Positions 1 to 64,000 of a stretch of 64,000 nt of DNA are shown here, one piece after another. The first letter of the stretch is position 1. Each line of letters opens with the position of its first letter. Origin of the DNA: Owenia fusiformis (taxonomy: Eukaryota; Annelida; Polychaeta; Sabellida; Oweniidae). The stretch spans positions 24,305,985 to 24,369,984 of the forward strand of contig CAIIXF020000004.1 in assembly GCA_903813345.2 (NCBI GenBank). Direction: 5' to 3'. A program made the translations under genes and the position numbers. Under the pieces are notes generated by a model. The model had not been told where the DNA came from, did not search any database, and saw nothing but the letters and a program-made list of their open reading frames with translations.

Positions 1-2300
1 ACATGATATAAATAATATAAATAGATCAAAGATACACTATAAAATATACATACAACACTTCCTGTTTATGTGTGTGACTAAAAGGGGGCTGTTCAATAGG
101 CCGTATAGTATTCTTTCTTTGATTACTAATGGTTTCGAGGTGAGATGCGAATAGTTTTACCAATTCTATGTTTTTTTTGCTTTGCTCATCCTGTCGCAAC
201 CATAGAGCAGGGTATGATTTTTTTCAAGTTGGGGCATAACTTTAAAATTAATTTCTGGGAAATTATGATGGACTTCACCGAACAAAGTTTTCATGGTTGG
301 CTTTTTAAGGTTACATCTGAAGAAAAAATGTCTCAACGTTTCAGATTCTACGCCACATAGACAAACAGGCGAATCCCCGGTAGTAAGCTGTGAGCATGAA
401 ACTGGGAGCCTAGGAACAAATCACATCTGATTCTGTTTAATGGTATCTCTTGGCTCCTCTTGATTTCCATATCCATGGTTGTAATCAATGAGTTGCCATG
501 CGTTAATTTCAAAAGTCTTTTAAAATAGTTTTTGTAGGGTAGTTATGTAGTCTTCAATAAATACTTTTAAGTATTTTCCAGTGACTTTTTTGTTTTAGGG
601 ATATTGAGTCTTTCGGATTTTTTTTACCTTAGCCACAACAATACCTAGATATTTTCATCAAAAATAGATAAACAAATACAATAACACTACCCTACCACGT
701 GACCACGTTTAAAATGGAAACAGGGTACAGCTAAGTTGCAAATGGAGGACGTGGGTTTAAATCCATATTTCTGAACGTAAAATACATTTTACATTTATTT
801 CTAGTGTTCTACCAGACATAGAATTGATTCATCAAGCAGTTTGTAGAATATTGTTGGCAAAAAAACACTACAGGCAAAGATAGATAATAGTGGGCGCAGT
901 GAAGCAAAACTCGAATGCAATACACGATACATTTCAGTAAATCTGTCAACGTACAGGGAGCATGTAAGTTTCCCTTCGAAAATGTTACATTGATATGTAA
1001 CAAAAAAACAGTTAACTACTATTTAAACTGCGTGTCATCGTGTTATAGGTGGATACGTTTTCTAGTATGTTATTCAACTGTATTTTTGTGAATTTGAACA
1101 AAACATTTTAAATGATCGGTTTTTGAGGACGGTAGTGAATTATACCATTCAAGGGGTTATATAGAAAGATTCTTCACATGTAGTTCAGGCAATTTTAATT
1201 ATTCTGAGTAGCGGATAGTCATTTATACTGATAGCGGATAGTCATTTATCATGAACGTCTTAATATTTAATTTCGTTATTTTATTTCAATTTGATACCCT
1301 AGTAACACGTATAATCTAGCGTTCTTGTTAATTTTATGACTAAAAAGTCATACGACCTGAAAGCCCGTGTCTAAATCTACAAAATAATGTTTACTTTATT
1401 TGGATTAAATAACAATTGATGACACCCCAAAGCATCAACAGGCGGCCTTTTTAGCATTACTTTCACTGTTTGCAACGTAAATGTACATGAGGTCGGGACA
1501 TGGTATGTCTGTATAATCAGCTTACTTTTTCGCTCCCTGTACTATTGAACAATTTACATTCCTTGTACCCTGTATTGATCAACTTTTGCAACTGTGTACC
1601 GTGTACTATGACATATCAAATATTTTAAAATTTAAAACGATATTATTTTCATTCTTTCTATAACTATCATATAACTGGAACATCGACTTCACTATTGCAC
1701 CACTGAAGTGTAGCGAATAGCAATGTTGACTTACTCCGAGCACCAAACGTATTAACCTTTTGAGTAAGCAGTCGATATACTCAAAAGCGACCTGATTGAA
1801 AGCCAAAAAATTCGCGCATGCGTGATCGAGGTAGGGTAGTGTGACAATGCAACAAATGATTATTTTTGTTTCCAAAATAAAAGGTATTTATTACATTATT
1901 AGTTTATTACTGATACATTGAAATATGTTTTCCTCGAAGTCTTGATTTCAGATCATGACTTATTTGGTTTACGGTCCTAAAACAAAATCAGAACATATCC
2001 AACATTATATAAACATAAACAAATACAACTTAAAATTATAAAATCGCAAAACTGTTTAAAAATATAAAAAAGTGCACGTAATCTTATGTCAAAACCACTT
2101 CTGCCTGTTTCAAAACGATAATCAAATAAATATATAAGATTAAAATAGTCAAGTCGCATACTCGATCTATGACAATATCACACATTGTCAATCACTCTAA
2201 AGACCTTTCGTTTAGGTTTTATGTTCTGTTGCAGAACCCCTATTTTCAATACTTTGAACAGTTATTAAGAGACTTCTTGTTTTGAGTTTATAAACTTAGC
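1..2300. other. Intergenic, no gene recognised
   Basis: AT-rich sequence with frequent stops on both strands. The longest open frames (145-360 plus, 1606-1875 minus) lack recognisable motifs, composition or splice context. A short local duplication (gatagcggatagtcatttat-like) sits near 1208-1250. Nothing else could be supported. Confidence 0.6.
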
Positions 2301-2315
2301 AAATTCCCTTGGGGT

Positions 2316-2321
2316 TTTATT
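2316..2321 (-). promoter_or_regulatory. Candidate poly(A) signal AATAAA of the secreted modular gene
   Basis: The plus strand reads TTTATT, so the minus strand carries AATAAA about 600 bases past the stop codon at 2916. It is the best match seen downstream. With AT-rich DNA such a hexamer is common by chance, so the call is weak without transcript ends. Confidence 0.2.
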
Positions 2322-2753
2322 AAGTTATAGCGAATAAACAGAGATCCGTTTAGAAGCTAAAATTTAGAAATGCACTATAAAAACTCTCTAAATATGTAAC
2401 TACACATTCTACAATCATAAAAGCATAATATGGTAATTTACTAGTATCAGGCTTTTATCAAGATATCAGATCAAGAGAGGTTTAATAATTTTAAATCTGC
2501 ATTGAAGGATTCTAAACTACCTGACCACAGATTTCGACTTCTATGGGCAAAAACTTCAGTTCAAAGCTAGATCGGGTTGTTTTGGCTTAAGAATAGAATA
2601 CGAAAAATGGGAACAGGGATGGGATCTTGGATCTAACTTCCATATTACACGCGTTAATTACGACCGTATTTATACGGAATATACCCAAAAGGTATAACTC
2701 ACCTTCATCTGTGGTAAACAAAAATACAAAAATAACATTCAAAATTGATACAA

Positions 2754-2901
2754 GTTATGCCTGGGTCACATTTGCTCCGATCCATCGGCCGGCGCCCAGG
2801 CGATTGAGTGTTTTGCTCAATGTTGTATTCAATTTTGAACAAATACTCAATCGGCCGGGCGCCGATAGTTAAAATTGGAGCAAATGTGAACAAGGCATAA
2901 C
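2754..2901. mobile_element. Foldback MITE with GC-rich arms
   Basis: An imperfect inverted repeat with arms of about 58 bases. The left end begins gttatgcc and the right end closes ggcataac; both arms contain cacatttgctcc, then a ggcgccc/gggcgcc block, then gattgagt. The centre is a short AT spacer. It lies 15 bases past the stop codon, inside the probable 3' UTR of the minus-strand gene. A single half copy of the same arm is at 9512-9571. Confidence 0.7.
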
Positions 2902-2915
2902 CGTATCATTGTAGA

Positions 2916-3271
2916 TTATGGTGATGTTTCATATTGTTTGTCTATGAAAAGAGCAGACTCGTTACCATTGGTTGTTCCAGTTGTTGTTGTTGTTGTTGTT
3001 GTTGTCGGTGGAGGTGTTGTCATGGCGACGCAGCATAAACGCTTCACCGTTGTGTAGGAGACGCCATTGCATTGTTGAACCCATCGTTTTCCACTGCATG
3101 GTATACATTGTCTCACAACTTGACAGTCATAGTTTGTCATAGTACATTGAGTCGCACGTTTCTTCATCGAATCATGCACTTCACGTTTTCCCGGAATCGG
3201 CACACAACCAGCTGGTGGATCGCATTTAGTAGGAACATCCATCCACTCTCCCCAATGACCACACTGTGGTT
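2916..3271 (-). CDS. Exon 12: divergent TSR-like module, Thr tract and stop
   Basis: Begins PQCGHWGEWMDVPTKC, again a W-x2-W core, then eight more cysteines ending LCC. A poly-Thr stretch coded mostly by ACA triplets follows, then a short tail ending YETSP and TAA at 2916. The Thr run is likely O-glycosylated and, being a triplet repeat, likely length-variable. No membrane anchor or GPI-type tail is visible. Confidence 0.8.
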
Positions 3272-6200
3272 CTATTAAAACATTTGTTGGTAAACATTAA
3301 CTTCTAAAATAAAGGCATATTGCAATATTGCCACCAATGGGAATTGAATTTTTAATGCGTATGATAGAAGCCACGATCTGTACTTTACATCAAAATAAGT
3401 AAACTTAAAGAGAGATCGAATTTCCATATAGTCTTATTAAAGCTAAAGCAAACGATGATTGCATGTCTCAAAACCAATACTAGAAAAACAGCAACTCCAC
3501 GTCATTCGGTATTGGAGTTATCACCCGGACGGACGCACGATCGAACGGACGGACGGCTTCTCTATATCCCCCTCGACCTTCGTTCGGTGGGATAATAAGG
3601 TATGAGGACTATAAGCCATCATTGTTTTGCATATACAATATAATTATAGCAAGTCACATTCTCCTCAAATTCGTTGGATGTACTACTCTATCAAGGATTC
3701 AAACATGGCCATACTATAATTTGATTTCTCAACCAATCAGAATGCAGCATAGCCAATAATGAGCGTTCTCTATTTAGAAATTTATAATGGTAGGCCATTC
3801 AAAACGGTGAAATTCAGCACGAATTGGACAGAATGTTGTACACTAAGCACGAACCGAAGGTGAGTGCATTTGTACTGACATTCTGTCCAACGAGTGTAGA
3901 ATTTCACCATATTGAATGGCTATCATTATTTATTCCGATTCTAACATAAAAAGAAAACGTTTTTCAGAGAATTGGGGTATTAGGTCAATGAAATAACCAA
4001 ACTTGCTGTATTTTCGACATTCCTAGGTGTGACGTCATAATAAAACACAATAAATGTACTTAGATTCCTGGGAGCAGATTGAATATAGCATGGTCAAGCC
4101 TGTATGTACAAATAATGAACGTTCATTATTGACAATGCTGCATTCTGATTGGTTTAGAAATTCAAATAGAGCACGGTCATGTTTGAATTCTCCAGACATT
4201 ATGGAGACAACAACTATTGAAGAAATACATCCTATATGCATATGCTTGAAATCAAGCAAAGGCATATTTCAATGCATTTACAATTATGCTTACTTGAAGG
4301 TGGTGGTGTTGGGGGAGGAGTTGGAGATAGCAAACAGCACGGCTTTGTTTTATACTCTTTTGAAGATCCAATACAATTCCTCAAGCCATGATAATTCTGA
4401 CAAAGGCATTGACGGGTTCGGTAACATGTTGATACACCAGGTGCATGGCAATGTGACGTCCAAGCTAAATTATTTCTAACACACGGTCCATATGCTGTGT
4501 AGGCACCCCAATGTCCCCAGTTACAGACTATAGAATAATAGGTTAATAAATGATGTAAAATATACTCATTAGCTTACTTTGAAAAAGTGCTATTGTTAGT
4601 ACCTCAGTTGAAATACTTGATTTTGATTGGTCAACGAGCGGTGAATAATTTTAACTGTACACCGCGCAATGCATTGCCGGTGAATAATATTCCCAGCATT
4701 CCACTAAAATGACGTCATTATCAGACGATAAAATGGCCGCCGCTAGCACTAGCCGTTTCAAAAATGTTGAAGATGAGGATATTATTAGTCTCTTAGAGAG
4801 TAAAGACAGTCAAGATACGAAGAAAAATCTAAAACTTTGTACAAAGCTTTTAGTGGACTTCGCCCAGGAGAGTCATTTGACTCCATTGAGTGAACTTACT
4901 GCCGTGGCAGATGTAGATAATTTTTTGAAAAAGTTTTACGTTGGTATTAGAAAAAAAGACGGTGGACTTTATAAGTTGAAATCATTTCAGCTTCTTAAAT
5001 GGGGAGTGGCACGAATACATCAGAGAGACACTTAAGATGGACATTACCAAGTCTGAATTCAAGGCATCAAACGATGTTTTCAAAGCGATGGTTGTGGAAC
5101 TGCAGAAGTCAGGAAAAGGTAAAAGGTCAGAAAAATCTAAGATATTCTTCGGACTAACAAAACAATTATAGACCTCTCCATTCGGTTTACTGTCAAAATT
5201 ATATCCCGAGACTGTAAACCGAGACCGTAGGTCGAGGTTTACAGTCTCGGGATATAATTTTGACAGTAAACCTCTGGAGAGGTCAATAATTGTATATTAT
5301 ATACTGTCTTATGTTGATGTTCATGCGTGCGTGTTCGTGCTTTCGTGTCTATATGCGTGTGTCTTATTTGGTGGACATGCGTTTGCAACATAAATCTTGA
5401 CAAAAGAGAAGTATATTAGAAGTATTCAAAACCAGGAATGCAGGGCTGGATTATTATATAATGAAGAAATACATCCTATATGCATATGCTTGATATCAAG
5501 CAAAGGCATATTTCAATGCATTTACAATTATGCTTACTTGAAGGTGGTGGTGTTGGGGGAGAAGTTGGAGATAGCAAACAGCACGGCTTTGTTTTATACT
5601 CTTTTGAAGATCCAATACAATTCCTCAAGCCATGATAATTCTGACAAAGGCATTGACGGGTTCGGTAACATGTTGATGTACCAGGTACATGACAATGTGA
5701 CGTCCAAGCTAAATTATTTCTCACACACTGTCCGTATGCTGTGTAGGTACCCCAAGGCCCCCAGTTACACACTAAAATTTATAAACAAGCAATATTTTAC
5801 ACTTGTATTTATCAACATGTACTGTAGTTTCTCCATTTTCAACACTTATTTAATATTGAATCTATTTAAAATAATAAGTTGAATTACTGTATGGATAGTA
5901 AATTAGACAGCGGTCATAACACAGGATAATTTTATTCAATTCACGTTTCCACACATTTTGCAATCAGTCGTTTTTAGTTTCTTTGATCCAATCAACAAAA
6001 CTTTTTATAAAACGTTTAGCTGCTTCTTGTGTAACGTGTGTGTATTTTTTCAATTAAAGGTTGAATATAACTATTCACGTTTTTCACACCTTTTCAAAAC
6101 CTTAATACAGAAAGTTGCCTTGTACAGGGTGACCGGAAAAAAAGGAGACCATTGAAGTAATCAATTTCTCCTAAACTAGACAAGTGCCATCAATGAAATT

Positions 6201-9200
6201 TTGCATACACTGGAACAGTTATATGGAAATTTGTTACTGAAGGTTTCAATACAAGCATTCAACTGGTTCAGGAGCTATGATCATTTACATAACATGCTCC
6301 AAATAGGCACAATTGAGACCAACGCAGAGTTGGATGGCAAACTACCCTTACATGTTCTGCCCTCTATGGCATTATTATGGCATTACATATAGCAGTGATT
6401 GCCTTCTTTAGGTCAACAATAGTCTGAGGATTGTTTTGGTATAGATTGTCTTTCAAATATCCATACAAAAAGAAATCAGCAGGATTCAAGTCTAGGCTGT
6501 AATGGCAATGAAGGGTTATCTGACATGTGGTTCATCATCCTGTTGCCAAAGTGCTGATTTACCAAATCTTAAGAGTCACTTTAGGTATTGGGCATAGTGC
6601 CATGTTACTAAAACCACTATATGGCACAATTAAATCCCATATGAAAACAAAGGGCTGCCCAAAGCCTCCTTAGGATGATACTGTAACTGAGTGGGACCAC
6701 TGAGTCAGAAGCCATAGGTCAAATAAGCTTCGTCTCCATACACCTCAAATTTGAATCCACCTGATTTCTTTTTGTGGGGCAATTTGAAAGACAATGTGTA
6801 CCAAAACAATCCTGAGACAATTGCTGACCTAAAGGTGGCAATAAATGCTAAATGTAATGCCATAACAAGGTCGGAATATGTAAGGGTATTTGCCAAATGT
6901 ATCCAGCTCTGCGTTGGTCTCAATTGCGCCTATTTGGAGCATGTTATGTAAATGATCATAGCTCCTGAACCAGTTGACTGCTTGTATTGACACTTTCAGG
7001 AACAAATTTCCATAGAACTGTCCTGATGTATGCAAAATTTCATTGATGTCACTAGTCTATTTTAGGAGATATTGCCTATTTCAATGGTCTCCTTTTTTTC
7101 TGGTCATCCTGTATGTATCATATTGATCCTAACTTTAACATTCGGCATGAACATCAACCTTTCATTCCATGTAAAGAAAACATAAATTGATTAGATATTG
7201 ACGGAGTGGGAGCTGTTACTATGACCAATACTTTTGGCAATTTTAAGCATTTCTTGAAAGCATTATAAGCTATTATAATCATATATTTGTATTAATATGA
7301 GGAATCGGTTGCAATATGAAAGAACGCTTATTTTCAATATTTTGCCCAAGTTGGGGTGATATATAAATGTGATATTTTCAGTAAATTCATATTTCATTTA
7401 AGAAAACGCTGAGTATGATGTTTTAGATAATTATATATTTGACTTAAAACCACTGCTGCATAAAATAATTTTCTAAATTTTGTATTGACCATCTTGTCTA
7501 TTCAAACATTGGACATTTCTTCTCCATATTGCACTTTTGAAATAAAAGGGTATCTTTTAAGAAACGGTACCTCGATCATAAAATATGAATAAGATACAAT
7601 GCGATTATGTTTCAGTATAAATTGTAATTTACTCACTTGGCGGTGGTGGTAACGTTATAGGATGTCGCATCTCTGAAAAGAAAGATGTCTATCATATGAT
7701 TAATGTATTAATTTCCTGATAAATTTCTCCATTATATGTCTGTCGATTTTGCATTTCAAATAATTCAAATTCCAATAAAACTTTTCAATGTCAAGGAAAC
7801 AACACATGGGCGAAGAAAACTTACAAAGAGAAAACTTACTGCAAGTTGGGACAGAACCATCCCAATATCCATAACTCAAACATGTGATATAGCTCTTCCC
7901 GACCATATAGTAACCTAAGTCACACACGAATCGAATCACTTCCCCTTGGTAATACGGCTCAGTATCACTGCCGAGGACCCTTCTTCCATATACTGGTGCG
8001 TATGGTTTAGGACGAGCACAGGTTACTACGAGACCGATTATTTAAATCAATATCAATTTCAACAATAACATGCATTGTACAAACAATTTACTATAAAGAG
8101 CTAAATAACTAAAAGCGTTGACCTGAACACAAATTCCATATGGTGAGCAGGTGCCCGAAGTTCACAAGTATGTTACTTTAAAGAAGGGGGAGTTGTCTGT
8201 AGAATGAATATTTTAAGCATTTTCCTTATGTGTTTCATCCCAAAAAAACATCAATACGCTTTAAAACATTTTATTTACTATAAGATTGCCTCATATAATC
8301 CAAAAATTCTCATTTTCAAGGATTAACTATGGATTAACACCCAGGTATTCTCATTTTTCAAACTTCAGATGACTGAGAATGAGTTATCCTATTCGCTTTT
8401 GAATAACATCACTGTTTTAAAATGCCCGATATTATATTAAAATGTGCATGCGTTCAGGCTCTGTTAAACTATAAAATAATAGAGAATTCCCCGGGCTCGC
8501 CTGTTGAAAAGTAGGTGGCCCTGGACTACACCGGGAATTTACCTCCATGATGATTACACATATTAATATGAGGCTCCTAAAGGGGCATGTTACTAGGCGA
8601 TATACCATAAAGCATGTGCCTTAATGCGACTATGGAGTATTTAAAAGACGAGTATGACAAATAAGTGATTGCAAGTGTTAACTCTGAGTAGAACGTCCAT
8701 CTCACAGAAGTCTTATTTGAGTAACAAAATAGACTGCCAGTTCTGTAGTCCATTGATATATCAGTAAGTAAGTTAGGTTGACATATTCTGAGTACTTGAG
8801 TTCAAGCTGAAAGAAATTGAACATACAGTTCCAAATACAGTTCTAAGCAAATTTTGAAATATAAGAAAGTAAATCTTTAAAACACGCCTTTTTGGATTGC
8901 GATATAAACAAAAAAAACAATAATGTGTAAGATTTAATTTTTGTTACAAACCACTACGAAGGCTGGACGAAAGAAAAAATTTACGAGTTCTACATTCGCA
9001 CGCATTTCAATGATATAATCAATACTTTTGATTGACTGAACTTCACAAAAAAAATCTTGTAAAAAACACTGCAATATTATCCATTGCATATTTAAGAAAT
9101 TGATTGAAATGCATTTGTTAAGACAGTACTATATCGATAACTAAAAAAAGTATGCTCTGAAAATGAAATCAGTTTTGCCGGGAAAACAGACACGCGTTGA

Positions 9201-12200
9201 CTTTATATCCCCGATATCATGATAAACTGAACTTTTGGAAGTGGTGATTGTTCATTATCGTAAAATGTGGCCCTCATACGGTAAGATAGCATAAATAAAT
9301 CTAAATCTAGTAAAATTGTTTGATTACAACAAGCTAAGCTATTTGTATTGCAGTTTGACTTACCTCTAGTTGGTGGACGAGTTGTACATATTTGTGGCAT
9401 ACAATGTGGTTTCGTTTTATTACTAACTTACCAAGAGGTTAAATTAGAAATATTAGAATAATTTAAAACCATAACTTCGGGGTGAATTGTGTTATTGAGA
9501 ATAAGACGCTTGATAATGCCGTGGTCACATTTGCTACGATTTTCAGCACCGGCGCCCGGCCGATGAGTATTATGTTTATTATGCATTATCAACAAAATGG
9601 CAGATCCTTATGCATTACAATTATACTTACTTGTTGGGGGAGGAGGTGGGGGAGTAGCTGTAGGTGGCAAACAGCACGGATTTGATTTATACTCTTTCGA
9701 AGATCCAATACAATTTCCAAAGCGAGGATGCCCTTTACAAAGACACTTGCGCGTTTGGTAACACGTTATAGTACCAGGTCTATGGCATTGTGACGTCGGA
9801 GGAAGTGCATTCCCAACGCACTCTCCATACTGTGTGCAGCTGCCCCAAGGTCCCCAATGACAAACTGTATATACAGAAACATATCAATGGAGTAAAAGTT
9901 CAATTTGTTGCATTTTATTTATTTACAAGTCCCGTATTTGTTACATTTTCATAACTTTAGAGATTGAGATGATAGAAAGGAATAATATATGGCGTGGTTT
10001 ATGATAAGAAATGAAATGGAAACCATCCCCCAGCCGATCACATATTTATTACATACTTCATACAGTATTGGTGTTTTTGAAAAACATCGTCATTTCTCTA
10101 TGAGGAAACTGTGATATGATGTTCTCAATGAATTCATATGTTAGACTATATAAAGTAATAGCGTATGATTTTTTCAATTTTCAATTTTATCTTGACCATG
10201 TTTATGAAGACATCGTGTATATTCCCAATATATTAAAATTCAGAATAATTCGAATGTGAATGACAATAGACTTTGGTATGTTCTACCTCCTGCACCTACA
10301 GAAATAAAAAGGGTAACCTTTTAGAAACGGACCTCAAAATATGAATCGGGTCCAATACAAATATGTGTAAAATTATACAGTATGTTAATGACTATGAAAT
10401 GTAATAAACTCACTTGGAGGTGGCGGTGGTATTGGAGGGGGTGGAGGACGATATCGCTTCTCTGTAAAGAAAGTTCATGTCTGTCATTTGATTAATGTAT
10501 ATACAGGGTGATCACTAAGTTCTGGGGATTTATCTGTCATTTCATTATTTTTCAACCAATTTACTTGAAATTTTCAAGGCAAATGGGGAATGTAATTTTG
10601 GGTTGGATAAAACAGTCTCGTTGCCATCTGATGTAATAATGGATAATTATTGTTACCATAGCAACATGACAAATGGTGTAGCGGGTCAAGTAAAATAAAA
10701 ATGAATTCATATTTTGCTTGATCCAAAAGAATAGTTAATAAATACCTATTTGGTGGACATATTTCTGTGATTTTTCATATTTTCAAATACTTCTAACTTT
10801 AGTTTCTAAAGAAACACCTGTATTGTTATATAACAGTGTACTTTGCTCTATTTTCGTATCATTCATCAGCATCTCAAAGTCACAATCATGACTCGAAATA
10901 GCGGGGAGTTATCTTCTATTATGACTATTCTCCTTCCCATTACTCAAGCTGCCCATACTACTCTTGAAGAATTAGGGTTCACACAAGTTATTACTGCCCC
11001 ACAAGTTCACCAGACAATATTCACCAGATGAAGCACCATTAGGCTTCACTTCAGTTTGGGTGCTAAAGCATTATATGAGTGGTCATTAAGTTTGATTCCG
11101 ATAAGAGACTGATTTCAACGACTTGAGCAAATCTTCAAGGGATACCAAATAGAGGACTGGAACACATCTTTATGGACTAAGTATGTCAACAACGCATGTG
11201 AGTCCAGGCGAATGGAAACAATTATAAATGAAATGATCCTCTCAGCAATGGAGAATACTTCTGAATAAATGACTTCAAAAGTACTTTTCTGCCTCTAGTA
11301 CAAGTAGTTTCAAGCAACCATCTGGGCAAGATGAATATGTTTTGGCAGGACATTTTCAGACTAACATCAGTAAAAATTTGCTGACCCGCGGACCACTTTT
11401 ACTTTTTTTGTAATTACAATAAAATAAATTGTAGATGTGATATGTATATGAAACATTGCTTGTCAATTCAGAAGTATACAATGTACACCTGCTGAAAATT
11501 TCAGCTCAAATGGTTGAGGAATCTTGAAATGACAGTCCAATTCCCAGAACTTAATGATCACCCTGTATATACGTCTGTCGATTTGACAGTTCTATTTGAC
11601 TATGTATCTATCTATCATTTGTTTATGTATATATTTCTTCAATATACGTTTGTCGATCTGGTAGTTCAATTTGACTATGTATCTATCTATTTAAATAAGA
11701 TATTATGATTAAAATAAGTCAACTTCAAAAAACTTTTCAAAATCAAGGAAACAATGCATGAGCGGATCAAAGGAAAAAGTGTTAAGGGAAATAATGATTG
11801 AAAAATTAAAAGACTTGCTGCAGGTTGGGACAGAACTATCCCAATATCCATTACTCAAACATGTGATATAGCTCTTCCCGACCATAAAGTAACCTATGTC
11901 ACATACGAATCGAAGCACTTCCCCTTGGTAATACGGCTCAGTATCACTGCTGAGGACCATTCTTCCATATACTGGTGCGTATGGGTTAGGACGAGCACAG
12001 GTAACTACAAAAAGCGATTATTTATATCAATGCTGATTTCAACAATAATATGCATTGTTCCAAACTTAGTAGTGTTATAGGTAAATAACATGCAGGAATA
12101 TAATTGATATCTGAAGTGAGCGGGTGATATCAGCGGGCGATATATACATCACCCGCTCATCAGATCTACGATGTCACAAATTCAGAAATATTTTTCGTAT

Positions 12201-15109
12201 GTCCCGCTCGAACGAGGATCCGGGACATATAAATCGTATGTCCCGCATAAGCCGTCCTCTGGGACATACAATGGCTATACATGTACATGTCTAGGTTATA
12301 TGTCCCGCCCTGGGAATTCACGTCATAAGTATTTCCGCACTGAACTAACACAAAAATGGCAAACGAATGAACATAGCAAAATGTAAGATTTGAAACAAAT
12401 GATGTTGATAATTTCTTAGAAATCACTGCAAATGAGCATACAACGAAGAAAACGCATTCAGATATCGGAACACCATATGACTACTTGGCTACCGATGGTG
12501 AACTACTATCTATAGAAAATCTAGAACAGGAAGACTTGAATAAATGAATATGGTATAAATGCTTATTATTTCAAACCTCATCAGGTATTGAATACCGGGC
12601 CCTAGGGAAGATATATTGCTGAGTGTAATAATTCAAATTGCTATTGCCCGCTGACGTCAAGTGTTATGATAGTTTATTTCGCGTGTTAAACGCAACTGAA
12701 TCTGCCGAGAGTATCAGAAATGTTGAGCATATCATGGAGTCACGAGTTTTCAATAACAACGGACTTGTGATGTAATTAAGAAATATAGACCGAAGAGCAG
12801 GGGCAATATCGTCGAATACACCCCACAGGGTTAGGCACGAACATTCCGGTACCTCGAACGACCGAAGGGAGTGAGGTAGTGAAGTCAGTTTCTCTACTTT
12901 GCCATTATTCATTATGTGCATTAATATCGCAAACAATAGATCAGCCTTACTTACCCGGAGGAGGGGGTGTAGGAGGAGTGGTACAATTTGCCATGCAAAA
13001 TCTGAGCTCATTTTCTAATTTTTTCAATTTTCCCCGCCAACAGCCCTCAAGACATCTTTTGCCACATTTGCGACCCTAGGTGATCACAGGCACTCAGATG
13101 AAATAGTACATGACGTGTATATAAAAGGTTCTCCTGACCCCGTAAAGCAGAATTTAGAACGGGACTTCAATGTGTAAACGTTAAACGTATGATGATAAAA
13201 ATACTTTAAAAATGTAATATATAGAACCTCCATATCTCCCAGGCATATCTCCCGAATACCGGTAATTGAAAATAAATCAAAAACATTTTTTTAGAAAACT
13301 CTACTGGGTATAAGATAAAGCATTTATATGTACGATCGCTTTGGAAATGGGGTTTATTTATCGGGAGATTTGCATATCTACATTTGGTCCCTCGGGTAAA
13401 TATGCATATATCAAAAGATGCATATCTACATATCCTTAGGTCCCTTGGGTAGATATGCAGACATTGATATATGCAAATCTATAATATGATGCATATATGA
13501 TATAAATACATATGCATATCGATCTCTCTCTAGATAAACCCCTTACACAAAAACCTCCCAGTACACAATCCTTATTCACTCAATGTCATATGCACTTTCA
13601 GCTCCAATTTTCCTGGGAAGACATTTTTGAGTTTGATACTAGTATTTGTGTTTTATTCTTATCTAGTGATATGAGGGTTCAAGTTTAATAAACGGCACAA
13701 TTTCGAGGTTAAATTGTTTCGTACGCACATAAACTACTCGTCCAGACAAAACACATCAAATAACCTACCGGTTTAAGATAGCAAACATTTTTGCAACGTT
13801 TGCCAAACTTTGCCTTCTTGCACAATTTACGACAAGGTCCAAACGTAGTACCCTTATTTTTACGTCCAGCAGATCCCTCGGAAACTTTAAACACAAATAA
13901 TTTATCATTAACGTTTCACAACTAGCTTTTTTAATTTTCTCATGTGTAAACTTACCTAATGCTTACAAAGTAAACAACCCTCATCCCAAAGACTTATTAA
14001 TTCTTAAATGCACAGAAATGCGCTTGAAACGAGTCCAAACATGAATTAACATTAAAATTGTGTTCGGGCATGAAATTATACACAATTCACAATTTTATAA
14101 CGGGGCAAATGTACAACAGGATGAGTCCGAAAGGCAACTCAGTCATTCAGCATGGATTAGCAAAGATAAACCTTGTTCAATGTTTTTTGTCTTCTACTAA
14201 GTTTCATTGGTTTCTCTCTAATTGTCACGATTTCATGGCCATCTCCAAAAAAACATGCTCCAAATGCCGAAATGTGTTGTGTAGTGAACAAATTCTGCCC
14301 GATACGATCAATTGGCCTCCAGACACGACTTCATTTTTATGGGATGTTTTGTAAAATTACCATTGTAAAATCGCGATCATTAGAAATAGACCAAATGAAC
14401 TTCATTAAATAATTTTAAAAAAATGAACAACGTTTATTTGTGCCAAATTATAAACACTCGAGCCATATTTATAATGACTGAAAAACTATTATTTGTTTTG
14501 GGTTACCTTTTCGGCTCACCCTGTCCCTCTATAATATGGTATGCACACTGCATCGATTGTGAGGTTTTCTTGACATTCACAAGACATACATCTTGATTTC
14601 AATAGCGGAAAAATCTCCCAATCCAACCCCTTGAGTTCACAGGAACATAAACCAAATAACTTTTAAAGTACTGTCCTTATTCCACACACAATTGAAAAGA
14701 GAATAGATCGTTTTGAGCAATTCTTAACCGGCGTCGATCTTTCTGCGTCCAAAGCAAATATAAAAGATTGAGTAACTAGATAGATGGCTGTATTTGAAGA
14801 ATGACCAAGTGAGAATGAGGCAAACAGCAATATATTCAAACTTAAAGTTGTTCATGATAGAGAACGAAGCCTTAAAAAGATGATCACGTTTCTTTAATCA
14901 AACTTAAACCGTTTAAAATAATCAGCATGCCATTTTATCTTGAAGTGTAAAGTGGTATATTCTAATTAGTAGTTTTATTAAAAAAAACATAAAGAAATAC
15001 TATTGGCTTTCAAGAGATGGAAATAATAAGAGCATAGTAATAACCTACCTAACACCGCCAGTACTATGACCAAAACGGCCACCGAGATGGTTCCGCGTAG
15101 TTGCAACAT
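2916..15109 (-). CDS. Secreted modular protein with sushi/CCP and TSR-like domains (12 exons, about 624 aa)
   Basis: Spliced model (minus strand): 15049-15109, 13769-13884, 12955-13075, 11819-12004, 10414-10461, 9631-9864, 9364-9426, 7840-8025, 7637-7672, 5538-5771, 4294-4527, 2916-3271. The lengths sum to 1875 nt, exactly 625 codons, and every junction keeps frame. The product starts with a signal peptide and has two sushi/CCP domains, four Trp/Cys-rich modules resembling thrombospondin type 1 repeats, and proline-rich hinges, ending in a Thr tract with no transmembrane segment. Sushi and TSR domains bind proteins and glycans outside cells, so an extracellular matrix, adhesion or humoral (complement-like) role is inferred; the real partner is unknown. 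Most module exons are phase 1-1, which fits exon shuffling. Weak points are the acceptor at 9426 and a GC donor at 11818. A TATA-like box lies just upstream. No named orthologue was recognised. Confidence 0.75.
2971..3003. repeat. Coding triplet microsatellite (GTT/ACA)
   Basis: Eight or so uninterrupted GTT units on the plus strand, read as ACA (Thr) codons in exon 12. An in-frame triplet repeat in a mucin-like tail can change length without a frameshift. Confidence 0.85.
3697..4190. mobile_element. Foldback element with a nested palindrome
   Basis: Outer arms of about 75 bases: attcaaacatggcc... at 3697 matches the reverse complement of the block ending tgtttgaattc at 4190, both including ccaatcagaatgcagca. 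Inside, 3791-3922 is a second inverted repeat (gccattcaa ... ttgaatggc) with a cgaaccgaaggtg-type loop. It lies in intron 11 of the secreted gene. No coding content. Confidence 0.65.
4294..4527 (-). CDS. Exon 11: TSR-like module c (recent copy of exon 10)
   Basis: Same length, phase and donor (GTAAGC) as exon 10. The mature residues differ at about six places, nearly all in the first half; the second half from TCYRTRQCLC through PCCLL is identical in protein. Both splice sites look usable (acceptor CTATAG), so this is a functional tandem duplicate and not a pseudo-exon. Confidence 0.85.
4709..5155 (+). pseudogene. Crypton-type tyrosine recombinase fragment, N-terminal part, frameshifted
   Basis: An open frame 4709-5035 contains SLLESKDSQDTKKNLKLC, then FLKKFYVGIRKKDGGLYKL and a helix ending in RIHQRD, the pattern of the N-terminal (SAM-like) region of Crypton-derived proteins such as KIAA1958/ZMYM/QRICH1 (DUF3504 group). 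The frame stops at TAA 5033-5035, but the next frame continues FKASNDVFKAMVVELQKSGK, which is the expected following part, so there is a one-base shift. The catalytic Arg...His-x2-Arg...Tyr region is absent; a hairpin element begins at 5163. This is a dead transposon piece in intron 10 of the minus-strand gene. Confidence 0.65.
5163..5293. mobile_element. Hairpin MITE, arms about 49-58 bp
   Basis: Left arm acaattatagacctctcc... and right arm ...ggagaggtcaataattgt are inverted copies; the inner 45 bases (ggtttactgtcaaaatt... with atcccgagactgtaaacc) match almost perfectly. The centre is a 15-base GC-rich loop. It closes off the Crypton fragment on its 3' side. Confidence 0.75.
5538..5771 (-). 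CDS. Exon 10: TSR-like module b
   Basis: Phase 1-1, 234 bases, starting CNWGPWGTYTAYGQC and closing SKEYKTKPCC before a Ser/Thr/Pro hinge. The Ser-Cys of module a is Thr-Tyr here, leaving nine cysteines, an odd number that could leave one free for cross-linking. It is nearly identical to exon 11; the duplicated block also includes about 75 bases of downstream intron. Confidence 0.85.
6125..7111. mobile_element. TA-flanked foldback transposon, mariner/Tc-type, transposase tail in both arms
   Basis: The ends are cagggtgaccgg and ctggtcatcctg with TA on both sides (6123-6124, 7112-7113). The arms are inverted copies over several hundred bases. The right arm reads PPDFFLWGNLKDNVYQNN, the conserved C-terminal block of mariner/Tc-like DDE transposases; the left arm carries the same block on the minus strand (PADFFLYGYLKDNLYQNN). 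No full transposase is present, so it is non-autonomous, built from two opposed 3' ends. It sits in intron 9 of the secreted gene. Confidence 0.75.
7637..7672 (-). CDS. Exon 9: short proline hinge
   Basis: A 36-base phase 1-1 exon, MRHPITLPPPP after the split Lys codon, between TTTTCAG and GTGAGT. It is homologous in position and signals to exon 5. Confidence 0.7.
7840..8025 (-). CDS. Exon 8: sushi/CCP domain 2
   Basis: A near copy of exon 4, same length (186 bases) and same phase 1-1. The four sushi cysteines and the pre-C4 Trp are kept (YGYWDGSVPTC). Differences include R for M after VYGR and Y for N before GYW. Its donor is the canonical GTAAGT, unlike exon 4. The two exons clearly arose by duplication of a sushi-hinge-TSR block. 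Confidence 0.85.
9364..9426 (-). CDS. Exon 7: short Cys/Pro hinge
   Basis: A 63-base phase 1-1 exon ending CMPQICTTRPPTR with a strong donor (GAG|GTAAGT). Two cysteines sit five residues apart. The acceptor used (GGTAAG) is the only AG that keeps phase, and its pyrimidine tract is poor, so the 5' edge is the least certain of the gene. It links TSR-like module a to sushi 2. Confidence 0.5.
9512..9571. mobile_element. Half copy of the 2754-2901 MITE
   Basis: Reads gtggtcacatttgctacg then a ggcgcccggccga block, matching one arm of the foldback element at 2754-2901. The opposite arm was not found nearby. Confidence 0.5.
9631..9864 (-). CDS. Exon 6: TSR-like module a
   Basis: A 78-residue phase 1-1 exon beginning CHWGPWGSCTQYGEC, the W-x2-W-x2-C core of thrombospondin type 1 repeats, then TCYQTRKCLC and a terminal SKEYKSNPCC followed by a Thr/Pro hinge. 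It has ten cysteines, more than the six of a classical TSR, so this is a variant family. The acceptor is TACAG and the donor GTAAGT. Confidence 0.8.
10414..10461 (-). CDS. Exon 5: proline-rich hinge
   Basis: A 48-base phase 1-1 exon reading KRYRPPPPPIPPPPP after the split codon, between acceptor TTTACAG and donor GTGAGT. It joins sushi 1 to the first TSR-like module. The equivalent hinge after sushi 2 is exon 9, with the same flanking signals (CAG|AGA...CCAA|GTGAGT). Confidence 0.75.
10504..11565. mobile_element. TA-flanked DNA transposon, about 1.06 kb, non-autonomous
   Basis: Terminal inverted repeats cagggtgatcactaagttct and its inverse ending gatcaccctg, flanked by TA (10502-10503 and 11566-11567). 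Internal open frames (for example 10843-11031) are short and show no intact transposase. The ends resemble other cagggtga-type elements in the window. It interrupts intron 4 of the secreted gene. Confidence 0.75.
11819..12004 (-). CDS. Exon 4: sushi/CCP domain 1, probable GC-AG donor
   Basis: A single-exon sushi domain of about 61 residues with four cysteines: TC at the start, RFVCD, YITC and VPTC, plus the conserved Trp before the last Cys (NGYWDSSVPTC). Phase 1-1. At the end, where the paralogous exon at 7840-8025 has TGCA|GTAAGT, this copy has TGCA|GCAAGT, so a GC-AG intron is the simplest reading; a GT donor three bases on (GTCTTT) would break the frame. Confidence 0.8.
12105..12320. repeat. 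Palindromic repeat cluster (gagcgggtgata / tatgtcccgc)
   Basis: A hairpin at about 12105-12170 pairs gagcgggtgat with atcacccgctc. It is followed by several copies of tatgtcccgc in both orientations to 12310. The same words occur at 44.1-44.25 kb, so this is a dispersed palindromic family. Confidence 0.6.
12383..12547 (+). pseudogene. Second Crypton-type fragment (N-terminal)
   Basis: The frame reads VRFETNDVDNFLEITANEHT, then TKKTHSDIG, YLATDG and EELLSIENL-like text ending DLN, stop. This matches the start of Crypton/KIAA1958-type proteins (a DV..FL....N..TK.KT.SD pattern with a following IE.....LN motif). Upstream in-frame stops and the early TGA show it is dead. It differs in sequence from the 4709-5155 fragment, so the two are separate insertions. 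Confidence 0.5.
12640..12900. repeat. Dispersed repeat also found at 55.80-56.09 kb
   Basis: Shared words include tattgcccgctgacgtca, tcaagtgttatgat and cgcgtgttaaacgc, then tgttgagcat, in the same order at both loci. It lies next to palindromes at both places, so it is probably part of a composite non-autonomous element. Confidence 0.6.
12955..13075 (-). CDS. Exon 3: basic Cys-rich segment plus proline hinge
   Basis: Starts GRKCGKRCLEGC (C-x3-C-x3-C), then a charged helix-like KLKKLENEL stretch, two more cysteines (C-x3-C) and a TTPPTPPPP hinge. Acceptor CCTAG, donor GTAAGT, phase 0 to 1. With exon 2 it gives nine cysteines. A degenerate repeat related to 55.98-56.09 kb lies just downstream on this strand. 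Confidence 0.7.
13245..13575. repeat. Palindromic repeat with ccctcgggt-type words
   Basis: Inverted blocks such as ggggtttattta / tagataaacccc flank repeated tgcatatctacat words and two ccctcgggta / cccttgggta blocks. The right edge (aacctcccagtacacaa) resembles the right edge of the palindrome at 44432-44570. It occupies intron 2 of the secreted gene. Confidence 0.55.
13769..13884 (-). CDS. Exon 2: basic Cys-rich segment
   Basis: Completes a Val codon with exon 1, then runs SEGSAGRKNKG into a stretch with cysteines in a C-x3-C...C-x3-C arrangement among many Lys/Arg residues, closing CYLKP. The acceptor is AAAG and the donor GTAGGT; the exon is phase 1 to 0. No known domain was recognised. 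It pairs with exon 3, which has the same C-x3-C theme, so the two may form one small disulfide-linked unit. Confidence 0.65.
14095..14525 (+). mobile_element. Degenerate mariner/Tc-like transposase tail
   Basis: The frame ending INWPPDTTSFLWDVL resembles the WPP.SPDLTP.DFFLW block of mariner/Tc transposases. The region closes with ttttcggctcaccctg, the inverse of the cagggtga terminal type seen at 6125 and 10504. The left end is not recognisable. It lies in intron 1 of the secreted gene. Confidence 0.5.
15049..15109 (-). CDS. Exon 1: signal peptide
   Basis: Begins MLQLRGTISVAVLVIVLAVL: a short basic start followed by an uninterrupted hydrophobic core, typical of a secretory signal. It ends in phase 1 at a strong donor (GTAGGT). 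Cleavage is probably near the junction with exon 2. The ATG is the first one downstream of a TATA-like box. Confidence 0.75.
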
Positions 15110-15141
15110 GTTGAATATGACGAACGTGTCCCAGGGGAGTA

Positions 15142-15149
15142 GTTATATA
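15142..15149 (-). promoter_or_regulatory. TATA-like box
   Basis: The minus strand reads TATATAAC 33-40 bases upstream of the start ATG at 15109. Normal TATA spacing would place transcription start about 10 bases before the ATG, giving a very short leader. Position is the only support. Confidence 0.35.
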
Positions 15150-15716
15150 ACGATATTGAGTTGATATAGTTCAGGTAAACAGCACGTACATCAAACAAAA
15201 CATTTCGATAATGTGACAATATTTCACAGGGGTACTCGCTTGTTTTAGGATTTACGACAACTGAGGCGTCGACGTTTTGTTGATCTTATGGTAGTTACAG
15301 TGGGCGCGAACTGAAAGGCAAAAACATATATTTGTTATGTCATTGTTTCAGACAGAGCGATTGACAGCATTAACAAAAGCCCCTGGTTATGTTTGGTGAT
15401 TAAACAGAACAGTATAAATATTTACTTTTAAAAATCAAAGCAAACTTATGCTTTACCTCCTGTGGTTCTTTAAAATATCGATATCTCGAATTTAATTGGC
15501 TGAGAGGATTTTCACGTGACGGAATGATATATTAGTTTCATTTCTTACGCTTTTTTATTTTCTATTTTTCGGATTGCTTTTTTAGAGTGAATCAGTATTG
15601 TTCATCACGTTAGGTGGCTAACAATGACGTTTTTCGCTAACCAGTTGGCTTTACCTGATGAGGAAGACTACGGGTATTGCGAAAAAACATTTCATCTAAT
15701 GAGAGCAATTGATAAA

Positions 15717-15911
15717 CACTCCCCTCCATAAGTTTGGTAACCGAAAGTTTTCTTTGAATAGCATAGTAAATCCCTTTATTGTTTGAATCTTAATTTTGTT
15801 CCTTAGGTAAGTACATTGGTTCGAAATCTTATGACTTTGAAAAATATTTTTAATCGCTAAACAGGCTTCAATAAATGAGACTACAGGTTAGCACCATTAT
15901 GGAGGGGAGTG
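15717..15911. mobile_element. 195-bp MITE, ends CACTCCCCTCCATAA
   Basis: Left end cactcccctccataag, right end ttatggaggggagtg followed by TA. The terminal repeats match those of the larger foldback at 28672-29459, so both belong to one family; this is a short deleted member just upstream of the secreted gene. Confidence 0.75.
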
Positions 15912-16223
15912 TATTCATATCGAATGCATGCCTCTAAAAATGTTAAGATGTATGCCTTTCCTTCGTTGTGGGTTCCCATAGGCGATCCTCTATCACCAAG
16001 CTGGTACCGTCACGCCTATGGTTTGGCCATTTATCTTAAGAGATAGGCCTATTGGCAGATATTTAGGTTTAGATCAGTACAAGACATGTTTGTCTGCCGA
16101 TTGTGCATCTTGTGATTATCATCATTTCACTATTCAAAGATGTACATGGGTTCCAACAATGAATTGGTGCATTCCCACCAATTGTTGGGAATCACAGGGA
16201 ATTCAGGGATCACAGCGCAGCTC

Positions 16224-16325
16224 TGCCAACGATGCAGCTCACGTTTGCCTTTGGCTTCGGCTGCCAACGATGCGACCCACGTTTGCTGCCAACGATGTAG
16301 CTTTCGTGTGCCTTCGGCTTCCGTT
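16224..16325. repeat. Short minisatellite (tgccaacgatg unit)
   Basis: Three degenerate units of tgccaacgatg followed by cacgtttgc and a cttcggct motif. Two overlapping plus-strand open frames (16018-16565) run through it but lack splice context or known motifs. Confidence 0.55.
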
Positions 16326-16467
16326 CAATGTGTTATTGGAGGTAGACTTGCATACTTGTACCCCCCGACCACTAGTACACATATGCAGTTGGTCGCTTCA
16401 ATTCTCCAATCTAGCTTGTACCCAAAACTTCGTCCATCATATCAAGCGACACGTCGCGGGATCACAC

Positions 16468-16535
16468 AAGCTCTCAATCAAGTATTCCAATCAATCAAAA
16501 ATTCAATCACTCAATCATTCAATCAATCAATCAAA
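16468..16535. repeat. AATC tetranucleotide microsatellite
   Basis: Degenerate run of tcaa/aatc units. Confidence 0.75.
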
Positions 16536-17187
16536 AGAACATATATGAATTTGAAATCAAGATAGATAACTTGGTGGGGTGGATTGCCCTAACCACTGTT
16601 AGTATTAATGTATAATCAAATGACTTTCTTTCAGGGAACCCCAAGCCAAAGTTTAGTAAATAAATGTAATATAATTTAATTCTTGTGTTGTTGTGAATCA
16701 TAAATCCTATATGAGTTGCTGACGATATCCTTTTAACTGTTAAGATCATTCGAACGAAAATGCTGTTAACATATACCTGTACCATTCTCACTCTTATACG
16801 CGTCAGCATTACCTTTACATAATGTATAAATATACATTGATATGTACGCGGCATCGTGTAAATATATATTACTGGGTATATTACAATTGTACATTATAAA
16901 GATAATTATAACTAATAATTGTAGTAATTATAACAATATAACCTGTAATTGTCCATTGATCTTCTAAACCTCTTATGAAACCAAATTTACGTAATACATT
17001 CACATGGATGCGTTTTTTTGAATATAGTTATGATTTGAAACAGGTATAAAGTGCAAAGTTTTGAGAAGGTGTGTCCAGTATGTATTCTAGATGAAATTTA
17101 ACATTTAAAAAATGACAACGCTTAAAATGTTCTAGACTCTTACGGTGGACGGAAATGGAATCATTTAGAAAAAGACTCGGAGAAACA

Positions 17188-17385
17188 TACGAGGGATGAT
17201 CATAAAGTTCTCATAACATATCTCTAATTGCTGTATTGTTCAATATATTCTATATTCTAATGAAATTTTCACAGAATGTGCAACAAAGAATGTCGTATTA
17301 ATCCAACAAAAATCTATTTAGTATAACAAAAATATTAGATGAGAAATAGTTGCCACAGTAACTGGAAATCAAGGCACCCGTGGCA
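17188..17385 (+). mobile_element. Partial TA-type DNA element (acgagggatgatcataaagt end)
   Basis: The 5' end and following 190 bases match, in inverse, the block 19400-19600 (shared words: caatatattct, agaatgtgca, gtataacaaaaatatta). Only one terminus was found here. Confidence 0.55.
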
Positions 17386-17709
17386 AATAAAAAAACTGGC
17401 TAGAATATCCCCCCCCTTACCAATTTTAAATTCATAATAAGTTATTATACAAGCTTTCAAACAGATTAAATTGTATTATTACCACCTTGCAGGGCCTGTT
17501 CTAGGGGTTTTAGTACTAGTTGAGAAGGCATTTAAATTGCTATATTGACGTGAGCAATATTGTGTCGGGCGTTAATGACTTTAGTCGGGCAATAATGACA
17601 TTATCCGCCCGGCTATGTTTCCCGGGAAAAGTGATATCGTTCAGTGCGTAAGATTTTCTATTTCAAATTTGCTATTTCAGCCCTGGCATTAACGGTGGAA
17701 ATAATAGTG

Positions 17710-17809
17710 ATAACGTCATTTCTGCGGGCAAAATAGTGAAATATTGGACCTTGGGCCTGCGGCCCTTGGTCCAATATTTCACTATATTGCCCTTTGAAAT
17801 GACGTTATT
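17710..17809. repeat. Palindrome, arms about 45 bp, GC-rich loop
   Basis: taacgtcatttc... pairs with ...gaaatgacgtta through caatatttcactata; the apex is ttgggcctgcggcccttgg. Related halves with gggc-rich words lie immediately upstream (17555-17640). Confidence 0.75.
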
Positions 17810-18021
17810 GTCCTATTGTATTGTATTACATACCTAGCGAAGCATTTGTATGGAAGTCAATGGGAAAGTTAGCGAGCTATATCCACCGATATTGCCCGAT
17901 TACCCCGATATAGCCCGCTTACCTCGTTTTGATATTAGATTTCTTTAATAACCATGATAATATCATGACGTCACGTCATTGATACAAAGTAACCATGGGA
18001 ACAAAGGCATGTAATACATCA

Positions 18022-18133
18022 GTTATGTCACTATGACGTGAAATATGCCTTCGTTCTTGCCCAAATATAGAGCCTCCCAAGGTCGGCCTATATTGGGAGA
18101 ACTCAGGCATATTTCACGTCATAGTGACATAAC
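18022..18133. repeat. Palindrome with 29-bp perfect outer arms
   Basis: gttatgtcactatgacgtga... at 18022-18050 is matched exactly in inverse at 18105-18133. Inner cccaaatatag / ctatattggg also pairs, around a cctcccaaggtcgg apex. Confidence 0.8.
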
Positions 18134-18165
18134 CTCTAAGTATTGTATTATGTGTTCTTGACAGT

Positions 18166-18902
18166 ATAGGTACCCCGAGACCGACATTTACGTCACATAT
18201 TCTGAAGTAATGCCAATTTGGCATTTCAGTTAGATTTGAACTTTTTGATATGCCAAAAGGGTTATGTTGTTAGAATATCATGCTGCCTGTGGTAACACAT
18301 AAAAGATTATAGTATTGTGATGTCAAAGTGTTGTATGGTCGGGGTTTGCAGGTCGATTTGAGAATGCACTGTGGAAGAAGAGGTTAGTTAGAGGAGGTAA
18401 CACACCATACTCCATGTGTACAATGCCCCTGCCAAAATATCTCAAACTGTGCAGGATACAATATCCCTGGACCTGAACATGAAGCCCTTGACCATGCAGC
18501 CTTTAGTCCAGATCTGGCCACGCAATTATTTATTTTTATACTACTTATTTCTGTAGAGAAAGGGTGCAGGTTTAATGACATTGATGAAATAGAACCAGCT
18601 GTGTAACTTCAGCTTGCTACTATGTCAGAGAATGGATTTGGCCATGCACTGTCTTTCAATCTTGGGTTAAGAGGATAATGAGGAGTGTGTAGCACTTAAT
18701 GGAACCAATGTAAAATGAAGGTGGCATGAATGCCACAAAGTGATGACAAAATATTCAAAATCAATTATGGCGTAATCGAAATGGTGCAATTCATAACCAT
18801 CATGGTTCGTTTTGTTCAACTTGCATTAAACTGAATTGCACGTTAAATGAGCTAAATAGCTTCAGAATGTGTGACGTCATGTCGGTCCCGGGGTACATAT
18901 AC
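18166..18902. mobile_element. Non-autonomous DNA element, TIR about 35-40 bp
   Basis: gtaccccgagaccgacat... at the left and its inverse (...atgtcggtcccggggtac) at the right, both followed inward by a cgtcac(a)tattctgaag-like block. The interior has no intact coding frame. Confidence 0.6.
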
Positions 18903-19389
18903 CTCCTTGCACATAAATAAAGATATATCAAAATATATGACATGCTTTGTCTCCAAATCTTCAGAGTTGATAGAAAATTAAATGATATATCACTGGTGAA
19001 AAAATTAAAGAGATTCGTATATAAAAAGCATCTATGTAAAAAAGCGTCCATTACATATTGATCACCCATCGTATATGATCTCATAATAGTTGATCGTAAT
19101 ACTTCATACGAAGTGATATTAGACCCTACAACTGTTTTGTCAAATGACCAGAGAAAAGTTCATTTTAATATGTTTAGACCAAACACAGGGTGTAATTGTG
19201 TTGATATCTTTGTAATATATTTGTTTTACATCATCTCTAGTCTGCGCAAAGGATTATACAAACTTACCGTAACCTTTTATCAGTATAAATAATATTTTTC
19301 CGAAGATCTCTGAAGCTATTGCATTATCTCACTATATCATAATATGTTTGATAATTTATCATGTATATAAACATGGTTAATAAGGGTCA

Positions 19390-19600
19390 TTCTCTAAGTT
19401 GTTTCTTTTGCCCCCTGTGTGATGATTTCTCGTTACTATGGTAACCATTACTTATCTTACTAATATTTTTGTTATACTTAATGTTTTCGACATTTTATCC
19501 TGCACATTCTGGGAAAAGTTCATCAGAATATATTGAAAAATCAAGAAATTAGAAAGATATTAAGAGAACTATATGACCACCCCTCGAATATTATACGACA
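19390..19600 (-). mobile_element. DNA element with cgagggGTGGTCATAtagttct end
   Basis: The right end (agaactatatgaccacccctcg) and left end (agggtcattctctaagtt) form an imperfect terminal repeat; the body matches 17188-17385 in inverse. It contains the palindrome gttactatggtaac. Confidence 0.5.
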
Positions 19601-19760
19601 AGATAATCAATGTAGAATGTAAGTGTATTTTAAACGTAATAACAAATATTATACGGGGCGTCATATTAGTATTTTCTTCCCTTAACTTTTTGATTTGGAA
19701 ATAACGTAAGGTTAACATATATCATATTAAAGGGAATTTAATTTGCTGATCATACATACA

Positions 19761-20491
19761 CTGAAGGTCCACGTGCACTATGGCAAGTGATTTTAGACGG
19801 TTATATCTTTCACCATGAGTACTTTCGGGGCATAAATACAGTGGTTTTTACTAAAACAATATTTTTCTTTCAAGTGAAGTCCTCCTGATGATAAAAATAT
19901 CAATCGAAGAAAATTCGAAAATTTATAAATAGGGACCCCACGTCAACAATTTTTTTTCAAAATGTTGAACTTATTTACTCAAAAGAGGATCTCATTTTTT
20001 CTGATTTTTATTGCATGAAAAGATTATTGAACATGGGGTCTGAAACATCTTTAAAAGTAGAATGGTATTGAAAGTCTAGTTTTGAAGATATCAATTTTCC
20101 ATGACCAAAATCATGCTGAAAACAATGGATAGCATGAGTTTGCTATGGGAAAATAACATGGGAAATGTGTTTTTAACTTAATCACATTTCAATACCCATC
20201 CCCTTTTCAGTAGTTGGTAATATAGTGCAGAAGAAACTTTTTATATATTCAAATTGAGAAAAAAACAAGATCCTCTTTTAGAAAATAAGCCGTACATTTT
20301 TAAAAAGTGACAAGGTGGGGTCCTAATCCATAATTTTTCAGAGAGTTGGCTTGATATTTTACTACCATGGAGACTTCACTTGAAATATAACATATTGTTT
20401 TACTAAAATCCACTGAATTTATACCGAGAAAGCACTCATGGTGAAAGATATGACTGTCTAAACCACTTGACACTGCAGATGGACCTTTCAG
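19761..20491. mobile_element. Foldback element, about 730 bp, long arms
   Basis: ctgaaggtcc... at the left is inverted at the right (...ggacctttcag), and the arms remain alignable for about 180 bases (atatctttcaccatgagt, taaaacaatat, tttcaagtgaagtc). The short minus-strand open frame 20300-20584 is just the arm read through and is not a gene. Confidence 0.75.
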
Positions 20492-20979
20492 AAGATTGGT
20501 GGAATTCCAATTTTTTAGTGATGCCCGTATTTCGGATTTCGTATGTTTTCCACAAGCAGCTCTAGTTGGCAGCCTCAATCTCACGAGGATACGATTCCAA
20601 CAAGTTCAGAAACAGGGTGTTGGACTTTCCAGTCTTCCAAGAGCTTTCTTGATACATTTGAGCAATGTTTCGTGGCTAAACATTTTCTCTTCTGGTTGTT
20701 TTTCGGTTTATTTGTCTACCTCGTCCTTTATAATCGCAGTATCAACTTTTCACCGTTCATTTACTATAATGGTAATTTTACTTGTTTTGAACAAAAAAAA
20801 ACAGAAGGCGCAAATTACATGGTCACATGTTTTCAACAACAAAAAACTTATCCGAGCGCACTAACACTCACAATTACACTCGTAATTTGCAACGCATGGG
20901 CTTATGTTCTTTCTCATGATACCTAGGGGGAATTATGCGATGCGCTCACCCGCGGACAGTTCATAACCGCACCTATTCA

Positions 20980-21135
20980 ATTAATATCGGCTAGATTGGT
21001 GATATTATATGTTTCGCTTTTCAAAATGAGCAATAAGTTAATGTGGTTTCTCTAAAGTTATTTTTTGATTGGAGAAATTTCAACCAACTTCGACTAATGA
21101 CAACTAATCATCAATCTAGCCAATATATCATAGAT
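20980..21135. repeat. Small inverted repeat (ggctagattggtgat)
   Basis: atcggctagattggtgatatta near 20985 is mirrored by atcaatctagccaatata near 21110. Possibly a short MITE. Confidence 0.4.
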
Positions 21136-22045
21136 TATTTGATTTACCAAAAATGGCATGGTTTATTGGAAAGGTCTATTAAGCCTCGGTCAGATTTGTT
21201 CCATGGCGTGCGCACGGCGACTGTAGCTTCACAAAATCGATATAGAAATTTCCTATATTTTATGCTGCATATTTCTTTCGAATTTTGGAAGCTCTGGCCG
21301 CCGTACATTTGCCGTAGATCAAATGTGACAGAGACATTACCTATCGATATACAACATTCAGATTTCAAAGAGAGATGTAGCATTTCCGACAAGGACTCTA
21401 GAGTTAATGGATTTAAATAAGTACAAGGAGGGATGCAAGTAATCATTAACAAGAAATGCTAGTAAGCAAGAAATACAAGTAAACAAGAAATTACGTAATT
21501 ACATTTGCATTGATCTGTATTTTATTGCTTTATTTAGAACATAAACTATATGAATTGATTCCGAAAGATACTGTCTTGTAATTATGTCACGTGGAGTCGG
21601 AAGTTCTCAACTTGGTTCATTTCACTGAAAAGCAGAAAAGCAATAAAATGAAGATTAGTTTATCCATTAAACCATCACAAACAGAGATGTAAGTTATCAT
21701 GGAGTAGTACCATACACTGTTTTATTTATATAGAATGTGTTGCCATGTATTTAAGCTAAATCCAAAATTTTAATTGGGCAACTATGGCTGGATTTTTTGA
21801 TTGCACAACGCAATTTATATAAATTGAATTTGACCACAGTTTAATAATTTACGAGTCCCAATCTGGTTCATTGCGTAGGTACACGAGTATATTACCAATA
21901 ATTTACTTTTATCTCCCACAAGATATAACATTTACGAAATGGAACATACGATCTAAGGTCTATTTGTAAACGATCAAAGTTTTATCCTCATCGTGTAATT
22001 TAAAATAAACACTAACACTGAACTAAATTGTGAAATTATACTCAC

Positions 22046-22345
22046 TTGGATGAAGAATTGGGGGATAACCCGGAGGAGGGTGATCTGGAGGATGATCCGG
22101 GGGAGGATATGGGGGATAATGCGGAGGTGTATATGTGTGTTTATAGCAACACGGCTTGTTTTCATATTCTTTTGATGGCCCGTGGCAATATGCGGTCCCA
22201 CCATGTCTTTTTCTTCTACAGTTGCACTCACGGGTACGATAACATCTTATAGTTCCAGGATAAGCGCAGTTAGGTGTCCGAGGCAATCCATTCTTCTCAC
22301 ATTTTCCGTGGTTTTTCCATGGTCCCCATGGTTCCCATCGGCATG
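22046..22345 (-). CDS. Orphan TSR-like exon with long His/Pro hinge (partial gene)
   Basis: A 300-base open exon between acceptor ATAAAG and donor GTGAGT, phase 1-1 like the modules of the secreted gene. It starts CRWEPWGPWKNHGKC, continues RCYRTRECNC and closes SKEYENKPCC, the same signature, then a hinge of Pro, His, Asp and Tyr (PPHYPPYPPPDHPPDHPP). It lies 7 kb upstream of the signal-peptide exon at 15.1 kb, so either it belongs to a second, similar gene whose other exons are missing here, or the known gene has an upstream promoter and this exon can splice to exon 2 (phase fits). The assembly gap starts 155 bases upstream. Confidence 0.7.
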
Positions 22346-22500
22346 CTTTATATAAATAAAACTATACGTTTCGTTTTTTGTCAAGTATAAATAAAATGGT
22401 TAAAATGATGCATATCATACAATATCCCAGATGCGAGTAGAAATAATCTTGATTTACGTCATTAGAAATTCATAATTCAGTCAAACTGATGTCATATTTG

Positions 22501-23000
22501 NNNNNNNNNNNNNNNNNNNNNNNNNNNNNNNNNNNNNNNNNNNNNNNNNNNNNNNNNNNNNNNNNNNNNNNNNNNNNNNNNNNNNNNNNNNNNNNNNNNN
22601 NNNNNNNNNNNNNNNNNNNNNNNNNNNNNNNNNNNNNNNNNNNNNNNNNNNNNNNNNNNNNNNNNNNNNNNNNNNNNNNNNNNNNNNNNNNNNNNNNNNN
22701 NNNNNNNNNNNNNNNNNNNNNNNNNNNNNNNNNNNNNNNNNNNNNNNNNNNNNNNNNNNNNNNNNNNNNNNNNNNNNNNNNNNNNNNNNNNNNNNNNNNN
22801 NNNNNNNNNNNNNNNNNNNNNNNNNNNNNNNNNNNNNNNNNNNNNNNNNNNNNNNNNNNNNNNNNNNNNNNNNNNNNNNNNNNNNNNNNNNNNNNNNNNN
22901 NNNNNNNNNNNNNNNNNNNNNNNNNNNNNNNNNNNNNNNNNNNNNNNNNNNNNNNNNNNNNNNNNNNNNNNNNNNNNNNNNNNNNNNNNNNNNNNNNNNN
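22501..23000. other. Assembly gap (500 N)
   Basis: An exact 500-base run of N, probably a placeholder of unknown true size. It may hide the exon(s) upstream of the orphan TSR-like exon. Confidence 1.
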
Positions 23001-25370
23001 ATGACGAGATGAATCAATGGTTAATTGAAATGACTATTTAATGAACAGAGACGAGTTGAGACTGCGATTATTTTGTTCTCATACCACGTCATGCTTGTTT
23101 TTTAGAATCTCCATTATACATGTATAGTTCTGATTTCGTTTACGGATAACTTCATAACCCTTCGAGTTTTTAGGTCATCTATCAAAAGTTAAAACATACA
23201 CCCCTTTAAAAATTTTACAGTGAATTTAGACATAATTTGCGATGGAATATCTTAAAGAAGTAGGATTATACAAAAACTTCCAAAATTTTATACTTTGTTT
23301 GACACTTTCTATACTAAATTTCGTTCACAGATCCAAAGGTCAGCTACCCTCCAACCACTTTTAAATTCTTTAAAGGTATGTTGTGATTTATTACAAGTGT
23401 TGATTGCTAAAAGGACTAGACAAATAATAACGCTGTACCCATAAGGTCACATGCCCTAATTTAAAGGTTCTTGATCACAAAAGTGTACACTCCTTCGCAG
23501 AGTTGTTATAAAATTCTCAGTGTTCACTTGTTATCACTTGGATGTTATTTTTGAACTATTTGGAGAATGCAATTTAAAAACATTTATCATAACGTCCAAG
23601 TGTTTAGTACCCTGTTAGGTACCTGCATTTTAATATGAATTAATGAAGAGAGATTTAAATAGGACTCGAGAATTAGTTAATAAGTTTCGTTCGATACAGG
23701 TACATTAAGTAGTCAACAATGGTTATGTAATCGTTTTTTTAACTCAAATGTCAGTTTGTCGCACAGCCCCAAGATTTGGCTCGTGTAAATGAATAAGGAA
23801 TAGCTTTAATGAGATCCATTTCTTATCGATGTGCTCCAAACTGTACTTATTATAGATTCTTTGCATACAATTTAGGGGATGACAAGCAGATGAATTAAAG
23901 ATTTGGATGCGGGTAATTAACGCCGGAAGTGACGAACCGGAAGTGGAATGATTACGTCTGCTATCATACTATTTAATTACTGTCAGGATTTCGCAAGGTT
24001 CATTGCAAGAAAAGCTCAAAGGAATACTTTTCAACTAAACAAGGTAAAAATAACATTTTGATTATTATCGCTAACACATTGCCTTTAATATATTTCTTAC
24101 TGACTTTGTATTGATTGCTGTTGTTATATCGCCTTTTTAATGTTAGTGTTTGGAGATCTTCTTTTATTGCTTTTTGTGATTTGGAATCCAATGAAATCAA
24201 AGTCAGGCTTCATGCAGCCTTTAAAATCAACTAATTGAGTAATTGTATGGTGCTTCAATTGATAACAATGAGTATAGTTATCCACAAAAGTACATGATTT
24301 TAGAAGGAAACACTAAGTGGTCACAAATGATCCCCTGGGGATTATGGTCCCCTTTCCTTACGGCCCTTACTGGCCCTGACTGTGTATAAATCAATAGAGA
24401 GTAGGACCAAAAATTTGATTGGACCACCTACCCTTTTACACCGAGATCATTATAGAATTTAGAATTTATTAAGGCACGGTTATGTCGGCTGCTAAGAACA
24501 AATATAACATGTGTGAGCATATATCCTAAAGTGAGATATCTGAACAGTGATTTTCAATCGTTTTAATATTGCTGTAACACCAATTTGTATTCTACAATTC
24601 TACAAGGATACAGACAACCTAAACAGAAGATGTGCCAAAAAATACCAGACTCTAAATCCCCATTGGACTTCGCAAGACAACATTAAGAAATGAGCATCAA
24701 ACACTTGTTGTATGCATAAGGGGTGTGATTATTTGGAATTAAGATTAATTATCTTTGATTGAGCACCCACCTCATAATGGCCCTTGCAAAAACTGGGATG
24801 GTCAAAATGTTAGACTCTTACTTTAATGTCTGATAGCCCCACCTACACTGTACCCCCTCATTCAGAGCCCTCCAAAGGACCACTGAACGTTTAAATACCC
24901 CTTTATTAAACGCCGAGTTCTGTGTTTTCGTTTAGCAAATTCATTTTAAAAAATAAAAAATATTCGTTACTTACTGCTATATATTTTAATCTGCACCTGT
25001 TTTGATCTTGATCTTTGATCTTGTCGTCATTGCCATTATACTTCAATACATAAACAGGAAACTGTCTAGAGCACTAACACATTGATTCGCGCCATTTTTG
25101 TTTGTTGTTTAAGTCGAGTACACTAATTATGTAATTAATGATTATTGTCCGAAATCAAATCGAATTTTAAACGTGCAGTAAAAGTGAATTAACGAGCTAA
25201 TATTTTTTATGCTTTTGAGTATATCTGAAATGTATAAAATCTCATCCATTACCCATTACGCCTGTATTTCAAAAACATATATTTGTCATTGTAATACTTT
25301 CATAGCAAACCGGTTTTAATTTGGAAATCATATGATAGCATAAACGAAGGATTGTCATAACATGGCCGTT
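23001..25370. other. Intergenic, no gene recognised
   Basis: AT-rich, no supported exon or clear repeat on either strand. Open frames are short and lack motifs. Confidence 0.5.
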
Positions 25371-25371
25371 G

Positions 25372-26204
25372 CGGCAGCCGTTAAAGTCCCCGTCTAAAGT
25401 TTGAATTTTTTTTTTTCATTCAGGACTTAAAAAGTGATTTTAGAGATTTTTGAACAAAAAAAATTTCAAAAAAAGTTGTGAGCATTTCCTTTCTCAAATA
25501 TTCAAATTTCCCGCCATTTTTCAAAAAAGTTGAAATTTCTTAATCATCAAATATTTCCTAATGCATTTCAAAAAAGATTATCTTTTTAACACCAATGCAA
25601 AGATTGAACAAAAGACACGCTATTTCAATAATAAAATGTCATATTTAATGGGCTAAACCAATGTTTTAGCTTATCAAAAATATTTTGAAACATTAGTGAT
25701 GTCACTAAGGTAACAAAAACTTTTTGAAAAAAATTGAATTTTTTTTTTCGATGTCAATCTTTTCTAAATGTGCTAGACTTTCATAAAAAACAATGTTGAT
25801 TGTCTAACCAAATTAAAAGGAAGAATAAATTATGTTTTAGATATCATTGCACCATTGGTTTCTATGAGAACTAAAATTTTGAAATGCATTTTTCTCAGAA
25901 CCATTTTCACGCACTGGTAAGTTCATTTCTCGCTTGTTTATCAACCGATTTTCTTAATTTTTTCGGCTTAAAACATGGGAGGATGAATGCTATGCATTGG
26001 TATGAATTGTGGCTAATTAGAAGATATGAGTGACCTCTAAAAGTTGGTTTTAAATAAATTCACAAATTTTGGAACAAAAAGTCTATCAAAAACCACTTTT
26101 TGAAATTTAAAAAAAAAGTTTCACATATCACACTTTGATAACATTGGACTACAATATTAGCCAAAGTGGTTTAAACTTTATATGGGGACTTTAAGCGGTG
26201 GCAT
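25372..26204. mobile_element. Non-autonomous element with ttaaagtcccc ends
   Basis: gcagccgttaaagtccccgt at the left and ggggactttaagcggtggc at the right are inverted; the inner arms are A/T-rich and loosely paired. About 830 bases, no coding content. Confidence 0.6.
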
Positions 26205-26649
26205 GGAAGATATCGTTGAACTGTGTCGCCCGCGCTTGATTATGAACATATCCGGAGTTTCCATGTCATATACAATTTGGTTTTAATATCAAAGAACAAC
26301 GTCACCCATATAGTAGTTTAATTTGATGGGCATGTTCAAAAGAGATAGAGAACTTTGTGATCGCTCCTCGTATGTCAAACATTGCATAGAAATTGAGTAC
26401 GCAAAAAACATACTACCTGACGATAACAAACTCTTTATTTGATACAGTTTAGGAGATTCTGCATCATACTTGCGTGCTTGTGTTCTAATCCGTTCCAAGC
26501 AATATGAGCAACTCAGCATTGATTTCCTAGGAACATCGATAACACAATATTTATTGGGAAAACTAAAAAACGCATTGTCTTCATAGAAACACCAAATAAA
26601 TAATTAATTGTAGTATTAATGCAAACCCAACGTACCCTGCTTGAAACCC

Positions 26650-27055
26650 AGTTCTGAAGTGAAAGTACATTTGACTTAGTCTTCTGCTATTGTTCTTGGA
26701 GTACACTAAAAGCGAAAAAAAAACATTTCAGTCAAGTTATCGACTATATACTAAATACATCTGGAGCAAAATCCGTGTGAAGATATATTTTATTACGCAA
26801 TCAACTTTAGTAATAACTACTGGTGGAAATTCTGAACATTGAATTGAAGTGAAATGAAAATACATTTTAGTCAGTCTTCTGCTACTGTTCTTGGAGTACA
26901 CTAAAAGCGGAAAAACATTTTAGTCAAGTTATCGACTATATACTAAATACATCTGGAGCAAAATCCGTGTGAAAATCACTCAAACTACTTTAGTAATAAC
27001 TACTGGTGGAAATTCTGAACATTGAAGTGAAGTGAAGTGAAAATACATTTTAGTC
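26650..27055. repeat. Tandem duplication, two copies of about 200 bp
   Basis: The blocks starting at about 26660 and 26870 share ttcttggagtacactaaaag, tcaagttatcgactatatac and taataactactggtggaaat in order. The tail (to about 27260) has looser copies of a tggagcaaaa(c)tc word. Confidence 0.8.
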
Positions 27056-27681
27056 AGTCAACAGCTTGTACTGATTCTTGAGCAAAACTAAAGAAAAATA
27101 CATTTTGCACTGGAACACAACTCGATTGAAAATAAAATTCAGTCTACTAGTACATGTACTTGGAGCAGAACCCATGTAAAATACGTTTTAATCAGTCTAA
27201 ATCGATTACTGGTACTGGAGCAAAACTCAAGAGAAAATGCATAGGTTACATTTATAACTAGTCAGGAAGCAAAACTCAAACTGGTCCTGAAGCAAAGCCC
27301 AACTGAAAAGAAATTGACCTGTCAACAACCTCTACTATAAAGAGCAGCTAAAACGTCTTTGCCTTGATGAATCACCCGTGTGAACTTTATACACCTGGAC
27401 TTTATTCCTATTTTTTGTATACACCTGGACTTTATACATGTTTTTGTATACATAAAGTACTTTCTAATCAAAAGATATTTTAGCTTCAGGGCCAGGAATC
27501 GCAACATTACGAATTACTGTGTACCACCAGTCCAATTTATAAACCGGATGTGGATATTGCCATAGCAACTGAAACGCCGATTTTGTGGTCCCCAAGGCAA
27601 CCAGAATCACCTCAAAGACAACCACCATTGCATGACTACGTAAGTTGAAATTTAGCTATATCTTTAATGATTGTTGATATA

Positions 27682-28663
27682 TAGGGTGTCTCAAAAAAAT
27701 GTACCCAAAAGTATATCAACACCATAGACAAACCAATCAATATTTTCAGACATTTTTTGCATGGTCTTGTAGATAAAAGATGAAAGTTTTTCCCCTATAC
27801 ACAGTTTTTAATTCAGGTTTGCCCTTTTGATACTTTAACCCGTAACTTTTTACACCACATAGTCAATGTAACCTCGTATTTCGATGACAGTCAGCATCCT
27901 TACTACTACATTGTTCATCACATTTGATATATCTTGTGGAATGTTTTGATTTCTGTTCGGATGCTGGTCTTAAGTTGTTTTAGGTCTCTTAGCTTGGGTT
28001 TAGCATAAAAATGGTCCTTCAAATAGCCTCAGAGAAAAAAGTATGGGCCGTCAAATATGGTGAATAGGGAGACCCTCACGATGTTTTATAGCCCCCTTAT
28101 ACAGAGAGGTCAGAGGTTCAAGAAACTGCATTGCTTGGGATTCTAATGTAGCTTTTGTTTGTGTATCAATCTGAGACCACTGTATTTTCATTTGGATATG
28201 ATTTGGTCTCCAGGCTAGCCTGCCTAACTCTGGAAGGTAACTCCTGAATCATTTGACGATAATTGACCTGATTATCTGTGTTTGTTCTGCCATCGTCATC
28301 CTCAAACATCTTTCTCTGTGGCTATTTGAAGAAGTGTTTTAATGTTCCAAGCAAAAAGACCTAGAACAACTTCCAACATTCAAAGAGAAATCTAAAACAT
28401 TCTACCAGAATTATTATCAAATGTGATGAACAATGTAGCAGTAAGGATACAGGCTGTCATCGAAATATGAGGTTACATCGATTATGTAGTGTAAAAGGTA
28501 AAGGGTTAAAGCATCAAAAAGACAAGACTGAAATAAAAATGGTGTATTGGGGAGAAAACTTCCATGTTTTGGCTACATGACCATGCAAAAAATGTCTGAA
28601 AATATTGATTGGTTTTAACTGTGCTCTTGATATACTTTTGGGTGCATTTTTTGAGACACCCTG
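27682..28663. mobile_element. TA-flanked foldback transposon, gggtgtctcaaaaaa ends
   Basis: The ends agggtgtctcaaaaaaatgt and ...cattttttgagacaccct are inverted, and the arms pair for about 260 bases, including tcgatgacagtcagcatcct-type words. The right arm reads like the last part of a mariner/Tc transposase (IISNVMNNVAVRIQAVIEM), and the left arm carries it inverted. There is no complete transposase. Confidence 0.7.
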
Positions 28664-28671
28664 TATATATA

Positions 28672-29459
28672 CACTCCCCTCCATAAGTTTGGCAACCTTA
28701 GCTCCCTCTGAACTACGTGCTAAAGCCTCTTAACGTTTGAATTTTTATTTACGAGGAAAACACGTATAATATTGATGAAATAGTAATTTGACTTCATTTC
28801 CAATGCCTCCAAATTTTCCCAATTTTTCGCAATTACAATAGGTCGAAAATTGATGATAAAACTGGTGAAATTTTGAAAATTGACATTTCCGTGTAAACCA
28901 ATGGGAAATGGTAGGTTTGCCACAAGTCATATTACAGAATATGCATCCTTTCCGAGTTCTTGCAAAAATACAAGTTAGGTAGTCAATTGAATTTGCTAAC
29001 TTTATTTAATAAAAATTGATTTGGAAAAGTTATAGGTCTTCAAAGTCAAAATTATTTTTCAAATAACTTCCATTGAAATAACATAGGAGGCGAAAAATGA
29101 TTTTCAAAAATGACTTTGGAGCGTTGTAACTTTAGTATTCATATAGTAAACTGAACACATATCGTACAAAAAAGTTAGACAATTCAATTTTCTATGTCAA
29201 ATTTTCCCCGAACCCACCATTTCCCATTGGTTTACATGAAAATGACGATTTCATCTTTATCATCAATTTTCGACCTTGTAATTGAGGAAATAAATTGGGA
29301 AAATTTGGAGGCATTGCAAATGAAGTCAAGTTACATTTCCATCAACATAATAAGTATTTTCTTCACAGGTTATAATGTAAATAAAAATTCAAAAGTAAAG
29401 ATGCTTTAACACGTAGTTCAATGAGGGAACTTAGGTTGCCAAACTTATGGAGGGGAGTG
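28672..29459. mobile_element. 788-bp foldback element, CACTCCCCTCCATAAGTTTGG ends, TA target site
   Basis: TA at 28670-28671 and 29460-29461; terminal cactcccctccataagtttg and its inverse. The arms pair for about 280 bases (for instance aaatttgg / ccaaatttt blocks and the cccattggttta word). The left end lies 8 bases from the end of the preceding element. The short family member is at 15717-15911. Confidence 0.85.
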
Positions 29460-30290
29460 TATGTTATACTTTAGACCATGGTCAGAGCAATATCAGGTGT
29501 ATAGTAGCAAATGATAAAAGCTTTTTGCGACAGGCGTGGGATTTTATATTGCAGATAATGAAAATAATCTAGGGGGACATTTCGACATGGGTATAGTAGA
29601 CAACAATAATGTTTGTTTGTGTTGTTTGTTTGTTTTTGTTATCACTGACACAAGCTTTTTTGTAAATGTATTTTGACGATCAAAGGACTGAACTGAACCG
29701 ATTCCTCGAATATGAATGTTATTAGGTCCTTTTTAAATACATGCAATATACATTTTTGAAATTTTATCTTGGTATATATTTGGTCCATAAATTGAAGCAT
29801 AATAATTCCAAAGGGTTTAAACTGAAACTCTAAAAATTCAACTTGTTTTAACGGCAAATATCTATCCATTATGGTACGAAAACAGTAGTTCCCGTACTGA
29901 TTTGGAACTAGCACATTTATGTCGGATAATTCACACAATTAACTAGATGAAGCTGGTCAAAAGATAACATAGTTCAGGATTGACTCAACCTATTTGAATC
30001 TGCTGTAAATTTAACTACTTGACTGTTTTACCACTTTCATCAGTTTTTAAAGTATTTTGGTAAACAGTTACCTTTGTAAGTGTCCCACCCGGGATACACA
30101 CTCATTTAGAGGTGCTAGTATGTATCCATCAATTATTTTTAATTTCACATTTGACACTGGATCGATCGAATTATCAGCTTATCATATTTTTGTTATGGTT
30201 GTTTCTGTTGTCGGTATTTCAATTTAGATTTCATACCTGAATTGCGTTTTTGGTCAAATCTGTATGTTTATGTAATACAAGCTTACGGAT
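29460..30290. other. Sequence upstream of the first plakin exon
   Basis: No TATA box or CpG-rich block stands out. A minus-strand frame (29642-29938) has no recognised motif. The promoter of the transmembrane isoform, if real, should lie here. Confidence 0.4.
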
Positions 30291-30566
30291 ATGACACCCA
30301 AAGACACTCATTGGAGCCCGGCAATGATGGATTCGGATGATTGGTTATTATTCATTAGCGTTGCTATGGCAGTGATGATCGGCACGTTAACTCTTTTATT
30401 TCTACTGCTTCAGATTCAGAAAAGAAGGAATACAAAGGCCGACACATACAATCGAAAAATAATCGATTGGAACCCAAGAGACGACATGAGCACGCAGGAG
30501 ATCGATGGATCCCTTAATGGAGTCGATGAGGCTGTACCGCCCAGGCCGAAAAAGAGCAGCTTAAAG
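30291..30566 (+). CDS. Candidate first exon 1a: transmembrane anchor
   Basis: 92 codons from ATG to a phase 0 donor (AAG|GTATGG). A short acidic head (MDSDD) precedes a hydrophobic segment of about 25 residues (WLLFISVAMAVMIGTLTLLF...) and then KRR, the positive-inside signal, so the tail faces the cytoplasm. The tail ends in a PPRPKKSSLK motif. It would anchor the plakin domain on the inner side of a membrane. Dystonin has an N-terminal membrane-spanning isoform, so there is precedent. Not proven to splice to the common exons 13 kb away; it could also be a separate small gene. Confidence 0.55.
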
Positions 30567-33500
30567 GTATGGTTACTATGGTAACACCATCTAAAAGTAG
30601 AAGATTAAATAAAGCATGTCATTTAGCCCCATTTTTAAAATGATTAATCTAATGATCCACTCTGAACACTCTGTTCCTGTATTGAATTTGTAATTATTAA
30701 AGGTCTGGTTACCATAGCAACACCAGCTGAAATTAGGAAAAGAATTGCAATGTGTGTATGACACTATAGCAGTGCCTATTAACTATAGATTTCTCATTTC
30801 ATTTATTCACTTATTCAACATGTTTTAAATTATAATTGTTTGCATTTATACTGCACTTTAATGTATTTCAACTATTGTAACTCTCTATCAGAGGTAAATA
30901 AATATACAATACGACAATTACCCAGACTTGAGAAGTATCGATTTAATTTATAACTTATTAAATATTATTGATTATTAAATACGTTAGAGTTCAATATTAG
31001 GTAGACTGAAGATACTACTGTTACGTTCTCCGAAAATAAAATATAAATATCACATTACTCATATTCTAGAAATATTCATTTGTTATTTCCTTTTGTGTAT
31101 TAGTTATCTTAAATGGTAGTATTTTTCTTCTTTAGGCTAGTCTTCATACTCATTTACTGAAACTTTGTTTCAAGAACTCTAATTAAAATTAACTAAACTA
31201 CTTACTATATGGTAGCACCATTCAACTTGAATATAGATGTGCCCTTCAAAAGAAATGTTCTCGTTTGAAAGTTGTATCTTTTATTGTATTTTGTACCGCA
31301 TAATACTCCGATCATCTCTAAGGCATTCTTAGGATGTCGGAATAAACTAAACTATAATCACATGTAATTGGTTACCATAGTAACAAATCATTGTCCGTTA
31401 AGTAATCCGTCCATTGAGGTAGTCTATTTCTTGTTCGGTTACCATAGTAACAAATTAATTATAAAATCCGTTAAATAACAATGAAGTAAACTTCTTTTGA
31501 ACGTCTGACTACCTTTACAGATAAAGTGTAGGCTAGCTACAATATATGATCTGCGCACAAGCGACGATAATACCTTGACGAAATTATATTAAACGTTCAA
31601 AAATGTTCCTTTGCATCATGGGCTTTACCATTTCATTTATAAACAGACAACTATGTTCTAATCACCCAACGAAAGAAGGAAATGTCAGAAGTCATTGGAA
31701 TGTAATTGACTTCATAATTTGTTTTCACTACCTGCATTGTTGCAATGCTAATACCCACAATAAAACGTGTATTGAATACCAATACATTATCATTTTAACA
31801 TTTTAAGCGTACTTAATATTAAACCAAATCATATTTTTAGCAAAATTAATTCAGTTTCGAGGGTATTTATAATTTCAGTTTCTATGATATTTAAATGGCA
31901 TGCGGCCTTTGACCACCCTTACTCGGCCTCAAGTGTACTAAAAAGCAATACATAATGAGAATTCCGTATGTACCTTTAAAATCGCCATAATTTGCGATTA
32001 ATTAATTACATTACGGACACTATGTAAACACCACGTGACATAGACTGACAAATCAGTCACGTAGATTTCAAAATGTGAGCTATGCAAGATGGGATACATA
32101 AATCACATCAAATGTTGACTTTAACTACCGCGTTAAAACAAGGCTATTTCAAATGGATCATTCACAAGTGCGAATTTGACAGACGCAAATGATTTTACTT
32201 TCATTATCAAACTTTGAACACGATAAACGTTAAACTAATCGAAATTGAGAGTTAAACAACGCCCCGGGAACAACACAACGTCCCACGTTATATTCTTATC
32301 AATTTTGGAGTACACATAATTACATAATACATAAAGATGATGAATGGCCATGTACATGTATCAGAGCTCAACACATGGCTGCCGGTTGACAATCAAAAGG
32401 TAAATCTATTTGCAGTATTATTTTTAAATATCAATTTAGCTACAATTGATGACATAGATTAGTAACCGTTGAGGCCATGTTGACCAGGTTGGATAACAGG
32501 AAGGTATATAGTTTCCCGGGATAGTCTCTAACATAGTATTTAACATTTCTAGGTATCTAAGGCCTTTACGATTTATCGTTATCACTAGACAATCTTATAT
32601 ACTCAACTCTGTTAGTCTTACTGTAAAACTACTCAAATATGTAATACAAATTAGCACCGTAGCAGTAGTTAAAGTGATAAACGTTGTTTATATACCCTGC
32701 GTGCAGAGTCTAGACGAAGCTCTCTTTTAAGAAGTGAAGTCAAACGAATGCAAAGGGTATTGTTTATAGTGTTTTATCAGTAATTATAGTAATCATTCAA
32801 ATAAAAATACAGTTTAATTAAAAATACAAGTCTTACGTAATGAATGCCAGTGGGGTTGAACAAGGGACACATGGTCAATGGGAGAAAAAAGTAAGAACTT
32901 ACCGACTTCCTATACCCCTTCCGTATTTTTGGCAACCCTAATGGATATCGCGTTAAGTCTGCTTAAGTTCGAATTTTATTGTGTTCTTTTATTGTTATTG
33001 GCCTGATTTTTAAAAATATTAATGAATTTGTCAAAATCGCCAAAACAGGCTTTTACACGTGTTCCGAAAGGATTGCCAAAGTTTGCATTATGTCACCCAG
33101 GGCTCTCGCCGCAAGGCATTATTTTGTGCCGGAAACGTTTTTCGTCTTATGACAATACAACAGAAAAATGTCACTTTGACCGTCGTTAAACTTTTTTATT
33201 AAGGATTATAAAACCTACAATGTAGTTTGACTAACACTGGATTAAAGTTGATAGACGACATTTATTTGAACTATTTTCTCCATAAACTGAGTTACTGGAT
33301 CATTGGGTCAACTAAATATTAACAACAAACCCTATGTTCGTGTCAGGTCAACAAATTAGAGTCATATTTCTAGGATAAAACCTACCCGCTTCTTACCTGG
33401 CTAAAACCAAAGCTAAATTTCATTTTCTGTTTGAATTGAGAGGTCTGAGATAGAATCTCCGTTTTTGCGTGACGTCATCAAAATTTGTGGCAAAAATTGA

Positions 33501-36500
33501 GGCAAAAAATATCTTAATCATTCTTTGAAAATTATGTCACATACAGTATGCTTTTTAGTAATCAATTTCTCTTCGCCTATATACATTTGCCTCGCCTCTA
33601 TACATTTACCTCACCTATATATAATGGAATCTGAAAACATCCCTGGCATATTAATTTGTAAAAACACGTGTTTTCTCCCAATAAGGATAATTATGTATTT
33701 CATTTATCTGGCAGAATTATAAGTATTCATTGTTTCCTAGAGCGGTCTGACCTGTACACATTTTCTCACTGAATATCCTGGGGCCGTTGGAAGTAGTCCG
33801 ATTAATTATCTGGAGTATGCGTACTATTTTAATCATATAGTTATTTTACAAGTGCAAGTACCTTATCAGATACCAGTAATCGGTTACATTGAAAACATAA
33901 GTGAAATAAGGTTGAATTGAACCAGATGATGGCATTTAATTATTTCGTTCAAATACTATCCACATACCTATGCTCTATGTTTAATACCAATGCAAGAATG
34001 TTATAAAATAGACGAAGCGAATCATGGCGTTAAAGGGACTATGTAACTTTCATTGGACTACGTTTTGTTAATTACAGTTTAAAGAACTGTCTTAAATTTT
34101 AAAAGTTATGTATTAAAGTAATTGAAGATTTAAGATTCGTTTGAATTTAAAAAGAGACGTCCAATTTTTCTACTTTACCCTGCTGGTCTTTAGCCAGGTG
34201 ATCTCCGAAGTCAAGGATTCAATTGATTCATGAAAATGTTTTTTGGCTTTTTGAAGATTGATCCAAATATTTCACACTCTTTATCCATTCTGCGCAATAA
34301 GGGCACCTAGAACAATAAAATTGACACTGAATTACTAAATTGTTTGTCCAATACAAACCAACACATATCAAACAAAGTACCTCCGATACATTGACAGGTT
34401 AAAGACTAAATTCAATAAATCACCTGTGACCCGAGCGGGTCAAACTTCTAATGATAACAAACGAGTGCATCTGTCACCAATATATCCAGAATTGAGGTTA
34501 ACATATGGATTTCACTCACCATTTATCCACCTGTCTACCCGTGTCTGCCGATTGATGATTTGATGAAGATCACAATCAATGATCATTAATAAAGACGGTC
34601 AATACAAAATGAAGAACACAACGCCACAAAACCTATAGGAAATACCTTTTTGAACTAAATTAAAATTATGTTTAGGTATTAGTAAAAACTATTTACAAGA
34701 AAAGAGCATTTTTGTACACTTTGATCATTAAAAACCTAAACATGTACATTTACGTTTATATTATATTCCATTGATTCATTTCTTTTATTGGTGCGTCATA
34801 TTTATGTGTCTTAATAGAACAGGTAAAAACTGGAAAAATCAAGAGTTAAGGAAGTGTTCTGGAGTATATCATTGATTGTCTTGCCAATCGCCCATTGACT
34901 GCATGTTTTTTGTAAATTTAAGGTGATGGTTTAATGTTTTTACAGGGACGTGTATTGTTTGTCTAAAATCTAGAACATCTGTATCAATGTATATAAATGT
35001 AGGTAAACGTTGTTAATCGAACTGAACCAGATGCCTAAATATTTAGACACATTCTTGGTGCACATGTGATCAAATAAGCACAAACAGGTGATTGTCCAAA
35101 GCACAGTCGGACTACCATTGCTGTCAGACTATGCTCTCTTTAAAGAAGCAAAATCAAATTAAATAAAACCAGGCCGGGTGACGCACTTATTTTCCGCTAC
35201 GTATCTGTATTAAATTAATATGACAAAATTATATATTATATATTTTCATTTTCAACAAAGTTGTTGTATACTCGTATTTGTGATTCATGTTTTCCTTAAT
35301 TTTGTTCAGGAAGTTATTCATTCCAGGTTAATGACATTAATCGTTCAAGTTGACATTAATAAATGCGCCAAAATTTCTAACATTCCTTTGAGTATAGCAT
35401 AAACAAAAATAAACTTGAAATAATTTAGTAAATAGTAATCATATCCTCATAAAAGGAGCTACAACTGCTGTTTGATGTAGTCACAGTATCAGTCACCCTA
35501 GTTTTTTTGTTTAAATTTTTAACCGACATCAATTTCTTTAGACTTCACTGAAGCGTTTGATAGGAGTCAGGGTTATCCTTTGAAATTTTTTTTATGAATG
35601 AACTGAGATAACGGTCGTACCGCCTACTCAAATATCAACAGTATAAAATAAGTTTGTCGTTAGTTAGATTTAATAATTCTGGAAACAGTGGAATTGACCA
35701 AAGGAAAGCCATTACGCAAGGTGACATTTTATGCAGTAGTTTGTTTACAATTGTTTTGTATTATTACAAATGCACTTAGAACACACTTTTAACTTGACGT
35801 TTCGAATTCATAAAAATCTGGATTAAATAATATTCGTGTATAAAATAGGTGATATATTACCTGCGTTATAAGGAAAAAATTTCTCAGTAAACAATAAATA
35901 TTTCAATAGAATAATGGTACTGACACACGATGAAGAGGATATGAGGAGAGACATACTTATTAAGGTAAAATACATTTTATTATGATTGTGTGATTTTCCA
36001 GGTAAATATTTTTATCCACGATTTATATTAGTATTGTATATTTCTCTGAGAGGGGTCCTTTTTGGTTGTTCTCAATTTTAATATGCTCTGCCGTCCATAT
36101 ATTTCTAATAGACAATGATCATGTTAGGGAAATAACCTGAATGTACTTTTCATTCCTCCGGCTGGTCACCCCAATGCAGCCACTAAAACCTTATATAACA
36201 TTGCACAATTGCTTCGATGCATGTATATGCATTGCTAAACAAAGCTTCACAATAATCGATACTACGTTGCTATGGTAACCAATATCTAAACAATATATAC
36301 ATACACCTGTTGCATGGCCTATATGGTATACCGCCATAATGTACGAATCAATACAATTTCTATAAATCATTTGAATTCGAAATTAAAAATGCTTATCGTT
36401 AATAACAAACACAACGGGGTTAGTAAGTGATTATTTCCGACTGTGCTTTAACGGTTGATTGAGTTATATTTAATAAAATTTACATCTGTCATGAGGGTGG

Positions 36501-39500
36501 GTTGTATATCATGTCGATGTATGTTGCATACTGTCTGCTGTTGAGGAAATAGTATGCTCTACACGGACTTTATGAATCATCATATGGATTAAGTTTTTCA
36601 AGTCTAGAGATTATTTGATATGATATAAAATATATGTGCATACAATGGATGACGTAAGTATTGTTTTATTTAAATTATATTTATAAAAAGTATTCATAAA
36701 GTATAGGGAAGTTAGAAGTTAGAATGAGACAAGGATGCATATATCACTGAAGGTCATACAGTCGTGTCTGGACTCAATAAGGGAATATCACCAAACGAAA
36801 CTAAATGGATTTAAAGTATAATTTGTATCATAAATGATGAAATCGTGGTGCATCTTTGATATTCACATGGATATGTGACTTCACCATATGTGCAAAACGT
36901 AAAATGTTACAATTAAAAAATATTATTCGATAACTTAAGTTAATATCTGCAAGAGTTCATAATTTATTGCAATTTGACCGATTTTTATACTAATGATTAA
37001 TAGTGTTTGATTTGCTCTTTGCTACACTATACAGAGAGCTGGAATGTAAGCATCTGTACACGGGTTTATTTCAAAATGATTAGTTAGACTAGTATTGAAT
37101 GGGAATGAGTAGTCCTTTTGGTACATCTGGTCCCTTGACCCCCATCCCCTATCTACATCAGTTGAGGTGTGTGTGGGTCACAGGGGCTCTAACCAAGAAG
37201 TATTTAAAGTTATAGTTAACATATCCAAATAATTATGTTCCCTTACGAAATATTCTTATAAAATACAAATGAAGTGTAACAGTTGACGTAGCAAAAGAAA
37301 ATGAGAAATAGACTTAACGTGGCAGATACTTATAGACAATAGATAGAATTAAATAATTTCATCCAATTACTAATCCAAATTGAGTTCTATGTCAGCCTGA
37401 TCTTTATGTGAGATACAATTATTCATGCATTCTATAATCAATACTATATGCATACCAAGTTAATAATTTGCAAAACAGCTTTCAAGTAAAATTTTGCCGT
37501 ACTTGACTCTTTGTAATTTATATCCATTGATTTGCATGGACTCCTCGTTATGTATGCAAATGGCATAACCCTTTAGATAACACACACATGAGAGAAATTC
37601 CACGTTGGTCATTTGTTAAAATGAAAAATAAGACAAAATGAGAGGAATCAACGAGAAATTAAATGATCTGCCATTTAGTTTTCACTTTAATTGAATAGAA
37701 ATGACAAAACATAATGTAGTTTTGTTACTTTTCAAAGAGAAGGGCGTTATATCGGTATGGCAAAATCAAAGATTAAAGCAAGGTACACGAGGCCAAAGGC
37801 TTGAAATATTACCATAAAGAATATTCTTTATGGCGTTTACCTATGCACTTTGATCTTGTTCAAGTGAAATTCACTTTTATGTTAATCGTTCTTTTTTAAG
37901 ATTCAAAAATATGTAAAATTAGAAAGTATTTCTAGAAATATTTTAAAGTAAAATGTTAACTTTTGGGGAAAACCTTTTTATATACGTGATTAATAAAGTC
38001 AGTTATGTTGAAAACGATCTACATTTACAGCATTTCTTGCATGGATATCACTAAACCACGCCACCTGCTTTGCATTTATTATACCGGTTGCTGAATTTGA
38101 AAACGACAATACAAATAAAGGACTGACTTAATATTAAAAATGCTTAACTCAAGTGGACTTTAACTTATATTAATTCGACGACCCACATATTAAAACATAT
38201 GGGTGGCGCAATTACTATAATCCAGTGACAATAAATTACAATATAAAAGTCTCTACTTTACTAAGCACATACTCAAAGCTTAACATCAATGGTATTTAAA
38301 ATGTATGTTATCTTGAGTTATTTCACATGTACATATAAGATACTGTGCTGATTTTTTCTCACCTTGGTTTCTTATTTGAAGTGATTAGCGTGGATTAACA
38401 AGATTAAAGGAATGTCTTCACAACAAACCGTTTACAACCCGTTAGAAGGATTTAGATGTGCTTACCACATGGACCTACCAGCTTATTTGGTTAGTTTTAT
38501 GGTTGTAATTTGGTATGTGTATGAATATATTAGCTTATTTGGTTAGCTTTATGTTGTGATTTGGGATGTGCATGGATGTATTCAGTTAGTTCTATGGTTG
38601 TAATTTGGTATGTGTATGGATATATTAGCTTATTTGGTTAGCTCTATGTTGTGATTTGGGATGTGCATGGATGTATTCAGTTAGTTCTATGGTTGTAATT
38701 TAGTATGTGTATGGATATATAGCTTATTTGGTTAGCTTTATGTTGTGATTTGGTATGTGCATAGATGTATTCAGTTTGTTTTATGGTTGTAATTTGGTAT
38801 GTGTGTGGATATATTAGCTTATTTGGTTGGCTTCATGTTGTGATTTGGTATGTGCATGGATGTATTCAGTTAGTTTTATGGTTGTAATTTGGTATGTGTG
38901 TGGATATATTAGCTTATTTGGTTAGCTTCATGTTGTGATTTGGTATGTGCATGGATGTATTCTGTTAGTTTTATGGTTGTAATTTGGTATGTGTATGGAT
39001 GAAGTAGCTTATTTGATTAGCTTTATGTTGTGATTTTGTATATGTATGGATATATTAGGTTAGTTTTATATTGTAATTTGGTATGTGCATGGATGCATTT
39101 TTTCTTATCTTATTTGGTTAGGTTTATATTGTGATTTGGTATGGGCATTGACGTATTTGCTTATTTGGTTAGCTTTATGTTGTAACTTGGTATGTGCATG
39201 GATGTATTCAGTCAGTTTTATGGTTGTAATTTGGTATGTGTATGGATATATTAGCTTATTTGGTTAGCTACATGTTTTGATTTTGCATGTGTATGGATGT
39301 ATTCGGTTAGTTTTATATTGTGATTGGGTTGTGCATGGATGTATTTTTTCTTATTTGGTTAGCTTCATGTTGTGATTTGGTATATGTATGGGTGTATTAG
39401 CTTATTTGGTTAGTTTCATGTTGTGATTTGGCATATGCATGGTGTTTTCAGTTAGTTTTATATTGTAATTTGGTATGTGCATGGATGTATTTGCTTATTT

Positions 39501-42500
39501 TGTTAGTTTTATGATGTGATTTTGCATATTGTGTTGATGTATTTTCTTATTTGGTTGGTTTTATATTATGATTTGGTATATGCATGGATGTATTTTCTTA
39601 TTTGGTTATATTTTGATTTGGTACGTGCATGGATGTATTAGCTTATTTGGTGAGTTTTATGCTGTGCTTTGGTATGTGTGTCGATTCATTCGCTTATTTG
39701 TTTGGTTTTATGTTGTAATTTGGTCAACTTTATTAATCTGATTGGATAGATGTCTATTGTGATTTGGTATATGTGTGGGTACATTTGTTATACGTTGTGA
39801 TTTGGTATCTGTGTTGATAATTTGTTTTACAATTTGATTTGGAATCTGTGTGGATACATTAATACATTTTTGTTTTACGTTGTGATTTGGAATCTCTGTG
39901 GATACATTTGTTTTGCCTTTAAATGATTTGGTAATTGTGTGGGTACATTTATTTGACGTTGTGATTTGGAATCTGTGTGGATGCATTTATTTTACGTTGT
40001 GATTTGGTTTCGCATATGCATTGTTTTAAAAGTATGCTGCAATATATGTATTTATATGTGTTTATAAATGATATTACTTTGCTCTGGTTTCTATTTTCTG
40101 TTTTCCCCATTGGCAAACTGCAAAATGTTACACTGTAAAACTAATGCATCGAACAATACTATATTATAAGATTATGAATTTTATGATTTTAATTCATTAA
40201 TATAAATATATATTCTAATTACACGTGTGGCCTTATGTCAGTATCGGTATTTTTGGAACGCCCTTTCGAACTTCCTTTTTATAGTAATACATTCATATTG
40301 TAGTTAACCCCTTGGTCACATTGCTATGCGTACTCAGTACTGTATATGATAGATTGCTCAAAGTCCAAGATGTAGGTGGGATGTATGTCTTAATTTTATG
40401 TTGATGTTGTTTGGTTTTAACCGTGGTTACCTGGGTTTCAGAGTAGCATCGATTTCATTAGAGATCTACTTATATCAGTGACTCATCGTATTGACCAATG
40501 ATTTAATTGAAAGGTACTGTACGATGTCGATGGTTATAAATTTGAGTATCTCTCGATTTTTTGTATTCGTAAATTGAAACATAGCAACAAAATAATTCTA
40601 GTTCCAATGAGCGCAAAAATGTAGATGGAGAACTTACCGCAAGGTTAATTTCACTTATAAAACTATATACCTACTTGTCAAATGCATGTATCTACTCCAC
40701 GCCTATGGGCTCTTTAAATATTTTGACAAGTACATTCGCTCGACCTTGTTTTATTTTTACCCTGCCATCTACTATTATTAGAATTAGGATCTACTACATG
40801 AACTGTGTATTTTTGCTTTTAAAACAATATGATGTGATATCGAAAAAGCATTTGAATGAACGTGGTGATTTTAAAAGTTGGAACTATCGCGGTTATTGTA
40901 TTGTCAATTTTCACCGATACCTAAGTCTCCCCTTCATCTCACTGTAAAGTTCATATTTGTCATTAAAATGCATTTTAAAATGATCGCAATAACAAATTCA
41001 TTTTCGTTTTTGAAGTTTTCTCAAGAAAAGGAATCGCCGATGGTACAAATGTCATAAGAAAAGCAATACGTCATTTGAGGATGAATTCCTTAGAGTTATA
41101 CCTCGCGTTATTTGGCATTTATTACTCTAAATGTCGACTATATGCTATAATTTGTTTACATTGAAATCCAACAATGGCGACTTTTATTCCAATCCAGTCA
41201 TATAATGCTAAATACATCAATGATTGTTCACTTTCTGAACAGAACTCGGAGACGTTGAGCTAATACTATACGCAGTATCTTATAATAAATTCATGTAATG
41301 GCTGACGATACCACCTTTAATACTTGTATTAAAATGGATTTAATGAAATACCCGGATGATACTAACAATGTAAGTGAAGCATTCAAACTTACAAACCTCT
41401 TTATAAGTTTTTTAACATGTAATGTTGTGGAATTGGATTGTGTTAATGGTTTCGGGATTGTGGGGAAGAGTCGTTAGACAAGGTTTCCTTGTAGCCCATT
41501 ATTTGTTTTCTTATGACTGGTTGTTCTGTATTTAGTTTTCTTCACTTTGGTTTTAACACTGTCTGAACTTTCACTTTTGGTAGTTGTATTTACATATTTA
41601 ATTGCCATCAATTATACGGATGACCAGTACATCAGAAGGTTTATGAATTATCACACGTTTAAAAACAACGAATTTAATAATGACGTACAACGTAAAAAGC
41701 TTATTTTGATGGATGTATCTTTTAACATACATATTGTATTAATATTGTTTTGGTATTCACCTGCGACCAAAGGCATACATGTGATAAATTGATTCCCTCA
41801 AGCCCGTTTTGCTATTTCTAAAATTTTGAAATCTTGATATATTTCATTGATGATATGATTTCCTTTCTCTAAAAGAGCTGTAGTTGCCTCTGTCCCCCAG
41901 AGTATATTTTCAGAATATCATAGGTACAACATCATCAGGCCCATGGCCGGGGGGGGGTCGATGGGTTCGAGCAAACCCCCCCCCCCTGGCCAAAAAACTT
42001 TCAAAACCATGCAGTTTTTCACCATTCTGAGCACTTTTAAAGTGATTTTGGCCATTTTTGGACCACAATTGTCACAAGTGAACCCCCTGGAATTTTTCAA
42101 AAAGTTAACCCCTCATTGGCAAATCCTGGCTACGGGCCTGGTCATAACATAACAGTTTCAATTAACATGAAACAAAATAAAAGTTGTTACTACATAATAT
42201 CCCGGTGGACATGTGACACGTAACATTTTACACACAAAAACATTGAACTATTTTGGGCTAAACAGTTATGTAATCATATTATAATATAGAATATTACATG
42301 CACTCTAAATATAGTCAGTTATACATACATACATGTTCTGTACACGCATATTACTATCAGCTTAATTTTGCATCTACACATTGCAAATGTGTAGATTAAA
42401 AACAATTAAAAATATAGTATTGACACGTGAACTTTATATTAAGCCTGTAAATTACAGGGATCATTTGATCTAAATACAATAAACAAAATCAATAATATGT

Positions 42501-45500
42501 AGTCATCATACGATTAAGACATAATTGAAAATGCAAAATAGAGTAAAAGAGAGTGAAATCAGAAAGGAATAAAATAATCATTCATGGTGTTAAAACCCTT
42601 TATTGTATTAAGAAATGCTTAAAAACAAGGGAATGCAAAGACAATTAAACTGTGAGTGAAATAATATGGACGGATAAAGCTAATAGGCTATGGTATCCAT
42701 GCAGTCGACCTTAACAATATTAACCACCTGATTGACCTAATCTGTTAAGTACATGTATTAATAGAGCACAACTGGATAATTGACAATTAACATTAAACAT
42801 TGTTTTTATCTACATGTTAAGAGCACTTTAGTCAAAACAAGGAAAATACTTCAGTCGATGTGATTTGAAAAACACATGATTTAGATGTTAAAATAAGGAA
42901 AATATTTCACAGGAGCATAATTTACCGTTAATGACATAGTAAAGGTTAATAACAGGGTAAATGAAAGAGGAGGGTTTTTGATAAATTTCTTAGGTACTAT
43001 GATGGCGTTTCCACGATGCACGAGGGTGAGTGAGTCTGATATAAAAAACAAATTTGATATATTGAGAACATAAAGCATTGCGTATACACCTTAAATCTCA
43101 GGTAGAACGAGATTCACCTCGTGAGAATAAAATGTTTGTTTTGGTTTTGAGAAAAAAACGTAAATATAAAATTTGTTGAATGACATTGTTATGACTGAGA
43201 ATAAATAAACAACGTAAGTGATGGGCGTGTTAGAATTGGAATACAAGTAAACACACCTTTTAAATAAAGAAAAAATAAAAACAAACAACTAAAACATGGT
43301 ATAATGTATGGTATGTGTCATTTCACAGTATATTAATTAGATATCATAATGTAAATATGCTTTTTTAGTAAAACATCTTAATCCTTTGAACAAAAGTAAC
43401 GTAAACATGTATGAGGTTGTGTTAAAGATCTAAATCTTTTCAACACTGTGTAAACATTTGTGTTTTCCAGAATGCCTCCAACCGTTACAACTACACGTCC
43501 ACTCCCAATGGACTAACAAATGGAGATGGTCCTTTAGTGAGGGAATCCTATGTTAAAGACATAAAGAAGACCATTGATTATGAGGTGAATATAACTTGAC
43601 ATTAGGGCATTTGGGATTTTTATGGCACAACCAAAAGTGGTGACATATTGTTATAATCGTTTTCGTTTCATGGACGTTGTTTGACGTTCGGGAATAAGTG
43701 TTTGGCGGTCAGCGTCTGCAAAAAATGGCAGGTGGTGATATTTGAAGGTTAATGCCTTGTTTCCATGATATGAAAAATGAAGAGAGAATATGACCTCGTA
43801 TGATACAAGATAAATAGGGTAAAATATGTTTATACTGACCAGTGGTTTCAACCGGTCTAATAAGTATGTTATGGGTATGTTATTAGGATTATTGATACAT
43901 CCAAAGCTTTTGACAGTAACTGAAAAATACATTATGTCAGAGCTCGATCAATTATTTCATGATGCATATTCTATACGTTTCTGTATGTTTTAGGGTTTTA
44001 TTTGAAATACATGTATCATACCTCAGAAAGCCTCATTTAAGGGTTCTCGTAATGTAAATGGTGTGATTCAAAGACGGTAAATACGCCGTTCAATATTTGG
44101 TAGTATCTCATACTTGAGTGGGTTTGGGGTAGATATCACCCGGGAATATATTTCGTATCTGAGGAGCGGGCAGGATATATTGTATATGTCCCGCTCCAGG
44201 CCAAATGCGGGCAGATATAATATATCCATCCCGCTCCCGGGAATTTTTCAAAAGTTTAAATATCAAAAGTTTTAATTTTTTAATTAAATTTTTTAAGTTT
44301 AAATGTTACAATTTCATTGTATTGAACAAAAAGAATATTACGAAAATGTTAAATACAAATATCTTGTCATTTGAAAAAGGTGGAAAAGGTTATATCTACC
44401 CTAAACCCACTCAAGTATGAGATACACCAGTTATGCACGGTCGGTTTGGATACATGGAATATCCCTTGGGATAAACAATACATCTTCCCTCGGTCCCTTC
44501 GGTCCCTCGGGAAGATATATTGTATATCCCTCGGGATATTTCCTGTATCCAAAACCTCCCAGTGCATAACCCCTATATATCCAAGAGTTAATGGCATACC
44601 CTCCTCCTCACGGTATAACTATGATCAGACAAGCAGGAATGCTGTCTACAACCAATCTATGCTCTTTTGGTAAAAAGAAATCGAGCCCCAAATATAACAC
44701 ATTGTGATGTAATGCAAGGAGAAACAAAGTTGAATGTTCCTTCCCCCATCACCCTGGCATAAAGAAACTTGAATATCCAAATTATCACCGAAATATGATC
44801 TGACACACATAAAAACAATGTCGAACATATACTTATTAAAATAGCTCTGGGATATTTAATAATTATAGATTCACAACACTCAAGAACCCAGATCATATGC
44901 CAGAACATCGTGATAGAATGACACACTTACATTCAAATCATTTTTACAAGTTGAGATACTTGAATAATTTCATAAACTACGATTGGAATCATGTTAGACA
45001 AGAAGTATGTGCTTCATTGCAATCATTAACATTATGTTTTACCTGGCATGGAAAATAATGCTTTGATTCTGTGAACAACATCATTGAGAATTGTAAACGA
45101 CTACTTCAATGTTACCACGATTATCATGTTAATCAATAACTGACAATATTTTGTAATAATAATGTTACCATAGCGACCTTATAGTCTGTATTCTTATCAC
45201 TACTATATATTTTATCACTGATCATAGTGAACGTCAGTGCAAAGTTCAATTAGGTTTCATTAAAATGAAGGTGTAAAATACAACCCGTTCCTTAGATTAA
45301 AAATAGATGTTAACATTGTTTCCTTGTTATGCAAGACCAAGTAGTTTCTATTTTAGAGTGATCGCAATGAATTATCTCACAGTTGTAAATCATGTTGATT
45401 TTAATATGGTATTTATGAGCTTTGCTTATGACATAATAACATTTAGTGTATATTTTTGAAGGGACAAAACATACAGATCAAGGTGCTTTATTAGCATTTA

Positions 45501-48500
45501 GCATGTAGGTGGTATTGACTTAATCAAAACGTTGTCATTGTTGAGAAAGGTTTCTTTAAGAGACAGTGAATTACATCTTTAAAACTTTAAACATGGTAAG
45601 TAGAGAGTATTCAATATTTTGAATGTGGGCACATTGATATATATACAAGGTGTTCCATCGTTGTAATAGTTAAGAATTGATGCTTAGTGCTGAAATGATT
45701 CCATCAAAGATTATAATTAACTTTACGTTAATTTTTTGTTCGTATAATAATCAAACTAATATATTCTTTCAGAACAATGTCGATGCCAATCAATATGCAG
45801 TCCCAAATGGACCATCTGCACATTGGGCACATTATCCATTTCACGTAAGTGTTTGGCAAGTCTGTTATCCTTTTGCTATTTTATTTTCATCATTTGTATG
45901 TGTATTGTCCTATTTTGCTATTGTAGTTTAAGCATTTGTTTCACTTCATGCATTGTTATATTTTGGATTACATTCTATGCACCATTTTAATTAAACGTGA
46001 AACTATTTGCTAACTTTCTTTCAAGCTTATCTAGACACTGTAAAAATCGTTGATGCATTTGGAATAGATAAATATGTAGCAGCGAGATTTATGCAATTTC
46101 TGAATAACTCATGAATATTTCCTTGACTGGTATTAGTCTTAATTTTCTGTATGACACAAATTTTATATTCATAAAATTGTAATGTGAATGTATGTGTTGG
46201 AATGTACAGCTTGAATATACAATATAAAAACAGATAAAGATGGACCTGATATGGATGATAGTGTGTACTATCTGTGTTCTACATATGCTCCTTATTCATT
46301 GATAAAAACGTAACACATATGATAACATTAATCAAACTTGCAAAAATGCAGTTATCTGCTTATCAATAAAAGTAACATTGAATTTAACCACATTACATTA
46401 CTGAACGTTATTTTACATTACATTACTGAACGTTATTTTACATTACATTACTGCACAATTACATTACTTCACAATACATTACTGTATATTCCATTACAGG
46501 TTACTACAACAAGGCCTCTTGAGGACAAAGATAAAATCCCTGACATTGCCAACTTAGAAAGTCTACTGAATGTGAGTAGATATTAAAAATGGAAAGCATT
46601 ATTGAATGCGCATTGGGATTCAATAGGATTGATTTTGAAAATGACAGTCATACAATTAATTAATTAAGGATTGAATGCCTATCCAGTACCTTTAAGAAAA
46701 TACACATAGAAGGAAATCAAAGTTTTGAAAGGATTGTAACTTTGGGATTTACACATGAATAAACCTAAACTGGAATCAAATACAGATTAAGATTCTAGTG
46801 TATGTATAAAAGAGGATACGATTGCTGTACATAAAAAAATGTTAAAAATTTCATTTCAGAATCTATCCACAGAATTTGACAAGAGGGCAGTAGACCTCAG
46901 TAAAGATGATGGTATATTTAGAAATCAGAGCTCTTCAATCTCATCACTGTCTTCCTCTGTACAGGAGAGTATTCTTGGGACCAAGGCAAACTGGTCCTGG
47001 ATTGCAAATATGGTCAAATGTATGGATGTTCATTTGTATAATGCTGCAGCTTACCACCAGGTAAACAAATCAAAATTAGAAAATATAGAAATCAAATATT
47101 TCAAAAGCAATAATAAAGACATGCTGAAATGGGTTATACAGCTTAAGAAAGCTGAACAAAAACACATTTTAACTTTCCCCATTTTGATTACCCATCCTAT
47201 ATTAATATATAGGATTTCTTTCTTCGAGATAAACTGTCTCTAATATTAATCAGAAAGTACTATTTGTTTTACCTTTGTTATATCCATGACATATAGGTTC
47301 CTCTTCTTCCCATATAGGTTCCTTGTCATATGATCTTTATGTTGTATGTAGAGGACCTCCTTATTTTTCTCTCATGTATCTGATATTGGCACAATGCAGA
47401 TTTACAATTTCCTCTGTTTTATTGTCTGAAATATAAGATAATGTTTAGTTCCCCTTGATGTTATGTGTAATGTACCAAACTATGAAGCTCCCACCGCTGC
47501 CACCATGTGAAGTAATAATAAAATAAATAGTAGTTGACAGTTGTTGTAATAAATGCTCTCTTCTTTATATGTATATGTACTGGTTTGAATTTTCACATTG
47601 TATATTGTTTTGCAATTGTCTAGTTCAACAATGAAATGCATGAATATAAAGAATAACCTTCATGACAAACAACATTTTGCTTGTTCTAGTTCAACAATGA
47701 AATCCAGGAGTATGAAAATAACCTACATGACAAACATTTTGCTTGTTCTAGTTCAACAATGAAATCCAGGAGTATGAAAATAACCTTCATGACAAACATT
47801 TTGCTTGTTCTAGTTCAACAATGAAATCCAGGAGTATGAAAACAACCTACATGACAAACTTACAAAGCTTGCTCAGGTGTTTGATAAAGAAGAACTAGAA
47901 GATGACAGGAAAAGTGCCAACAAAATAATTGCAGAGTTAAAGGTAAGGAATTTCCATGAACTAAATAATGTCAGCTTGCTTTTAAAATGGAGACATACAG
48001 TGTATATGTAAGTATGCACCTCTTATGTCAAGATGTGAAACATTAATTTGATGGACTTATCATAAAAACTGTGACATACTTCCATTTAGCAAAATAATGT
48101 GGTGATCTATCTCTATATCTTATAACAGGTTCTGTATGAATGAAATGTCACTTGGTGTTATGGTGATAATGGAACTTGAATGATGTAGGGATGGGGGTAT
48201 TCAACTTTATTTATTTTCACTTACGATTGTGGTTTGTGATAGTTGGGATTTTTTTGCTTATGACAGGTAAACACTTCTTGCTGGGTTCTGTAACAATTTT
48301 TAGCCATTTTCCTTTGGCACTTGGGAGTACATATCAATTTGTTTAACTCTGCTATTATATTATATGCTAGACAATTCCTTTATAGGATGCACACACAGTC
48401 TACCTAACATGGAGAGAGCGTGGCTATCACATGATGGAAAGATGTAGAGATTTGGTCCCAGTTAATAAGAGAACAGAACCTGTAGAGGCCCCACTACCAG

Positions 48501-51500
48501 TCAAAGCTTTGTGTAATTATAAGACCAAAGATCTAGAAATCCGAGAAGGGGAAGATCTTATTCTCCTCGACAACAAAGATCCTAACACTTGGAAGGTTTG
48601 TTTATTCATTTATTTATTTACTTTTGCTTACATGTAATTTGTTGAATAATTCAGTTGTTCAATTTATCAAAGGTCTGTGAATTTATGAACCATGACTGCA
48701 GCTTTTGGAATGTTGATTGACATTCACACATTTTTGAATGTTGAGACTTTTGTCTGTCCCTCATCGTTTGCGACTACTTGTTCTTCAACGTGTGTTGTAA
48801 TGAGCCAAATATGAATGAAATAGTAGATTTTGGTTAATAGCTTCTGAATAATGTGAGGGAAGTATGGCATTGTTTCTGTTTTCTGAAATCATTACATGGG
48901 ATGTTGCAAAATCGCCATATGTATTATTACATAGTCATATTAAAAGGTCAAGCATAGAAATTGATAATGCTTAAAACTTTAGGTTCACATACATTCAAGT
49001 CAGTAAAGTATGTTGAAAAAGTTCAAGCAATTTATGAACTTGTTTTAGGTGAAGAACGCTGATGGGAAAGAAACAACAGCCCCAGCATTGATATTCCTCA
49101 TCCCACCACCAGATAGTGTTGCAGTCGACAAAGTCATGAAGTGAGTTTATGTGTACTTTATTAAGGGTCCAATGTGTCATTTAAAAGATATAAACTTGCA
49201 AACATGTACAGTGGCTAGCAAAGTATGGATGGTGATGGATTTTGTTTCTTTGAAAGTCATATAACTTTGCAATACAGCACCACATCTTGTATCAGAGATC
49301 TACTTATACGGGATGTTTTAACTTCATTACATTACATCAAAACGTCTCCGCTACTGGATATTAAGTGACACATAAACGAAGGAAGACAATTACTTTATTG
49401 TAATTATTTATCAAAATGAAAAAATAAATAAAAAGAATTGATATAATTCTAATTGACGCTTTATTTCAGATTACGAACACAACTTTTGGGCTACTGGACA
49501 GTTAGTAACAAAGTCCTGGGAAAGACAACTATTTGGTTCATGTGCCTAGTGTTTAGAGAATGGTCTGATGATGAGATCCAGATGTTGAAATCCATGCCAG
49601 TATCAAAGAAACAAGAAATTTTGAGAATCCTACAACTGATAGAAAATACCCTAGGTTAGTTTATTAATCAGAGTACACACTTGAAGAACAAAATATCCAA
49701 TAGTTTGGGAGTAGTTTTCTATGTCCATTTATTTAACTGCAATGTGTCAAATGCCACACATTTTATCAATCTTCGTTATGTCACAAGCAAGAATAGAAGT
49801 AGCCCATCAGATGTTTTGCAGGTGGTGACATATCATGTTAATGCCTGTTGATTTCTTTACTTAGGTGTTCATTGGTACAAGTACTCATGTTAATGCATTG
49901 TTGATTCCTATATCTAGGTGTTCATTGGTACAAGTACTCATGTTAATGCCTGTTGATTCCTATATCTAGGTGTTCATTGGTACAAGTACTCATGTTAATG
50001 CCTGTTGATTCCTATATCTAGGTGTTCATTGGTACAAATACTCATGTTAATGCCTGTTGATTCCTATATCTAGGTGTTCATTGGTACAAATACTCATGTT
50101 AATGCCTGTTGATTCCTATATCTAGGTGTTCATTGGTACAAGTACTCATGTTAATGCCTGTTGATTCCTATATCTAGGTGTTCATTGGTACAAATACTCA
50201 TGTTAATGCCTGTTGATTCCTATATCTAGGTGTTCATTGGTACAAGTACTCATGTTAATGCCTGTTGATTCCTATATCTAGGTGTTCATTGGTACAAATA
50301 CTCATGTTAATGCCTGTTGATTCCTATATCTAGGTGTTCATTGGTACAAGTACTCATGTTAATGCCTGTTGATTCCTATATCTAGGTGTTCATCGGTACA
50401 AGTACTCATGTTAATGCCTGTTGATTTCTTTATTTAGGTGTTCATTGGTACAAGTACTCATGTTAATGCATTGTTGATTTCTATATTAAGGTGTTCATTG
50501 GTACAAGTGCTCATGTTAATGCATTGTTGATTTCTATATTTAGGTGTTCATTGGTACAAGTACTCATGTTAATGCATTGTTGATTTCTATATTTAGGTGT
50601 CCATTGGTACAAGTACTCATATTAATACATTGTTGATTCCTATATCTAGGTGTTCATTGGTACAAATACTCATGTTAATGCCTGTTGATTCCTATATCTA
50701 GGTGTTCATTGGTACAAGTACTCATGTTAATGCCTGTTGATTCCTATATCTAGGTGTTCATTGGTACAAGTACTCATGTTAATGCCTGTTGATTTCTTTA
50801 TTTAGGTGTTCATTGGTACAAGTACTCAGGTTAATGCATTGTTGATTTCCATATTTTGGTGTTCATTGGTACAAGTACTCATATTAATACATTGTTGATT
50901 CTTATATCTAGGTGTTCATTGGTACAAGTACTCATATTAATACATTGTTGATTCTTATATCTAGGTGTTCATTGGTACAAGTACTCATATTAATACATTG
51001 TTGATTCTTATATCTAGGTGTTCATTGGTACAAGTACTCATATTAATACATTGTTGATTTCTATATTTAGGTGTTCATTGGTACAAGTACTCATGTTAAT
51101 GCATTGTTGATTCCTATATCTAGGTCTTCATTGGTACAAGTACTCATGTTAATGCCTGTTGATTTCTATATTTAGGTGTTCATTGGTACAAGTACTCATG
51201 TTAATGCATTGTTGATTTCTATATTTAGGTGTTCATTGGTACAAGTACTCATGTTAATGCATTGTTGATTTCTATATGTAGGTGTTCATTGGTACAAGTA
51301 CTCTGGCTACATTGAGCTGCAAGATAGGATTCACAACCTGAGAAAAATCATAAGAGATTCACTAGATTATGAAGGAAAAGGTGTGTAATGTTTGTACTGT
51401 AATTTGTACCGTAAGCTTAAAATCATGTTTTTCTCATCATATAATACTATAATCATTTATCAACAAAAGGAATAAGAGGTTATTTATTCAATTTCTGAAT

Positions 51501-54500
51501 TTACTTTGTTACCAAACGCCTAATTTTTAATATGTTAAATCTTTGAAATTTAAAATTTTAACAACAGCATTTCAAATTGTTTTGTTACCTCTACTATTGA
51601 CTCTACATTTCATCTCATCAATTTTTTGAGAAAATGGTGTGACTATCAAGGCAAGTGATTGGTTAAGATTGAAATATATGAGGAAAGACATGGATACTAC
51701 AATGAATTTAGGAGTCCATGTGATATTAAGAGCCTATCCGAGAATCGTGTCACCAAACTTGCAAAACATTGCAAATCAAAAATGTTCAAGCAAAAAACTC
51801 CATCAATATTTGCGTGTGCATGTCTTGTGCATGATTTAATTTGATAAAAATGAATAATATTACTAAATATAATATTACTAAATGAACAATATGATAAGTT
51901 TGTATTGTTTTCTTTCCCTCCATAATTATCATTATGACGGTGAGTAAAAATTCCTAGATAATATTTATATAATACGATATGCTTGATCATTGTAGCTTCT
52001 ACAGTATATGTGGTGATAGCATGTATAATGGTCACGCTTCCCCCTCCCTAGAAAAGCTATCCTAGAAAAAGCTGTGTAATTATAAAAATAGATGTAGCAT
52101 TTTATGTTGTAACAGGTACATGTATAATGATCCCTTGCTTACTACAATTATCTGTACATTATTAGATGTATTATATTCATAGGAATAAGGCTGACATTAA
52201 ATTGGTCGTGGTGTTGTTTTTACCATTGACAGAAACACCGAATGTAAATCCTGTGCTCTTACCTAAATCCTATGAAAAATAGGTTTGATGACATTGTCAT
52301 CATCTCAAATGTTGGTTTACGACAATCAATCCTATGGTTATAATAACATTTTGCTTACTATGAATTGTAGTATAAAAATATTACATGTAATGTACATTGC
52401 AAATAACCATTACTGATTATAATTACAAATTGGTACGTGCTTAGATAATCATGTGATCAAATGGACAATTATAATTGATAAATGTGCAAAAATAATCATA
52501 ATTAAGACCAAATGTCTGGTATAATTGACATCTGAGTAAATAACTCACTGTGAGATATAACAGTTTACAGTTCTAGGCTGACATTGAGGTGTAATCATCC
52601 AATTTTTTGATGATTAAGTTAAGATAGAATGACATCTACCTCATACTTATATTAGCTGATTATTACTTGTATTATAAGACATGGTGATGGTATGAATTAT
52701 TTACAAGCCTATTAATATACATGTAAATGTAGATATACTGGTATGTATTGAACTAATCAATGCACAAACAAAGCTATTATATAATTTTTATGATTTATGT
52801 TTATGAAAATATTTATCATTTATGAGGATGCTTCATTATGACATGCAATGAAGATCACACTAATTTAGTAGACAGGTATACTATATTTCTAAAAGTTGCG
52901 ACTTAACCTGATCCGCCTTTTTGTTGTTTGCTATAGCAACCGTAACTTTGGCCAATCAAATGGGAAAAGCTTGAAATTCACAAAATAAAGGTAAAGGGGT
53001 CTGTTTTACACCCTGCCCAAATTTCATTACGATTGGTGCAATATTAAGAAAATTGCAGTATCTTTCATCTTATTTATTGGGCTCCCTGTTATGAAACATA
53101 CAGACATTCATTTATCCTGTGTTGTAATTTTTTTATTTTCAACATTCCACTTTTTATTATTACTTTTAGTAATGATTTTTGTTCATATATATGTACTTTA
53201 AATTTCAGATGGTGATGATGCAGCCACTAGTCGTGTTGTGATACAGGTGGAGACATTGGAGAAGCTTTTGCAAGCTTACCAGGTATAGGAGTATAACAAA
53301 GAGTGCCCATAAATGACCAAAATAACAGATACAAAGCCCTTTAATTGAACACCCATAATAATAATGATAGATGTGTTAATAATCTAACACCCTCAAATTT
53401 GATAAGTAATAATGACCCATTAGAATATTAAATATTGAATATTAAAATTTTTATTTTACACCCAGGATTTTACATATCTTGGAATACTTTATATACGTAA
53501 CTAATAACTTAATATGAATATGCATTGTAATACCCTCAAATATGCTGCCCCATTTAATATTAATTAACTACAATTAACCTACATGATATAATTAAGACAT
53601 GTTAATTGTTTGACATGGACAATAAATCTGATGTAGAAACAATAAAAACAACCTAGTTGAACCTAAACACATTCTATTTGTAGAATTTCTGGAATGACTG
53701 GGAAGCCTACAAGATCCTGGTAGAAATCACCAGACATCCCAAGTACATGCTTGTATGTGACAAATGGGACCAACTCAACTTCGCATCCACTGCTTATATT
53801 CTCAAGTAAGTGCTTTATAAGTAAACATGACCAGACATCCCAAGTACATGCTTGTATGTGACAAATGGGACCAACTCAACTTTGCATCCACTGCTTATAT
53901 TCTCAAGTAAGTGCTTTATAAGTAAACATGACCAGACATCCCAAGAACATGCTTGTATGTGACAAATGGGACCAACTCAACTTCGCATCCACTGCTTATA
54001 TTCTCAAGTAAGTGCTTTATAAGTAAACATGACCAGACATCCCAAGTACATGCTTGTATGTGACAAATGGGACCAACTCAATTTCGCATCCACTGCTTAT
54101 ATTCTAAAGTAAGTGCTTTATAAGTAAACATGACCAGACATCCTAAGTACATGCTTGTATGTGACAAATGGGACCAACTCAATTTTGCATCCACTGCTTA
54201 TATTCTCAAGTAAGTGCTTTATAAGTAAACATGACCAGACATCCTAAGTACATGCTTGTATGTGACAAATGGGACCAACTCAATTTCGCATCCACTGCTT
54301 ATATTCTCAAGTAAGTGCTTTATAAGTAAACATGACCAGTGCCTTACCAAAATTGAACAGAAAAAATCTTTAAAAAATTGCGTGCAAAAGAAGTTTAATA
54401 TCTTCTTTGGTTTAAGTGTTGCCTCAAATTCTTTGAAAATTATGTCCAAAAGAGGTTTAATATCTTCTTAACTTAAAGTGTTGCCTCAAAATCTTTGAAA

Positions 54501-57500
54501 AATATGTCCAGAAGAGGTTTAATATCTTCTTTAGTTTAAGTCTTGCCTCACCAATTGAAATTCACCTTGCCTTTTATTGTATTCTGACTATAACTTTGAT
54601 GAGATTTGTCTATTAGAAACATTAATTAAAGGGAGAATCAGATCTATGGGGGTGATAAAATTACAAGCAACATGTACAATTGACCTACTAATCTATTCCT
54701 TACAATATCAATATCTCCCAAAAGATTCATGATATGTTATAAATTGGTGAAGTTATAATGGATTCAAAGTGCAAAAATGGGTGAAAAATGTTTAAATTCT
54801 CCCAAATAATAAGAATGGTAACCATTCTTATAGAAAAATAATACATTATTGTAAAAATCTTGAGATTTCCTGAAATAACACTTTGGGTATTTTAAGAAAA
54901 AAGACATGAAAAGAAATGACATAAGCCAGAAATATTCTAAAATTGAAACACTTTTTTGTAAGCCTGCTCGCTAGATCTGATTCTCTCTTTAACAATTATT
55001 TAACTTTATCATAGGTACTGGCATACAGAGTTTAGTGACAGAGATCTTGGAGAGAGAGATGAGACTGATACTTTCTCAGAGACATCTTCTGTCACCTCAA
55101 GAACCTACAGAATGCAAGATGTTCAGGTAAGAAAATGGTCGTCATGGTTATGGTTTAAAATACAGAATGACTGGGGAAGAGTGAAATAGCCGGAAAATAA
55201 TGTTATGAGTCATTGACAGTGAAACCTGTATATCCGAACATCTCTCTAATCTGAACACCTCTTAATGTGAACACTTTTTCTTGGTTTCTAAATTGTGTTC
55301 TCTCAATCAATGACTTACATGTTTTTGAAACCTTGTAATGTGGACACCTACTAATCTGAAGACTTTCGGCCAGTCCCAGAGGTGTTTGGAGTAAACAGGT
55401 TTTACTGTAACTCATAATCTGAATTGTATAGAGATGTTGAAAATAAGGCTTTTTATTTAAATTCCAGAAACAAAAGACTGAGGTAATAATTAAATAACGG
55501 GGAAATCTTTGCTGTACAAATGGATATCTTTGATATCTAATTTTTGAATTGTTAAAATATGTAGGCACACTTGCAAGGGAGTCGGACCTAAAGTATTACA
55601 AAGCATTGTTCGCAAAGAACATAAATCATAGACAATTATCAGGAAGGTTAATCCCAATATCCCAAATTATTATATACTTAATATGTAACACTAATCCTGA
55701 TTGGTCAATACCTAGTCACGTGTTCCGAAATAGATTTACTATTTCCCTCGGAAAGTTATATTCCCTCAAATGTGATGTCAGCGTGAATATACATTTGAAC
55801 TATTGCCCGCTGACGTCACGATTGCAACTTATATTACCCTTGGAAACAGAAAAACAGAAAAACAGAAAAATGGAGGATGAGCACAAACACAAATAAACTC
55901 CGTCAACCATGACAGACGTGCGTGAACGATACAGTATAAGCAATGTGTATAAAGTTCCCTAAGCTCAATACGTCTGTGTGATTTCAAGTGTTATGATAAT
56001 CTATTCCGCGTGTTAAACGCGATTGAATTTGTCAAGTGAGAGTCTCAGAGGCAAAAATTTCTGTTGAGCATCTGATGACGTCACAGCTTATAATGCTAAC
56101 AATGGACCCGGGGAAGGGGCTTTCTAAGCCTTTTTGGCCTTCGCAGAGGAAACGGGACAAGAGTCAGTGTAGGGTATATAATAAAACAAATAGTGACTGC
56201 CTAATTTCGAGCAATAGTGTAAATGATTTCCCCTTGGGAATATCCTCTACAATGTACTATTCTCTCAGCCTGCGGCTTCGGGAATAGTACATTGTAGAGG
56301 ATATTCCCAAGGGGAAATCATTTACACTATTGCTCGAAATTAGGCAGTCACTATTTGTATACTATGACCTAACATACATAGAAACAATGTCTAACATCCC
56401 TCCCAAACCTTTCGGTAACATTTTTATCACATATTCCAAATTTTATTCATACTGAAGTCATATGACAGACAATTCATTCAGTTATTCATTCATGTACAGC
56501 AAAGTCTCTTCATTATTACATTATTTTATATGCACCTAAACTTTTCTGATACACAGGTACTCAAGAGCATTTCCAGTCTTGAAGCAGGCGAGGCACTTAG
56601 CCTTGACTGGCTAAAGCATTGATATATATTGGTGCAGTTGTTTGGCGGTGATCTCCCCAGTTTTTTCAAAAAATGGTGTTCAATCCATATTGTACCCATT
56701 TTAGTCAAATAGAATGTCAATAGTGTCAATAAGTTATGTTCTTGATAGGGTGCATACAGATTTGCAATTAGTAATCTCCAAGCATTTCGTTCAGTGCAAT
56801 CATGCCTAATTTCTAGGTAGTGAGGTACAGTGCAACAAACAAAACTGCTTTTGGAGATATGTCCAATGAGCTGACATGTTAACATGTAGTTTTTGAATTT
56901 TGAAAAGGGTAAAGCACATCGGCACCGTGTTGCTTCAATCCTGAGGAGATCACTGTCAATAAGTATGAATACGAGGGATGTTCAATAAATATGTATACAC
57001 ATTTTCTCATTAACATGTTTATTAGGAATCAAGATGAAAACTTTACAGATTGAGACTTGAGAGCACTGTTTCTGTTTCTATACTGACCATATGTTATAAA
57101 TAATTCATTCCAGGCACTGTTAAAATTACAATAAATTTAATATAGGATGAGGGTACACACATAGAGCAATTTTTATTCTTTTTATATGATCACTCACAAC
57201 ACTTTCTTTTCATGCAACTTGAAATCGTAGGTGGCCAAAGGAAATTGAAACTTTTTACTTCAGTTATAAATGGGGAGGTTTTATTTACTTTTCCGGGATT
57301 TGGATGCTGTTATATATTTTAATCGCAATGTCGGTGCCATCTTTGCTTGGAGAAATGCCTGCTGTTCCTATTGGGTGTTGAGCGTTGCTATGGAAATGGC
57401 ATATTTGTTTGGGAATTATGGGACTGTTATCATAATGGATTCAATAAGTGGATAAAAAAACAAAATAAAAATAAAAAATGAAAAAATAAAAACAATCATA

Positions 57501-60500
57501 ATGGATTCAACATCCTGAACCCAACATAAAAAAACATAAACTATAATATTGTGTACATATATTGTGATCCAAGCAGTTTAATATATTTTTGAATTATAAA
57601 TAAAACCACTAACTGCATCGTTTGGGCAGATGAATGGACATTGGAGGATGAACTACAGTTGGGCATTTTTGAGAATTTTAATAATGGACTGAGATAAAAA
57701 AAAAAGAATTACTTAATATAAACCCATCCAATATGTATATTTTCCAACTGAAGTTTATCCATGTAACACGTTGGTCATTGGTGTGCCAAGGTACAGTGTT
57801 AATTTAAACCCAAAATAATATTGGAACCTCACTATTGTTTTCAGAAACCCATGTGGGTTAAAAACAAACAAACATTATTTAGACACATAACAAAATCTAT
57901 GCTTTATACTGTGTTAAAGGAGTGGTATCGATATGGAGAACTGAATTCAACAATGTTTTTCTCTTAAACCAATCATTGAAAACATTCTGTAAAAAAACAC
58001 GGTATTTTATGTAATGTTGACTGATTGACAACAATTAAATGCAAAAATTATTTATATGTATTTTATATAACTGTAGCATTTTTTGTTTTTAGTGCAATTG
58101 TTTTTGCTCCTTTCTACCAATTCTTGAGAATGAAATAAAATGTCTTTCAGAACCTTGTTTGAACAAAATAGCATATACAACATGCTTTTAGACCTCTCAA
58201 TATTATAGTTATACAAAGGAATTTTTGGTTGATTTTAAAAAAGTATTCAAAAAATTAAAACAAAATCCCCCCAAAATAGATAAAAATCAAGATAAGCCTT
58301 TTATTTCATTAACAAGATACTTTTTAAAAATCAACCCAAATTTCCTTTGTACAATTACAAAATTGAGAGACCTAAACATGTTGTGTTTATGTCGCTTTGT
58401 TCCAATGAGGTTCGGAAAAATGTTTCATTTCACTCTAGAAACATGATACCAAGAACAAAACAAGTGTTTGATGTGTTTTCTGAAACAATATAGATGAAAG
58501 TATATATATATTTTTCAAATTATATTGTTACCATTCAAAAGATGATCATTAAATTGACGATGTGTTAAATTTTTAGATTTTTTTGATGACTGGTTTAAGA
58601 GAAACCTGTGTTCAAAAAGTTCTCCATATCGATACCACTCCGTTGTCAAGAATTTTGAACCAATTTATATATGCATACAATGTGTTCCAAGCTTATTATG
58701 CATGGTGCATGACATGTTAGGGGCCGAGTCAAAAAATCAATGCTTTCATCTCTTAAATAATTTATAAAGGCTTGCCCCCTTAATTATTTTGTTGAGTAAT
58801 ATTGAATCTTATATCATTTCCATTATGTTTTTTACATTGAAACTGTCCCTAAAATACTAGATTGGAACTTTTTTTACATTTCCATGAAAATGACATCTTG
58901 ATGTTTGATCTGGCCTCTTATATGGGTAAATTATATGATATGAATACTACGGTACATGCTTGTTTTTGACTTAACCTATTAATTGTATATTGAATACTCA
59001 TTCTGCTAAAATAAAGTATGCATTATTTTGCGACTAAAATATTGTGTATGTCATACTAATAATATTCAAGCTTTTCTTAATGAATTTTGCATTACACTAT
59101 AGGCAGAAGGTTTCACCCGACTAGACAATAATTTGGTAAATGAATTTCACATTATACAAATGTTGTGGCATAGCAGTAGTAGTGTGAATTTAACATGGTT
59201 TGTTTTGGTTGTGTACAGGGGTATATATAGTGAATAGCATATTTAATGTGAATTTAACATGATTTGTTTTGGTTGTGTACAGGGGTATAGCCAATAGTGT
59301 ATATAGTTTGAATTTAACATGGTTTGTTTTGGTTGTGTATATACAGGGGTATGGTGAATAGCATAGTATAGTATGATTATATATTAAAATGGTTTCTTTT
59401 GTTCATGTTACCTGGTGCATAGTATATAAAGTGTGAATTGAAAATTGTATTGTTGTAGGTATTTTTCCGGAATAAGTACATATGAGCATACATGCGTGTT
59501 CCCTACGATGACTTTAACATGGTTGATTTTGGGTGTATCACCATGTTAAGTACATTGCTATATTTAGTTTTTACTGTGAATTTAACATGGTTTGCATTGG
59601 TTGGCATGGATGTCTAGTGCTAGTGCCTAGTACACTACAAAGCATGTGTGGTTTAAATAACAACTATAGGTTTCAATTGGTTGTGATACCCTAGTATACT
59701 TTACAGCATTTATTTTTTGATTTTAACATGATTTGTATTTAGATAGTTTCCCAAGGGAAGTACTTGGCATATATAGGAAATACATCGAACTTCGACATGT
59801 GGGATTACTTCAAAATGGGGCTACTTCGACCATGGCTGATTATTCCCAGGGTTGGCATTTTGGATTTAGATCTCGCCAATTGGAGATTTCAATATATTTT
59901 TAAATATCAAACACGGCGGAATGTGTGAATTGAAAACATAAGCCAATGTTGAAAAAGCCTCATGACGAAATAACACCAAACGTCTAAGTTTGATGTATTT
60001 CCTCTTCACATGTAAAGTTTGAATTTAACTTGTGGTTGATATTGGGTTTAATCCCGGGCTTAGAACATAGCAGTTTAACTTAGAGTTTAACTTAGATAGT
60101 ATTGGTTGTGCTCCAAAGTAGTACAGCTACAGGTATTATATGATGTTAATTTAACATGGTTTGCATTGGTTGTGATATCCTGGGTTTAGTGAATGGCATA
60201 GATATTGTGACTTTGACATGGTATGTATATGGCATATCAGGTATATAGTGTGAATTTATAGTACATGTAGGTCCGGAGGATTTACATAAAAAGAGTGAAA
60301 CCATAACATATATTTTACAAGTTCTGTTATAGCTCATTAACAGTTTACTTAACAAGATTATTGAATAGAAAAAATTTGTTTGAAGTTGTTTTTTACAAAC
60401 TTACATTCATGTTTGAAGCTTTATTTTAAAAATACATGTAAATAAAATCTCTATTCAAATCTATAATCTTTGAAAGTATGAGTTTTAATCAATCCTTGCA

Positions 60501-62670
60501 GAACTCCATTTCTTTCCCAGAAAATGTATTTTGAAATGGTTCAGAAAAGGTTTTGAAAACCTTCAAGAAGCATTTCTTCATCTTTACATGGACACTATTA
60601 ACAGTGAGTATACATAATGTAACTGCCCCATGTCCTACTAGGACTTAACATACTAAAACAGGTTACATCTATGTCAAGGTCAAATAGGAAATTCAATGAA
60701 AAAGAATTGAAAACTTGGTGATATGCATGTTCTGACCTATACAACTTCTACATATAGGTTCGTAGGGAAAGTACAACAGCTGAGACGAGTCAGTACACAT
60801 CAGCAGAGAGAGAAGAATCAACCAAGTTTGTCATTAGGGCAGTTATGGACCCCAGAACTGATGAGGAAATCTCTATGAAAGATGCAGTAAAGAGAGGAAT
60901 TATTAATCCTAAACTTGGCATGTACATTAACAGGTAACAATACATTCACATACTCAGAATGCCACATTTCCCCTAAAGAATATTACAGATTTTGCATTTT
61001 GGATTCTGAGAGGATCTTAATGATTTAAAATGTATCTTTTTGGTCTTTAATGGGAGTTTGAATGTGGATTAAGTGGTGGATAGTTTACGCGAGGTAAAAT
61101 TATATTTAGGATATTAATTGACCTTCTTCTTTTTGAGAAGGTCGTTCCAAATATTTTACATTCCTTATTCTTTCCATTTATTAATGTTCATTGTAACAGA
61201 CTTTATCACAATTTTTTGTTTTATTAATTCTTATTTATTTTTTCATTTCAACTGTTTTCAATTTAATCAAGGATGCAATTTGCATTCGAAACGTCTAATG
61301 AACATTAATAAACGGATTTAATATGACCAGACTATGAACTTATTTAAAGTATTCCTTATTCTTTCCTGGCACCCTAAAATGCCATTATTTTTTTATTTAG
61401 GAAAACTGGTGAGAAAATGCCTATCCCTATGGCAATGACTCAAGGACTCATTCTGGTAGAAGCCAAGAAGACAGAGAAAACAGCAGAGAAGAAGCAATCA
61501 TTGGGAATCCTAAAGTTAACAATAAGGTAAATGAATCTCAGGCATAAAGGGGTACTAAAGGAGAGAGCATGAGCTGAGGGGAACTTTTTCAGTTTTTTGC
61601 TCACATCATAGTCAAAAATCAAAAGTTTTGGCTCTATATAAAAATATTAAAAAGTTACTTGGTAATAGTGACATTTATGTAATTCTAAAATATTGAAAGT
61701 CCATTTTTTAACCTTTAAAGATTTAAAGGTCCCAAAGATCTCAGATGTATAAATAAGGCCTACATGAAAGATTGGGCCACGTGTAATCCCTTTAATTTCA
61801 TTCCTCTCTTATGAAGGCAATATCTGAAATACCAACCCATTACTCCGCATATTATGTTCTAGACGTGAGACTAAGCCATATACAGTGATGGGTGTAATCG
61901 ACTATAGAAATGATGAGGAGCTGACCATTGATGAGGCCATTGACGCAGGTATTTATTTGACTATTTTGACATTTTTGTTGTTTGACATATTTCATCTAGC
62001 ATAGATTGTAATCTAACATTTTGGAAGAAATTGTTAAATGACTCGTACATTTGTAATTTGTTCGTGATTTTTTCTGACATAGTTTGCAGTTTATAATAAC
62101 TGTTTTTGATAAAATTGTTGATTTATATAATTTGTTTGGCATACTTTTTCTCTGCCATAGTTATGTTGATTGGCATAGTTTCTTTTCCTCGTATAACTGT
62201 GCCTGTTTTTGACATAGCTACTGTTAGACATATTTATTATGATTTGATGTGTTTTTCTAATACTGCCATCTATATTTTTCCATGCAGGAATCTACGATGA
62301 AGAGAATGGTTACTATATCAACCCAGAAACAAAAGAAAAAATTGCACTCGCAGATGCAATCGACCTCGGCCTCCTAACCGTTGAATTCGATGAACTCGAC
62401 GAAAGCGAATCAGAGGTCATTACCAACACATATGCAATCTCAGCAGTAGTCGACAAGAAAAAGAAAACGCGTGTAACATTCCAAGACGCCATTACATCGG
62501 GATTAATCGATAAAGAAGAGGGCGTGTACTATGATACAGAAACAATGGAGAAAATAGAATTGAGTGATGCGTTGAAAAAGGGATATTTGAAAGCCACTTT
62601 AGTGCAAGACCCGGATACTGCTCTAACTCCTGGCTCTAAAGGCGAAACATTCGACTTTTCAAAAAAATAA
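30291..62670 (+). CDS. Plakin-family cytolinker: plakin domain with SH3, then plectin-like repeats, no rod
   Basis: Common exons: 43471-43584, 45773-45844, 46500-46571, 46860-47060, 47814-47942, 48386-48595, 49049-49140, 49470-49654, 51282-51380, 53209-53282, 53684-53805, 55015-55126, 60758-60933, 61401-61526, 61863-61948, 62288-62670; 750 codons plus stop, every junction in frame. Candidate first exons lie at 30291-41369. Residues 87-494 form the plakin domain: helices with NWSWIANMVKCMDVHLYNAA, an SH3 (VKALCNYKTKDLEI... ALIFLIPPP), more spectrin-like helices. Residues 495-750 hold three plectin-repeat-like units (DAVKRGII, EAIDAGI, DAITSGLID). Plakins tie intermediate filaments, microtubules or junctions together inside the cell. 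The coiled-coil rod usual between plakin domain and C-terminal repeats is absent, and no calponin-homology actin-binding domain is seen. Family is firm; the exact orthologue (periplakin/envoplakin/desmoplakin-like or other) is not. Confidence 0.85.
30572..31451. promoter_or_regulatory. Cluster of four X-box-like palindromes (RFX type)
   Basis: gttactatggtaac at 30572-30585, gttaccatagcaac at 30708-30721, gttaccatagtaac at 31371-31384 and again at 31438-31451. Each fits the RFX-factor X-box (GTNRYY-N-RRNAAC type). Another, gttgctatggtaac, is at 36266-36279. RFX factors often control cilia genes. Similar words also occur inside transposons in this window (10651, 19433), so a transposon origin is possible. 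Confidence 0.4.
32337..32399 (+). CDS. Candidate first exon 1b (21 aa)
   Basis: ATGATG start, then NGHVHVSELNTWLPVDNQK and a donor (AAG|GTAAAT) in phase 0. A short, cytosolic-type N-terminus. Supported by the clean donor and the phase match only. Confidence 0.4.
35914..35964 (+). CDS. Candidate first exon 1c (17 aa)
   Basis: MVLTHDEEDMRRDILIK followed by AAG|GTAAAA, phase 0. Acidic and helix-prone. Support is phase and donor only. Confidence 0.4.
36645..36653 (+). CDS. Candidate first exon 1d (Met-Asp-Asp)
   Basis: ATGGATGAC directly followed by GTAAGT. A three-codon first exon is credible only as part of the series of phase 0 starts; it could easily be chance. Confidence 0.2.
38412..38489 (+). 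CDS. Candidate first exon 1e (26 aa), donor repeated in tandem
   Basis: Begins MSSQQTVYNPLEGFRCAYHM and ends AYL, with TTG|GTTAGT in phase 0. The last bases and donor (gcttatttggttag) are the founding unit of the long array that follows. The donor is of middling strength, so the exon needs transcript support. Confidence 0.35.
38481..40012. repeat. Degenerate minisatellite, about 1.5 kb, containing repeated donor-like words
   Basis: Units of roughly 45-50 bases, paired into about 105-base higher units: gcttatttggttagcttta, tgttgtgatttggtatgtg, catggatgtattcagttag. The 5' edge is the putative end of exon 1e. Divergence rises toward the 3' end (after 39.7 kb the word tgtgatttggaatctgtgtg dominates). 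Short frames through it are repeat-coded and are not called as genes. Confidence 0.85.
41298..41369 (+). CDS. Candidate first exon 1f (24 aa)
   Basis: MADDTTFNTCIKMDLMKYPD then DTNN, followed by a strong donor AAT|GTAAGT in phase 0. It is the closest such exon to the common part (2.1 kb) and has the best donor of the short candidates. Confidence 0.5.
41935..42143. mobile_element. Short element with caggcccatggcc / ggctacgggcctgg ends
   Basis: The ends are near-inverted; the inside holds G and C homopolymer runs (41949-41957, 41977-41986) and repeated 'aaaactttcaaaa' words. The aatcctggctacgggcctgg terminus is a type seen in many invertebrate genomes. The homopolymers may be misassembled. Confidence 0.5.
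43471..43584 (+). CDS. Plakin common exon 2
   Basis: 38 codons, phase 0-0, acceptor TTTTCCAG, donor GTGAAT. Reads NASNRYNYTSTPNGLTNGDG and ends KTIDYE: polar, Asn/Thr-rich, no known domain. This is the first exon all candidate starts can join. Confidence 0.7.
44103..44423. repeat. Foldback with ttgagtgggtttggggtagat arms
   Basis: Arms of about 35 bases (gtatctcatacttgagtggg and inverse) enclose gcgggcaggata / tatgtcccgctcc words shared with the cluster at 12.1-12.3 kb. Confidence 0.7.
44432..44570. repeat. Palindrome, ccctcggtcccttcggtccc apex
   Basis: ttatgcac...ttggatacatggaatatccc pairs with gggatatttcctgtatccaa...gtgcataa; the aatacatcttccctcgg / ccctcgggaagatatatt inner arms also pair. 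It belongs to the same palindromic family as 13245-13575. Confidence 0.75.
45593..45595 (+). CDS. Possible Met-only first exon before common exon 3
   Basis: ACATG directly abuts GTAAGT, phase 0, 177 bases upstream of exon 3. Chance is a fair explanation; recorded because exon 1d has the same ATG-near-donor form. Confidence 0.15.
45773..45844 (+). CDS. Plakin common exon 3
   Basis: 24 codons, phase 0-0, CTTTCAG acceptor and CAC|GTAAGT donor. NNVDANQYAVPNGPSAHWAH then YPFH; low-complexity head region. Being symmetric it can be skipped without loss of frame. Confidence 0.7.
46383..46499. repeat. Short tandem repeat running into the exon 4 acceptor
   Basis: Units of cattacattactgaacgtta repeat and decay into the acceptor itself (ttccattacag). 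The splice-site core is made of the repeat's cattac word. Confidence 0.75.
46500..46571 (+). CDS. Plakin common exon 4
   Basis: 24 codons, phase 0-0: VTTTRPLEDKDKIPDIANLE then SLLN, donor GTGAGT. It leads into the first plakin-domain helix. Confidence 0.75.
46860..47060 (+). CDS. Plakin common exon 5: first spectrin-like helices
   Basis: 67 codons, phase 0-0. A Ser-rich stretch (SSSISSLSSSVQESI) then NWSWIANMVKCMDVHLYNAA and AYHQ, the signature helix of plakin-domain spectrin repeats. Confidence 0.85.
47612..47813. repeat. Three tandem decoy copies of the exon 6 acceptor (62-bp unit)
   Basis: Units of tgttctagttcaacaatgaa, then atccaggagtatgaaaataa, then cctacatgacaaacatttt precede the true exon 6, each repeating the TTCTAG acceptor plus about 40 bases of exon start. 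The first is the most diverged. Only the fourth (47814) continues into a full exon. Confidence 0.9.
47814..47942 (+). CDS. Plakin common exon 6
   Basis: 43 codons, phase 0-0: FNNEIQEYENNLHDKLTKLA and then a charged helix to IIAELK. It completes the spectrin-like repeat begun in exon 5. Preceded by decoy copies of its own 5' edge. Confidence 0.85.
48386..48595 (+). CDS. Plakin common exon 7: helix and first half of SH3
   Basis: 70 codons, phase 0-0. A helix (TVYLTWRERGYHMMERCRDL) then the SH3 start: PLPVKALCNYKTKDLEIREG and EDLILLDNKDPNTWK. The ALxxY-type motif of canonical SH3 is altered (ALCNY), as is usual for the plakin SH3, which packs on the neighbouring helices instead of binding proline peptides. 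Confidence 0.9.
49049..49140 (+). CDS. Plakin common exon 8: second half of SH3
   Basis: Phase 0 to 2. VKNADGKETTAPALIFLIPP then PDSVAVDKVM. The PAL..FLIPPP end is the well-known close of the plakin SH3. This junction is a strong family marker. Confidence 0.9.
49470..49654 (+). CDS. Plakin common exon 9
   Basis: Phase 2 to 1. LRTQLLGYWTVSNKVLGKTT followed by IWFMCLVFREWSDDEIQMLK, the helix after SH3, ending IENTL. Donor GTTAGT. Confidence 0.85.
49864..51281. repeat. 27 tandem decoy copies of the exon 10 acceptor (52-53-bp unit)
   Basis: The unit is (c/t)taggtgttcattggtaca, agtactcatgttaatgc(c/att), gttgatt(c/t)ctatat. Each unit holds a TAG acceptor and the first 23 bases of exon 10; 27 copies occur before the true one at 51282. 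In the coding phase each decoy reads GVHWYKYSC then TAA, so use of a decoy would stop translation nine codons in. The unit type alternates (cctgttgattcc versus cattgttgatttc), showing block-wise spread. Confidence 0.95.
51282..51380 (+). CDS. Plakin common exon 10
   Basis: Phase 1-1. GVHWYKYSGYIELQDRIHNL then RKIIRDSLDYEGK; donor GTGTGT. Its first 23 bases are the unit amplified in the preceding array. Confidence 0.85.
51381..53208. other. Plakin intron 10, nothing recognised
   Basis: AT-rich; overlapping open frames at 51639-52035 lack motifs or splice context. Confidence 0.5.
53209..53282 (+). CDS. Plakin common exon 11
   Basis: Phase 1 to 0. DGDDAATSRVVIQVETLEKL then LQAYQ. Short linker and helix. 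Confidence 0.8.
53684..53805 (+). CDS. Plakin common exon 12
   Basis: Phase 0 to 2. NFWNDWEAYKILVEITRHPK then YMLVCDKWDQLNFASTAYIL; donor AA|GTAAGT. The last 77 bases and the donor form the first unit of the downstream array. Confidence 0.85.
53729..54334. repeat. Six tandem copies (101 bp) of the exon 12 end and its donor
   Basis: Units start at 53729, 53830, 53931, 54032, 54133 and 54234, each exactly 101 bases, with only a few substitutions. Each contains the last 77 bases of exon 12, the GTAAGT donor and about 20 intron bases. The first copy is the true exon end; the next five lack an acceptor. Confidence 0.95.
54348..54560. repeat. Three degenerate copies of a 70-bp unit
   Basis: Repeats of agaggtttaatatcttcttta then agtgttgcctcaaattctttg. 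Directly follows the exon 12 donor array. Confidence 0.7.
55015..55126 (+). CDS. Plakin common exon 13: end of plakin domain, acidic/Ser linker
   Basis: Phase 2 to 0. KYWHTEFSDRDLGERDETDT then FSETSSVTSRTYRMQDVQ. Ser/Thr-rich and acidic, replacing the coiled-coil rod of typical plakins. A 5.6-kb intron follows; no rod-coding exon was seen in it. Confidence 0.8.
55217..55408. mobile_element. 190-bp MITE, cagtgaaacctgt ends
   Basis: cagtgaaacctgtatatcc at the left, acaggttttactg at the right. Inside are repeats of aat(c/g)tgaacacct. A further copy starts at 63891. Confidence 0.7.
55800..56090. repeat. Dispersed repeat shared with 12.64-12.90 kb
   Basis: See the shared words tattgcccgctgacgtca, tcaagtgttatgat and cgcgtgttaaacgc. 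It lies directly upstream of the perfect 76-bp hairpin. Confidence 0.6.
56187..56357. repeat. Perfect 76-bp inverted repeat, 19-base loop
   Basis: Bases 56187-56262 are matched without any mismatch by the inverse of 56282-56357; the loop is tctcagcctgcggcttcgg. It lies in plakin intron 13 and would be transcribed as a 76-bp RNA hairpin. Confidence 0.95.
57919..58641. mobile_element. 723-bp element, ggagtggtatcgatatggag ends
   Basis: Terminal inverted repeat ggagtggtatcgatatggag aact matched at the right by agttctccatatcgatacca ctcc. The next 60 bases also pair partly (tctcttaaacca / tggtttaagaga). No coding frame of note; the 58225-58446 frame is inside it and unsupported. Confidence 0.8.
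59170..60270. repeat. Degenerate tandem repeat (gaatttaacatggtttg unit)
   Basis: About three clear units of 65-75 bases at 59170-59350 (gtgaatttaacatggtttgt, tttggttgtgtacaggggta), then scattered worn copies up to 60270. Each clear unit holds a tgtacag|g acceptor-like word. Confidence 0.75.
60758..60933 (+). CDS. Plakin common exon 14: first plectin-like unit begins
   Basis: Phase 0 to 2. A Ser/Thr/Glu-rich start (VRRESTTAETSQYTSAEREE), then FVIRAVMDPRTDEEISMKDA and VKRGIINPKLGMYIN, the pattern D...-e-isl-dAv-rGii-...-G-Y-n of plectin-type repeats. Confidence 0.85.
61401..61526 (+). CDS. Plakin common exon 15
   Basis: Phase 2-2. RKTGEKMPIPMAMTQGLILV completes the first unit; a Lys/Glu linker (EAKKTEKTAEKKQSLG) and a strand ILKLTI follow. 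Confidence 0.85.
61863..61948 (+). CDS. Plakin common exon 16: second unit begins
   Basis: Phase 2 to 1. RRETKPYTVMGVIDYRNDEE then LTIDEAIDAG, the second repeat start. Confidence 0.85.
62288..62670 (+). CDS. Plakin common exon 17: second and third units, stop
   Basis: Phase 1 to TAA at 62668-62670. IYDEENGYYINPETKEKIAL and ADAIDLGLLTVE close unit two; unit three runs ISAVVDKKKKTRVTFQDAIT, SGLIDKEEGVYYDTETMEKI and ELSDALKKGYLKA. The tail ends GETFDFSKK. Codon use here is richer in C/G at third positions than in the upstream exons. Confidence 0.9.
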
Positions 62671-63257
62671 TTGATAATGAAAATAGAACGCGGAATTTAA
62701 GTGGGTAGTAATTTTTTGATCACAAAATAGAGACATCAATTCTATAACTTGAAACATGAATGCAATGAAATGATATGCAGAGGCCAAAGTATAAACTGGA
62801 GATTTACATGTAAGGGTAGACAAATCTTCCAAGGGGTCTTTTTCCCCTTTATCAAGAATAGATGCATAATAACTACATGTTGAATCTGATGCACAGAGAT
62901 ACATATTTATTATTGGTTTCTTATTATGAAGGAATTTGGGGTTCACAAAAAGTTACCCAGTGCTGGTATATTTTGCTCTCCTATTAAATTGAGATGGTTT
63001 TTTCACTATATGTAGAAATTAATTTGATTTAACTCATGAATATGAGGTTATATACACTTAGTAAAATATAGAATTGAAGTTTTTAATCTTCATCAATGAG
63101 TGAGCTAATCTTGAATGAATACCATACAGAAATAAGGAAAAATAGGCATATATTGGACCAACTAAATTCAGGTAACCCTACCTATATAATAATTAAATTT
63201 GATTATTATAACAATTACATTGTAATTTATACTGTAATTGTTATCACCACCTATATA

Positions 63258-63407
63258 CGAGGGTTGATACAAAAGTTCTGAACCGTTTGCTCTGAAAATC
63301 TTAATACTTTATGAATATTGTTCATATGTGGCCACAATTATCCCATATATAGTAGTTTCATTTTGTGTAAAAATAAACAATAAATCTGACTTTTGGATCA
63401 ACCCTCG
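63258..63407. mobile_element. 150-bp MITE with TA target site, cgagggttgatacaaaag ends
   Basis: cgagggttgatacaaaagtt and inverse ...cttttggatcaaccctcg, TA on both sides (63256-63257, 63408-63409). No coding content. It supplies two AATAAA words (63372, 63379) downstream of the plakin stop. Confidence 0.85.
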
Positions 63408-63531
63408 TATTTCCCAAATGTGACAGTTGATCATCAAATTAATTAAGATATAATACCTACAATTGTATATCTACACCCTGTATTTAGCTCATATATTTGC
63501 ATTTATTTGTACATAGACATACACCGCCCAA

Positions 63532-63537
63532 AATAAA
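63532..63537 (+). promoter_or_regulatory. Candidate poly(A) signal AATAAA for plakin
   Basis: About 860 bases past the stop. The two earlier AATAAA words lie in a MITE, and either could be the used site instead. Confidence 0.2.
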
Positions 63538-63890
63538 TTTGGCAAATGCACCATTGTTACCAAAATGTTGAAGGGAAGTGTACCAAACTACATGATGAGC
63601 TTTAAAATGATATAAAACATTACTGTAAATAGTACTATTGTATAATGTATATGGTAATTAGTCTGATTTTCATTTTTGCCTGTTGTTAATTTTAGATTAT
63701 TGTTAATTTTATATAACTGTTATGTTATCAAAAAATTAAAGAAAAATTCAATTTGAAAAGTACATGTCCAAGGATAGACAAATTAAATTATCTTATCCAA
63801 AATAAGGCTATTGGGTAAAAAATGAAATTAGGCAAATAGATATACATTCCAGATTATCAATATCATATATGATGTCAATATTATCGTATG

Positions 63891-64000
63891 CAGTAAAACC
63901 TGTACAGAGCTAACACCTATGGAGCCAAAGATTGTGTTTACTATAGGTAGGTGTTCACTACAGAGAGGCAATTTTATATAGAAGTCAGTGGAGTATGTGC
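63891..64000. mobile_element. Start of a second cagtaaaacctgt MITE, cut by window end
   Basis: cagtaaaacctgtacagagc with following aacacct and ggtgttcactacagagaggc words resembles the left part of 55217-55408. Confidence 0.5.

Follow-up and report, generated by a model that had tools for sequence, protein, structure and literature searches.

What would place several unrelated tandem arrays on the splice junctions of a single gene, each leaving only one full copy of the exon that it touches? The gene in question lies in a stretch of 64,000 nucleotides, here called the window, at positions 24,305,985-24,369,984 of contig C4 in an animal genome assembled to 498 Mb in 525 contigs. A plakin-type gene of 17 exons and 776 codons is predicted on the plus strand at 38412..62670, with a single open frame that ends in a stop codon and with GT-AG introns throughout. 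The joined 776-codon product matches the Pfam families SH3_10 (E 1.9e-22) and plectin repeats (E 3.2e-18), and a protein match search of the genome places relatives on C4, C7 and C52. Within this 17-exon model exon 1 occupies 38412..38489, with an ATG start and a donor that reads TTG in the exon and gttagt in the intron, and the other exons of concern here are exon 6 (47814-47942), exon 10 (51282-51380) and exon 12 (53684-53805), all on the same strand. The edge of exon 1 is the least secure, being placed by frame and consensus alone, and the gene finder used below, which has no first-exon model, missed this exon. The window has a G+C content of 0.27-0.37 (about 33%). Elsewhere in the genome the Eryth_link_C family, a linker family of annelids, has three matches within 15 kb on C6. 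The genome search gave no match to the GFP family or to the mollusc haemocyanin family, absences that are not proof; amphioxus has many GFP genes and a higher G+C content. Taken together, these features make an annelid the probable source, rather than an amphioxus.

TRF and direct reading reveal four mutually unrelated tandem arrays in the plakin gene, each holding one exon edge, two of them a donor and two an acceptor. Array 1 (38480..39724) has a unit of about 51 bp repeated 23.5 times, together with a 95-bp higher-order unit; it includes the donor of exon 1 at 38489, and most of its units include ~10 bp from the end of that exon together with the donor. Array 2 (47619..47859; 62 bp × 3.8) takes in the acceptor of exon 6 at 47814 and the first 46 bp of the exon, while array 3 (49833..51303; 52 bp × 28) takes in the acceptor of exon 10 at 51282 and its first 22 bp. 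Array 4 (53729..54339; 101 bp × 6) contains the last 77 bp of exon 12 and the donor at 53805, and is also seen as six tblastn rows spaced about 101 bp apart. According to the gene model an intact exon is left at one end of each array (exons 1, 6, 10 and 12), which bears out the sequence-only reading that several unrelated arrays lie on splice junctions with one full exon copy remaining. That reading had added a weak fifth case at exon 4. The array concerned, a short-unit one of 25/16/5 bp at 46390..46498 by TRF and sequence, stops one base 5' of exon 4 and has no exon base inside, and as an edge copy it was ruled out. No edge is spanned by the array adjoining array 1 (39757-40008, by TRF), by an intron-only array of 62 bp × 3 (54363..54550, by TRF) or by another of 60 bp × 3.1 (59180..59376, by TRF and sequence); the unit of this last array carries an acceptor-like tgtacag, but it was rejected as an edge copy, as the model has no exon there. 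With a filter of period at least 25 and TRF score at least 100, the plakin gene has eight arrays, of which four are edge-spanning.

The same filter was applied to 30 control segments (277,001 bases) around exons that match the plakin protein, the myosin-head family or the ABC-membrane family, picked by match coordinates before their arrays were known. Control exons came from the protein and family matches and from a small purpose-built gene finder, which recovered 15 of the 17 exons of the window gene, itself part of the small training set, with exact boundaries, cut the last exon short and placed one false exon inside array 3. The segments contain 51 arrays, 32 of them within gene spans, and 12 of these 32 span an exon edge: three in L014, two in L003 and one each in L001, L006, L008, L016, L020, L021 and L029. 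Edge arrays thus occur in plakin paralogs, myosins and ABC transporters, and are no peculiarity of one gene, as had been supposed. Here too an intact exon lies at one end of the array, as judged by homology and the gene finder. A clear case is L014 (91 bp × 11.8), where the unit reads into LSAVLNLGD, which we take to be a myosin-head motif; this locus, with its three of the 12 control matches, lies about 125 kb beyond the end of the window. Another is L003 (62 bp × 19), in a plakin paralog, where the array lies on the counterpart of window exon 7, itself without an array. In L006 an in-frame stretch of 71-75 nt is open in eight copies, and the gene finder called these as exons. The L001 array and the donor array of L003 are degenerate (74-78% identity) and weak, and were excluded from the decoy tests; the edge match of L001 carries little weight, since its span is short and its null probability lies near 0.9. 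Six of the control arrays hold an acceptor and six a donor which, with the even split in the window, gives no support to the polypyrimidine- or donor-specific process that had been proposed.

A genome search with a piece of each edge array of the window returned 14, 2, 9 and 4 rows, all of them inside the array of origin or at 39757-40008, the adjoining array matched by the array 1 piece alone. The array units match only their own locus, which indicates that the arrays were made in place and, within the limits of a search of 498 Mb that passes over very common words, that the units do not belong to dispersed satellites or mobile elements. Founder ends were readable in some of the nine arrays inspected, five others having no clean partial copy; the bases shared at these ends are ACCAG at exon 12, TC at exon 10, GT at L016 and none at L008. 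Such short bases common to founder ends would fit slippage or a microhomology-mediated tandem duplication. The units that were read directly hold unspliced exon-intron borders, and the link to reverse transcription that had been suggested is, for spliced RNA as the template, disfavoured by these junctions.

The additional copies amount to a series of decoy splice sites next to the site used in the gene model. GT is kept in 22 of 24 aligned decoys of array 1 (18 of its decoys were found by motif), and AG is kept in 3/3 decoys of array 2 and 26/27 of array 3. Over the window and controls, 121 decoys could be aligned in 14 of the 16 edge arrays, and 114 of them have an intact core; the remaining dinucleotides in these units predict 105.3, in a comparison between copies that are not independent. 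The median decoy score lies within 0.5 of that of the used site in 11 of 14 arrays, the exceptions, with lower-scoring decoys, being exon 1, L021 and L029, so site strength alone cannot choose between them. If used, all 53 window decoys found by motif are predicted to truncate the protein, and a frameshift or a stop would follow from 61 of 63 control decoys in ten of the 12 arrays (four of the 61 lacking an intact core); both of those that leave the frame open belong to L021. Window and controls together, 114 of 116 decoys would break the frame. Judged on sequence, the decoys appear neither purged nor clearly preserved, and would only rarely be a possible source of protein variants. In human G1P3/IFI6 a minisatellite is said (NAR, 1995) to supply multiple splice donors to the transcript. 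The arrays described here resemble it in that a tandem repeat multiplies donor sites; unlike the case of G1P3/IFI6, however, the window decoys would all truncate the protein, and productive isoforms from the extra sites are not predicted, the full frame being kept by 0/53 decoys in the window and 2/63 in the controls.

The sequence-only reading knew of no named system of this kind, but the structure has been named 'mirage' in amphioxus genes (PMC3902484). As described in PMC3087553, amphioxus mirages are minisatellite-like repeats that span exon-intron boundaries, with units of about 10-160 bp and the authentic exon left, and AG or GT is kept in many copies (PMC3087553, PMC3902484). They are known in Adh3, in the globins BflGb6 and BflGb9, and in troponin C and PGBD5, the last two from PMC3902484 and the set as a whole from PMC3087553 and PMC3902484. 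The account in PMC3087553 credits the name to a 2002 NAR paper on Adh3, reports that 5' and 3' boundaries are both affected and that length is unstable, describes RT-PCR results suggestive of regular splicing, and regards the mechanism as unclear. Our arrays resemble amphioxus mirages in that units span the exon-intron boundary (4/8 arrays of the window gene and 12/32 control arrays), an authentic exon lies at one array end (for window exon 1 by frame and consensus), both boundary types occur (2 acceptors and 2 donors in the window, 6 and 6 in the controls) and AG or GT is kept (114/121 aligned decoys in 14/16 edge arrays). They differ in that the host genome is probably that of an annelid, that copies number up to 28, with four arrays in one gene, and that they are known here from sequence alone. 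At this level, each mirage feature that was examined is found in the arrays described here.

Exon edges had been expected to be hit only rarely by chance, but random placement already yields about 6 to 9 of 32 arrays; the chance rate was underestimated because it is unit length multiplied by the number of edges that counts. As the null, one repeat unit was placed randomly in the gene span, never engulfing a whole exon, in eight variants (with or without collapsing of arrays; a founder of 1 or 1.5 units; with or without exon-internal placements). The curated exon set (514 edges) was edited after the arrays were seen, with finder calls scoring <5 excluded, 25 predicted exons dropped (mostly repeat copies and non-homologous calls), 13 added and 2 corrected; with this set the controls give 12/32 against 5.5-9.2 expected, with P from 0.0024 to 0.16 over the eight variants, an excess of 1.3- to 2.2-fold. 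Unedited finder exons scoring at least 5 give 10/34 against 5.6-9.0 (P 0.029 to 0.40), and every finder call gives 12/39 against 6.6-9.5 (P 0.016 to 0.21, excluding the collapsed 1.5-unit variant). When L001 and L014 are removed from the controls, 8/28 are found against 4.1-6.5 (P 0.037 to 0.31). A test confined to known edges, from Pfam- or protein-matched exons in L001-L020, gave 4/38 arrays against 2.0 expected (P 0.14) and is superseded by the fuller exon set. The window gene itself has 4/8 against 0.66-1.02 expected, with P from 0.0023 to 0.011, uncorrected for the choice of this gene for its arrays. Pooling window and controls gives 16/40 against 6.95-10.2 (P 0.00018 to 0.020 in four variants), a figure that includes the gene so chosen. 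The enrichment over random placement that had been anticipated therefore holds for the window gene, which is a high draw, but is insecure for the controls. In our reading, random placement accounts for most edge arrays; a bias towards edges, at most about two-fold, may exist but is not secure, and given the window gene and the lean of the controls, pure chance placement may be incomplete as an account.

These data are probably best explained, and we hold this with some confidence, by mirages in the amphioxus sense: small tandem duplications that caught up an exon edge by chance, that later expanded, and that splicing tolerates because an intact exon is left where the array ends. Replication slippage or microhomology-mediated joining would duplicate a local segment of 30-260 bp that happens to hold an exon edge, and further slippage or unequal exchange would expand it into a minisatellite. 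Splicing would then take the outermost copy only, most simply through exon definition, since the additional acceptors lack a downstream donor of their own and the true donor comes ahead of all additional ones; that exon definition ignores the decoys is the simplest inference. The extra copies would leave as intron and be nearly neutral. This account assumes that splicing proceeds correctly past as many as 27 decoys. Most likely these are ordinary tandem duplications, and a special system behind the edge arrays is unlikely. Copy numbers inflated or invented by the assembly are the least probable source of the pattern, and very improbable; one amphioxus mirage was apparently assembled aberrantly in the draft genome (PMC3087553), but here the copies differ from each other in most arrays (identity 71-98%; 100% in L008), the edge arrays are no longer than 1.5 kb and the 498-Mb assembly consists of 525 contigs.

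A more serious contender, though still an unlikely one, is a mutational bias towards edges, in which an exon-linked process (nucleosomes, a step in base composition, transcription or R-loops at splice sites) starts duplications there above chance. Pooled, the window gene and controls lie above the null in each of the four variants, but the controls alone range from P 0.002 to 0.16 and up to 0.40 with unedited exons, three of their 12 matches come from one gene, L014, and the significance falls to P 0.037 to 0.31 when L014 and L001 are left out. A regional hotspot would crowd other arrays near edges too, and the non-edge arrays show no such clustering (24 arrays, mean percentile 0.54, KS P 0.27). 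Under selection for decoy sites, also raised earlier, the repeated sites would serve gene regulation, unproductive splicing (NMD) being one possible route. The truncation predicted for all 53 motif-found window decoys is what such a switch would require, and the cores are slightly better kept than other dinucleotides (114/121 against 105.3); the copies, however, are not independent, so this difference is weak, the three plakin-paralog arrays sit on exons whose counterparts in the window gene carry no array, and the same feature in unrelated structural and transporter genes suggests no common regulation. We regard selected decoys as improbable. Hardly more probable are steps towards intron gain or new exons through tandem genomic or exon duplication. 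It has been proposed that new introns can come from mirages (PMC3087553), and the eight L006 copies with an in-frame open piece were called exons, but the model of the window gene uses no copy and all but the two L021 decoys among 116 would break the frame. Intron gain by tandem genomic duplication, as described in PMC4974935, likewise involves a local duplication with splice signals; in contrast, the segment duplicated here contains a border between exon and intron that was already present, and we infer no new intron.

Among the matches listed in a literature search that left subscription journals mostly outside, none reported mirages from annelids or molluscs. What is new is probably the abundance of mirages in a probable annelid genome rather than in a cephalochordate, the kind itself being already named, though it has drawn little notice. 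The range of mirages would thus be wider than the literature on cephalochordates indicates, and their frequency in a probable annelid suggests that they arise generally, as a by-product, in genomes that are rich in minisatellites and have many short introns. They also carry a warning for annotation, as the finder called eight presumably false exons in the L006 array and one in array 3 of the window. The arrays provide natural tests of how the spliceosome chooses among many equal splice sites. There is perhaps one chance in a handful that tandem duplications in this genome arise preferentially at exon edges, so that ~2% of edges in conserved genes (12 arrays in 514 sampled) carry a mirage. If true, splice sites with 2 to 27 near-equivalent decoys would form a natural series in which exon definition alone has to make the correct choice, and intron sliding, intron gain and new exons would have a standing source of material beyond the cephalochordates.

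Within the plakin gene, intron 2 holds a dispersed repeat of ~480 bp (window 44103-44583), for which the genome search returned at least 40 more near-complete copies at 94-97% identity on at least 13 contigs, a copy count that is a lower bound, drawn from the 40 candidates scored out of 1,784 from the first look. Intron 13 contains a near-perfect inverted repeat (56186-56358), its two 85-nt arms showing 96% complementarity across a 3-nt spacer. At 56557-56622, an open stretch lies 3' of an acceptor-like acacag in a phase that matches exon 13, and its translation reads VLKSISSLEAGEALSLDWLKH before a stop; as judged from sequence, this may be an alternative last exon of the gene. Elsewhere in the window, the nearly identical stretch common to two ORFs at 4054-4479 and 5397-5882 (EEIHPICICL...GFGNML) is a local duplication, ~1.3 kb apart.

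Among the control segments, L019 (1-9000; C9:37986000-37994999, on another contig of the assembly) has one myosin-head exon matched 12 times in tandem (for example, TYSGLFCVVINPYRRLPIY), an arrangement like that of clusters of mutually exclusive exons. An array in control segment L029 (1731-1986; 57 bp x 4.5) starts 3 bp 3' of a donor and, as a near-miss, was left out of the edge-spanning count. In the donor-side array of control segment L006 (7813-8934; 125 bp x 9), eight copies each contain a segment of 71-75 nt that is open and in frame, and our gene finder predicted these segments as exons. This array is a candidate, on its sequence, for the birth of exons out of a mirage, that is, a tandem array whose unit spans an exon-intron boundary.
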